A DNA stretch of 64,000 bases from contig NC_092581.1 in NCBI RefSeq assembly GCF_037975245.1, positions 13,855,303 through 13,919,302 of the forward strand, given 5' to 3'. Positions within the stretch are counted from its first letter, which is position 1. Each line of letters starts with the position of its first letter. This stretch comes from Apostichopus japonicus. Taxonomy: Eukaryota > Echinodermata > Holothuroidea > Aspidochirotida > Stichopodidae. The notes under the pieces are model-generated. The model worked only from the letters and a program-made list of their open reading frames with translations, was not told the DNA's origin and searched no databases. A program made the translations under genes and the position numbers. Below, in pieces: positions 1 to 64,000 of this stretch.

Positions 1-944
1 TGTCTGGGATTGGAAATATTGGAAGGAGTATTGTTTCATTTCATTTTCCTCAGAAATAGCTATTATTCCTGCAGAATCTGTGTTTTGCCTCTTAATCATC
101 TTTTACCAGCGTTTCACATTGATTTGTGTGGTGGACTGATCCCTTGTTTGCCATTGTTTATTTTGTTGTCTTTTCCGGAGAGGAATGATCGATAAATCGT
201 TTAGACCAGTGTCGGTATTCAGCTTTTCTTTCATTTTGGGTCTCTCTTGTTGGATATTATCACAGGCTTGGAGTAAAGTCAAAGCCTGAGCCTTGGTATG
301 TCACTGCATGGGATGACCTTTGACATGGATGAATGTTGTTCCATTTCGGAATTTTAAATTTCCCGTCAGTTGTACGTCACTGCCGTGTGTCTCAGAGTCA
401 GTTATTTTTTTTTCCTTTTACATTCCATCGGTTTTTCCTTCTTTCTAAGAATGCTAAGAATATCGTGGAAATAATACTATTTCCTTCCTCCAGCCCTACG
501 TACCTGTTCAACCGTTTGCCTACTCTTATTTTTATTTGTAACCTGTTAAAAAATTGCTTAGAAAATGAGTGTATGCAGTGTAAATATTCATGACTAGGTG
601 AGTTTTGATTTGACCTAGGGAGAAGGTAGCTATAGGGGGAAGGGAGCTATAGGGGGAAGGGAGCTTTCGAAAAGTGTGTCCACCCCCTCTTCCAGTACAC
701 ACCAACACCCTGTTCATTACATCTAAATTCTAATCTTTCCAATTTCCACTCCATATGGAATTTTCTATCGCTGCTTTTCTATTCAGTTGATCCACTTGGT
801 CCACAGGTGTTAAACTACATGCAAAAGTATTTGCGAACTGGAGTGGGGGGGGGGGGGGTGGTGCCCGGCAGTTATACTGTTCCCATACCTCCCTATGTGC
901 AAAAGCAATGACCGCTAATGAGATGTTTTCATTATTTTTAACAG
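1..944. other. intron sequence, no gene seen
   Basis: AT-rich, stop-rich sequence with a 20-bp direct repeat near 625-665 (AGGGAGCTATAGGGGGA type) and a G-run near 846-858. The open frames here lack conservation or splice context. Confidence 0.6.
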
Positions 945-989
945 TCAAAATCCAAGGAGGATCTCAGGGACAATGAACACAAAGCCAAG
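945..989 (+). CDS. possible 45-nt cassette exon of the long dystrophin form
   Basis: A TTTTTAACAG acceptor precedes and a GTTTGT donor follows a 45-nt segment that reads SKSKEDLRDNEHKAK in phase 0 at both ends. It could splice directly to the phase-0 exon at 23206, placing this charged helix-like peptide before DLQAEIEAH, where human dystrophin has the end of exon 55. The donor is not strong and the segment is short, so chance is a real alternative. Confidence 0.35.
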
Positions 990-3900
990 GTTTGTTGTTT
1001 CTTGCATGGTGATGAGCTAGCTTGCACATACCTTTTAAGGCAGAGATGGTGATACTGTGGGGTCATATGGCACTGGTTACCATGGTGACGGGTATACAAA
1101 AGAAAGCTGCATTTCCTCAAACTTTGATCAAGTTGAACTTCTTGTGAAGCAATGTAGTTTTATAACAATTGCTTGCTTGTTCTTTGCGCTTTGGCCATTT
1201 CTCAAAAGTAGATCTGATTATTATTTAGCAAATTGGAACAATGACTTAATGGTCGGTGAAAAATTTGTATTGCTGCATTGTATATTGCTTTGATTATAAA
1301 TAGTGAAATTACCCAGCAAAGATAGGAAGGATTAACTTAAAGGCTTTCACCAGGATGCATGGGGCTGGGGGAGGGGGATAGTTGGTTGGAGTTGGAGTTT
1401 GGGTTTGATGGAAAGCAAAGAAATCTGTTAGCATTAGGGGAAACCAGATGAAAAATAAATTTACATTTTGGCAGGCAAAATTAAACATTCATTATACATA
1501 GGCTGTCCATGTGAATCTCAATCCCTTTTCAATTCCTCTCCCCACCCCAACCCCCTCCCCCTTTCCCCCAACATCCTAAAAATAATCACCTGACTCACCT
1601 GCAGGCTAAACAATTATTTTTAACAACAACAAAAACAAAGAACTAATTTTCTAACTGCTGGGATGTCAAACTGACCCTCTGAACATGTATGGTTTAATTT
1701 GTTTGCATAAATGACATTCAACTCAGGATGGTAGTTGTAACTTTTCCTATAGCATTTGATTTCTTATTGTTGGATGGTGCTTTGGTACTGCGCTGCTTTC
1801 CGATTCTTTTCTTTGTTTCTGCAAGAGCTTTGGTGCTTGCTTTTAGTAAATCTCAGCTTATATATTTATATATACATGTTTATTTATTTATATTCAGTCT
1901 TTCTGTTTTCTATTTTTTTTCATTAATTTTTTTTTCTAATGTATATTTACATGTTGGAAACATTTTCTTTTTGTGTGTATACATATTAGTTGGTTATTTA
2001 TAGTAAACAATATTCCATTTTGGAATGCCTGTTGCAAACAATAACTGTGCACATATATATTTATATAGCATCGAGTGCCACATACGGTAAGATAGGTAGG
2101 CTGTATAGGCCCTAAATTAGAGCACGCTCTAATTGCTAGAAGTTTTCAAGAAATACTTTCCTGGAGGTCTTTACTCTCCAAGTTGTTGTCAGAAATTTTT
2201 AAGGAACACACAAGATGACTGACTGTCCCAGTGAGGAAAATATCCATCAACGGTTGTAATAAAAAAAGTTTAAGAAATTTGACCAAAGGTGACCATATTT
2301 GAACACCTAGCATATTTGGGGCCAATACAGCATACCTTTAAGTCTCAAATGTAGTTCACAAAACTAGCTTAGGGTTAAATGGGTCAGTCAGTTGAAAGTT
2401 ATATGTTTTGGATGCTTTTATAACTTAACCAATTGAAAATAAAAACAGACTCAAACCAAATTAAGCTACCAAACAGACCCAAAGTACACTACAGTAGTTG
2501 AAACTATTGAGGTGATCCAAATAATGCAGTACCAAATATCCCCCCACCCCCGCCCCCCCACCCCTACCTTCCTCCCTTCAATCTAAGAGATCAAGAGACT
2601 GGGATATATAACAAGGATTTATTATTGCTATAAACAAAATATCCCACAGTTTTACTAAATATTTGATGCATGAACAAAACATGTTGTCACTGCCTTGCAA
2701 TTATGATTTCTATGTTTCATATTTTCTACCACTGTCAGTGATGGATTATAAAATGAAGGTTTCAGTTCACTTGTTTAATAGCTTCGTCATATCTTGGGTT
2801 CTTATTCGCTAAAAGGAGAGTATAAAACTCCCAACATTTCGGATATATAAATAAGATTTCCGAAAGACTTCATCTAAGTTCTGTAATCTACAAAATTTTA
2901 CACCATGAACAGAAACAAAACTGTTGAATAAAATTACAGTGGTGCAATGACAGCAGATGGTTAAAAAAAAAAATAAATAAATAAAAAAAAAAGAGACCTT
3001 ACATAGCGCCAAATTAGTAGACAAAAGTCACTGCTCAGGGCACTTTACAGAGAAAGCAGATTAATTTACAAAAGAACAAGTGAAAAGATAGGTCTTAAGT
3101 AAACTTTTGGTTACATGTGCTCTGTTTAATATGAGGATGGAATTGGGTGGTGTCTAACAAATGACCTTTGACCTCATGAAGTCGGGTCATCATGTAAATT
3201 TATATACAACCAGTGATTGGATCCTTTCCAAATTGTATTCTGCTTTGTGCATTTTTAAAAACAAACTACATGACAAAATGTCTGGATGAATACATTTTAA
3301 TGTTGAATATATTGCCAACACACACTCAATACTATCAATTGGTGTCCATTTTCATCAATTACAATTAATTGTTTTTTTTATGTTTTTTTTATATTATTTT
3401 TATTGTCGCTGGAAATTTGCGACCAAACTCCCACTGCTTCTTATGAGTGGATTGTTTATTTGAAGATTGCATTTTCATCATCGTAAAGTTGTTATTTGCT
3501 TCGCTTATTTAATTAAGTTAGCTCCAAAGGGTATCTTCCCAGGTCTTTTGAAAGTACTTCGTTCATTACCCAGCTCTGTTCAATATCTTTCCCAGCATTC
3601 CGCTGAGACAGTAATACTGTACCTGTAGCATCATCAGCCTGTTTATTAGGATGTCGATCAACAAACCTAGCACTCGAGTGTGAGCTAAGAGCAGAACTTA
3701 ATACAGAGTGTGTGCTCTTATCAAGAAGTGTCAATTAGTTTTGAGGTTTTGTGATAAGAGGTTTTGTAAATATCCGTCTCTTTTGGTGGATAATTTACCT
3801 GTACTAGCTTTTTCTTCTTGTTAAGGGGGGGACAGTGTCATTAAGTGGGGCATTCTTTAAACAGTCCATTCTTTTCCTTCTTCTGTAATAACCATGAGCA

Positions 3901-6900
3901 AACTTTAAAAAATTTATCTCTGGAAAAGCCATCATCGAGAAACAAGCTGTTCAGATGGCTCAATTGTCTATAGGAGTGTTGAAGTTTTTTTCTGTCACAG
4001 CTGTGCAGGTGTTGGAATGTTAACTTGGGATTATCAATCACAAAACCAGAGGAATATTTACACTACCAGGCACAAAATGTCAGTGTTTTATCCAAAAATC
4101 AATTCTGAATAAAGCCAGAGGGAGTAAAAACATCAAGAAGAAGAAATTGTGTGTTTTTTTTCCCTAACTTTCAAAAATATGAAGTATTTCTTTTATTTGC
4201 TGTCAGTTTACAAAAAAATACAGATTTGGAATTTTATAAAGTTGCTTGAATTTTCTGGAGAATTTGTTTCGGGGGGGAATTTTCTGCCTGTCGTAATGTT
4301 AACTAGATTTAATAAACGATTTGAATGATTTGTGTTTTTTTTTTTGACCGTTGGGAACATTTCTAGCTTTCTGTGATCCTATTTGCTGTTAACATCTGTC
4401 CGGTTATCAACGGATCCATCAAGGTGACAAAGCTTTGAAAGTTTTGTGTGTTTTGGCTTCTTTATAGGTTAAAACTTTGCTCACAGGTTCTGTTTTTTAG
4501 CTTCAGTTCAGTCAAATTTATTTCAAATTTTGAAGAAATAGGCGGAAATATAGTAGTTTGAGTGTTGAAATGTCTAAGACTTTTCACCCTTGAGAGCCAA
4601 AAGTGTTAAAAGAAGTTTGCATATTTTACAGTAGCAAGAGAAATGTAGTACTTACAGTGCCAGCAAAGTCCAAGTTAGAAATCCATAAAACAAAATGATT
4701 AATAGTTAGTTAATTCTTACTGGATAACCATCTTAATTCCTCTACATCTATTAAGAAACTTTTAACAGAGAAAAAATGTAGTTTTGTGAAATATGAATGA
4801 TTTCATAGGAACCATGCTAGAAGATATATATTTGTTTGTTAAAATCTCCAACAAAATAAGCAAATGTTGACCAGTTTTTACACCAATTTTTTAAGTAATT
4901 GTGAAATTTGACAAAAGGCCGCTCAGTTCGTCATTGGGTGATCTCGTACTTGTTCACTAGCAATCTTCATCAGTCCGTCCCCTGTTTACAGATATTTAAA
5001 ACAGAAAATTGATTTCTACCCCAGCGTCTATGTTTCGTCTATGTTTCATCTCTCTCCGTTTACCAGCTGTGAGCCCGGAATAAAAAAAGTGCAATGATTC
5101 ATGGTCTGTTTTAATTGTCCTGTTATTGATTTTTGGAGGCAACTGTCCACTGTTTCCCGATTCAGCTTTTGTATGAAAAGAATGTTTGATGTTCTTGTTA
5201 ATTCCATCTAAGACATTTGTTGTTCTGCTCTGTTGACACTGCCATTCAAAAGTCTTGGCTTTGATGTTGGTTTTTAAGCTCAAGATGCTTGGTTAGTTCT
5301 GTTCGCCGGTCTCCCTCCACATAGCTCGGAGGCTTCTAGCGGCTGGTGATCATTGGACGTGTAGGAAGAAAGGAGGCTGGAAGGCTCACCCTCAAATTTG
5401 CTTCCTCATGGGGTACCATCAAACAAGACAAGACAGAATCCAACAGTATTGTAGTCACTGTTAACTCTCTGGCCGGATCTGTATGTGAACAGCCGTCAAT
5501 TTGAAATGTTCTAAACAAAAAAAGAAGTCCCTTTCACAGCTCGTTGCCTCCTTCTGCTACAAATTTTCCGAAAGTTATTTGGACATTTGGTTATTACTCT
5601 TTTTCCTGGGCGATCTGTTTTGTGTTCGGTAATGTTGCCGGGGTGTGTTTAAATAGCGAGAGACGATGATTAATGCATTTGTCAATTTTTGGTGTCAGTA
5701 GTCTCTTTCTCTTTGATGGAATGTTTTAGACGGTGGAACGTAAGAACAGTTCGACTGTTCTCCGAGGGTTACTTCTCTTTCTTTTCCTGGCTAGCATCAT
5801 GGATGTAAGACCCTTTCTGAATCCTCAATCAGCGGGGGAAACAATCAGTCTCGTGACGGAATTCGACAGTGCGAGACAGTAAACAAATCTGTCTTCCTAC
5901 TTCATCCAGAGAGCAGAGAAAAGTTACTCTTCTTCGTGGCAAAGACATCCGCGAAGAAGGGAGAAACATATCAGACGTTCAAAGCAACTCGAAGGATTTA
6001 CAGAGATATTTGGAGAATTATTTATGGAATATTTCTTCTCACAGGACAGTGTGGTTAGAGAAACGCATTTCCAAATTCCCATGGTGGGAAATATTTTGCC
6101 TGTTTTTTAAAGTGGTCTACTTTTGCGGAAAAATATAATTTCTCACTGATCATAAGTTGTTTTATGTCTATAAATTGCATTTTTCTCCCCTTCCAAGGGT
6201 TCAAGTGTGCCTTGTGAACATTACCTGAAAAAATGGTAACTTTAGAGATTGACAGTTTTGAATAATTTATACTCATCTGAGAAAAAGGTTCTTATTATGA
6301 GTGAAAAAAAAGCAATTTTATTCTCTCCTAAATTTTTGCCAATATATGACCTTCTTTGGAACCAAACAAGAAAATGTAAAAAACATCTCAGAAAGTTCTC
6401 TCCTACTCTAGCATTTTGGGTATCGTCGGTAAACCTCTCAGTGTTCTCTCTCTTTCACTCTGGTTCCACATTTATGAATTTTTAGTGGAGACAACTTTTT
6501 GAAAGTCTCCATAACTTGATTTAAGTCCTTTCCCAGGAGGATCTGACATCACCTTCAATTCCCCCCCTGCCCCTGCATACATCAATTTTCCATAAGATTT
6601 TATCATGATTCTCCCATAGTATGGTAATGTGAAGGTTTTCCTTTTCTTGGCTTAGTCTCCTCCTATTGTCGGTGTCTTTCTGTCGTGATTTATTTCGAGA
6701 GACGGACGATCAATCTCGATCTCCGTCCCCGTGAACGGAAAATCAAGGTTTCCACGAGGTTGCCACTTCTGTCGTTGTCGGATTAATGCATTTCAAAACC
6801 GAGTAACAGTAAACTCTGTAAGCCTACGGTTTTAATTCCTGCCAAAAAGACAAAGATACAAGATCATTTTAAAACGTCTGGCTGTGGATATATAATTGTT

Positions 6901-6944
6901 TTTGTGAAAGGAAGTAATAAAATAACATTCCTAAATCCCGAATC
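990..6944. other. intron or upstream sequence, mostly unassigned
   Basis: No exon I can support. It holds a LINE 3'-end scrap near 2983-3056, C-rich runs at 2540-2570 and T-rich tracts. Around 5640-5810 the sequence is less AT-rich and has a TTTAAATAG box near 5649, then an ATG-GAT directly before GTAAGA at 5805; this could belong to a promoter and leader region but is too weak to call. Confidence 0.5.
2983..3056 (-). mobile_element. LINE 3'-end fragment
   Basis: On the minus strand this reads GTAAAGTGCCCTGAGCAGTG then AATTTGGCGCTATGTAAGG, the 'GTAAAGCGCC..GAGC..GCGCTATATAA' pattern that ends many L2/CR1-like retroposons of marine invertebrates. An A/T tract lies at its 3' side. Confidence 0.45.
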
Positions 6945-7001
6945 ATGACTGACGTAGAATGGGATTTCGAGATTGTCGATTTGGACGAGATTGATAAATG
7001 G
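6945..7001 (+). CDS. candidate alternative first exon 1 (acidic N-terminus)
   Basis: ATG starts a 19-codon reading frame, MTDVEWDFEIVDLDEIDKW, ending in TGG before a strong GTAAGG donor, phase 0. An in-frame stop (TAA, 6918-6920) lies upstream, so the ATG would be a true start. Eight of 19 residues are Asp or Glu. Splicing to 23206 would give a 1011-residue Dp116-like protein. The peptide resembles nothing I recognise. Support is the donor, the phase and the upstream stop; no transcript is available. Confidence 0.5.
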
Positions 7002-8144
7002 GTAAGGGTTTTGATTTCTCTGTAATGTATTATTCTGAAAGTTCATGCCATTTATGTGAGATTATTGCAGATTTTAGGTATTTATAGTAGTTATCCCTGT
7101 CACCTCATTAGACGTATATTTCAGAAAAGTAAGATATTACTGTCGTGAATTGTATAGTATTTATCCCATTATCCACTGCGGTTGTTAGGAGCAGGGTATG
7201 GGACGGGGGTTACTAAGGGAAAAGGGGGGTTCGCATGTGATAATAAGCTTCAATCTCCAATTATCGGGGATGTAAATCAAGTGCTATGAATATTCACTAC
7301 ATGTAAATTCTTGAGCCATGATGTCTTGATCAATGAGTGAGCTACCTATATGTTTACTCATTCATTTAAGAATATGAACTTTTTTTTCAATAATATAAAA
7401 AAACTGTGTGACCCTATGCATCAACTGTTCATGTCAGTGTCCAGTAAACCTGTATGAAGAAATGTGCCTTTTAGTAAATGTAAAGTAAGTTAAAAAATAA
7501 ATGGCAACAAAATTGACAATATTTACCAAGGAAAAAATTGCCAGGCAAAATAATTGAATTTTCTGAAGTAAATGCATCTATTTCTGAGAGATCAGTGGGG
7601 TGAATTAAAGTTTGCTACAAACCCATCATTATCCTGCAAAAAATTCTTGCTGTGTAATTTCTCAACAATTTGAAACAAATTGGAAATTTATCTCGGTATC
7701 CAACCACCCACCAGGCGTACATATAGAATTTTCTTCGAAAAGAGTGGTTTTGATAAAAATCTGTAATGGACTTCCTGCGGAGGGAAGCGTAACTTTCAAG
7801 CTTTTGTATAGGACCAAATTATTATATGCATGCTGCTAGCTGAGTAGAGAGCATGCCAACACATCTTATAACCACAAAAATTACAAAGTGAAGACATTCT
7901 TATGATGTAGACTTATTAGACTTGCTGGCAGGAAGCTAGCTGTAGGTAACTATAAAGTCTGTACAGTCACTCCTTGACCTCCTGGGATGCCTGACATATA
8001 CTGTTAGATATTTGTTGAGTCATAGTCAGGATGGGAGCTTGTTGAAATGGTGTGCGCTTTCAGTACCACTAAAGGGTAAAACAATACTTGTAAGCAGTCC
8101 TGTGACATGGTATATGCCTTTATAGCGACGAGAACATTGTCCTA

Positions 8145-8596
8145 GACTGAGTAGTCCAGTCACTTTAAGTGAAGAGCCTCAGATGTTTAAAGGGTCATTA
8201 CTCGAAAAGAGGTACAGAATAACAACATGGACTGAAATCAGTTCTTCTCGACAGTCAGATCACAAAATTATTTTGTGCCTGAAGTCATCCTTTAAATGAT
8301 TATTCAGTGATAAAGAATGGATGACACTCAACATGAATTTTTCAATGATATATTTGGAATGCAACGTTTCCAAAGTTGAGTTGTGTTTGCATCTGAGGAA
8401 CTGATCTAAAGGTCTGTGTTTTAGACTGAGCAGTCCAGTCACTTTAAGTGAAGAGTCTGGTCACATGTACAGTATGTCCAAAGTGTCATTTCTCAAAATA
8501 TAAAAGTGGTATAGAAATGCAACTTGGACTGACAGCAGTGATATTTTTTTTACAGTCATGTCACAAAATTAATTTTGTGCCTAAAAGTCATCCTTC
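8145..8596 (+). repeat. diverged direct repeat, two ~150-170-bp copies
   Basis: Copies begin GACTGAG(T/C)AGTCCAGTCACT at 8145 and 8424 (period about 279) and both end near CACAAAATTA(A)TTTTGTGCCT. The second copy contains a perfect 18-bp palindrome at 8562-8579. Confidence 0.7.
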
Positions 8597-8711
8597 CTAT
8601 GTTTACTTAAGGCTGATCAGAGGTGTGAATAAGGGAGGGATGCTGTGGGGTGTTTGTGTGTGTCTCTGTGCTGTTTTGTGTTAATGTTATTTTTGGGGGG
8701 GGGGGTGGTTA

Positions 8712-8800
8712 TTTGGGTTTTTACGCCTTGAGCGCTCCGCAGAGTGGATATGTGCGCATTATAAATCCTTAATTATATATTATTAATACTACTATTATTT
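8712..8800 (+). mobile_element. LINE 3'-end fragment
   Basis: TTACGCCTTGAGCGCTCCGC is followed by GGATATGTGCGCATTATAAAT and an AT-rich tail with ATTATT units; this is the same class of retroposon 3' end in plus orientation, with no coding part left. Confidence 0.5.
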
Positions 8801-11800
8801 GTTTGACCTACTTACTGCTTCATGTGACATGTGCTCATCCCTGGTGAAAGAAAAAAGTTGTTACAACCTATTAACCATCTTATTGTCCACTTAGCTTGTT
8901 GAAACTGCTGTTTGACCGTGTAATAAACACACTTTGTCAACACCCATGCAGGAAGGCAGCAGAACGAAGTTCTGTTAGTTTTAGGCCTAGAATTTTCCAC
9001 CGGTGATTAATAAAGCACTATACTGCAACTAAGCAGACGTCAGTAAGCTGCTGAGGGCAAACCATCATAAGAAATTTGTATGCTCCAGATATTGTTATGA
9101 ACAAACTCCCATAAACAACTTAAGAAACTTTTGACCTATCATGTTGAGGGAGGATGGTGGGGGGGGCCCGGGGGGATACTAGGGGTGAGATCAGAGAACT
9201 CAATATGTTTCAAAAAACATATCAACACATTTGCACTTCTCTTGTTCTTATATGTTTTCTCTTTTATTCATTGTGTTAAATACTTCCTTTGAAAGAGATT
9301 ACCTTTGTTAAAACTGTTGTTGATAAAGTTTTTTCACATCTCCTAATACTAACATGGTGATCATGTTCACCATAAAAATATGAAATGAGGAACATTGGGT
9401 AAAACTGAGAGTATTCACTTGGAGTGTGAAATTGTTACACCTTGGCAGAATGGCACAATAAGATATATTGAAACCTGCTCAGCTTTTCCCTCTAATAGTT
9501 GAGGCCTTTGAGGGGATGGAATAAATCATTGTATCTCCCAATCACAGTAAAATTCTTCCTCTCCATCAGCATTGTTATAACACAATGTAGACAGCTTCTT
9601 AGAAACTGCTATATATCATCGATATAGGCTACTCCTAGACTGTATGCTATAAGTACAGTATGTTAGGATATACAGTATATGCATGGTTACTAGGGGATGC
9701 AGATCCAGAGCTCTACCAATGAGATAATAATTCCTGTTAGTGTTGTGTGTTGGTAAAAGTGACTGCAGATTCATTGCTGCCAAGAACTGGAGCAAGATAT
9801 TTGTTACCAGTCTATGCCAGACTTGGAGATGCCTCTCAAAGCTGACAGTTTTATCACCCTTCTTGCCCCTTCTAGTTGACTTGAGTTTCTTCATCTCCTT
9901 GCGGTTTGCAATCCTTGACATGTTCACTTCACACATGAAGAGGAGAGCAGCTCAAAACCAGTACTGGAGATTCATTATGAGATGTTTTCTTGCATTTAAG
10001 CACTATTTACTCTTTGTATATGATAGTCACAGTTTTTTCGTTCTCCCGAAAAAATGAGGCCCTGTGTGCCCCAAAGGGGCACCTTTTTTATTCCGAGATA
10101 GATTTATTATTTTATATACATCTTAGAGCAGAAAGAATGAAAGATGGCTTGATACATTTCCTCCTCTGCGGCGTTATCATATGTCTTCACTTCCTATTTG
10201 GTGTGATCTGGTCCCTGGTGTGTATATTCCTCAGATATCTTAAGAAACTAGATACAGCAGGAAAACAAGCTCTTACATTACTTCTGATCTTCAAAGAATT
10301 TCTGTCAGTAATAGACTAGCTAGAATAGACTAGAAACGTCTGCTCTCAGTTTATGGGAGTCTCAAATGTCTGAATGAGTACAGGGAAGGGAAGAATACTA
10401 TGGTAAAAGCTCTATAGTAATAGCCAATATACAGATGTGCTATTTCTTGGACTATGACATCGCAAACATTTTAGAAAAAGGGACATCAATATTGGCCAAA
10501 ATGTTTGACATTCAATAAATTGCAGGCAGTCTGCCTTCTAAAGTATTCTCCTGAAGGTCCTATAACCCACCGAACAAATTAGTTTCACTGACATCTAGGA
10601 ATGTTCAGTGTGCTCATGAAATATTGACTGCCAAAAGGTCAGCCATCTTGTTCTTATCAAAACATAAAAGTTGTCATTGTCCTTTGTTTTCGTATAATCT
10701 GATGTTGTGGGACTCTGGGTATATAAGTTCTTGTTTTCCAAAACGTATCCTATCATTGAAAGTAATCTGTTGCCTATTCAGTCAACCTATTGGCCTGATT
10801 TTATTTACTATGTTTTTTTTTCCTCCATATATTGATAACTCTAGAATCAGATGAACAATAAACTTCATACTTTCATATTAGATGCTTCAAATTATATAAA
10901 CACCATGTAGAATGTCTGCTGAAATGACATAGTAAAGATACCTTGATGGTGGCAGTAAAATCTTCTTTTTACAGTTACTGTAGGGCAGGATAGGCATTGC
11001 CAAAATGACCGTTGACATTCTAGCATGCTTGCTAGCTTAGCTATTACTGATGTCCTTGAATAACCCAAAAATTCATTTGCCATGTATCAGTACTGAATAC
11101 ATTATTTTCTGACATCTTGGGTGCATGTGACCTGAAAAGTCTCGATTGGTCCTTTTAAAGTAGAGTAATATGCAGTGGATGGTGAAATTCTCAAGATTAT
11201 CATTTTACCATCTCGTTGCCATGAATGCCATAGCTCTATCAGCAATGTGAGGACAAAAGTTTTCTTCCAGCTATATTTACAAAATTGAGAATGTTCTTTT
11301 AAGCTGGTATGTTCACCCTCTGTCCATCTTTTCTTTTGTTTTGTGCGATGTTTCCTCATTAAATTTTCAAATTGATTGTAATTCGGACCTATTCAGTGAC
11401 AGGCTACAGGATGCCAAAATTTGTAACCAATTTTCGGATTCATTTTCTGGCAGGCTGTTACGTCAATGCAAATTAATAAGACCCAGGGCCTTGTCCCTCA
11501 CAGCGAACTGGAATATTCTCTTACAAAAAGATGCATTCTAATAGACTCCTTTTGTTTTTATAGTAGCCTTTTATAGCTTGAAAAATTGTGATTCCTTTTA
11601 AATTTGAAGTTTCTGGAATGCCTTGCAAGCAGACAGCGATCACTCTCTCAGGGAAAAGGAAAATTTGGGATATAAATGGAGCCAGCAGATTGGCAGATGT
11701 GGGCTTTCTCCGTCAGGTTTCGTGGACTGTAGGCAATGACATTCTTAGCACATACCCAAGCAGTTGTGAGTTGTTGAGGAAAGAATTGCTGTCGATATAG

Positions 11801-14651
11801 TTTTAATTTATGATATCATTCTCCAGTGGAAAACATTAATAAGTAAGCTCAACATCCTGTGTATTTGTGTGTACGTTTTGTTTTTCTGTTCTGAGATACT
11901 TTGCTAGAGAAAAAGAATGAAGTCACCAACCGTGATAAAGCGAGACGAAGCAAGGACAAAGTGAGGACAACAAAGCGAGTCCAAGAAAGCAACTTACATT
12001 TGGTGTATTCGAGACGGACAAAATTTGTCTGTTACAATTAGCAACCGTAAGCATTTGCTGTGTTACCATAGTAATGAGGCGGACATCTTTTTGACTGTTG
12101 GAATACAATCTACTAAATAGGAGAAATATTGTGGTGGGAGCGTCCAGTTCTAGATGAACGTTCCCTCAGTGAGGCCATGTCATTGGAATGAACTAAGTTT
12201 ATCCAAAGAGGGTATTGGGAAGACTAACAAGCTATAATCAGCTAGTAATCTGCTAAAATAGTCACAGGATAGTGTGGATTCATGTTGTGGTTTGGCAGCA
12301 GATGTTACTTCTCATCATATCCCATTTTGTTAGCCTTTTCGCTCTTGAATATCAGTAAATTTACATACAAGTATAATATACTGTATACAAGTATAATATA
12401 GCTTATCCAAGGATATATACTAGTTGTCATGGAATACTGCCCTCTATGGTGAGATTAAACTATATTGGAAATATCCAAGCTTTATTTTAAGAGGGCAGAC
12501 AATGCCTAGTACTAATAATATTCCTCCTAGTATATAGTATCAGCCTATAATAAAAATTTCTTTTATTAATCTTCAAGTTTTGTGGGAGTTGCCATGGAAA
12601 CTTACGTTAAACCACAACTCTTTAACAGATTTTGTTAATATTCTGCATGAGGGATCTCTTTGTTAGAAACTGAGAAAGAGTCACCAAAAGTCCACATGTA
12701 CCTCTGAGAGTATTAAACTCTCTGTTTTTTGTGGCATTGTTTCCTGAATAGGTGGTGCCAGACATCTGAAAATATTGGGCATAAAGTAATACTTTTATGA
12801 TGCCATTCATTTCTTGGTAAAGTTTTCAAAGTGTCAAAATCTTTCATTGATCAAATTATATTGGAGTTGTGAAAAAGAAAGAGAAAACTCTTAGAAGACA
12901 TCAGGAAATGATTTATACTTTTGATATTAAAGTCCAGAGACTTTCAGAGAAAAATGACATCACCTCCTTGTTTATACAATGCCCAGACACTTAATAAGCT
13001 GTGAAACATCAACAAACAGGGGGAGGTTTTCTGACATTTGGTTTCTATTTTGCTCCATTTGCAGTTGATAAGGATTGCCATTAAAAAGTACCCCCCATTT
13101 ACCTCTCTCATAACTTCTTAGATATGGTTTTTTTGTTCCCCTATGAACCCTTTAACCCATTAGAAGGTAAAAGTCAAGACAAAGGAAGTTGATTATTACC
13201 CCAAGGGAACGTTGTTAGTATCAGTCAGTCTTGATGAAAGGAAGGATATAAAGCAGACTAGACAAATGTATTCCAGTTAGGTGGTATTCTAAGAAGATAG
13301 ATCTATGGGTCCCACCTGCTCCGGGTACAGCGGTCTCATGTACATATGTAACCATCTCCATGTATTTCTAACGGTCCTATTAATGTGAACAAAATACCTT
13401 CGACATGACTAGAACGATTTAATGTCTTCATTGAAAGAGGATCAAGGGAAAGAAAGCAGTTGATATTTATGGTCTGTCTTGTAAAAAGGATAACCTGAAT
13501 ACAGAACCCATCGCTGATAAAGGTAGCTGGTAAAAATTCCGTTCAGTGTCAGCTTGGATAAGGATGGCACGACATTACTCTCTCGTTAAAGATTTGAAGA
13601 GGCAGATTCAAACGTGTTTAGCCAATAAATACCTTTTGGCGTACCAAACGAAACTCTCAGGTCCTAGTCGTAGGAGCGCCATTACTTCGCAATTATCGCT
13701 GAAGGACGGCTACTAATCAACGACTTCCAGGTGATTAATATAGGTAGGGTAATTGAGTTAGACTCAGCGTAGTCGATGCCACAGGGAAGAGGGGGGAAAA
13801 ACATTCTGTTTGGCGGAAGATATACAAACCAAAGTCAGGCAAAGCCCTTCGAGTCTGTTTCGCACAGTACATCGGAATACAGACAGATTTATTTCATTCT
13901 CAGGAAAACCCACTTGGAGAGGAAGTTAGCTTAAGCGCTTCATCCCACGGAAACCTCCGAAAGCTCTAGTCAATTGTAACCGACATCCTACCTTTGTCAT
14001 TTTGCAAACATCCTGTTAAACTGGCGCGGACGCCGACAGTTAAGGAAAAAGCAAAAGTTGTCGGAACAACCAGCAGGGGAACTTACTCGATTTTCATCTG
14101 GGTGATACAGATACGAGAACTCACTCTGGGACTAAAACCTTATTGTTGTTGTTTTTGATTGGGTGGAGTGATTCCTGTATGTGTGTGTTGTGAATGGGAC
14201 AAAACTGTGATCTAGCAGTTACCGGTTTAAATCACACACGTTTGTAGCTTGTTTCGATGTATTTTCTTCCTCATCACAGGGAGTTTTTGTTGAGAGATTG
14301 TTTTTAGCAGTATTTATCATCTTCTATCAAACGTGCTGTACTTTTGGAAATAACTACTTCACATGGTATCAGTTGCAGTGACTGTTTTCATTGGTTCGGC
14401 TTACAAGTATATACCTCATAGAGTAGTACGCAGGTCTCTATTGCTGCTACGAATGAACATACCGTACTAGTCAGGTGAATCGGAACTTGACTTTGGGAAT
14501 TTAGATTTTGACTGGTAACCAGGACGACAACTTCTGATTCACTTAAAATTGTGGAAGAAAAGAGGAGTATTTAGTTAACTCTGAGATAAATCATAGTCTG
14601 TTTAATGATACAGCAGAAGTGAGGGGGGTCGGTTTTAATTAAAGCAGTAGG

Positions 14652-14729
14652 ATGCCTCAACAATTGTTCAACGGTGCTTCTATGACAGATCCAGGAAAAC
14701 CCAAAAGTGGTAAACATGTCAGATTCAAG
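14652..14729 (+). CDS. candidate alternative first exon 2 (basic N-terminus)
   Basis: ATG opens 26 codons beginning MPQQLFNGASMTDPGKP and ending KHVRFK before a GTGAGC donor, phase 0. An in-frame TAA at 14640-14642 precedes the ATG. A second in-frame ATG stands at codon 11. The C-terminal half is lysine/arginine-rich, unlike the acidic candidate at 6945. Joining to 23206 gives 1018 residues. No homology is recognised. Confidence 0.55.
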
Positions 14730-16040
14730 GTGAGCTAAATATTCTTGTACATGTATTGTCAGGCTTTAATGCTAGCCATTCTTGCCACAGTCCTTTACTC
14801 ATTAAGAAATCAAAGTCAGAATTGTTCTCTCACCCCACCCCTCCCCTCCCCCCACCCTTTCCCTTCTTGTCTGCATTCTTAGACTTTAATCTCCATTTCT
14901 AGACTGTTATTAAAACTTTTTATGTCCAGAATTGAAGAAACCTTTGGACGTTCTCAATATACTGAGGGGATGAAACTAAAAGTAACAGTGGTCTTTTTTG
15001 GCCCCTTCCCATCCTCCCACTTCCCTGCCCCATCTTATCCCCCCCCCCCCCCTCTGCTCATCTTAAGATTAGACCTTTTACGATAACGTTTGAAAACTTT
15101 TTATGGTCATGCTGGAAATCGCTTTTGAGTATCGTTGATGGATATAATAGATGACCTTTCTTTAATTTCCCACACATACAGCATTAAACCAGGGTCTTAT
15201 ATTACACCAGGTTTTGGGTACTGTTTACTTTTGCCTTGTTATCCCTCCATTGTAACCCTATTGAAGACCACTCTAGCCCTTCATTTCACCACTCCACATT
15301 CACAATATTGAGAATTTGATGAGCTATTGACTTGAATCGGTGGAGGTGTCAACAAATTGATTGGATTGTACAATGCTTAAAGGTGACTCAAGCAACACCA
15401 TAGTGTAATATATCACCATGCTTGACTATATTTGTAAATAAATACTAAACTTGGTGCAGGACCACCAGTGCACCCTTCAACCTCCAGACCACAATTGAGA
15501 TATCTAGCAGATACAATATAGTATTATACAACAGTACACTGGTTTCAAGCTACAGTACAGTGAATAGGAGGAGTTCCGTTACTTGGTTTTCTAGTTTATT
15601 GTCTTCTAGTTTTATTTTTGGACCCTTTTTTGGCAACTTTTATCGCTGTTATTCAAACAAGAGTTTTACCTGGATATTGTTTGCTCTGTTTGGTTAATCA
15701 CCCCTGCTGGAATTGCAATCCAGGGAGGAGTGTCAAATAGTGCATCTGAAATATTGGATACTATTAGCAATAACATATTTAGGCTCTGTTACACTCTGGG
15801 ATACTATTTCATCATTATTAATGTGCTTCATTGTGTTCTCCTGTTGATGTGTTTGACAGTTTAATTGCAGCCTACTTTACCATGAAAGCAATAAATGTTA
15901 AACTGTCCATATCGTTATCTTGTGGAACCGTGGGGAACGAAACTTAATAATAATAACATTCTACCAGGGGAAACAACTAAACCAGCTCTGCTGGATCGTA
16001 CCCCCTTAAACTTCGTTGGCCCAAGCAAAGAGAAACGTTA

Positions 16041-16048
16041 ATTTGCAT
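16041..16048 (+). promoter_or_regulatory. octamer motif ATTTGCAT upstream of candidate first exon 3
   Basis: A perfect ATTTGCAT, the binding site of POU/Oct-family factors, stands 25 bases upstream of the ATG at 16073. It fits a promoter-proximal element, or a 5'-UTR match by chance. No clear TATA box was seen nearby. Confidence 0.35.
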
Positions 16049-16072
16049 ATTCATAATGAGCGGTTGCTCACC

Positions 16073-16210
16073 ATGGCTTGTTGTCTACCGTTCTGTTTAA
16101 ATGGTGATTGTCCCTTGGAATGGGAATCAGACGAGGAAACGGGTTTGGGTAAGGTTTATCTGTCCAGAGGAGGTCCTCTTCCGAGTAGCGGGTTTCTGAC
16201 CTGGTTCAAG
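16073..16210 (+). CDS. candidate alternative first exon 3 (cysteine-rich N-terminus)
   Basis: The ATG lies in a near-ideal start context (CACCATGG). The 46-codon frame begins MACCLPFCLNGDC, has an acidic middle (ESDEE) and ends GFLTWFK before a consensus GTACGT donor, phase 0. Four cysteines in the first 13 residues are a pattern typical of S-palmitoylated membrane anchors, which is inference. Joined to 23206 it gives 1038 residues. The frame stays open upstream and beyond the donor, to a stop near 16355, so an unspliced small protein is an alternative reading. An octamer motif lies 25 bases upstream of the ATG. Confidence 0.58.
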
Positions 16211-16635
16211 GTACGTGCAACTCCATACAAAGTAACACTCTGGTCACTTGGTCAGGGCTACTCCCTCGAATTCAGGTCTAGAGGAAGATTTGACAATTTG
16301 CCAGTAGATAGAAAACTTTTAGATAAGGCGCTTGCATTTACTGCCAGTAGATATTAAGAACAATTGTACTTTTCTAGTCAATAAATAGACATGATTTCTG
16401 TTCCTAATAATAAGCCTAGTCAGTATTACAGTTCATTATCACTGTTGTTATTAGTTTGCTCTTATAAGCTTGCACAGTATTGAACTTGGTTATTGCCAGT
16501 ACTTAGATTTTTTTTAAGTTACTTGGAATGTTTTTAGCAAGTGGCTTCTAGGCCTGGAATCAAGTGTCAAACAGTGTAAGATGTGGTGCACTGGAAAAGA
16601 AATAGGGAAAGAAAACACATTTTGGTTGTTGTTTA

Positions 16636-16779
16636 TATCACTGTCAGAAACGAACATTAAGTAGGCCAAGTTTATCATTCGTAATTTTGCTCAAGATTTA
16701 GATCAGGTATCACTGTCAGAAACGAACATTAAGTAGGCCAAGTTTATCATTCGTAATTTTGCTCAAGATTTAGATCAGG
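16636..16779 (+). repeat. perfect 72-bp tandem duplication
   Basis: The segment starting TATCACTGTCAGAAACGAAC occurs at 16636-16707 and again, apparently without change, at 16708-16779. It must be recent, or an assembly artefact. Confidence 0.9.
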
Positions 16780-18635
16780 TGAGTGATATTTAAGTCTGAA
16801 TACTATTGCAAGGTTGGGGGGGGGGGGTAGCTGGACTGCTGGTTTTGTCGGGAAGGAAGGGCAGTTGGCTTAGCTTGGTAATAAAATGCATTCCTTGGGG
16901 GGGGGGGGGGCTGCAACATTTCACATTTTGAGGCCAAACTCATTTTGCATTGTCAGAATTACCAGATTTTTAATAAATCAAAAGAGGTTACTTGTTGCAT
17001 ACCAATCTTCTCAAAACTGAAAATAAATTGACTTTTAAATGAACAAAATCATTCTTGTTACTTATACAACGTATATGTGTAACTGTATTCATCTGGACCA
17101 AGTCATACATATTCAACCATTTTATTAGGTCCTTCATTGTGACTGAAAGATCTTGAAGATCCTTACAAAGCCCTTCCATATTGGTTCAAAGCTCATACCC
17201 ATATTTAAAATCGCTCAGAATTTGGCCCCAAACTGTAAAATTGTGATCAAGTCACTGCTACTCTGTTTAATAGTGTAATGTTTTTGTTGTTTCTATTATT
17301 GGCATGACAAGTTGCATCATGCCTTTTGCCAGCTTGAAGAAGTAAAATTTAAAAAAAACACATTTCTATCTTGGTGAGGTACATGATTGTTCCTTTATTG
17401 ATTTAGTATGATACCACCAACTTGTGACAGATTAAATTGTAAAGGTTGCTTTTCTTGACAAAACATCAGAAAGTTAATTCAAGGTCAGGTTGGTTGGGTT
17501 AAGCCCGACAGCTAATTCCCAGAAAATTTTATTTTTGAAACTGTTTGTAATCAGAAAGGTCTTTTCTGATCTTGAAAACTTCAGGATAAATAATTGCAAG
17601 TGTCACAGTTTTGGTGAAATGTTTGGACAGACTGTAATATCCAACTGTGGACTGAGAGTGTCTTTATTTTGCTAGCTGTGAAGTAGTTGTATCTTCCTGT
17701 AAGGCTACTTCCAGGTTGTAATTATCTTTGATCTACCTACCAGAGAAATACTTCTGTAAATTCAGAGAGAGAGAGTTCTAAAAGATCACCCAAAGGAATT
17801 GTGGTCAGAATCACATTTGTGTTAAAGCAGCTTTTTTGAATTCGGACGGCAATTCGTCCAAACCCTCGCCTGGTATATTACTCAAAATAAGATTAAAAAT
17901 TGATCACACTTAGGCACTCATCTAGATTTTCCCACCAAATGAAGGTTCGTTAGTAGTAGGTGATTATAGATCTTGATTCAGTCCTCGACATTTTGGTCGT
18001 CCGGAAGATTTTTCATATTAGTATAGCCAACACAGTTAAAAGAAACTACATGGCAAAATTTCCAAAAATTAGATTTCCACTGCAAATTTTCAAGTGAAAC
18101 TTGGCTAGTCAAGCTTATGAGCTCTTTGATGTGAGGTTTTAGTGTTCTACATTTAAAAGGATGTGATCAAAATGACCTCAAGTAGCTGCTTTTTAAAGTT
18201 AGTGTACATATACTTACTATGCATACATAACATTATTTGTCAATTATTAAAATGAATTCCAGGGTAAATTTAGGTCCACTGGTACATGACAAAACCATTT
18301 TTTATTTCTAATGGGTCATGCCCTCTCTTCCAAGCAATTTCAAATTTTCTCATGATAAAAAGGTTTGTAATTTGTGGTAAAAATAGCAGATGGAGTCAAT
18401 TTCGATTAGGGTAGTATTTCTCATCAATTGTTCTAGTTCATAGATTTTACAGTTGAAGTTTATGGGAAGGTTAATATATCTGCTTCAGAACAGACTAAAA
18501 TATTAAATTTTGTTTTACTTTTGGACAATGTAAATGAAATGTTGGATTATGGATGTGAGTGTTATGTAGGTGCTATATACTCTTGTTGTTAGTAATGGAA
18601 ACTGCTGGTTTTGTCTATTAGATGAAGGAGGGTAT

Positions 18636-18666
18636 TGAGCTAATGGTCGATACGACCATTAGCTCA
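18636..18666. repeat. perfect 14-bp inverted repeat with 3-nt loop
   Basis: TGAGCTAATGGTCG, loop ATA, then CGACCATTAGCTCA: a perfect hairpin of 31 nt in the intron between candidate first exons 3 and 4. Confidence 0.85.
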
Positions 18667-19438
18667 GTACAGCTGTTAGGATCTATCAACGACCAGTTCA
18701 GTGATCGGTCTGATAGTGGTAAAACATGTACATGGTGTGACCAATATTATGTTGCAATTATTTATTTTGGTTTTCTGAACACCTCTAGTCTATGAATGCG
18801 AAATTTTATAAACTTTAAGCGGTCAAATGCAAAATGTATTAAATTTTACTGGTCATGTGACCTGTAGTACGCAAGCCTATGAATATGCAACAGATATCCT
18901 TAACCTAGTATATATTTTTATTCATTTGATACCTCGACGTTTTGAATGCCTGGCATACCGAAGGAAATTGAAATAAAAATATAACAGAGGCTTTTCTTGT
19001 CCGATCACAAGGCGATCTATGACGGATGGTAGATCACTGTGCGTGGAACAGTTTAATGGAGAGTGCTGTCCGTCCTCTCAGTAGGACTAACTAGACAGGA
19101 ATTTTAAAAGCCTTCACCCGTTCTACCATAGCAGCTTAACTGGGAATTCTTGATATAAATCCAACAAAAGATTGGTAGGGAAATTCTGTTAACGATGTAA
19201 TACTTCTCGTATGTGTCGAACCGGAGGCAGAATAATTTTGGTGTGGACTTATTAATGGTTAATATGCGTCGATATTGGTTTGGCAGTTTATAACAGTGGT
19301 CGGTCGACTGAATAAAAACTGTGCCTACTCTGGCAGAACGAAGGAGGAATTTTGTTTACCCTGCAGTAAATTTATAGCCTGAAAGTTGTTCCTTTTTAAT
19401 TTGACAAGATTTTGGAAATTGTATTTCTTCCTTTAACA

Positions 19439-19525
19439 ATGAAAACTGGAAAGTGTGGAATTGGTGGTTTTCTCATTTTGGAAGTAACCTTTATCCTTCA
19501 AGATGTTTTGAAGAGATTTGAAAAG
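19439..19525 (+). CDS. candidate alternative first exon 4 (hydrophobic N-terminus)
   Basis: ATG opens 29 codons starting MKTGKCGIGGFLILEVTFIL and ending LKRFEK before a GTACGG donor, phase 0; an in-frame TAA at 19397-19399 precedes it. The segment GFLILEVTFIL is hydrophobic and could be an amphipathic helix or a weak signal-like segment. Joined to 23206 it gives 1021 residues. This is the candidate nearest the common exon (3.7 kb). Confidence 0.5.
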
Positions 19526-22500
19526 GTACGGTTTCATAGGACTAGCTGATATGCTGGACGTAGTATACGATGGAATTGTACTTGAAATGTAAACATCCAT
19601 ATTATTTCTGAAAGCAACATTGATATTTCAAAAGGAATTGTAAAAGTCGTAACAATAACATATATCAGTTCGTTAGTTTTGATGAGTTATAGGTTCGACT
19701 TGGAATTTGGTATTTGTTGGTGATTTATAGAGTAAAACACTGATATGGAATAGACTTTGGCCACATAAGTTAAGCATCACATAAAATCCTTTATTGAAAC
19801 TTTTAGAGCAAATTTTCAGAATTGTTGCACAGACTTGTCTTTAATTTATGCCAATAAAAGAATTGACTAGCTTGCAAGCTAGTGAAGTTTGTCTTGATCA
19901 TTGAATATTTAATAGCAAAATCTGTACAAAGAGCAAAAACTGCCTGAGGGGTCCATGTGTATTCGTTATTATTGTTATTATTATTGGTGTAAAGTGTGTA
20001 CTTGATTAAGTTACTCTCTAAAATTACCAATCATAAATGTAATAAACATACTTTTTGTACAGGCTTGAGTTTGTGTTGAATTTATGGGCCCAATCATCAT
20101 CAAATCTTACTGTAAAGATTAGATGAAATACCTAAGTCAATTTTGCTGGTAATAAAGATGGCAAGTAAATGTAATATACAAATTACTCATATACATTTTT
20201 ATGTTCTGTGCAGAAGCAGTCTTTGTGTGTGTGTATGTGTGCTAGTGATAACTGCTGGTTATTTTGAATGTGCTCCTTCGTAAGTGGACAAGAAAGTTGT
20301 CTACAAATGATACCAGTGTGATGTTTCTTTGACCTTTGCAAAAACGATTCTCAAAGGGAAGAGAGCTTTTGGAAATATACTGTAGCTAGACAGGAGCAAG
20401 ATTCATATATGTTTATTCCCACATTACACAATGATGTGGCAGTATTTGCCAACATTTACAGTGTAAGATATCTCAGCATAAAAACCATTTAACAGCAATG
20501 GGTCCCTTTCAGTAATTTTAGTTTAAATGTGTTTTTAAGGAAGAAATAATCTCACTTGTTCCTAACATGAACTTATAATTTGTCCTAACAGTAATACACA
20601 ATTGCTGGAAACAGGTTTCCAAGCAGCTTATTTACCTAAATGACCACATATTGTAGTTACCTGCATAGAACTACAAAACAGTAATGTTAACATTTATAAC
20701 ATAATCACACTCTTGCTCTTAAATGTATCATATTTTACATGACCACTTTAATGGAGGTTATGTTTATTTGTAGTGTGTAACCCTTAGGAACATTTAACCC
20801 CTCCCTAAAGGGTTATCAATTTCTTGTGAAAAAAAGAAATTAAGTACCTCGTTCTCATAATAGGATTAAGAGGGAAGATTTCGGCATTAGTTTATGTTTC
20901 AAGAGAAGCATAACCAAGACTTCAAGCAGAAAGCACACTCAATCTTCTTATCTACAATTTTCATGGTCTCCTTTCCTTTGTTGCTATGCCGATCTTCGAG
21001 TGGAGGAAGTAATATTCATGTGCTAATGCATCTCGTCTTAAATGGGCAATTTAAACCATCCAATCATTCGTTACAATATTAACCATAAAGTTTGGAAATT
21101 TGTCAGACAAAAAAAAAAACGCCCGATTCAACGTTCCAGTTGTTCTCACGCTTCAAGACAGATACGACCCACATACTGTACGTACCCACACAAGACAGAA
21201 TGAATATATATATTTATTTTAATGTTCCTTCGGCGGAAAAAGCAGTCATCTAACGAAGATATGAATATTTCCCCCGAGGAGAGTAGAATGTACTTTCAGC
21301 AGTCAGGGAGGTTTATTAAGTCATGCGAGTCTCATTTAAAATTGACTGTTATGGATCACCAGTAGTTTAACCAATAAAGAACCGCATTATGTTTGATCCA
21401 CCCCCCCCTCCTCCCCCCAATGGTACCATTAAATATTCAAATGAATAACAACATCGGTTTATCTTTTCGGATGTGTGGGCTATGCCATAAGCCAGATGGT
21501 ATGAAAGTCAGTTGGCAATGTCATAGAATGGTATCATCTTTTCTATTGTATGTTGCCTTTGTCTTATTTTAAATTTGGGAGGGGGGGAGATTATTTTTGG
21601 GATGGGGGGGATTGATTGGGGGAGATAACTTGAATGCTCTCTGTATTTATTATTTTGCAACTAATGACAGGCAAAACAACATTTGTTCTTCCATGTACGA
21701 AAGATGATTCATAAGTTTTTTTCTTGCTGGTCTTTTTGAACTGGCGATTTAAATCCCAAGGTTTAATGATTAACATTTGTAGCCTCTCTTAGTGCCTGTG
21801 ACCATGTCTCGGGCTGTAATTAAATAAAAATGAAAAGTAATCTCTCTGACAGCCCCCGTTTTGTCTTGACGACTAAACTCTGTTCCACCGATACACAGCT
21901 GTTTACGGGGAGAACAGATTGCAAATCTCAGGACATAATTAAGTCTTTAATTAAAGTAAGAGCATAAAAAAAAAGCATGAAACCTAAAAGTACTATTAAA
22001 ACTCCTCCTCGGGTCACGTTTGGGAGGGTAATTTATGATCGTTTAACGAGTAAATGTGCTACCGGTCCAGCAGACACGCAGACGTGATGTTGTAGTACTA
22101 GGGAAGCGCTTATTCTAGTCAGATGTGTATTTCAACAAGGTGTGTTCAGTCATACTGTTTACATGTGTGTGTGTACATGTACAGTATAGGGAAGAGGAAA
22201 GCAGCAAGGTTATATCGTACTCACAAGTAAAGGTAAAACGAACATTCAAAATTGTTGTCGTTAATTTAAAACGTTCTTCAGTTTATATAGTTTCAATTAA
22301 TTTGTATTTAGTTGGGAAAGGTTTTTTTTTTTTTAGTTGAAATGACTAGCAGGAAGGGGTGTTGTATTTATTTACTCTTTTTTTTTTAATACAAGTTGAT
22401 TGTTTAATGTGTTCCATTGATGGTGTGGATAAGTGCAACATAACTGTGTCAAACTTGTTAAGTTTGGAATTTAATTTTTTTTACCATGCTGAAAGTTTGA

Positions 22501-23205
22501 CGCGTTTTCATGGATGTATTTTGGATGAAAATTCCCAACCACTCTGTTACTCCGTTACCGATTCTGAGTGAGTGAGTGGATCTCTGTACCAGCGTGTTGT
22601 GTATTTGAATCAGACAAACAAATCTCTCTTTCATCGAGATCAGATTTCTATATTTGTATCAGTATCTTGTTGAAGCCCGTAAGCCACAGCATATGATGGT
22701 ATACCCTCATGCATTTTAATTACCTTATTGCCGTAAATAAACCTAGTACATTCAATGGTGCAGTGTTACCAAAGGTGAGAGCTAAAATTATCTACACAGT
22801 CTGTGCATGTTTTGGCTATTAAGAGAAACTGGGACTTTTTTTTCAACTTGCTTCCTTTGCAACGTGAAATGAGCATACATGTACGTTTACAATAGCTAGT
22901 ATTGTAAAACTTAAAATTGCATTGTCTTAAACATTGGCATTACATTACATTCTTTCTTCCGTGGTTTTTGTTTCTGTCTGTTAAACGCTCTGCTTAAGAT
23001 CTGCCCACGAGTCATTTATTCTTTCATAATAAGTGTTTCTTTTCCTTCAACATTCGGTACTCTCCTATTTCATATTTGCTTCTTTGCCTTATCTTTGAAT
23101 TTAATGAAGTTTGATTTTGTTTTCAGAAACTAGAAGCAACGTTTATTGGACTGTAATTTTCAGCAAAACTCTTACCATGTTCGTTTTTATTTTCCTCCTT
23201 TGCAG
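19526..23205. other. intron before the common exon
   Basis: No exon supported. An ATG at 22123 leads to a possible donor at 22140 but in the wrong phase for 23206. C/G runs occur near 21400 and 21590. Confidence 0.5.
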
Positions 23206-23378
23206 GATCTTCAAGCTGAGATAGAAGCACACCAGAGCATCTTCACTGCGTTGAACGAGGCGGGTTCCAAGGCGCCATCCAACGAGGAGCAAGAGAATGA
23301 CGCAGAGACCTTACAAGTCCAGTTAGAGACCATGAATGAAAGATGGAGCAAACTTCAGGGACAGTCAGCAGAGATAAG
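23206..23378 (+). CDS. DMD: dystrophin exon (human exon 56 equivalent)
   Basis: Acceptor TTTGCAG, donor GTTAGT. It enters in phase 0 with [13 protein letters not shown] and encodes spectrin-repeat helix ending SAEIR. Its 173 nt equals the human exon 56 size as I recall it. Confidence 0.93.
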
Positions 23379-26300
23379 GTTAGTCATCTTCTGTTCACTT
23401 ATCTGGAGAAAAAACAATTATTTTAAAAGTTTTTCAAATCTTCAACAATGAATGGTTTGTATCATTGTAGATTAACAACAAACATTCTACAGTATATGTT
23501 ACTTGCTGGGCTGTTGCCAGGTGCCTCCATTAAATATAATCAGACTTGCACATTTATGTCAGCTGTATCGTCATGATGTCAAATTCTCCTTCCCCTCGAC
23601 ACCTTCCCCTCCCCCCTCAGTAAATGTTCATTCTGTAACTTCTATGGTTCCTACATCTGTCATCTTGCAGTTAATGTTGTGTAGGCACAGTGATTCAGTG
23701 ATTCAGTGTTTAACTGCATTCTGTCAGATTCGGTACAGGAACACTACACATGATTCCCCCACCAAATATCTCTTTCTTTCCTTCAGAGCCCCCGACACCT
23801 GTGGGGGGGGGCAGGTGGAGCATGACCCCCACCCCACTAATAACTTTCACAGCAATGATTTTCATGCTAGCATGTTGATGCCATAGGCAGCAGTTTTAAC
23901 ACAACTGAACATTAGGGGTAGGAGTAAGGTAGGGGAGTAGTCAGACCAATGTGATACCTGTGCCGATCCCGGCAATCCCCCATACCGTTGCAAACCCCTG
24001 TATCGAATGCATCACCTCGTCTTAATATCGCTAACCCTGTCGATTGATTGATTGATTACTTGATTGATCATTATACATCTTACCTAACCTCGCACCTCCT
24101 CTCTGGTCCAATAGGAAAAGGTTGGAGGCCAATGCAGAGGAGTGGGCCGCTCTGGTGGCATCCATTGAGGAACTGCTGACATGGATTGAAGAGAGAGATT
24201 TGGAACTTAGCACTAAGCATCCAGTCGGTGAAGATCACATCAAGGTCAAGATGCAGTTGGATGACCATAAGGTAAGGCAGAGGCATCAAGAAGCTGGTCA
24301 GTCCATTAATTATGGAACCAGCATACACTATTCTCTATCCCATATTTTCCCAAGGCCCCTGACAGACCCCAGGCCATGGGGGGGGGCTGTTGTGCCTCAC
24401 AATAAAACATAATTTGCTACTTCTCAATCGGAATGGTTGAAGCAACCATTCTGGGTCTTAGAAAGAAGGGATGGGTGGTGAGAGGGGGTGGGATGGTGAG
24501 AGGGGATGCGGTGGTGAGAGGATGTGGAGTGATGAGGGGGTGGGATGGGAGAAGGGGAAGAACATGTCCATTTCTGTAAGCCAAATGGTACCGTACAGTA
24601 TACATCATTATCTAAGACACCATCTTTCAGAATTAGACATTTTGGTCACCCTCTCTAACCTCTCTCAAAACAATTCATATTTCGTAATTCACTCAAAGAG
24701 TGGGTTGAAATTTCTTATTACATTTTCCAGTTGTCAAACGAAAGGCTGTGTTTTATCCCCAGTGTAAGTGACTTCCCACATCTGTTAACCTGCTATGAGT
24801 TATATGCTGATATCTTGATGTGTGTGTTTCCTAGTTAGGCTTAACCAACACTTTTAATTAGATATGGCCTTGACACAGTATACTGCAGAGAGCTTATCAG
24901 ACCATCAACAACTGTTGCTATCAATCACGTAAATGACCTTAGGAGATGGTAATCAGGAAAAGGTCATTTGATATTTGGAGATACACCTCCAGTTTCTCAC
25001 AAATATTCTTCACTGTTCGGTGTTGACCATTTCAGTGCATCAAAGTTATCTCTCCCACCCCTTCCTTCTGGAGTTGCATTTATGGTTCATATTCCAGAAG
25101 ATACTCAAGATTGTTTTGTGAACGTATCAAGGAGCCATCTTGTCTCCACTTACTGCTTCGACACCACTAGTCAAATTCACAAGCAAGGAGCCATATTGTC
25201 TCCACTTACTGCTCTGATACGCCTAGTTAGATTTACAGACAGCATTTTGCAGAATTTGTTGGCAAGATTTGGTGACACGAGTATCGCTTAAAATAATTGT
25301 ATTTGGTGAAACTAAGATCCTCTCCAAGATGTGTTCACCAAGTGAACATTAATTAATGAGTAATTAATAATCCTATTCCATCCTAAACATTTCTCCCCCA
25401 ACCACTTTCATTTATCAGTATTAAGAAACGGCAAGAGGTGAATCAGCAATTTTGAACAAATAATTTTTTTGCATTTGCGAACTGTTTTTGAAAGTTATTT
25501 AATCAAGATGATTAAATAAATGCATTGCCATGGCAGTTAAGTAAACATAATACCAAACTCAAAACAAAGAATCAGCTTCAAATTAAAGAAAGGGTGTCGC
25601 CTGAACTTTCATTGGTACAATCATGTAAGCAAATTTTCTATATCATGAACAGATTCATGAAAAGAAAATGAAAAAAAACTGGCAAAAATAGCCTTGAATT
25701 TCATGAAAGTAGTGTACTTTTCAGAAAGGGTAATAAGCAAGATTTTGCTTGGAAAATTCAATGAGAATTAAGTTATGCTCTAGACAGTAGAGGAGACAGG
25801 TGCTAGATTATTTGTCCTTAGGGATACAATGTCAGATGAGGGTGGCAATAAAGCATTGAAATGTGACTGGTACCTGAGAAGGAAAATATAATTTGACAAG
25901 AATATCCTCAAGATGATAAAGAGAAAGTTGTTTGTATATTTAATTCAGATAAGGAAAAATAGGTATTCAAGTTGAGAGTTATTACAATTGTTCATCAAGT
26001 TTTGTATTTCTAAGAAACCCATGGTTAAACTTCAATACCTCTCTTCCTCACTTGTAATTCCCCGATATGTTTCATTAAAATTGACCAAGGGTTCGGCTTT
26101 TTCCGTACGTTATTCTGTTTTATTTTGTAGCATGAAGATATGATATTGAAAAAGAGTTCATATAGTCTAGGAAAATGTATGATTTGTGGTGAGTTGTTTA
26201 ATAGAAAGAGAAAAGGGAGCACATTATTTCATAATGTTTCTAATTTTCTGACATTTGCTAGAAATTTAAAGACGATCTCAATCAGAAGAAACCATTGGTG

Positions 26301-29300
26301 GATAAAACACTCCAGACCGGCAAGCTGTATGTGTATGACCAGCCAGAGTCTATCGCAGTCAGCAAGGGTAAGATCCATTTCCTACCTTCCACACCCCTTC
26401 CCCACCCCAAACAAAAAATGAGGAAAACTGGAGGTAAACCTTGCCTGTTTCTGTTAGGTAAAAGTTCAGAACTGATTGTACTGTCACTAAAGACACCATG
26501 AAGCAGATGTTAAGTACGAGTACAAAAGCATGTGTATGAGTACAAGTAGAATTCTCCTTGATATGAGTACAAGTAAAATTCTCCTTCGTACGAGTACAAC
26601 AGCATGTGTATGAGTACAAGTAGAATTTTCATTGGTTTGAGTACAAGTAGAATTCTCCTTGGTATGAGTACAACAGCATGTGTATGAGAACAAGTAGAAT
26701 TCTCCTTGGTATGAGTACAACAGCATGTGTATGAGTACAAGTAGAATTTTCCTTGGTATACAAGTAGAATTCTCCTTGGTATGAGTACAAGTAGAATTCT
26801 CCTTGGTATGAGTACAACAGCATGTGTATGAATACAAGTAGAATTCTCCTTGGTATGAGTACAACAGCATGTGTATGAGTACAAGTAGAATTTTCCTTGG
26901 TATACAAGTAGAATTCTCCTTGGTATGAGTACAAGTAGAATTCTCCTTGGTATGAGTACAACAGCATGTGTATGAGTACAGTAGAATTTTCCTTGGTATA
27001 CAAGTAGAATTCTCCTTGGTATGAGTACAAGTAGAATTCTCCTTGGTATGAGTACAACAGCATGTGTATGAGTACAAGTAGAATTCTCCTTGGTATGAGT
27101 ACAACAGCATGTGTATGAGTACAAGTAGAATTCTCCTTGGTATACAAGTAGAATTCTCCTTGGTATGAGTACAATTAGAATTCTCCAAGGTATGAGTACA
27201 AGTAGAATTCTACTAGGTAAAAGCATGAGTACAAGGCTGTAAGCACCAGTAACAGTACTTAATCCTGTAAGTATCTGTACTAGATTTCAGAACTGTTCAA
27301 AGTATGAGTATATAAATATCCATGAGGGCAAGTAGAGTACAAATTATCTATGCTAGAAGATGAGTACAAGTAAGTAGTACTCGCAACAAGTCTGTTGAGA
27401 AGGTGTGACATGAAAGTACCGTAAAGGGCGTTAACTAGGATAAAGAACAATTGTCCCAACTGGGCTGCTACCCAATAATAGCCTAAATTTACACATAATA
27501 AAAGTACTCTATTATTGTTAGATATGTCAAGTTGCTATTACATACCTCGAAGTGGTTGCATATCCATGTTCAAGTTTTCTAAATATTTCTATCTCTGTTT
27601 AAAGTGGGTGAAGATAACACCGAGCAGCTCGCTGCAGATGCAGCTAAGAAGATGGTGGAAACTCTGAGAGAAAAAGAATCCAAGTTGGAAGAGAAGTGGA
27701 ACGGTTTGAACAACAGATCACAAGAATGGCAGAAGAAATTGGAATTTGTCCATCCGGTAAGATTACACCTTGTTTTATTGCTCATCATAGATATTTATCC
27801 TACTTTTGAAGATCTTTCCATTCTCCTAGAATGATATCGCTCGATTCTCACTTTTTGTTTTCTCCGAGTCCCCTCTCTTTACCCCCATATTTCATTGTGA
27901 TAGACCAAAATGGTCACTGCTGGCAATACCTTAACACCTCTGCAGGCTATGCTGCATTAAATCCTTAGAATGCAATTTCTTACTGCCTGATCTCCATCCC
28001 TCTATGTCAGGACAATATTTTCAAAACTTCCAGTAGTTTCATGCTAAACAGATTTGGGGCAATCAATATCAGTGGATGTTTCAATCAGCCATTATCTTTG
28101 GTGCCCAATGTTATCAAACTAAGAGAGTTTACTCAAAATAATTGTTAATACAAATAATTGGATCTAGGACAGGACTAGCTTTCAGCCCCTAATGTGCTTT
28201 AACCATTGAGCTGCTACTGTTACATCCCCCCCCCCCCTCCTCAGTAACTACTGATACATTTGTTTTCAGTTTAAAATTCACCCTGTCTCTTTAACATTGT
28301 ATGTACATGTTAGAAGCATGGTGGAAACATTTAAAAGTTTACTAATTAATTACTAGTTAAATATATGAAGTGAAAAATGGAGTAGTACGCTAACTAATTC
28401 AAGTTTTGATGGGATTTTTACATTATTACAAGATTTATTGAAATCAAACTTGAAAACTACTCTGATGAATTAGTTAATGAAATACCAGGTCTTTGCTTGC
28501 ATGTACGAGAGATATATAGATGACATGCTTGCTGTGTGATATAATATGAGATATTTTTGTGGTCATATTTGACAGAAAATGCTTGCATTCCATCAAGTTC
28601 TGGATGCACTGTCTTCCAAAATCACGGATGCAGAAGCACTGAGGGCCAGATGGCCGGCAGTGGGTGAACTTATTGTACAGAGTCTACCGCACAACACAGA
28701 CGAACTAAAGGTAATTGATAGGACTCGATAACAGGAAAGCCTCAATTATATGCCAGGATTCATTGTTACATGGAAGAAATAAATAGTCTACAGGAAGCAT
28801 CTCATGATATGACCTGTTGTGACCTTGTGCTGGTGTGTGACTGTATAGCACCTTGTACGTAACATGACTTAGTCGTGTTTGTAAGAAAGTGACCTGTTTG
28901 CTTTGTTACAATGTTTCAAAAATTTCTGTGGAAATGTCTTGAAAAGTTAATAATTGGATCTGTTCAAAAACTAATACCAGTATTGAACCAAAGTCTACAA
29001 CACTCTCACAGCATATTTATGATGTTTGCATAGTGGTACTAGATTAATACTCTCTTGACCATACGGCTCCATCAAAATGCGTGCTACCCCGCATCCCTCC
29101 CACCCACTCTGCCACCCAACCATCCTTATTAATTTTTTACTGGTACAACCCAAAATAGAAAGTTAGTATGTCTTTCCTAGAAGTGTTCGCAGGGAGCCCT
29201 TTGACCTTGTGGGTCTCAATCCACTGCATATTTAACATGGCAGTGAGGACTACCTAATCTTATTAGCATGTATTTAAGGTACTAGGCACGCATAATTGTC

Positions 29301-32300
29301 AGTAATTATTTATGCAGAGTTCCAGCTTGTGCTTTATAGATCTAGTGAGAAGTGGAATAAGATTTGAAAGTTTTTTGAATGAATACAACTCCATCCTCAT
29401 GTAACTATTAAATGCTTCATATTGAAAACACACCATGCAAGTTTATTGGTTATCAGTATTCCTATGGAATGTCTATATAATGACCAAAATAGATCAGCAA
29501 TACTCAAACTTTCAGAGCATTCTTGCTTACTGTGATATATGTACATTTTATAACTAATCCTCCCTCACTCAATACTTTGAGTAATAATTGTAGATGGAGC
29601 TTCTCAAAAAATTTAACTGCAGTCAATTTTCTGCGATGCTGCTTAAACTTCAGATGCAATACAGATGACCTTTTAAGACTATATTGTTGGATAAGTTTCA
29701 TTTTTTTCCCCCTTTTATCCTCCAAAATTTCTCTTTTGAACCTGTTCCTTTGTTTTAATTCCAGAGCTTCCAACAGAAATTAACCCCACTCCATAACGAT
29801 GTGGATCAACTGGCCTCGCATGTAGACCAGTTGTCCAATGTCAACGTGGTGCTAAGTGCAGCTTCCATCGAAAAGTACAATGACCTCAAGCAGAGGCTCA
29901 AGAATCTTGGTGCGTCCGCCGAGACCAGGTCCAGTCAGCTCCAAGAGGCAAATAGAGACTTTGGTCCACAATCTCAACACTTCCTCAGAGGTATGTGGTA
30001 CTTTTCTTGGGGGGGGGGGGGGGGAGTGGGGATGGTTTACATTATAAAGTATAGGGATAGTTAATTTTTTGCGGTGGAGGATGGGGGAGGGGAGGCTTGG
30101 AGAGCTTGGAGACCTCCAAAGGTAGTCTGGGCCCAGGCTAATGCATTCTTCAGAAAATGACCTACCACTTTTCCCTCATAAAAATGGGGATCTCATGGGT
30201 GTTAGGTTCTTTTCTCAAAATTTTGTGGCATTTTGAAAAGTGGATTGACAGCTTCCCCACATTTTTTTTTTAGGGTAGGGGTGTGGGGAGTCTAAAAATG
30301 TCCATTTGATATATCTTGTGGAATCTTTAGTCATGTTTGTGTAAGTCTTAGCTATCCTTTTATGACAATTTTGCTCTTTTACTCTGATAAATTTGAGAAC
30401 TCCCATCACAAAGATCCTTCCCCTGCCCCCAAATATAGTCAGTATATTAAAACCCTGTATAAGCCTATTATGTCTGAACAAATTTCTATCCGCCACTTCT
30501 TCTATCCGTATACAGCCTCAGTTCAACCTCCTTGGGAGCGAGCGGTTGCATCTAACAAAGTGCCGTTTTTCATCAAGTAAGTCTTTGTGGAATTCCTCCA
30601 TTTAAAATATAATCAGGATTCATGGAACTGTCAACAATTCGATTTGGTCTTCACCTCCAGTCTTATTCCGCCATGAATTTAACGGAGACAGAAGCCCCAC
30701 TTTCCACTTGAAGACACGTTCTAGACGTGGCCCCCCAAATTGTTTATCGACCCTTTTCCTGAGGGAGAACAGTTGGCAGGGGTGGAGGCCAACTTATAAT
30801 CTTGTTGTGTTACCTCTGAAGAGGCTATGATCTTTATACATAGGGAACTGTTGCTTAAAGCAACCCTGCGCGTTGGCAACGTGTCAAAAATAAAATCTAA
30901 TGCAGCTGCAGAATCCTCTGCCACAAGGCTGAATCAGTTATCGAGCATATAGAAATTAACACTTCAGACCAGAATTACTTACCTATTGTGTGATATTGCA
31001 GAGCACAATGAATACTATGTCCTATTGCAACCTGGCTGAATTGAAGCTGCAGCCCCCCTCAGCAACCAAAAGTTTCACAGTGCCTAGATTTTGCATAATA
31101 TTTGCTACTCATATTAAATAAGAAAGCAGTTTCTGACATGAAAAAGTAAGAATGAAGGAAAATTGCAAATACTGGAAAATTTGACTTTTTTTTTTTAATC
31201 TATGTTAGAAACATTACTATTTGAAAGGTGTCTGTATGGACAGCAAAAAGTTTTCAAGATACTTTGGAATCATTAACTACTGTTACTTAACATTCACTTA
31301 GTGAAGAAAAGCTAGTAAGGTTTTTCAGTTTGAGTAGTACTTTGTAGGTTTGATAAAATGGTCAGAAAATTTGTGATCGAAAAGCTTACACAGGTTTACA
31401 CAAGTTCAGTTCTGGCTGAATCTTCCTGTTCAGAAATTTGTGTAGGTAATATGTTAGCTGATGCTGATAACTTCTTACTCCGTTGTTACTTCACAGCCAT
31501 GGGTCAGAGACCACTCACTGGGATCACCCTAGGATGTCCGAGCTCTTCCAGTCTATGGCAGACTTAAACGCCATTAAATTCTCTGCCTACAGGACGGGAA
31601 TGAAACTTAGGAGACTGCAGAAATGTCTATGCCGTGAGTCTCCACTTCTTATCTTTCAAAATTTAAACTGTTGCCATGGTGATACCAAGGTGCCCTGTCA
31701 GCATGGTGAAATGAAAGACTTTCTTTGTACCAAAAAAGATGTTCTTTTCATAACCACATTACAGTTCTTGGGATGGGGAGGGTGGGGGGGAGAGGGGATG
31801 GTTACAGACAGAGCTTCCAAATCCATCCAACTTCCCCTATTGGAAACACTTTGTGAACTTTTATATCTTCAGTCCTCCATATTTATATATAAATATTTTT
31901 TTATTTTTTTATATATATATATATGTTTTATATTATTTTTTTTTTAATTTTTTTTTTTTTATGTTTTTGTCCTCCATATCTCCAAACAGTATAAAATATC
32001 ATGCAATAAATACATATTTTTGTGTGCGTCTCTACAGTGGACCTGCTGTCGTTAAATGCGGCGGACGGAATCTTTCAACAGCACGAACTGATCCTGCAGA
32101 ATAATCGTACCATGGACGTGCCGGAGATGATCAGCTGTCTTTCCACCATCTACGAGACGCTGGCCATGGACCACACCTCTATGGTCAACGTACCACAGAG
32201 TGTCGATATGTGCCTAAACTGGCTCCTCAACGTCTATGACACGTGAGTTTTTGTCATATCTTTTGTCATAAATGGGTCGAATTGGGGGGAAGGGCTATCC

Positions 32301-35300
32301 ATCCTCTAAATCACACCCTCCCACCCCATCCTCTCCACCCCCTCCAAATATTTCAGTCTTAAAGGGGTTTTATGATATTAGAGCTTTGCATGTATACTGC
32401 AGTGTTATGTCCAGCTTCAGAGCACTCAAATTGTCAGTACGAGAAGTATGAATATCATGTTTCTATCAGATCAAGCTTAGGAACTGTTTGTACTGTCAAT
32501 ACCAGTGCTTTGAGAGCATGATATTGGAGTACAGTTTAGAGAGGTATTAGCATTAGGAAATTGTCCCAACTGGCTGGTGGAATCGAATTTAGCCCTTGGG
32601 AAGGAGGGTGATCCTAAGCCCCATACTTTAGTATTGATGTGTGACCGTTGAACAAAATAGAAAACGATTGTCAATGACGTCTTGGGATTTGAAAGAATTG
32701 TACAGCTTCTCCGGTATTGTTAATTATTTTAGAGAGAGATAATTGGATATACAAGCAATGAAGTAGGATGGTGTTAACTATCCATGACATATGGAATTAT
32801 CCACGAGTGAACATGGAGTAGTTTAACTGGGAGTTTGTACTCTGATAGTTTTTCATCATCTCACTATGAAAATGTTGACTAATGGATGATGAATCATAAA
32901 CTTTCTTATATTTCTCTTTCTCCGACCAGGGTGAGAAGTGGTAGAATCAGAGTACTCTCCTTCAAGATTGCTCTGATTTTGCTCTGTAACGCTCATCTGG
33001 AAGACAAATACAGATGTGAGTTGTTCGTTTAAAAAAGCTCAATTTATTCATAATTCTTTCTGGAGTTGATTTAACTACATGAACATTCTAAAGATAAATA
33101 ATGATTAATAGATGATTTCGTTCGTTAGTCAATCAGGCCATCCATTTATGTTTAGATTGCTACCTTAACTTGATTAGATGTTTATTAATGTATATACACA
33201 TATACATTTATATCAATTCTTAATGTTTGTCTCACAGACGTAGTCAGATGCGTCGCTGACGAGAATGGATTCATAGACCAAAGAGGTCTGGGCCTACTTC
33301 TCCACGACTGTATTCAAATCCCCCGTCAGTTGGGAGAGGTTGCCTCGTTCGGAGGCAGCAACATAGAGCCCAGCGTACGCAGCTGTTTCAACATGGTAAA
33401 TAAAGGGTTTTCTCAATTCTTAATTGCTTCTTTTCTCTAATTTTAAATTGAGGATGAGCGGTCGTGTAAATCTGTGTAGTGGCATTGTCCAGTGGGCGCA
33501 TCTGTGTGACTAGATAATAAAATAAAGGGTTTTCTCAATTCTTGCTTCCTTTCTCTAATGTTAACTTAAGGATGAGCGGACGTGTATATCTGTGTAGTGG
33601 CATTGTCCAGTGGGCGCATCTGTGTGACTAGATAATAAAATAAAGGGTTTTCTCAATTCTTGCTTCCTTTCTCTAATGTTAACTTAAGGATGAGCGGACG
33701 TGTATATCTGTGTAGTGGCATTGTCCAGTGGGCGCATCTGTGTGACGAGATAATAATAATAATAAATTACATTTGTATAGCACTTAATACAGTGTTTCAA
33801 AGCACTTTAAAAAGTAGGAAAGTGACAAAGGAAACCAAGGGGGGGAAAAAAGAGACTAGGAATCAAACAGAAATGTGAAAATACAAAGGGAGGGAGAGGC
33901 ACGAATGTGAAATGGGAGTTTGTTCCAAAGAGAAGGCGCAGCGACAGAAAAGGCACGATCGCCATAACGAGTGCGGGTACGTGGACCAGGAGGTAATTGC
34001 AAATGCGCATGATTGGAAGAGGGAAGCCTAACTGTAGTTGACCGACGCAAAGGAGTAAGAAGGTCAGTGATATATTGAGGGGTAAGCCTGTTGATCGCTT
34101 TGTAGGTGAGAAGTAGATCTTCCACTTACACCATGATGTACCACGGGATGTAATCATGACATGGGTATACTATCAGGACACAGTACAGTGTGGCAGTGTT
34201 GTAGCAAGGAGCAACCTACCTGGCCCCGGTGCAGCAATAGATATGCCCCCCCCCCCCACCTTAAAGAGTGGTCCACATACACTCGAGCCCCAACCAATTT
34301 GGGCTTGGGCGATTTTCAGTCCTTGACCCAGGGAGTTGGTACCTGCCACAACAGCCTAGTTATGCACACTGCAGTGTGTGGTACATGATATGTCATACCT
34401 GATATGTCATAACATTTCGTGATGTTACCAGAGCAATACAAACGTATAGGCCCCTCTGGATAGTGTAATAGGAAATGTGTCAGTGTTTCTGCCACAAATA
34501 GGAAGTCTAAAGTGAAATAAAGTTTTGCAGAAGTCACACATTAGACTTGTACTATTAACTTTCTTTGTGCTTTTTCAGTTTGATCCATTCAATTGTGAGT
34601 ATTGTGTATTTGCAAAGGTCTCTCTCTCAGTAGAAAGCAATAAATGAAATAAGAAAGTAGTGACAAATATTCTTGAGACTGTATATGAGTCTTTTAATAT
34701 TGTAATTCTCTATTTGCTCAGTGGTGGTAATGTGCAAAGTTGACTTCCTACAGGCACCAACACATCCAAGATTCCCTGCACAGGTTTTAGATTGTGGTAG
34801 GGGGGGGGGGTCTTGGGGTTAGACCCAATGCTCAGTGATGCTGAAATAACTACAGATGGTGGCACCATGTCCACATGATAGCCACTTATGTGAAATTTAT
34901 TTGGGGACCATACTCCCCTCCCTTGGTCCCGGTCCATTGGTAGTCCTGGCCCTGAAATGTTAACTTTTAAAACCAGTTACTCTTGGGTAGAGCATTCTCC
35001 CAGAGCTTAACAAGAGCTTGACATTGTTCTAATATTTCAACAATATGTAACTAATAAATCTGCTACAAGCCAGTTTTGAATCATTTTTTTTTTTTTTGTT
35101 CCAGATGGGAAACAAGTCCCACATAGAGCCGGTCCACTTCCTCTCTTGGCTCAAGATGGAACCTCAGTCCATGATTTGGATGCCAGTGCTACACAGGATG
35201 GCTGCATCAGAGACGGCTAAACACCAGTCCAAGTGTAACATCTGCAAGGAGTGCCCCATCGTCGGATTGAGATACCGGTGCCTTAAGTGTTTCAACTTCG

Positions 35301-38300
35301 ACCTCTGTCAGGTATGTTGACAAAACAATATACATCGGAAAGATGAAGTTCAGAAAAGGGTTGTTTGGTTAATGGAGTTTAGAATGAATCAAACAGGAAC
35401 TAAGGTGATGAAACTTCAATAACATGTAAATCAGAGCAAACAGGGAGAGAAACTGCGTTGAGTCCTTCATGTTTCTAATAGAGTTACTTGTCTCTTTTGC
35501 TATACATCAGACCAGCGTTTCGATACATCCATAGTGTGTAACCAGTGTAATTGTCAGGAGTCATTGCTATGTCAAAATTAAAAGTTTTAAAAAAAATAGA
35601 TGGGAGAAAAGCAATAATAAAATTACATCACTGTTTAAACAAATTAGATGCAAATAAGTAAAATTTGTAGTTGTAAAAATAGGAAAATTTTCTCTTCAAA
35701 ATGTAATCACTCATCTATATTCATATTCTTTTTTTGTATTTTCAGAATTGTTTCTTTGCTGGCAGGAAAGCCAAACATCATAAACTGTCCCACCAAATGC
35801 AGGAATACTGCACAGCTGTAAGTATAAATATTCATAAAAAGTAATTAGATATATTTAAAGTTGTTTTATAAACTAGTGTGGGTTTAAATAATATAAATTG
35901 AGTTACTTGCATTCTTCGGTTTTTATACATGACTTGTTACATGTGCCATGGTTTCCATTTATACATTGTATCAGTTCTACCATACATTATTATATACTAG
36001 TCTGGGCCTAAATATGTAAACTTTCAACAACTTGCATTCTTCGGTTTTAGGCGACTTGTTACGTGTGCCATGGTTTACATTGTTTCAAACGTTGTATATG
36101 TTCTACTATATTGGAAAATAGATGTGAAAGAACATTGGAATTAATTATGCTCTTTAGTGCAGAAATTGTATAAGGATGGCCATCAAGTAGATAACTTACA
36201 GCATACTGATTACTTCTCAACCAGACATTTTTTTTATATGAGCCATTCCAAAGCAATGATCCTTCGGAAAGTGCTCATCAACCAATTTGAATACTATCTG
36301 AAGAAGATGGAGTGAATAATAGAACAGTTTTAAGTTTTAGGGGGCACATATTCCCCATGTCCCCCCTCCCTCCCATTCCTGAATATAATAGTCCCAATGC
36401 CCATGTTGGTGTGTGGTATTATTAGAATAGCTAATCGGTTCTTTCAGTAAAATTAATTTCTTCTAACGAATCTCATTTATTTCTTTATTCATTTCATAGA
36501 CTACTTCTGGTGAAGACGTCAGAGATTTTGCCAAAGTTTTCAAAAATAAGTTTAAATCGAAGAAACACTATCAGAAACATCCTCGAGTGGGATACCTGCC
36601 TGTTCAATCAGTACTAGAGGGCGACAATCTGGAATCGTAAGTATCTTCTCTTTCTCCCAAGAAAGCATGAATACCATCGCTGCATCAACAAAACAGTTTA
36701 GCTGAAGTATAAAGGTTACTGATTTACACACTCGGACGATTTCACACACTCGATGCTTAGAGGATGCTGATATGTGCTATGTAAATAACTCTTATTGAGT
36801 ATAAAACCCTGCTGTTTTTTGTGTAGGTCAAAGTTAATTTGAGGTCAGTAGAGGTCAAAGTCTGTAAACCATGTACACAGGATAATGCCAAAAGTTGTTA
36901 GAATCACATCTCGGTTGTAGACGTTATTCCTTGCCTAGGACTCTGTTCCCGTACAGCATTTTATCCTGTTTACCTTTTCCTCTCGGTGAATAGAATGTCT
37001 TGTATTTGTCGCTTGACATGTTTGTGGTAAAGTCTTTTTGTCAACACTGATTTTAATGACACAGTAAAGTAGCTTCGTAACAAAAGAACATGTCTCAAAA
37101 AAATGGTCCCATTTTCTCACTGATTAAGTTAAAGTTAGGGAATCAGGTATTCAAATTCATGTTGAAGGATGGGGTCATATGCATTTAGGGAACTGGTCAC
37201 AAAGTATCATTAAATTATACTTGCAGACACAAGCCTAATTAACGATATTAATTAATATTATGCCATATTCTCTTCCTTTTTCTGCAGTCCTGCCTCTACC
37301 CCACAGCACTTGGCTAACCAAGACACTCATACAAGACTAGAGTTGTATGCACACAGGTATGTTGTTCCTTCAACGAGAATATGTTTAAAAATTCAAAATT
37401 GAACCCTCCTTTTAAATCAAAAAATCTTCATTCATCTCATTAAAATTTAAGACCTTTTCAATCAGTCAAGTTGAAGATGAAGTTTGAAAGCCAAAGAATC
37501 TTTCTTTCTTTCTTCCTTCCCTTCCCTTCCTATCTAACCTACCCACCCCTCAATTGCCATCAAGATCGTTTTTGAAATATTGATACCATAACTTTTTGAT
37601 ATGCAGAGGCAACAACCCTCTCTTGTAAGTTATTGCTGAACTAACCCATCTAGCTTGTACTTTGTAATTTTGTTCCCTACGGTATTCATATCTTACTTAA
37701 GAATGATATTATTTAATCTTATTTCTCTATAAATTCAAGCATTTCTTTATTTTTGACCCATAGATTTCTGTTTCTTTTTCTTTCTTTTTAAAAACACTTC
37801 CCCCTGTAAACTTTCTATGTAACCCTTCAACCAGCTTATTATGCTTGTATCTCTAGTAATTGAATTTTTCTTTAACAGGTTAGCAGAAGTAGAATCTCAG
37901 TCCCAGGGCAGCCTTACAACAAATTCCAGTCAACCCGATATGTAAGTTTTGAAAGCCATTTTAACATATTTCTTTTCTGTTCCTTTGCTCTATAAAGTCA
38001 CATGGAAATGTAAAAGAAACATCATCTCAAGCAACCTCTGTTTGTTGGCTAGCCTGCATTGTAGATGGTATTTATGAGTTGAGGTATGGCACTGTGTCAG
38101 AAAGAAAAGCTGCAAAATACCCTGCAGCAAGGCTGAATCAGTATCTAGGAATAGAGATTATCTTGGCAGACCGGCTGTATGAAACTGTGGAGCACAAACA
38201 AATCATGTCCTACAACACCTAGCTACAGTGATGCTTTAAATGTCACCCATTGACTTTTGCCACAGTGCCCAAATGGATGGCGCTACTCCAGAATAGATAA

Positions 38301-41300
38301 TAAAAACAATCTGTGACAACAGACTGAAATTTAAAACCATTGGGTAACTGTTTGTGCCATGATCTTCTTTACCAAATCCCAGTTTTTGGGGGAAAACCTG
38401 ATCTAAATTCAACCTGTGACACATATCAGGTTTCTTTACTGATATGAAATGAAAATGTTTTTTCCCTTCCCTCCCCCCGCCCCCCAACTGAAGTCATTGT
38501 GACATACAGATAATCATGTGTGTGCATTTTCTAAAGAGGAAATCATACGGAAATTGGAGAGCAGTTGTTGTATTGTATAAGTGTAGTAACAGAGTGAAAC
38601 CACAATGAATTGTGTCCATTTGGGGGCATTACAGCTTTGTTTTAAGATTAAGTTGAACAGTAGTAATGGTATCTCTTTTCTTCTTTTCTCTGTAGGGACG
38701 ATGAGCACCAGTTGATTGCACACTATTGCCATAGCCTTGGTGGTGACGTCTCATCCATGGTAAGTAACATATGGTGGGGGGGGGGGTCAATTGGGGAGGT
38801 CAATTGGGGGGAGAGGGTGACCAAAGGGATTTCCCTAGAGGTTTAAGTTGTTCAAGAAAAAGATGCAACATCTTCCAAAGTGGTCACACTGCCCGAATTG
38901 TCACATTTGGAGAGAGAATCGGTTAAATAACCCCTCATGCCCTTCCTCAAACATTTAAGCTGGAGGGATGTGGGAGAGGTCTTTATATGGCAAGTGTCCA
39001 CCACTTCTAGAAATGTGTGCAATTGTCTTGTAGACAGTCTTAAATTTTGGACATTTTGTGAGAAATTCAAAGAAATAACATTTGATAAATATTCAGTGAT
39101 TATCAAGAAGGAAGCGTGTTTGTTAACTTCCAAAACTTAACTGAACTGTGAATACCCTGGGACTCGTTAATGAAAGTGGAAGTGTATACCTCCGTGTTGC
39201 TGAATAAACAAATCGAAGACATTTTCAGATCAACAGTTTGATATCCTGTTTTAAAACAAAGAGGAAGTCATGCTTCTTCTTTCGTTCTGTATAATAATAG
39301 AAACAAGTTGCAGTTTCAGTTGGTTACTGAATGCGATAAGTAGCTAAGGCATAGGCCAAAGGAAACATAATTATGGTACAGGGGGGATGTAGATGATGTT
39401 TTAGCAGTTCAGTATCCATTCAGGAAATCAGAAATATCGCAGACATTTCTCAAATAAATAAATTGTCAGAAGAAATCTCTTAGTGTTTATTTCATATTCC
39501 TGCTCTTTACAAGACTTTTATCATACAGATACTCCTGCGCAACCACATCATAATTTTCCCAATGGGAGTGCCAATCGCAAGCCTTAAAGGCATTGAAGAA
39601 TCGCCCCAAACTGCGTGCCACGCTCTGAAAAAGTTAACTTTCCGTTGCTTGCAAATGACGTTTTCTTCTTGTCGCTACAAAATGCAGACAGTAATGAAAT
39701 TAACATGATACCTTGTTATCTTTATCTAGACCTGGAATGTCCACGCTGCTATGTACACTGTGTTGCGGGTATTGACTGTAGCTGCATGTATTGACTGTAC
39801 ACTAGTGTCTAATTACCGACGGTAGCAAGCTGTGTGTATTTTCTGGGATCGATGGTGGTGTCTAACACTTCTGTTACACCTCATTCGAAACTAGATCAGA
39901 TTACCGGCATTAGACGTTTCTTTGTGCACGAGTCTTCACACCCTTTAAATAAACACAGGGTCCTGTCATATTTATCAAATCTAATTTTGATTAGATGCAG
40001 TCTCAGAATTCACCGATAATTCTTTCTTGGGAATCTCTAGCAAACACTTGTGGGCAAACTACCTGCACGTTCCCTAATCCATTTCACTAGCACACAGTTG
40101 AGATATAAAAAATCTTTGGAGATCACACAAACAGTAAAGATTTAATATATGATATATCAGCGCCCATGGTAGAGATGCTTAAAATCCCCATTGCAATTTC
40201 ACCAAGTTTCAAGCAAATAAAATTTGTATTTCGTTTACTTTGCTCTGCTCTACTCTACTCTAATTAGCAAAGAGATTGTGTTGAAGGAATTTTAAGATAC
40301 ATTAATATTGATGTGAGGTCATTCTTTAACAAGTTGAGATTATTTTATTGTTTTGATCTATAATATTTACATTGTTTATATCTACTACAACCTTCTTCTT
40401 GTTTATATCTATCTAGCCTCAGAGTCCCACCCAGATCATCGTAGCTATCGATGCCGAGCAGAGACCAGACTTAGAGACCCAGATCAAGGATTTAGAAACA
40501 GAAAACAAGTGAGTCTCTCACCAGGATGATATTTATCACTTTCTGAAAGTCTATAAGAATTGCTTTCTATTTTTTTGTACTATTTTTGGTTTATTACACA
40601 AAGACCCTGACATGTACCAGGGGCAGACCAAAAAGGGAGCCCTGAATCCTCCCCCTCCCCCCCCGGGCCGGGGAAGCTTTCTGGCACTGGTAGCTGCAAA
40701 CATATCAACCGTGCATAGTCCATGTTGAACACATGCATTCTTTATTTATATTCAGCATATCCTCAAGCACTTTGTCATTGTTAGTTTTTTTCGGTACTCG
40801 CCACCGAGCCCATATCCTAGATCTGCTGTTGTGTACTTGTACACATATGACAGAGATTTGTTAGGTCAATTCAAAGAATATGTAACATTTCATCCAAATA
40901 ACACCGTAACATATCTCATACGACACACAGTTAAGTGATGGGTAACGCTACGGTACTGCAACCAATTACGATGGGTTACATCTGCACCATTATATAATAT
41001 ATTTGTCATTTCTACAACAACTACAAAAACAGGACCTTAACTGATGAGCTGGACAGATTGAGAGTGGTCCAACGGGAAGACGAAGCTAAGGCCAAGCAGC
41101 TTCTGAATGGAGACGATAAGAACAGATCTCCGGGGAGGAACCTTGAACTCTTAGAGGAAGCCAAGTTACTACGGCAACACAAAGGAAGGCTGGAAGCCAG
41201 GATGCAGATACTCGAGGACCATAACAGACAGTTGGAGGCTCAACTACAACGACTGAGACAGTTGTTAGAACAGGTAGGATTGATACCGGTGGGGGGAGAG

Positions 41301-43116
41301 GAGGGGGGAGACTGGACTGTTACATATGGTGGTCTTGAATGCAGGGAATTGATAAAAGGTTAAGGGGACACTTAAATCGGGGAGGGTTGATGCCAGGGAA
41401 GGGTTAAGGGATGCTATATGGAACACGAGTTGGCTTAATACCAATTAGGGATTAGGGTGCTTGATACTAGTGAGGGGGTAGGGGAACTTTAGATAGAGAA
41501 ATATGGGGGTGGAGGGGATGTTTGATAGCAAACTGTGGGGGGCTTGATACTTGTCAATCGGGGGGGGCTTGATACTTGTCAATGCTGTGTGGTAGGAGAC
41601 ACTAGACAAGGAATGTGGGAGCTTGATACCAGTTAAATGGTGTAGGGAAGGTGTTCTCAACAGGCAACTTACAGACCAATATCCAGCTCATGAAAGATTT
41701 CAATCGGGCCGGCTAAGAAAGATCGGACTCGCTAGCTAGCACTAATTTGTGGTGCAAGCCCCTCACGTATTAGGTTTGTGCAAACCTTTCCATCTGTACA
41801 TGTACGTGGATTGTCGGTAAATACGCTCTTCACATTTTACCTGTAGCCTACGGACCACAGTGCCTCAAGACTCTCGTCATCAAAAACAACGACTCCAGTC
41901 ACTTCACGTCCCTTGCCAAGACCACAGAGGGCGCCCCAGCATAACTCTCATGGAGGCACCAGTGATTATGATAGCGATATGGCAGGTAAGCATAGACATT
42001 ACTGCAAGATCAAAGGTGTTCTTAGAACAGGGCAAAAAGAAATGAAAGCTCTGTTCTGCAAATTCCAGGTTTTATATTATTACAACAAAATGTTGGAAGA
42101 AGAGGGCTGACTCTCCCACTGACATCCCCCCCCCAACCCCATGCAAAGAAAACAAAGCTTGTTTGGGGCCATATTATTCATGAACATTTCTGTGATGCAT
42201 ATACATAATTGACAGAGTTAATCAAGTGCTTCTCTGGTCCAATGATAGAACTTGATTGAAAAGTTGACACAATTTTTGTTGAAAAATTCAACTTATTTGA
42301 AGTAAGTTGAAATTAATTTTCATGGCAATTTATAATTTCTACAGGTTTATGTTAGATTATTTGTAGAAAACACGTTTTGTTTTTTTTCTTTCTGCTAATA
42401 GGCGAGGACCATCAAAGGCAGTCTCCCCCACCTTATTCATCTGTCACCAGCAACGGTTCAGCACCCTTCAGAAATGGAAACAATTCTGCCCACATGAACG
42501 GGAATGCGAACCACAACGGTAGAATCGACCTCGACAAAGTTATTCAAGAGTTAAACTCCTTCCCGGATGATAAACCAACAACAGGTTTGTGACTAAATTG
42601 AAGCAAACTAATGAATACAAAATTTGAAAGCATGCACAGATGATTGATAAATTGATTAGTTGATTATCTGTTTAAAAATTTAAATTTTAAAAAATTTTAA
42701 AAAATTTTAAAATTTTTTAAAAATTTAAATTTAAAAAAACTAAATTGAAATAAAGTGACATGGAATTTTGTAATAATATTTCTTGTTTATTTCCTTTGTG
42801 CCTATGTGTCGTCATGCAAGATTGCATCTTTCGAGACCAAGTACGGGTATTCCAAACGCTTCTGTCTTCACAACCTTTATACATGATTTACATAACTCTT
42901 GTATGTCATTAAGCAGCAAACTAATGAATAAAAAATATGAAAGCACGCACGAATGATTGATGAAATTGATCGGTTGATTATTATCTGTTTTACGCATTAG
43001 GAGGGAACAACGTCGGGAGCCTTCTGAACGCAGCAGACAACATCGGGAAAGCCGTGGGTACCTTAGTGACCGTGATGACTGATGACGAACACGACCAGAA
43101 AGAAACCGAGTCGTGA
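23206..43116 (+). CDS. DMD: dystrophin/utrophin-family protein, C-terminal half (22 joined exons)
   Basis: Dystrophin links cortical actin to the dystroglycan complex at the plasma membrane; its C-terminal half binds beta-dystroglycan, syntrophins and dystrobrevin. Joined exons: 23206-23378, 24115-24271, 26262-26367, 27605-27756, 28576-28710, 29765-29990, 30516-30576, 31497-31633, 32038-32242, 32930-33015, 33238-33395, 35105-35311, 35746-35817, 36500-36636, 37288-37356, 37879-37941, 38696-38759, 40417-40508, 41033-41273, 41847-41985, 42402-42584, 43001-43116. Every phase matches and the frame stays open for 992 residues. Residues about 1-315 are spectrin repeats, 318-345 WW, 350-535 EF-hand region, 575-625 ZZ finger, 735-847 paired coiled coils, then a polar tail. 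Identity is clear from blocks such as [26 protein letters not shown] and [20 protein letters not shown]. The actin-binding domain and most of the rod lie left of the window. Vertebrates have separate DMD and UTRN genes; this one could be the single ancestral-type gene, which I cannot test here. Confidence 0.96.
24115..24271 (+). CDS. DMD: dystrophin exon (human exon 57 equivalent)
   Basis: Acceptor CCAATAG, donor GTAAGG. It completes an Arg codon, then reads [10 protein letters not shown]...[18 protein letters not shown]...DDHK, spectrin repeat. The 157-nt length is the same as human exon 57 as recalled. Confidence 0.93.
24470..24560 (+). repeat. G-rich GGTGAGAGGGG-type minisatellite
   Basis: Several imperfect units of GGGATGGTGAGAGGGG follow one another about 200 bases after the exon ending 24271. 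The strand has many GGG runs and could form G-quadruplex structures. Confidence 0.7.
25129..25240 (+). repeat. 56-bp tandem duplication
   Basis: AAGGAGCCAT(C/A)TTGTCTCCAC and its downstream sequence occur twice, at about 25129 and 25185, with scattered differences. Confidence 0.75.
26262..26367 (+). CDS. DMD: dystrophin exon (human exon 58 equivalent)
   Basis: Acceptor TTTGCTAG, donor GTAAGA. It reads [17 protein letters not shown]...[13 protein letters not shown] and ends in phase 1. At 106 nt it is shorter than the human exon. A minisatellite begins about 140 bases downstream. Confidence 0.88.
26505..27230. repeat. composite minisatellite in dystrophin intron
   Basis: Two interleaved units alternate: a 27-mer ending in GTAGAATTCTCCTTGGTAT and a 20-mer, GAGTACAACAGCATGTGTAT. 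They form a higher-order block of about 96 bp repeated several times; the long unit carries an EcoRI site. Three minus-strand frames stay open for 181-238 codons only because the unit lacks stops. I do not regard these as genes. Confidence 0.92.
27605..27756 (+). CDS. DMD: dystrophin exon (5' part of human exon 59 equivalent)
   Basis: Acceptor TTTAAAG, donor GTAAGA. It reads [20 protein letters not shown]...[21 protein letters not shown] and ends in phase 0. The human counterpart is one exon; here an intron divides it. Confidence 0.9.
28576..28710 (+). CDS. DMD: dystrophin exon (3' part of human exon 59 equivalent)
   Basis: Acceptor TTTGACAG, donor GTAATT, 45 whole codons: [16 protein letters not shown]...[24 protein letters not shown]. 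The [13 protein letters not shown] segment matches the conserved SWQPVGDLLIDSL of vertebrate dystrophin. Confidence 0.92.
29765..29990 (+). CDS. DMD: dystrophin exon (human exons 60+61 fused)
   Basis: Acceptor AATTCCAG, donor GTATGT. It covers the last spectrin repeat, ending [17 protein letters not shown] (vertebrate HRDFGPASQHFL). Its 226 nt equals recalled human exons 60 (147) plus 61 (79). A G-run of about 12 bases follows within 20 bases of the donor. Confidence 0.94.
30516..30576 (+). CDS. DMD: dystrophin exon, first half of WW domain (human exon 62)
   Basis: Acceptor TATACAG, donor GTAAGT, 61 nt as in human exon 62. It reads [19 protein letters not shown] and carries the first WW tryptophan. 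The WW domain with the EF-hands binds the PPxY tail of beta-dystroglycan. Confidence 0.95.
30905..31090 (+). repeat. interspersed repeat, copy a
   Basis: AAGGCTGAATCAGT...AGACC...GAGCACAA...ATGTCCTA...CCT(G/A)GCT matches 38105-38265 in order with many substitutions and small gaps. Family unknown; no coding signal. Confidence 0.5.
31497..31633 (+). CDS. DMD: dystrophin exon, second half of WW domain (human exons 63+64 fused)
   Basis: Acceptor CTTCACAG, donor GTGAGT. It reads [20 protein letters not shown]...[15 protein letters not shown]; the THWDHP tryptophan is the second WW signature. Its 137 nt equals recalled human exons 63 (62) plus 64 (75). Confidence 0.95.
32038..32242 (+). CDS. DMD: dystrophin exon, EF-hand region (human exon 65)
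   Basis: Acceptor TCTACAG, donor GTGAGT. It reads [20 protein letters not shown]...[17 protein letters not shown] and ends [14 protein letters not shown], nearly invariant in the family. Confidence 0.95.
32930..33015 (+). CDS. DMD: dystrophin exon, EF-hand region (human exon 66)
   Basis: Acceptor CGACCAG, donor GTGAGT, 86 nt as in human exon 66. It reads [19 protein letters not shown] then NAHLEDKYR. Confidence 0.95.
33238..33395 (+). CDS. DMD: dystrophin exon, EF-hand region (human exon 67)
   Basis: Acceptor CTCACAG, donor GTAAAT, 158 nt as in human exon 67. It reads [19 protein letters not shown]...[20 protein letters not shown]...CFNM. The donor lies at the very start of a three-unit tandem repeat. 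Confidence 0.96.
33396..33755 (+). repeat. three ~120-bp tandem repeats directly after a splice donor
   Basis: TAAAGGGTTTTCTCAATTCT recurs at 33401, 33523 and 33641 (periods 122 and 118); each unit ends near GTGGCATTGTCCAGTGGGCG. The first begins at the donor of the exon ending 33395, and the third is interrupted by the (ATT)n end of the LINE fragment. Confidence 0.88.
33751..34140 (-). mobile_element. 5'-truncated non-LTR retrotransposon (RT C-terminus and 3' end)
   Basis: The minus strand keeps an open frame from about 34125 to 33856 with [20 protein letters not shown], then [29 protein letters not shown]. This is the conserved C-terminus of L2/CR1-like reverse-transcriptase proteins. A stop, a short 3' UTR containing AAGTGCTTTGAAACACTGTA, and an (ATT)n tail follow. 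The catalytic reverse-transcriptase part is absent, so it is a dead copy, inserted in the dystrophin intron against the gene's direction. Confidence 0.85.
33756..35104 (+). other. dystrophin intron with LINE fragment and C/G runs
   Basis: Beyond the LINE piece this holds a C-run near 34246, a G-run near 34800 and stop-rich text; no exon seen before the acceptor at 35105. Confidence 0.6.
35105..35311 (+). CDS. DMD: dystrophin exon, EF-hand end and first part of ZZ finger
   Basis: Acceptor TTGTTCCAG, donor GTATGT. It reads [20 protein letters not shown]...[32 protein letters not shown]...FDLCQ. The paired cysteines are zinc ligands of the ZZ domain. With the next exon it totals 279 nt, as recalled human exons 68+69 do, but the intron position differs. 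Confidence 0.95.
35746..35817 (+). CDS. DMD: dystrophin exon, end of ZZ finger
   Basis: Acceptor TTTTCAG, donor GTAAGT, 24 whole codons: [20 protein letters not shown] then YCTA. The Cys and the paired histidines complete the ZZ zinc ligands. Confidence 0.94.
36500..36636 (+). CDS. DMD: dystrophin exon after ZZ finger (human exon 70)
   Basis: Acceptor TTTCATAG, donor GTAAGT, 137 nt as in human exon 70. It reads [20 protein letters not shown]...[19 protein letters not shown]. Confidence 0.95.
37288..37356 (+). CDS. DMD: dystrophin exon (human exon 72 equivalent)
   Basis: Acceptor TTCTGCAG, donor GTATGT. It reads [20 protein letters not shown] then AHR. No counterpart of the short alternatively spliced vertebrate exon 71 (INFWPVD region) was seen before it. 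Confidence 0.9.
37879..37941 (+). CDS. DMD: dystrophin exon (human exon 73 equivalent)
   Basis: Acceptor TTTAACAG, donor GTAAGT, 63 nt. It reads [20 protein letters not shown], a Ser/Gln-rich linker; in vertebrates this region is close to the first syntrophin-binding site. Confidence 0.88.
38105..38265 (+). repeat. interspersed repeat, copy b
   Basis: Diverged partner of 30905-31090, in the same orientation in another dystrophin intron. Confidence 0.5.
38696..38759 (+). CDS. DMD: dystrophin exon (5' part of human exon 74 equivalent)
   Basis: Acceptor TCTGTAG, donor GTAAGT. It reads [20 protein letters not shown] then SM, matching vertebrate DDEHLLIQHYCQSL. Confidence 0.93.
38760..40416 (+). 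other. dystrophin intron with MITE copy
   Basis: Carries a G-run near 38774 and the MITE copy at 39586-39946; no exon recognised. Confidence 0.6.
39586..39946 (+). mobile_element. MITE-like element, copy 1
   Basis: About 360 bp starting AAAGGCATTGAAGA and ending GAGTCTTCACACCCTTT; these ends are inverted repeats of each other. TTAA overlaps both borders, suggesting a TTAA target duplication. No coding capacity. It lies in the intron between the exons at 38696 and 40417. Copies at 52948 and 54123 are inverted relative to it. Confidence 0.75.
40417..40508 (+). CDS. DMD: dystrophin exon (3' part of human exon 74), first coiled coil
   Basis: Acceptor TATCTAG, donor GTGAGT. It reads [20 protein letters not shown] then [10 protein letters not shown]; vertebrate PRSPAQILISLESEERGELE aligns. 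This begins the dystrobrevin-binding coiled coil. Confidence 0.93.
41033..41273 (+). CDS. DMD: dystrophin exon, second coiled coil (human exon 75)
   Basis: Acceptor AAAAACAG, donor GTAGGA. It contains [20 protein letters not shown] and [14 protein letters not shown], the most conserved dystrobrevin-binding helix of the family. A G-rich degenerate repeat follows directly. Confidence 0.96.
41274..41660 (+). repeat. G-rich degenerate repeat after coiled-coil exon
   Basis: Imperfect units built on GCTTGATAC(C/T)..GT and GGGGAGGG motifs fill the start of the intron. The coding strand is strongly G-biased with runs of 4-9 G. Confidence 0.6.
41847..41985 (+). CDS. DMD: dystrophin exon, polar tail (human exon 76 equivalent)
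   Basis: Acceptor CCTGTAG, donor GTAAGC. It reads [20 protein letters not shown]...[12 protein letters not shown], Ser/Thr/Pro-rich and weakly conserved; SDYDSDM resembles the vertebrate SQTSDSMGEEDLL region. Confidence 0.87.
42402..42584 (+). CDS. DMD: dystrophin exon, C-terminal tail (human exon 77-78 region)
   Basis: Acceptor TGCTAATAG, donor GTTTGT. It reads [20 protein letters not shown]...[20 protein letters not shown], with [12 protein letters not shown] matching vertebrate LEEVMEQLNNSFP. PPPY is a WW-ligand-type motif. If the donor is not used, the frame stops two codons later after Gly-Leu, giving a shorter tail. Confidence 0.9.
42660..42745. repeat. AAATTT-rich near-palindromic tract
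   Basis: A run of AAATTTAAATTTTAAAAAATTTT-like units with no G or C lies in the last dystrophin intron. It is self-complementary and of low complexity. Confidence 0.7.
43001..43116 (+). CDS. DMD: dystrophin terminal coding exon
   Basis: Acceptor ACGCATTAG. It reads [20 protein letters not shown] then [18 protein letters not shown] and stops at TGA 43114-43116. It keeps phase with the preceding exon. The helix [20 protein letters not shown] is not part of the vertebrate dystrophin C-terminus, so this end differs by lineage. Confidence 0.85.
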
Positions 43117-43408
43117 CAGCCAGACTGAAAACGCTGAATAATTCAGACAAATAATTTCAAGAAGAGAAGAAGCCGGTGTACAGAACATCGTCGAAACAGT
43201 AACTTTCAAAAAATTTCCAAATTCTAAGCAAAAAAGGAAGGAAACTTTTTCAACCCACAGAGAGGGGATCGATCATATCTCGGAGAAAAGTCTGGGAATC
43301 GTGGAGTGTATGGGTTACCGCGGAAATAACTGTTTGATATTGGTTAACGATATACTGAATTTAAGGAAAATTCTAAACTTACTCTTAAGGGTAGCTGTCA
43401 ACGAATGG

Positions 43409-43424
43409 AATAAATTTGAATAAA
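43409..43424 (+). promoter_or_regulatory. polyadenylation signals (two overlapping-repeat AATAAA)
   Basis: AATAAA occurs at 43409-43414 and again at 43419-43424, about 300 bases after the dystrophin stop. They are suitable for 3'-end formation, but this AT-rich sequence has other AATAAA copies (for example near 45720), so the used site is unknown. Confidence 0.4.
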
Positions 43425-46400
43425 TTTGAATAATTTGAGTGAAGATGTGTAGTATAATGAATATGCAGAGGGAAGCGGGGAAAAATTATCATCTAAATCA
43501 CAAAGGCTTTCTGCCCCGATTCTTGATTTGGATCAAATTGAAATTTTTTATTGAGGGCCGCAATTTATGATAATAATTTTCTTGTTTGGATAAGTCATTT
43601 TTTAAATCGTTTAAATTACAAATGGGGTTTGTTTTCGTGTTTTGTTTGTGGTATATTTTGTTATGCATCCCAGAAGACTAAGACAAAGTGTAAATTTTAC
43701 GAATGAAAAAGTTAATGGAAAAAGCAATGCCTACATCGATGTGTGCTTATAAAGTTATAATTATGAAATATAACCAAACTGCATTAAAATTACAAATTTT
43801 GTTCTATATCCGTTTATATATCTCTTCCCAAAAGATTGTAATTCACGCTGTAAAATTTAGTCTCACAGTATCAGGTTCAGCCGAAGAGGTTTAACAGTGC
43901 ATTAGCACACACCATGTTATAAATAGATCTTGTAGATTTGGCAAGCTGTCTATGTTCGTTACCATGGGAACCGGGTCAGCCGTTACTGAAATTGCTCGCA
44001 GCTTGAAAGGTTCAGTATTTTTAGTCACAAAGTACACTTTGCGGTGAGGGGGGCATAAATGTATATGCCACCCTACCTGAAGAAAATTGACAATTTCACA
44101 GTCAAACAAGTGAGCAAGGACAACATTGCTTTCTTTACCCTGGAATGTCTGAAAATAGACAAAACTAGACTTGCACACAATTAATTTCTCATTGATACAA
44201 GATATGTATTCAAAGATGTTTTATTTGTCTCCATGAATTTATTCTCATAGCTTTTAAAGAATACTTTTGACAATTTGCAATGTCTCCAACTACGTTTTCA
44301 GTCGAAAAGTGAGGCATGTCTTCTCTTCATTGTTTCTGGTTTTTGGGGGGATTTTTTTTCTCTCTCCCCATAGTTATTATTACTTGGTGCTAAATCCCTT
44401 AATTTATTTACAAGGCCACTTCTATACAGCAAGCACAAAGAGTTTTCAATATTAAGAGCATATATAGTTATATTCATTTGTTATTCTAAACATAGTGGGT
44501 GCTACTGTGTGAAGTCAAGCCTCAATTTAGTCGTTCAGTTAGACAAACATTTATTTTTCTCATTATGTTGTATATTATGAATAAATATTTACAGCAAATT
44601 AGTATGACGTATATATGTATATATATTCAGTCAAAACATGGAAAACCTAGCTTACAATTTAGCAAGATTCAAATTCAAACTTGACAACCTATCTATCAAA
44701 TTCAGCTCTGAATTTATCAATTTTATAGCCAGACAATTTTTATGTCCAAGTATTAAAAGAAAGCTGTCGTGTCTTTGTAAAAGACAAATCATCAACCAAA
44801 AAAAGAACAAATGTATTCAATTCAAAATGAATTTCATATAAGAAACCCTTTCCTTATTTTTATAAAGCATTTCCAATTCCTACTGTAAAACTAGTTGTGG
44901 AGCCATTTGATATATCTAAATGAATAATGTAGTTTTTAGAAAATTATCTACTTATATTCACCAGCAGTTTTATCCTTTCTAACAACAGACATTTAGGAAG
45001 CTAGAATCAGAAACAATAGCTTGGACATAATGTGTGAGGGGGAGGGGTGCATGGGTGTTGAAAACAACCAAGTGTAAAATTCCCCACTCCTGCGACTCTT
45101 CCACCCCCCCCCCATATAACCCCACCGTTTCCCCAAAAAGTTCAGACACTTCAGTCTTCTTACAAGAATTCTGGTTTTGGTAAGGTGTATCTTCAAAGTC
45201 ATCATCAGTGCTCCTATTTGAGGCAACATCCTCTTCTCTACCCCCCCCCACCCTGCCCCCTCCTCCCCACAGCAATTTTGCATCTATTTCAATGATGTAA
45301 GGTTATCTTTCTTCATCATATGAACAAAGAGTCAGTATTCAAATTTTCAACATTTAAAAGAAATTAATTAGATAAAACCATGTTTTTTTTCTTTCTGGCA
45401 TTAAAACTTGCTTTGATGTTACAGTATATGTTTTATATATCTGTATTGTTCAGTTGTGCAGGTGGTAGGAAGACATAACAAACTTGAGCTTCATTTGTCA
45501 GATTGCGTCAGAAATTCATAGACTAATGGATGCCAAGGTCATTATTCAAAGAGAAATGCCAGAGTTTAATTTATGAATCAAAAACCCCTGAAGCTTCATT
45601 GAAGCGTTACTCTTGATATGGAATTGTTTTCATTTGGTTTATTTTTTCAGGATTCTTGCTACTGGAGATAGCAACGGGTGGCATTTATTAATTATGTATA
45701 AATTATTTTTCCACATTTGAATAAAGAAATGCGTCATTTTACTTGGTTCATTGATCTTGTCGAGCTTTTGTCCCAAAATTGTTCCCTCGAGTCTCACGAA
45801 CCTTGGTCATCATAATATCCATAATGAAGAGAATTATGTAAAAGATTTGTCTCTCTTTTTTCTGACAGTGGTCATTTATTCTACAAATTGTTACGGGAAT
45901 ACCAATATAAATTGTGACTTATTCAAGCTGTCGCACGTTGTATATATTTAATGAATCATTTAGTTTGTCTGTACCAAATCAATAGAAATTTACCCATCAT
46001 ACTTTGATGTTTACCCTGTTTGAATTCATACTTTTTTTTTTTTTTTGATGTATTTTATCATTATCATTATCACTACAAAATGTTATTGTTTTTCATTGTT
46101 CCACTTGGATTTTATTAACACACCCTTTTATACAATCATTAAGCAACAGCCTTTGTTTGATTTTAGTCTCTCCTGTCAAACAAACAAACAAACAAGTATC
46201 TTTTGATTGTAGAATTCTGTTTAGTGTTATAAGACATCAAAAGTGATTTTTTTTTTCAACAACATATTCAAACAAAAATTGACTGATCATGTTTTCCAAT
46301 TTGATATCAGAATCCTATTTCTTATAGTCATATTTTAAACTGCTTGTACTATAAATTGTCATAGACGAATGACTTGTATTATACTCTTCAGAGTCATACA

Positions 46401-46487
46401 GGCTCTTCAAACAATCACACGTTTTGTCCTTATTGGCGTCCATTAAGACTTGTAATACCTGCGAATGAAAGCCAACCGATGTTTGCT

Positions 46488-46556
46488 AGGATGTGGGACC
46501 TATTTTCTAGAGGATGTGGGACCTATTTTCTTGAGGAAGTGGGCTATTTCCGGTCT
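46488..46556 (+). repeat. three 23-bp tandem units
   Basis: AGGATGTGGGACCTATTTTC begins at 46488 and 46511, and a diverged unit (AGGAAGTGGGCTATTTCC) at 46534. Confidence 0.8.
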
Positions 46557-47073
46557 ACTAGTCAGTGAGGTCTTGTTAACCCACTTCCCCTCCCCACCCA
46601 CTTCCCCTCCACCCTATCCTTCCCCCAATGTGAATCACAGTTGCTAACAGTAATACATTTTAAGCAAAGAAGTGTCTTAGTAAAAAAAAGTGCTAGCATT
46701 TCTGTGCTTGCACTAACTGGCCTCCCTTTTGCATAAGATTATGTTGAACTCATGACCACGCTGAATACATTGTCCATTATACTGACTATATATTATGGAA
46801 ATTAGGAATTCTTAGAAAGTTCCAACTGTGTTTCAACTTCCTACACTCTGTGCCCTTTCCCTTAAACAATGTCAACTCATTACATTGAGAAAAGAGAGAG
46901 ATAGTATCTAACAATGGCATATGTAATAAGTGAGGAGTCCAGAGATAATTTAAAAAATGATATATCATGGTTGATTAAGAACAGGTAAACCCAGGAAATT
47001 AAGCCATTTACATTAATGCCCAATGGCAAGTCACCTCAACAATAGACTGTATGTAAATATGCAAAATGAAATT

Positions 47074-47119
47074 GGACCTCTCGCACCCAAAGCAAGAATC
47101 ATGCCTCTGGACCAACAAA
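47074..47119 (-). pseudogene. tRNA-Pro fragment
   Basis: The minus strand matches the D-arm, anticodon arm and variable region of the tRNA-Pro at 48197 (GATTCTTGCTTTGGGTGCGA) but lacks the T-arm and the paired acceptor stem. It carries a few substitutions, including G to T in the anticodon stem. Confidence 0.8.
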
Positions 47120-48184
47120 TCCTAAGTATGTAACTCAATCTGTAATAATTCCCACAAACGACCAAGTTCAATGTCTATGTATCAGAGGCATAACCCCCGG
47201 GACCTAGGCCCCCAAATATGTTCAGCACCACCCCACCAAATATGGGCTATGCCTATCCCCATAGTAAAGCACCCCCTCCCCCTTTCCCTCTAAAAACAGA
47301 AGTCTAGCTATGTCCCTCAGTATCATCAGTGCAAAGATGTGGACTTTTACCTCTACATTGGTAAACTATGGCTACAGTTATTACTATTTATGGAAGATAG
47401 TTATGTCATGTTAGTTAGTGTCTAGGAGTGTTCTTCTATGTCCTACACCTCCATTCATATCCAATGTCATTGCCATTATTATCTTTCCTATCAGTTCATT
47501 GACAATTTATAGATACACATATACAATAAAAATTTAACAAAATTATGCAGTAACAAAATGATTATGAACAGATTTGGGGATGTAAGCAAATTTTACATAT
47601 GTTATTATACACATAAAGTTCAGTTCGGTTAAAGTATTTCGCATATACATAGACATACAAAAACAGTGCAGTAATGGTATATACAGGATACTAGAAAAAA
47701 ATTTCTCTTTTGAAAATACTAGCGATATCATGAAAGCATTTTTTTTTTAATTTTAAAAAATGCTCAAGGGGGGCGGCAGCCCCCTTCGCCCCCCCCCCCC
47801 CCCCTTGGCTACGCGCCTGTTATCAAACACATGCATCCATGGCACAAACAACTAGAACACAAACCTGCATGATCTCGTTGTTCTTGCTCATGCTTTTTCT
47901 AAGTTCTTTCCTTCATTGTATCAGTGTATTGACAATTTCTTTGTACAAAACAGTTATAAATATACAATATATATAGACAACATTTACATAGTGAAAATAA
48001 ATAGATAAGCATATTTAACCTAATGTTGCTAAATAGGCACCACCAACACATAACTGTGTGCAACAAGAGGCAACTTCATCTTTTTTACAGTCTATTTTAC
48101 AAATTCACTGTAGAAAACATTTACCAATACACATATTATACAATATTTAAAGTGGTTCTTCGTCCTTATGTTATCACCTTTAAT

Positions 48185-48188
48185 AAAA
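48185..48188 (-). terminator. RNA polymerase III terminator of tRNA-Pro
   Basis: A TTTT tract on the minus strand begins 9 bases past the tRNA 3' end, the usual Pol III stop signal. Confidence 0.75.
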
Positions 48189-48196
48189 GATTCACG

Positions 48197-48268
48197 GGGC
48201 CTATCCGGGAATCGAACCCGGGACCTCTCGCACCCAAAGCGAGAATCATGCCACTAGACCAACAGGCC
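48197..48268 (-). tRNA. tRNA-Pro (anticodon UGG)
   Basis: The minus strand gives a 72-nt cloverleaf. The acceptor stem GGCCTGT pairs with ATAGGCC (one G-U). Box A is TGGTCTAGTGGC, the anticodon loop is TTTGGGT with anticodon TGG, and the variable and T-arm reads GAGAGGTCCCGGGTTCGATTC with an intact box B. The discriminator base is C. There is no intron, and a T4 terminator follows. All features suggest a functional RNA polymerase III gene. Confidence 0.96.
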
Positions 48269-51200
48269 GCTTAAGAGATAAGGTTGTTCACAATATAGTT
48301 AAAGTACTATTAGCTGTAGGGTTAAAAGTTCAAAGTCTGTATATTGTTAGTAGGCTAAAGTATTTTGATAGGTGTGTTCCCGCCATGTGTCAAGGTATCA
48401 AAACGAAAACAGGATACTTAGTATAGAGGTGATATTTTGACCTTTGAAGTGAATAGTCCGACGTTTCCTCAAAAAAAGTGCAAGTACGTGTCGCTTTTGG
48501 CGCTCAATGGGAACACGTTATTTCAGTACGCTTTCAGAATCATTAGGCACACTGTGCGTTGTGCATAGAACATTTTGCATGCCGCGGGTACGGCGGATTT
48601 CGAGACGAAATAGCTTTGTTGAGACCGATAGTGACTGTACGAGCAAGGATTCGAGAAGTGACAGACCAATAGAAATTTAAAAGTGGGTGTGTGGAGGGTA
48701 TAGGAGGGGAGGGGCAGAGGAGAGGGGAGTAGAATAAACAAATTTTCGCGTGTACTTAGTAAGCTCAGTTTGTTGCATAATTAGAACTATAATGAGCTCA
48801 AATAACATTAAATTATGACAAGATTCATCACCCAAAAGACACCTCATCCGCATAAACTTTGAATATACTCTGACTATACTTGATGAACATCTAAATGCAG
48901 TCGATAGGCTAGACATAATGTACAACTATATTACTCCGTTATCAGCCAATCCTATTATCATGACGAAACATTGTTAAGAAGACCACTAGTATTATAATGG
49001 CAGAAATAATACGTCTGCCCCTCAAAGTTTGTTTCCACCCCCCCCCCCCCGCGATCGTTGTCCCTCGCGCTGCCACTAAATATACTGTGTTTATACACAT
49101 TTACAGCAAACACAATTTCACATATTATGTTATCTAGGCCTATGTGTGATTATATTAGCAACGACGTTCCCCTGTTTTCATGCTCGATCAGCGGGCCAAA
49201 AATGTTTGCAGTACAGAATTTAGTTTCCCACTGTCAATATGTATTGCTATATAACACCTGTTTAAGTATCAAACCTTTGACGTTTAAAAAGGATTTATTT
49301 CAACATTCTTGTTGCGATTCTGGTAGATAAAAGTAAGAATTAAATTATCATTTTTGATACGTTAGTGTTTCGTTAATGTTGAGGTACATATGGTAACAGT
49401 ATAGGCCTACTATAAACTGCATCAAATTTAACGGTCTATACACCCGGGATCCGGTGACACACCGCGCTTGATGGAAATTGGGTTGGGTGTGTGGAGTACT
49501 ATAGCCATGAGCCTACCAATGAACAATAGCTTGCGAATGTCCACCCATAACAGCATCCTGCCCGCATGAAAAGTTGAAAACCATTGCTCTGTATATGTGG
49601 GTGTTCATTTGTGGATTGCGCCAACTTGAACTGACCGGCCTCCGGTCTCATGCTAGGCCGCTATAACTGAGGGTCATCCCGGGGCCATGGGGATTATGAA
49701 GTAATCAGTGAAATATCTGGGAGAGTCAAATTATAACGCGATCCCAAGTCCGAAACCTGCAGCATTAAAACTTTATATTTATAATTATAGTCGGTTTGGA
49801 AAAAAGTTCCAGTCCATGGCAAACTTTTCTAGAATAGAATAATAAAAAAATAGCCAGGACACATTAAATAGGTAGATATGTTTATACCGCGTCTAAAATC
49901 AAGCTATAAAGGCTAATATTTTCAGAGATAAGATATGCCATCATTTGAAGGCCACTAAAACTTTCCGCTAAATTGTTCGTGACTTATGCATCAGATCCGG
50001 AATGACTTCATCCGGTTAGCTATTTATTCATTTATTTATTCTGCAACTAGTTTTATCAATGAATCTTAAAAAGGAGATCAATATGGCGCGTGTTTTTTAA
50101 TTAAAGACTTGCAATTTTAGATAGCCTTAGGAAAAGACTTAAACAAGCCACCGCCATGCATTGCTCATCCGAAATTATAACCTTGCTCAAAGGGTTAGGT
50201 TGAAAGATTTTACAAACAACTGACCGACATTAAGTTGCCAAACACTTTACAGAATTACGCTCGATGAGGACTCTATACAAATCTGTGGCTAATATATTCA
50301 AAAGGAATGATGAAAATGAAACAGCTGTACGTACTGTATTCAGCTATCGATAGGGGCCCTTGAAGAGGAGTGATTGCAATTGAAAAAATCCTGCACTATT
50401 TAAAACATGTTGTTATCCTAGAGAGCAGGGGCTCAACCACTGCCCTTTTAATACTGCGGATGCCGAGAAATTTTGATCAAATAGAGGATGCATGGATGCA
50501 AATAGAATATTTTGCAACTTTTGAAACAATATGTTACAGAATTTTCGACTTGAACCAGGTAGTTGAGCTCAGGGGGTAGGAGCCGGGGGGCGAACGAGCG
50601 CCGGGGGGGGGGGGGCACTGGGGTGTTCCCCCTCCCACTTTTTTCTAAAATAGCAAATGTGCCCTACTGGCAAATAAAATGTGCCCCTTTGATGAAGAAT
50701 TGTCTTTTGGATATCTTAAGCCTTTGTAAATTTTAATATTTTATTTTAATTATTTATGTTTAGCCTGTAGGCCCTACATGCTAAGGATTTAACCGAGGTT
50801 GCTAAAGACTTTTGTTCAAGTAATGAACACAGGAGGATTTTTTTTTTGGAAAGTTCTAAATTATGTATGGACAGAAGTACAGATGTAGGTTGATAGAGTC
50901 ACGTGGACAATAATAATATTGATAGCATACTAACACATCATATATTTACGTGATATGGCCGGTGTGTATCGGTATATAGCATAACGAGTGGTGCATGGTT
51001 GTGGAATGAGAAAGTCCCCCTCTGATGGTGCCCCCCCACACTTTTTGGAAGATTCCTACCCCCCTGGTTGAGCTGACTCGACGACTTGACTCGGATTCGA
51101 CCGAGTTGACTCGCCTTGATATGTCACTCCAGCAGTCTGACTAGACATATAAGCTTGTTATTCAATCCAAAAGCAACCCTTTTATATTACGGTACAACAT

Positions 51201-52947
51201 TGCTTCAAGTGATACTATATAGTATCGTATTCTTTACGTGAGAAGTGCGTCGTTACTATGGATACGATAATCTCTTGTCTAGCGTGTGCTTACGCCTAAG
51301 TAAATGTGAATAGTGTAAAAGATTCCTTCCCTGGTCCAAACAATCGTCCCATTCAGAGCTGTTATAGAACTTGTTTTCTACACTGAGAGCTTGTCTCTCA
51401 TCAATGTCGAGTTTCAAGTATCAAGTTTTCGGTGGAGTGGTTTACACAACGATACTATACTAACCATACCACAATTACTGTAGAGTATATACTGTGCGTG
51501 TAAAAATGACATAAAATAACCGAATGTAATGTTTGTTTTAGCACATTATCATTTAGCACCATTGTATTTTCGGCCTTTATATACAAGAGCATCAATCAAG
51601 GTAAAAAGGTGTGAAAATATAGATTGAAGGTGATATAAACCACTTTAGAAATACTTTTTGTTAAATGTGGATATTACTCCGAGCGAGCAGACGGACGGGT
51701 TGGGGTTCAGTATGCTTATAACTTGCTCCTCATCTAGCTCTAAATCTTAACGGTCATGATATGGAAATTTGCATGTGCCATGACAGACCAAGATCGATCG
51801 ATCAGCTATCATGTGGTACGTGGGAGGGATATGACAAGTCAATGGAACGATTAATTGTGGTACGACACCTAGGAACAGTCTGCCAAGGTACTTTTTAAGA
51901 AAAAGTCACCCAGGAAAGAACCTGGGCACGACAACCAAACTACCAAACGACTGATCCACTCTCAACCACAGACCCCTTGCATCGAGATTGTCTGTGTGAT
52001 CATCGTCGGATGTGTATCATCATTCCCCTCGAAAGGGAACAAATAGCCTACTACACATGATATCTTAGCCAAAAGTCCAAGGTAGTGCATGCATGGGCTA
52101 GAAAACTGAGTCCACGGAACAATACCAGATGAGTAGCTCAAGGGACAGTCTGCAAATCTATGGGTTGCGAAAATGTCCCGGTGAATCGCGGGGTTCTGCA
52201 TGACGTCGGAAAATTTGATATTGCTTTTGGAGATGCCCGAATAAGATCACATCAATGAAGTTTATGTTTAACACTCATACATAGGCCAATCTATATGTCT
52301 CATGTACCCTATGAATCGATATTTATGAGTGGTGAGTCGATCGGTGAATGTAGCCACAGTGAAGATCCTGGGTTGTGGGCCTCAAACTCTGCTGACCGCT
52401 GGAGTATATTTACAACCGGCCAATTGCAAGCTCCCGGCAGTCCATGCAGCCGTAAGTACCTTCAATTATTACATGATTTAGGATAATCTATGACATAAAT
52501 CTGCCATTTTAGGTCGTATTTTTCCTATTCTCAAGTAACACCAGATTTCGCGGTTACATCATTATTAATAAGTCTAGATCCTTCTTTAATTAAAAGAAGC
52601 TTTTCAGAAGGTCGTTTAGTTATCCATCGCACACTTATTAAATGAAGATTGCTATAAATTAAGACTTTAATAAGACCGTCGTAGTTTTTTTTCTCCAAAA
52701 TGAAGCGTATCGTGTGAGTCAGGAAGTAAGGAATTTTATTCGATTTTCAACATTTCGTTGCCCAGACAATCTCCGTCTTCATAGTATTTATATGCAAAAA
52801 GCATCAGAGAATAACTTCAACATTTCTAATTAAAACATTTTTATCCTTACTATTTGTTCGACTATATGTTCGACTGCACTATATGTTCCTTACTATATGT
52901 TCGACGCAAAAACTGCGCGGTTAACATGCTTATTGAAGTCCTTTGTT
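48269..52947. other. intergenic sequence, no gene seen
   Basis: No conserved frame. C/G-rich runs at 49030-49050 and 50585-50635 flank 'TGTGCCCYTTTGATGAAG'-type text that looks like an old interspersed repeat. Similar C-rich text sits at 47755-47820 before GGCTACGCGCCTG. Confidence 0.5.
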
Positions 52948-53330
52948 AAAGGGTGTGAAGACTCGCGAAACGTCTCATGCTGGTAATCTGACCTAGTTTC
53001 AACTGAGGTGTAACAGAAGTGTTGGACACCACCATCGATCCCAGAAAATACACACACTGATTGTTACCGTCGGTAATTAGACACTAGTGTACAGTCACTA
53101 CATGCAGCTACGGTCAATACCCATAACACGGTGTACATAGCAGCGATGGACATCTTAGCAGGGAGTTGTTATGGAACTCCCTGATCTCAGGTCCAGATAA
53201 AAGATAACAAGGTATCACGTTTCATTACTGTCTACATTTTGTAGCGATAAGAAAAAAACTTCACTTGCAAGCAACGAAAAGTTAACTTTTTCACAGGGCG
53301 GCACGCGGTTTGGGGCGAGTCTTCAATGCC
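52948..53330 (-). mobile_element. MITE-like element, copy 2
   Basis: Inverted copy of the element at 39586, starting TTAAAGGGTGTGAAGACTCG and ending CGAGTCTTCAATGCC. It shares blocks such as TAATTAGACACTAGTGTACA and TTTTGTAGCGA with the other copies and has a small extra stretch near 53150-53190. Confidence 0.75.
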
Positions 53331-54122
53331 ATATAGAGCTTATAGACCGCCCTCGGTTAAGAAAATTGCTTAGTAACGTGAAAAGTGATTAAAATAGGAA
53401 GCGGGACAATTTTTGTTTTTGCAGTATAAAAGATGTTTCTATGTATTTGTACAGACATTTCCAACAGAACAAACTAAGCGTTATATCGTATCCATGCATG
53501 TGTTATACATCCATTGTTATATGTAGCAAGATTAAGAAATGCATCAAACTTGACAATATATCTTTTTATCTCCAGCTAGATACAATATAAACAATAAGCA
53601 TTATAAAGTTGGTATACAAATCTTAACAAGTTTTATAATTAAAAATATTGGAGGGGGGTGGGGAGGGGACCACCAAGTAGACGAACGATATAGTAGAGAC
53701 TACTTTCAGACTTTTTGTCACCACAAATTTATCAAATGAAGTTTCTATTATCATGATTTACATTCCTAGGTTATCGACAAGCCGAGTTCAGATTTTTTTC
53801 GTCATTGTTTGCCTTAAGAAACGATATGTTATAATCAGTTTACATGGAGACCGGGGAGGGGGACTCGACAGGGAAGCTATTTCACACAGCGTTAATTGCA
53901 GTGATTATAATTTACAAAGCGCGGTTTCAGTGTTAATGATTCTACTATTTGTTCCACCATCATACATGTGTATACAAAACTAAAATACAGAACACGAGTA
54001 GTGATGTGCCCCTCCTTGCATTGTTGGTGCCCGTCCACGACCCAACTCAAAATTCCTGGGTACGAGCCCTGCCCTCATACATTTGATAAAATAGTCAAAT
54101 CAACAAAACTGACATTGGTTTC

Positions 54123-54482
54123 AAAGGGTGTGAAGACTCGCGCAAAAAGAAACGTCTAATGCCGGTAATCTGACCTAGTTTCGAATGAGGTGCAACAAAA
54201 GTGTTAGACTCCATCATCGATCCCAGAAAATACGCACACAGATAGCTACCTTCGGTAATTAGACACTAGTGTACAGTCAGTACATACAGCTGCCGTCAAT
54301 ACCCACAGCACAGTGTACAAACGATACAGCGATGGACAGGTCCAGCTAAAGATAACAAGGTATCACGTTTCATTACTGTCTGCATTTTGTAGCGACAAGC
54401 AGTAAACTTCACTTGCAAGCATCGGAAAGTTAACTTTTGCAGAGCGCGGCACGCGGTTTGGGCGAGTCTTCAATGCCTTTAA
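54123..54482 (-). mobile_element. MITE-like element, copy 3
   Basis: Inverted copy of the same element, from AAAGGGTGTGAAGACTCG to GAGTCTTCAATGCCTTT, about 360 bp and close to copy 1 in length. TTTAAA marks its right border. Confidence 0.75.
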
Positions 54483-54713
54483 ATGAAATCAGAACCACAA
54501 AGAAATTACTGGCTTAAAAAGAAGGATCGAACCGAAGACTGAATTATAGTACTGTACTACCTACTGAGTTATCCAACCCGCAGATGGTGGCGGCCCCTTA
54601 TTTGTGCACAGTTAGGAAGCCACAGTATACCTGCTTCTCGTGTAAAAGCACGAAATATCATGGAAGGGATTTCATGAAAAATTTGTTGAAATATTATCTA
54701 TGTATAAGTAAGT

Positions 54714-55096
54714 TATCTATCTTAGAAAAGGTAAAATCAATCAGTTAATTTCGTTCTCATTAAAAATTTTAAGTACTTACATTTAAAGCTAAGTTATTCT
54801 TTTCTTTTGTCTTTTCCTCTTTTGTTTTCATTTGTTTTCTTTGTTTTTCCCCTTCAATATGAAATTAGTCATTTTCACATTGGAGAAACAGGTGCACAAA
54901 AGTATATTAAACTACACATATAAATAGCAAGCATGTAAGGTATCTATCTTAGAAAAAAATTGTAAAATCATTCCATTAATTTCGTTCTCATTTAAAATTT
55001 TAAATACATTAAAAGTTAAGTATTTATATTTCTTTTGTCTTTTCCTCTTTCTGTTCTTTCGTTTGTTTTCTCTGTTTTTCCCTTCAATATAAAATA
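54714..55096 (+). repeat. diverged tandem duplication, ~150-bp copies, period ~227
   Basis: TATCTATCTTAGAAAA, TTAATTTCGTTCTCATT and TCTTTTGTCTTTTCCTCTTT occur in the same order from 54714 and from 54941. AT-rich, no coding signal. Confidence 0.75.
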
Positions 55097-55703
55097 AGTT
55101 TTGGATAAGCAAATGCATAAAAGTATATAAAACTAAACATATATATAGTATCTTTTTTTTAAATAAAATATTAATACAAATAAGGCAAGCTCTGTGAAAT
55201 TCTGCCATTCTGCATGCACCTACAAATTATATTTTACCACCTTAAGTTGGTTAAAAGGAAACATTTTACCTTGTTTAAATGCTCAAATATGATACAAAAC
55301 ATCACAAAATGTAAACAAAATAGGACAGGTAAATACACTAGTCCACTTATACGAAACCTAAGTGTTGATTAGTCAATCATAGTGAACTGTGAAGCACCTA
55401 CATTAAACTCCGCCTACACTGACTCATGAGGATGATCTCGGTTAAAGGTTACAGTGAGCTAATAACGATGATCATTGAACAATTTCACGCATGCATGATC
55501 AGGATAAGCTAAACAAAGATGCACTAAACATGAAAAGTCAGGTTGGCCAAGGCCATCTATTACCGGTAGCTTTGAAATGTAACAGATCCCCCCCCCCCCT
55601 TAATGGCTCATATAATGAAATAATTAACAACAAGCACACCAGGATGAAACATGTTCCTTTGACTAATATGGAAAAAGTGACGCCCGGGTATATAGAGCCA
55701 CAG

Positions 55704-55709
55704 TTTATT
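55704..55709 (-). promoter_or_regulatory. polyadenylation signal AATAAA for GMC gene
   Basis: The minus strand has AATAAA about 320 bases past the stop codon at 56027. It is the nearest clear hexamer I saw. Confidence 0.4.
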
Positions 55710-55789
55710 GGAATGTTAGAAATCAGCCCTTTGTGTAAGTACTAAGTTAAACATGATACACCACTTTGAAAAATTATATCAAATTTTCT

Positions 55790-55970
55790 ATACGTGATAT
55801 CACAGTTCCTGTGCGTCGTACTTCGAATATGATATCACACTTCGAACGTGTTGACATGCCACACAACATCATTCTTCGTATACATGAAAACGTAATTCGC
55901 ACATGACATCGCACTCCGTAAATGACGTAATACTTCTTACACGATATAACATTTTAAACATCGTGCGAAT
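55790..55970. repeat. degenerate ~20-25-bp repeats downstream of the GMC gene
   Basis: Variants of TGATATCACACTTCGTA and TGACATCGCACTCCGTA recur about seven times, from 60 to 240 bases beyond the minus-strand stop codon, thus in the probable 3' UTR. Confidence 0.55.
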
Positions 55971-56026
55971 GCAATTTCCCCGCACCGACATAAACGGCAT
56001 GCTGATAGCAAATCCTATGCGCGACT

Positions 56027-57807
56027 TCAAAAGAATGTACTGTTTTGCACCGGTGTGAGGATATCCCCTACGATGTCAGTATACGCGTATTTGTCTAGGA
56101 ATGGCATGAAACGTGGGAACACTTCCGTGAATGCATCCTTGCCCATAAATATGTCAAGATGGGCATAGTTTGGGATAAGCAATCTCTCGTAATACTGATT
56201 GGGATTAGCTTCCTGACAAGCTTCCATGGAAGCCTTGGATGTTTCTGGATCCCAGCATTTGTTATCCGATCCGCTGCAGAACATCGTCGGAATGTCAAGA
56301 TAGGTCATCTGTTTCTTGTACTCGGGATCCAATACACGTTCCTTGGCGTTTGCTCCCGGCATGTACTTGTCTTCGCCTTTAAACGTAACCAAGTGACCCT
56401 TATTGACACTTTTAGCAAAATGTCTGAAAACAGTGGAACTGCAATAGCCGAACGACTCGTGTAGTGTATCATGCGTTAAGGCATTAAGATTTTTATGGTT
56501 CCACAACAGGTGATAAATGAAGGTAATCCGGTGGCAAACTGGGTTATCACAGTGTTCCTTGAAGGCTGTTGTTACATTGGCGACGCCTTCAAAGAATGGA
56601 ATCGTCACCTTTTTGATCCAGTCATCTGAGTTATCCGAAAACGCAGCCATTCCATCCACACCAACACCGTGGAGAAAGCTGGGAAGTTTTACGGCAGACT
56701 TGAACGAGTTGAACTTACCAGCGACAAGACAGGGACCTGTTTGAGAACAGATTATGCTCCGTACTTTACCTTGCAGCTGTCCCTGTAGAAGACTCGTGAA
56801 GAAGGTGATGCCTCCAGCACAATGGACAAAAACCTGAAGGTCTGGTTTACCTGTCTTCTTTAAGACATAGTCGACAGCCAGAGGATAGTCGTACTGTCCA
56901 ACTTCGTCGCACGTCCACTGCTGTCGACATCCAGGTAAGATAACGGAAGCTCGCCAATCAAGGTTCCATACGTCATACTGTTGCTCGACGAGGAACTCGA
57001 TGAAGTTTTTGTCGATTGTGTCAAGGGCGTAAATGGAAGAAGAAACGCCAGTGCCATGGACAAGAAGAAGAGGTCCTTTTGTTCCTCCTTGGTATCTTGT
57101 CAAGAGCAACTCATATTCATCATGAGTTAAGAGTTGTGTAACCTCAGGCTGGGCGTCACCGAGCTGTAGTTGTCTCTTTTCTCTTGGAGGTGCATCGGGG
57201 TTGAAGATGTTCTTCGCGGTCGCTAGTGGCCCATAGACATCCCATAACACGCCAGCAAAAAACTTGCCGAATTTGGCGTTCCATTTGATCCGTTCTAGCT
57301 TAGATCTGGTATTGAAGACTTCCATCGTTTTCAGTTGTTTCCGGAAATCACTGAGCTTTATTTCCAATTTTCCTTTGGCGATGACTTTACCGGAAGGTTC
57401 GTCACCTTCATGAATATGAATAGCCAATGTCGTCGTGTCGCCAACACCAAGCTCGAAAGCTGAATCTTTGTGCACGCTTTTGACCCCGTCGAAGTAGAAC
57501 AACTTGCCCTCTGAACTCGAAAGTACCATTCGATATATCATCTCTCTTGTATTTACGTGGTTCTCACTCTCGGCAAAAAGTTGGAAGTGGCCGTTGGAAA
57601 TAGTTAGATGAGACCGTGACAATCCTTTGCAAGTCACAGTTCCGTAGATCTTCGCGACATGCCGCGTGTCCTCCAGAAATCTTTTCACGTTGTTTGTTTC
57701 GACAGTGAGAAGGAATTCACATGGAAAACTTTCCTTTTCGAAGTCAAGGTTGCCATGCATGCGTTCTGTGAAGCGAATTCCGGGTTTCACCATCACACTA
57801 GTGGGAT
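56027..57807 (-). CDS. GMC gene terminal exon, linker and alpha/beta hydrolase
   Basis: Acceptor TTTTCCCAG completes GDPTSVMVKPGIRFTE. This 1781-nt exon carries the whole linker and hydrolase domain. HGTG (about 57056) is the oxyanion loop, HCAGG has its Cys codon at 56819-56821, and NYAHLDIF supplies the likely triad His. It ends TPVQNSTFF at the stop 56027-56029. A large intron-free exon for the whole hydrolase contrasts with the split flavin domain. Confidence 0.94.
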
Positions 57808-60800
57808 CTGGGAAAACCAAGAGAGAAATTTTTCGTTTACATAGTCGATCAAAACCTTATGAATATCTATATAGGTCTTTCGAACACATACCACACATAA
57901 GGCATAAAATAAGTGGTACAAAACACTATTGGCTTTCCGTTATTATATAAACTACATATGTTCATTCCAGTAACAACATTCTTTGCGTCCTTGGATTTGG
58001 GTTTTCATGCTTTGACCTCTGTTGACCTCAAATGAATTTCGAACATCAGTTACATCACATTAAGCAATATTGTTCTTGAACTGACTTGTACTGAGGTGAA
58101 TCTACGTACAACCTATGCCGTTCATGAAAGCTTCATTTTTTTATATTTCCATGGTTTTAGACGTTGGCATCTATTGACCTCAACTACATCAAACGACTGT
58201 TAACCTGCACACCAACGATCGGGTTGTATTCAATAAAGTGGATCCAATAATCCACTATGAAGTTTGTTTAACCTTTACTTTTGGAGTTACGATATTTAGA
58301 AGTTTCAGACAGAAATAACCTGTGATTTCTGCACTGTTCTTTTACGCAGTGCGGTGGATGAAGCCAACGGACAACGTTTGAAATTCCTCCAAACTTTGCT
58401 CCTGGAATTTTCTTTTCAAAGGCCTTGCCCTCTGTTGCCATGGAATGATCTTCTATCTGCTCAAGAACACTTTAATTCTTGTGCTCACTAAGGTGGATCC
58501 ACGTATCAAGCCTGAGTTAGTTATCGTGGTTGCAAGCACTATGACATACAGACACACCCACGGCGCCATCATTGTCCTATAAAATAAATTATGCCTTCAG
58601 CAAGGACTTCAACCATGAGGCCGAAGACAAGGACAAAAGTAAGTTTAAATGACAAAAAGAGGAATTTGATGAATTGGGTCTATTTCTTACCTATCTTTTT
58701 GAATGTTCTGTAGTCGATATTCCATCCACTTTCTTCCGCCATTTTACTCAAGCATCTTTCGGCTAATACTGATATGGTCATCGTTGGATTAACGCCAAGG
58801 CTTCGAGGTACTATAGCGCCATCTACAACATATAGATTTGGGAGCAGTTCGTCAGTATCTCCCTTGAACACCTGTCCAGCGTGGTTAACTACTCCATTCT
58901 TCCCAGAATCGGCCATGCCACAACCTCCAAGAGGATGAACTGTTACTATTCCTTTTTTGTCGCGTATCCTCGACACCAGCCCGTGCCAGTAAGGGTTTGG
59001 TATGAAGAAACCCTTGAGTCCATGGGTAGCCATACGAGCAGCCTTGCGCACCTGATGAAAGTGAATAAATAAATCTACTATTCTTCATTTTCTTGATATA
59101 AGAAAAAACAACCACAAAATTCGAAGTTAGAGCAAAGGAAGATGGGTTACGATATTCAAGGGTGTCTTTAGGCAGATTTTAATCCTTTTTAAGTCATGAT
59201 TTAGAAAGGGCAAAAACAATGATAGCTAGTGATGTTTCTACAGCTATTCCGATTTTGGAGATATCCCGCCTTTAAACCATGTTTAAGGTCTGGAAAGCTC
59301 CTTTGAGGCCAACTTCACGGTGATATCAGCATCTCATTAATGAAGGCCTCAATGTTAATGACAATCAATTGTTTTAAAAATCGTAAGAGCGAGAGAGAGA
59401 GAGGGAGATCGATACATAACCAACATCGATAAAAAGTCAGAAACGTGCGAAGCATGGGACTTTTTACCACTTTGTACCTCGTATTCAGCAGATTATGTAG
59501 GCGGCAACTATTTTAGTGTCAACAAAATTGCCGAACAAACCCCATCCCCGACCCCACCCACCACCGTCTCCTCCGTGGATGCACCTCTAATCTGGTGATA
59601 AAATGCGTTGCTAAACGGCTTTTTGTGCAATGGATCCTAAACCCATTGTATCAAATATACATTCAATACGATTATCTACGAACCTTTTCGAAGTTTCCTT
59701 CGTGACCGACGTTTTTATATTCTACCATTACACGTCCGCTTTTATCATCCAGTACCAATGTACCATCGGACTTGTCATGACTCATCGACAAAAAACAGAG
59801 GGTGTTCTTCCATCCTTTGCCGCTCCAATGCCTAACCTTCTCCCGCCAGTCGTTTTCCCCCGGTGTCGTATCTTCTCCCTTTTCTATCCAACTCACGAGG
59901 AATTTGTATGGTGCATCTGCACTGCTCGGAGGAGTACCATCCTCCAGGACCAGACCCTCTTCGAAGTGTTCCTTCGGTAGTCCCCTCATATCGATGACAC
60001 TAACAATAGCGGGGCCGGGAGCTTTACCCTCTTTCAGATTCTTCAGTTCCACGCCAGCTGGGCGGATCTTCTTTTCGCCATTGTAACTTATGTTCAGTGT
60101 ATCGCCATTTGTCGTGAAATTTTCTCCAAGTTTCCTTGAGAGGTGTAAACCTCCATAATCTCTAGACTGCATGAGAATATTTGTTGAACCTAGGGCTCCG
60201 GCGGCAAGAATGATTTTGTTAGCGCGGACAATGAGATCCCTGGTCTTAAAAGCCTGTTGTATGTGAGGAACGTAGTGGACTATCCAGGCGTCTTGAGTGT
60301 CGTCTCGCATTATGTACTTCACCTCAACCTGTGGACATGATTTAAAGTAGTCAACATTATGTTTGTCTTATAATCTCAACATTCTCATGGAATTTGCATT
60401 CAGTTCCTACATGTAATTTTTCTCTTCTTTTTTGAGATACTGTTATCCGAAGTAACCACTTCCTAAAGTGAACTTGAAGCAAACAGGTGAGATGTCAGGT
60501 AGTTGCGCAACTGACGATATGATACGTGTTGCCTTGCTGTATTGGAAGCTGGCTTGGACGGAGTTACAACTTATCCTTAAAGGTCATCAGTAGCAGCCTC
60601 AACTTTAAGCACGCTACAAATTGCTAGAAGTTACAGGTTCCTTTGCTTCCAGCAAGGAACCAAAACAAAATAATTTGATCCACTCTCATCCTCATTCCTC
60701 TTTCATTTGGGACTGTATGTATGCGATCATGATCGCGTCAAGCATCACGAACCTCTTCGAATCCCTGCACATGATCTCAGTTAAGATGGCATACTCAATA

Positions 60801-63800
60801 CAGAGACATATCTGAACAGTGACGAAATTATGGTATCAAACAGGATTATGGCTTGGATATCACAGTTCTTAAAAGGAAGTATATGTGGTGCGAAAATGTG
60901 ATACCATTTTAGGCCTTCCAAGAGCAGCGTACGAAAATTGTTTACTATTGCCTAAAGAGGTTTGAATACAAGTAACGGAAAATTCGGGCTCTCATAGCAA
61001 GAAACCTTGATGGTCATGATACGGAAAATATTCAAGAACGTTTAGAGATCATATTACTTTGACGATTAAGTGTGTCAGTCAATGGGGCAACTTATATGGA
61101 GTATGCTACCTCAAGGGTTGATGCCCACCAAACTGTACTGAGTTTCTATACCGATGCACACTCACCTGTGTGTAAATTTCGGCATTGTGGGACTTTGCAT
61201 CAGGCAGGTAGTTCATGTTGAGTGTGTTCTTCGCTCCGGTGTTGCATCCTCCGCAGCAATTTCCGCATCCGATGCAGGCTGGCTGTGGAATACCCACGTG
61301 ATTTTTTCTCTTGGAGACAAAATTGACGTAAAGAGGAGTCCTGTAACAGAAATTATATGAACATGATAAAAGTGACCAGCTATCATACATATGCTAAGAC
61401 GGGTTTAATCTAGTTAACTTGGACACGAGTTAAATGCGTTCATAGTTATTGACTCTACAAATGTGTTATTATATTAGGTTTTTACTCCTTGTCATTACAA
61501 GTATGAAAAACTTTATATCATCAATATCCATCGAAACTTAAATCAAGATGATCAAAGATACCGATGGTCATGTCGCGACCACCAGAATAGATGCCATAAA
61601 TTTCCCTTCAATATTGGGCATATTAAATATCATTTACATTTTCTTTAAATAACGACGTTTCCAGGGTTTCTGACCTCTCCAAAGTTTTCGGAGAAATTGG
61701 CTTTGTGATTTCTTGCCCATAGGTAACATTATTTAATTACATTGGTTTCAAATTGACACGATTTCATCGTAGAGTTACTGTTTTTACAATTATAGCATGT
61801 TCAAGATCCATGGGGCATTGACTAATATTTTTGTTAACCATGAATCTGATCTCCACCACTTTCAATATGGTTGTTGTACTCATCACAGGTCTTTATTAAT
61901 AATTGAGGATCAAACGGATTGATGTCATGTTAACATGGTCATAAATCAGCTTCTTGCATTCCCTTTTTGCCAGATATAATAATAATAATAATAATAATAA
62001 TCAGCAGTTATTTTTACGACGCTTAAGAGACCACAAATGTGGGAGAAACCCGCAAGGGCTTATGGATTACAACTTACACGTCGGGTGGCTTCCAATTCAA
62101 CATTTTAACTCAAATTTTGAATCTTATTTTAGAAAGTCATTTCAGATGGGAAAACCGTAGATTGCTCTTGGATGAAAAACCCACCTTACTATGACCCGGC
62201 CGGGAATCGAACCCCGAACCTCCCGATTGCTAAGCCTCATTGCTTCAAATGCCACCGCCTTTATCCACTCGGCCACAGCACCTGATATAAGATCCAAACC
62301 TGCGTATTCATGCTTAATCGTGCTTAAATCATGCTTGATCGTGTTAACAAGGTGTTCACCTTTTAGCTTCTGGTGACCTCAAATGGCCTCCACCACAAAC
62401 TAGGTATCTTCTCCTTAATATGGGGCACCCACACATCAACGATGAGACTAAACAATGTTTTTCTTTTTGAGATACAATGTTTACAAGATTTTCACATTTT
62501 GAACTCTGGTGACCCCAAATGACCTTTGAACTCTACTAAAACATTAGGGTTCCTGAACGAAATATGAGGCATTTAGTGTCTCCATCTTGAGACATCGTGT
62601 TCACAACCAGCGTCACATACACACGCACATAGACACACGCCATCAACATCGTATATATATTCCTGTAGTGGCGGACCCACATGCTGTCATCAAGGGATTA
62701 GGGATGGGGGCGGTGGGTGGTAGGGAGAATGAAGGGAGCTGAGCAGCTAAACATGAAACATGTCATTTAAGAATGAAACCACCGAACATAATCGGCTCAC
62801 ACTACATATGCCTTGCCACTACCCGTATTCCCTCGTCACGCCCCGCCTCCGCTGATATCAGTAAACGCATTATGTTCAACACACGACGTACTGAAATGGG
62901 TTGAAGAAAACAGTATCGTCTGACCATACAACATGTTGGCGTTTTCAAAAGTAATATAAACAGAGAGGTTCACTCTTTCAACCTGATTTACTTTTACAGT
63001 CAGTTTTGGAATTGATGGGAAATCCGTGAGATTCGTAAAACAATTTTAACGGAGACATGTTTTAGGAAGTAGTTAAACTATTTCCTATACGTAAACATGG
63101 AGTTAGGAATATGAATTTAAAGGTAACCTGTGGGTTTAAAGACAAATATATGTAAAAAAAAAAACACCAATAAATCCATCATAAAAGCACTATTACTAGA
63201 CCATAAATTGGTTTAATCCTTCCAAAATGTTGTCATATTCCAGGTTTAAAAAAATATCGGTAAAAAAACAATGGTTAAGAAAAAAAAACAATCAACAACT
63301 TTGCAATAAATCCTCCGCGGTCCATCATTCGTATACCCACGCTTCAAAGTAATGCCCCGGTCAACTTCAGTTTATTATTTTTATTTTTATGCATCCATTA
63401 TAACTTTCACCGAATTCGACCAAACTCATAATTTATATGCAGTTAAGCATTTTTGTTCAGCAACGATAGAAGCAGTGTATACACGTGTGCATCAATCATT
63501 CCAACTCGTTTCCCGTGTAATAACCATGAAAACAATGAGTCCATGCATGGTGTAACTATGCGAACGGTAGACTGCATACACCATTGTTGTATTGTATAGT
63601 GTAGAAGTTGTATTAACATCATGTTATTTGACCATGTCAACCTGTCCTGCATGTTATAAGCTCAGGAACTTTTAAACTATGCATCAACTTTAATTAATGT
63701 TACCTTTTAAAGATATCATCAACTTCTATGTCTTCGATATCTTTAGCGATGTGTTTTGCCGCTGTTTTCATGGCTTCCATTTTATGTAAAGTTGGCGCAT

Positions 63801-63897
63801 CTTCTGGGTAGACTGTCGGTTTCAACATATTATACACCCGATCTCGGTACACACCATTGAGGTTATCCACGTCATCGCGTATTTCCTGTGGCCATAC
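56027..63897 (-). CDS. GMC oxidoreductase (cholesterol-oxidase-like) fused to alpha/beta hydrolase; 5' end outside window
   Basis: Joined exons, in transcription order: 63897-63704, 61340-61166, 60328-59684, 59051-58691, 57807-56027 (1051 residues, all phases matching). The flavin domain shows QPACIGCGNCCGGCNTGAKN, a LAAGALGSTNILMQS strand-turn, the active-site-type block VHPLGGCGM and the terminal GMC block LYVVDGAIVPRSLGVNPTMT. A beta-rich linker (GTVTCKGLS, LFYFDGVK, DTTTLAIHIHEGD) follows, then an alpha/beta hydrolase with oxyanion-type HGTG, nucleophile elbow HCAGG and a late NYAHLD histidine. The family oxidises sterols or other alcohols with FAD; substrate here is unknown. The N-terminal FAD-binding GxGxxG part must lie beyond 64000. 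The gene is convergent with dystrophin. Confidence 0.93.
57808..58690 (-). other. GMC gene intron, nothing seen
   Basis: Stop-rich sequence between clear splice sites; no repeat or RNA feature recognised. Confidence 0.6.
58691..59051 (-). CDS. GMC gene exon with C-terminal GMC signature
   Basis: Acceptor TTTCATCAG, donor GTAAGA. It reads VRKAARMATHGLKG...GIVTVHPLGGCGMADSG...LYVVDGAIVPRSLGVNPTMT...LAERCLSKMAE, phase 1 at the end. The His of HPLGGC and Asn of GVNP correspond to the catalytic His/Asn pair of cholesterol oxidases (by family knowledge). Confidence 0.94.
59052..59683 (-). other. GMC gene intron
   Basis: Contains a short (GA)n run near 59390 and a C-rich patch near 59540. Nothing else recognised. 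Confidence 0.6.
59684..60328 (-). CDS. GMC gene exon, FAD-domain middle
   Basis: Acceptor TCCACAG; 215 whole codons. It starts VEVKYIMRDDTQDAW, contains IILAAGALGSTNILMQSRDY and KLGENFTTNGD, and ends EGNFEK. The donor GTTCGT is weak; without splicing the frame stops three codons on. Confidence 0.92.
60329..61165 (-). other. GMC gene intron, nothing seen
   Basis: No conserved frame or repeat recognised between the splice sites. Confidence 0.6.
61166..61340 (-). CDS. GMC gene exon with cysteine-rich motif
   Basis: Acceptor TGTTACAG, donor GTGAGT. It reads TPLYVNFVSKRKNHVGIPQP then ACIGCGNCCGGCNTGAKNTL and ends AEIYTQ, phase 0. The CxxCxxC-like cluster is the family's CTxCGDCxxGCNxGAKNT block. 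Confidence 0.93.
61341..63703 (-). other. GMC gene intron carrying a SINE
   Basis: The SINE at 61981-62284 is the only feature recognised. The flanking exons join in phase without a missing piece (FKR-TPLYVNF), so a hidden exon is unlikely. Confidence 0.6.
61981..62284 (-). mobile_element. tRNA-derived SINE with (ATT)n tail
   Basis: The minus strand begins with a tRNA-like head of about 90 nt (box A TGGCCGAGTGG, box B GGTTCGATTCC, long variable arm as in Ser/Leu tRNAs) whose acceptor stem no longer pairs well. About 190 nt of unrelated body and an (ATT)n tail follow. ATATAA flanks both ends and may be the target-site duplication. It lies in an intron of the GMC oxidoreductase gene. Confidence 0.85.
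63704..63897 (-). CDS. GMC gene exon (first in window)
   Basis: Acceptor TTTTCAG, donor GTAACA. It reads VWPQEIRDDVDNLNGVYRDR...PTVYPEDAPTLHKMEAMKTA...VDDIFK and ends in phase 2. The WP..DDVDNLNGVY and YPEDAPTLHK segments are typical of the cholesterol-oxidase-like GMC branch. Confidence 0.88.
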
Positions 63898-64000
63898 CTG
63901 AAAAGATGCGGAAAGATATTTCGAAATAATATTAATAATAATAATGTTAGAGTCACAATAGAGTCACATTATAGAGTCACAAAATAGAATCATAGTGCAG

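What the first reader, a model, noticed from the sequence alone, without database searches (positions are those of the whole stretch)
6945..19525. Cluster of four candidate alternative first exons in the intron where vertebrates keep the Dp116 promoter
Seen: four short ATG-led frames (6945-7001, 14652-14729, 16073-16210, 19439-19525) each end at a good GT donor in phase 0. The next common exon (23206) needs phase 0. Three have an in-frame upstream stop close by. The chance of all four agreeing in phase is about 1 in 81 if phases were random, though I did search for them. Known: vertebrate DMD makes Dp116 from one promoter in intron 55, just before exon 56, and 23206 is the exon 56 equivalent. 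Inference: this gene may use an array of promoters giving proteins that share 992 residues and differ only in an acidic, basic, cysteine-rich or hydrophobic N-terminus, which could set location by tissue.
Basis: partly seen in the sequence, partly recalled or inferred. Interest (0 to 1): 0.85.

Follow-up and report, generated by a model that had tools for sequence, protein, structure and literature searches.

The report
Candidate internal promoters in sea-cucumber dystrophin
The one giant intron of a dystrophin gene, probably a sea cucumber's, holds four short start-codon exons that fit the next exon more often than chance would give, so the gene may make several short dystrophins with different front ends, though no RNA evidence was available.

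Summary
All four frames, donors and phases are as stated. 23206-23378 is the exon 56 homologue. The exon 55 homologue lies 11.1 kb upstream of the window, so intron 55 is 34,345 bp against a median exon gap of 1,138 bp. In vertebrates, sea urchin and Drosophila this intron holds a promoter (PMC1790709, passages). The "1 in 81" argument is unsound because phase was searched for. An exhaustive count (19-60 codons) still gives 6 phase-0 frames against 1 and 1 in the other phases and 1.3-2.3 expected; with 10-80 codons the minus strand has as many. 6945 is strongest: most CpG-rich 300 bp of the intron, TATA box, no near upstream ATG. 19439 is second. 14652 and 16073 rest mainly on the count. A fifth frame, 22709-22774, looks like chance. 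No RNA or related species could be consulted. A Dp116-class internal promoter is probable, an array plausible, tissue targeting speculative.

The parts
6945..7001 (+). c1: best candidate first exon, MTDVEWDFEIVDLDEIDKW, donor GTAAGG, phase 0
   Evidence: In the most CpG-rich 300 bp of intron 55 (17-18 CpG, o/e 1.47-1.51); per-codon score reached by 0.6% of 2,633 null frames, but its total of 7.6 bits is not above noise; 0 ATG in 150 nt upstream; one place in the genome
6551..7000 (.). CpG-rich candidate promoter of c1, with TATATAA at 6889, 56 nt before the ATG
14652..14729 (+). c2: candidate first exon, MPQQLFNGASMTDPGKPKSGKHVRFK, donor GTGAGC (7.16 bits), phase 0
   Evidence: A at -3, one out-of-frame upstream ATG in 150 nt; no TATA, no CpG excess; one place in the genome
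16073..16210 (+). c3: candidate first exon, 46 codons beginning MACCLPFC, start context ACCATGG, donor GTACGT, phase 0
   Evidence: one out-of-frame upstream ATG 17 nt before; CpG not significant (p 0.11 and 0.30); one full-length place in the genome, plus two short partial matches in its 3' flank
19439..19525 (+). c4: candidate first exon, MKTGKCGIGGFLILEVTFILQDVLKRFEK, donor GTACGG, phase 0; TTTATA 68 nt before the ATG
   Evidence: A at -3, 0 ATG in 150 nt upstream; two weak phase-0 acceptor-like AGs in its frame; one place in the genome
   Evidence: C at -3, two ATGs within 50 nt upstream, 69% of null frames have a codon score as high
23206..23378 (+). common exon, homologue of human exon 56, 173 bp (the human length is recalled)
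5601..6000 (.). single-copy CpG-rich stretch in intron 55, possible regulatory element
   Evidence: a 93-aa ORF that begins in it (5857-6135) has no Pfam match
13401..14150 (.). single-copy CpG-rich stretch ending 0.5 kb before c2, possible regulatory element
   Evidence: two ORFs have no Pfam match; donor-like site after 13743 without an ATG-led frame

Best explanation
Intron 55 of this dystrophin gene holds internal promoters of the Dp116/SuDp98 class. Each would start RNA polymerase II inside the intron, copy a short first exon (ATG, 19-46 codons, GT donor in phase 0) and splice it to exon 56, giving proteins that lack the actin-binding domain and most of the rod but keep the last spectrin repeats and the WW, EF-hand and ZZ region, each with its own N-terminal tail. 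6945 is the likeliest such exon; at least one more of 14652, 16073 and 19439 is probably real. Shown: frames, donors, phase match, exon 55/56 context, size of the intron, single copy of the sites, the statistical excess, the CpG peak and TATA-like box at 6945. Inferred: transcription, splicing, translation and any difference in function.
For: Orthologous intron, 30 times the median exon gap; published statements that promoter-bearing dystrophin introns tend to be large and that SuDp98 and Dp205 arise in this intron (PMC1790709 passages). Phase-0 excess 6/1/1 against 2.1 expected. Only the four pass the start-context filter in phase 0, with 0.08 expected at that setting; 53 of 54 settings give P below 0.05. 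2 upstream ATGs in 4 x 150 nt against about 12 expected. 6945: CpG >=17 in 300 bp in 0 of 69 control frames; TATA-like box plus A at -3 in 3 of 69 control frames, and in c1 and c4.
Against: No RNA, no relatives. Context criteria were chosen after seeing the frames, and one of the settings takes c1's own length as its lower limit. With 10-80 codons and no context filter the minus strand has as many phase-0 frames as the plus strand. c2-c4 have null-like codon scores (17-31% of null frames score as high) and no significant CpG signal. c1's total coding score does not exceed noise: 25 minus-strand and 17 plus-strand segments of the intron reach 7 bits, and c2-c4 are not among them. No peptide resembles exon S1. 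c2 and c3 each have an out-of-frame ATG in the 150 nt upstream.
Confidence: 0.6

Rival explanations
1. Only one real promoter, at 6945; the other frames are chance.
For: Only 6945 has the CpG peak and a high per-codon score; about two phase-0 frames per 34 kb are expected by chance; the intron-55 coding isoforms described in the passages seen each have one promoter.
Against: The other three also have A at -3 and few upstream ATGs; at donor >=5.0 bits, which excludes 6945, three phase-0 frames remain against 0.06-0.46 expected at the 100- and 150-nt settings, two against 0.06-0.23 at the 200-nt settings.
Confidence: 0.21
2. All four frames are chance; the true internal start is a non-coding first exon elsewhere in the intron, with translation starting at an internal Met of a common exon, as reported for sea urchin SuDp98.
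For: SuDp98 uses an internal initiation site; CpG-rich single-copy stretches at 5601-6000 and 13401-14150 hold no frame of this kind; exon 56 has an internal Met in LETMNERW.
Against: Excess and start context of the four.
Confidence: 0.16
3. Some frames are internal cassette exons of the full-length transcript, or parts of another transcript in the intron.
For: c4 has two weak phase-0 acceptor-like AGs; human intron 55 makes sense and antisense non-coding RNAs (PMC3448672 passages).
Against: c1, c2 and c3 have no phase-0 AG with at least 60% pyrimidine before it between the in-frame stop and the donor.
Confidence: 0.03

Closest known systems
Vertebrate Dp116 (exon S1 in DMD intron 55)
   Same: First exon in the intron before exon 56, short ATG-led peptide joined to exon 56 (PMC5664101 passages).
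   Different: One exon, 755 bp before exon 56 in human; here four candidates 3.7-16.2 kb before it; no peptide similarity.
Sea urchin SuDp98
   Same: Echinoderm transcript arising in the orthologous intron (PMC1790709 passages).
   Different: Uses an internal translation start; here the candidate exons carry their own ATG.
G-utrophin
   Same: First exon in intron 55 of the paralogue.
   Different: Described as a conserved, strongly helical peptide; its letters were not available for comparison.
Drosophila Dp205
   Same: Arises in the orthologous intron.
   Different: Rather larger product; no array is mentioned in the passages seen.

Membership tests
Dystrophin gene | Spectrin repeat, EF-hand_2, EF-hand_3 and ZZ in dystrophin order | tested here: met
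   Pfam EF-hand_2 3.4e-17, EF-hand_3 7.7e-14, ZZ 4e-13; Spectrin 6.2e-6 but under its curated cut-off (27.1 against 29.9 bits); best PDB match of the 35108-35311 exon is dystrophin, 7.3e-32; 15 tblastn stretches in order
Dp116-class internal isoform | first exon in the intron between exons 55 and 56 | tested here: met
   exon 55 homologue ends at window coordinate -11140 before GTAAGG, exon 56 starts at 23206; this places the frames, it does not show they are exons
Dp116-class internal isoform | ATG-led frame with donor in the phase of exon 56 | tested here: met
   four frames
Dp116-class internal isoform | own promoter and transcription start | tested here: inconclusive
   CpG peak and TATA-like box at 6945, TATA-like box at 19371, neither at 14652 and 16073; no RNA
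Dp116-class internal isoform | spliced transcript with exon 56 | not testable with these tools
   no RNA data
Dp116 proper | exon S1 peptide similarity | tested here: not met
   shuffle p 0.14-0.83 for c1-c4
Dp116 proper | first exon about 0.8 kb before exon 56 | tested here: not met
   3,680-16,204 bp for the four (coordinates); 431 bp for c5, which has the poorest start context and codon score of the five in the window though the second-best donor

The most novel reading that the evidence does not exclude
One dystrophin intron carries an array of at least four promoters, each adding a different docking tail to the same short dystrophin: an acidic tail (c1), a basic tail ending KHVRFK, which resembles a protein-phosphatase-1 docking motif (c2), an N-terminal Cys-Cys tail suited to palmitoylation (c3) and a hydrophobic, helix-like tail (c4). 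The motif readings are recalled resemblances and were not tested.
Probability: 0.25. Interest if true: 0.7.

Novelty: new variant of a known kind. Interest (0 to 1): 0.5.

Why it matters
The role of Dp116's unique N-terminus is described as unclear (PMC5664101 passage). Several alternative tails on one short dystrophin would make the purpose of such tails testable outside vertebrates, and would show that the old intron-55 promoter can multiply. Whether this genome has other dystrophin genes was not settled: exon 56 DNA matches one place, but a diverged paralogue would be missed by that search.

Tried and rejected
Transposon origin: each of the four regions (601-801 bp) has one full-length place in the genome; only the query around 16073 also has two short partial matches, in its 3' flank. 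Peptide homology to vertebrate exon S1: none. Homology among candidates: of the pairs compared, two were printed at p below 0.1, with 3- and 4-residue matches. Coding-potential scan for other exons in intron 55: no plus-strand segment exceeds the best minus-strand ones. Nested genes: 6 of the 185 ORFs listed were given to Pfam, none matched at E 0.1; Rfam at gathering score finds only a tRNA at 48197-48268. Exon 56 DNA occurs once, so no near-identical spliced retrocopy could show a joined first exon.

Literature: searches listed no paper whose title or abstract start is about an internal-promoter array in echinoderm dystrophin; one search listed 15 of 27 papers and 10 of 52, so those two were seen in part. 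'dystrophin + sea cucumber + alternative promoter' gave no paper. Seen: passages of PMC1790709 (12 of 25 places, plus outline and abstract), PMC5664101 (12 of 14), PMC3448672 (5 of 5), PMC10293626 (9 of 9) and PMC10344927 (7 of 7). The sea urchin and Drosophila originals were not read. No supplementary file was read.

Full report
What the window is. It lies at C21:13855303-13919302 of a 671.58-Mb, 35-contig genome. Size and contig number fit the Apostichopus japonicus assembly (671.6 Mb, 34 scaffolds; PMC10344927 passages), and contigs of 46.04, 29.64 and 18.20 Mb fit its stated range of 18.21-46.02 Mb and scaffold N50 of 29.65 Mb. That identification is an inference. A recalled human dystrophin probe matches 15 stretches in order from 23206 to 41273. 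Pfam finds EF-hand_2, EF-hand_3 and ZZ above their cut-offs, and Spectrin below its cut-off; the best solved-structure match of the exon at 35108 is dystrophin. 23206-23378 is 173 bp and begins DLQAEIEAH. The exon 55 homologue ends at window coordinate -11140 with EWQGQHQ before GTAAGG, phase 0.

The intron. Intron 55 is 34,345 bp; the 24 gaps between located exons have a median of 1,138 bp and the next largest is 6,688 (gaps are upper bounds because some exons may be unlocated). PMC1790709 (passages) reports that Dp116, G-utrophin, sea urchin SuDp98 and Drosophila Dp205 all arise in this intron, and cites the observation that intragenic dystrophin promoters go with large introns. A promoter here is therefore expected before any frame is examined.

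The four frames. The phase argument of 1 in 81 is not valid for frames searched by phase. I enumerated every ATG-led frame of 19-60 codons ending at a donor of at least 4.3 bits: 6, 1 and 1 in phases 0, 1, 2 on the + strand, and 1, 1, 0 on the - strand. The phase-1 frame shares its ATG with 16073. Twenty-four random 10-kb pieces on both strands give 2.1 per phase per intron length, and resampling reaches 6 with P 0.033. The first 14 of these pieces gave 2.3 in phase 0, and a third-order Markov model 1.3, with 0 of 150 simulations reaching 6. The gene content of the random pieces is unknown. Against this, with limits of 10-80 codons the minus strand has as many phase-0 frames as the plus strand (8 and 8 at 4.3 bits; 11 and 9 at 3.5 bits), while at 15-80 codons it has fewer (3 against 8; 6 against 9). 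So a modest excess exists, it depends on the length limit, and about two chance frames are expected.

Start-codon context. In 69 control frames (14 random pieces on both strands, the minus strand of the intron, and the 3' flank on both strands), A at -3 occurs in 25, a TATA-like box 25-125 nt upstream without a later ATG in 10, both in 3, at least 12 CpG in the surrounding 300 bp in 8 and at least 17 in 0. Requiring A at -3 and at most one such ATG leaves exactly these four in phase 0 (plus the phase-1 frame that shares 16073's ATG); 4 of 88 control frames pass in the 24 random pieces, and all controls together (random 480 kb counted on both strands, other 78 kb) predict 0.08 per phase. Over 54 settings of donor, length, base at -3 and upstream length, phase 0 holds 2-5 frames against 0.06-1.54 expected, P 2e-6 to 0.07, 53 of 54 below 0.05; phases 1 and 2 hold 0 or 1. 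These criteria are standard ones, but I chose them after seeing the frames, so the smallest P values overstate the case.

Frame by frame. 6945 sits in the most CpG-rich 300 bp of the intron in a gene body otherwise poor in CpG (mean o/e 0.44 against 0.76 in the 3' flank), with TATATAA 56 nt before the ATG. CpG clusters in this gene also fall on known exons (for example -21899..-21550, 31951-32350 and 33201-33500; compare), so the cluster could mark an exon as well as a promoter. Its per-codon score is reached by 0.6% of null frames, but that score favours the amino acids of spectrin repeats, and in a segment scan it does not exceed noise. 19439 has a TATA-like box and no ATG in the 150 nt upstream, but CpG that is not significant (p 0.13-0.17). 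16073 has the context ACCATGG but an out-of-frame ATG 17 nt upstream. 14652 has the best donor of the four, A at -3 and one upstream ATG, and nothing else. 22709-22774, nearest to exon 56, has a good donor but a poor start context and null-like codons.

What it works like, and membership. It would work like Dp116 or SuDp98: an internal promoter and a short first exon joined to exon 56. Position, frame and phase were tested and met; transcription and splicing could not be tested; similarity to the exon S1 peptide and closeness to exon 56 were tested and not met (PMC5664101 passages). I therefore file it as a candidate new variant of the intron-55 promoter class, not as Dp116 itself.

Verdict. 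My estimates: at least two of the four real 0.60; 6945 alone 0.21; none 0.16; cassette or other transcript 0.03. All four, with separate roles, about 0.25 (part of the first figure).

Noticed in passing
window 5601-6000 and 13401-14150: Two further single-copy CpG-rich stretches in the CpG-poor intron, without a candidate frame: possible enhancers or non-coding first exons.
   Followed up: partly
window 21001-21400 and 22001-22400: Two more 400-bp bins of intron 55 with CpG o/e just above 1, not among the clusters by CpG count.
   Followed up: no
window 16636-16780: A 72-bp unit in two perfect copies; the strongest donor-like site of the intron (8.68 bits, after 16778) lies near its end without an ATG-led frame.
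   Followed up: no
window 26514-27219: Tandem array of related short units in a downstream dystrophin intron.
   Followed up: no
window 33398-33762: 118-bp tandem repeat (3.1 copies) that starts at the end of a dystrophin exon.
   Followed up: no
window 48197-48268: tRNA gene on the minus strand, the only Rfam match in the window at gathering score.
   Followed up: no
window 27604-27744 and 28600-28710: Coding-like segments between known exons, probably further common dystrophin exons (20.2 and 9.1 bits).
   Followed up: partly
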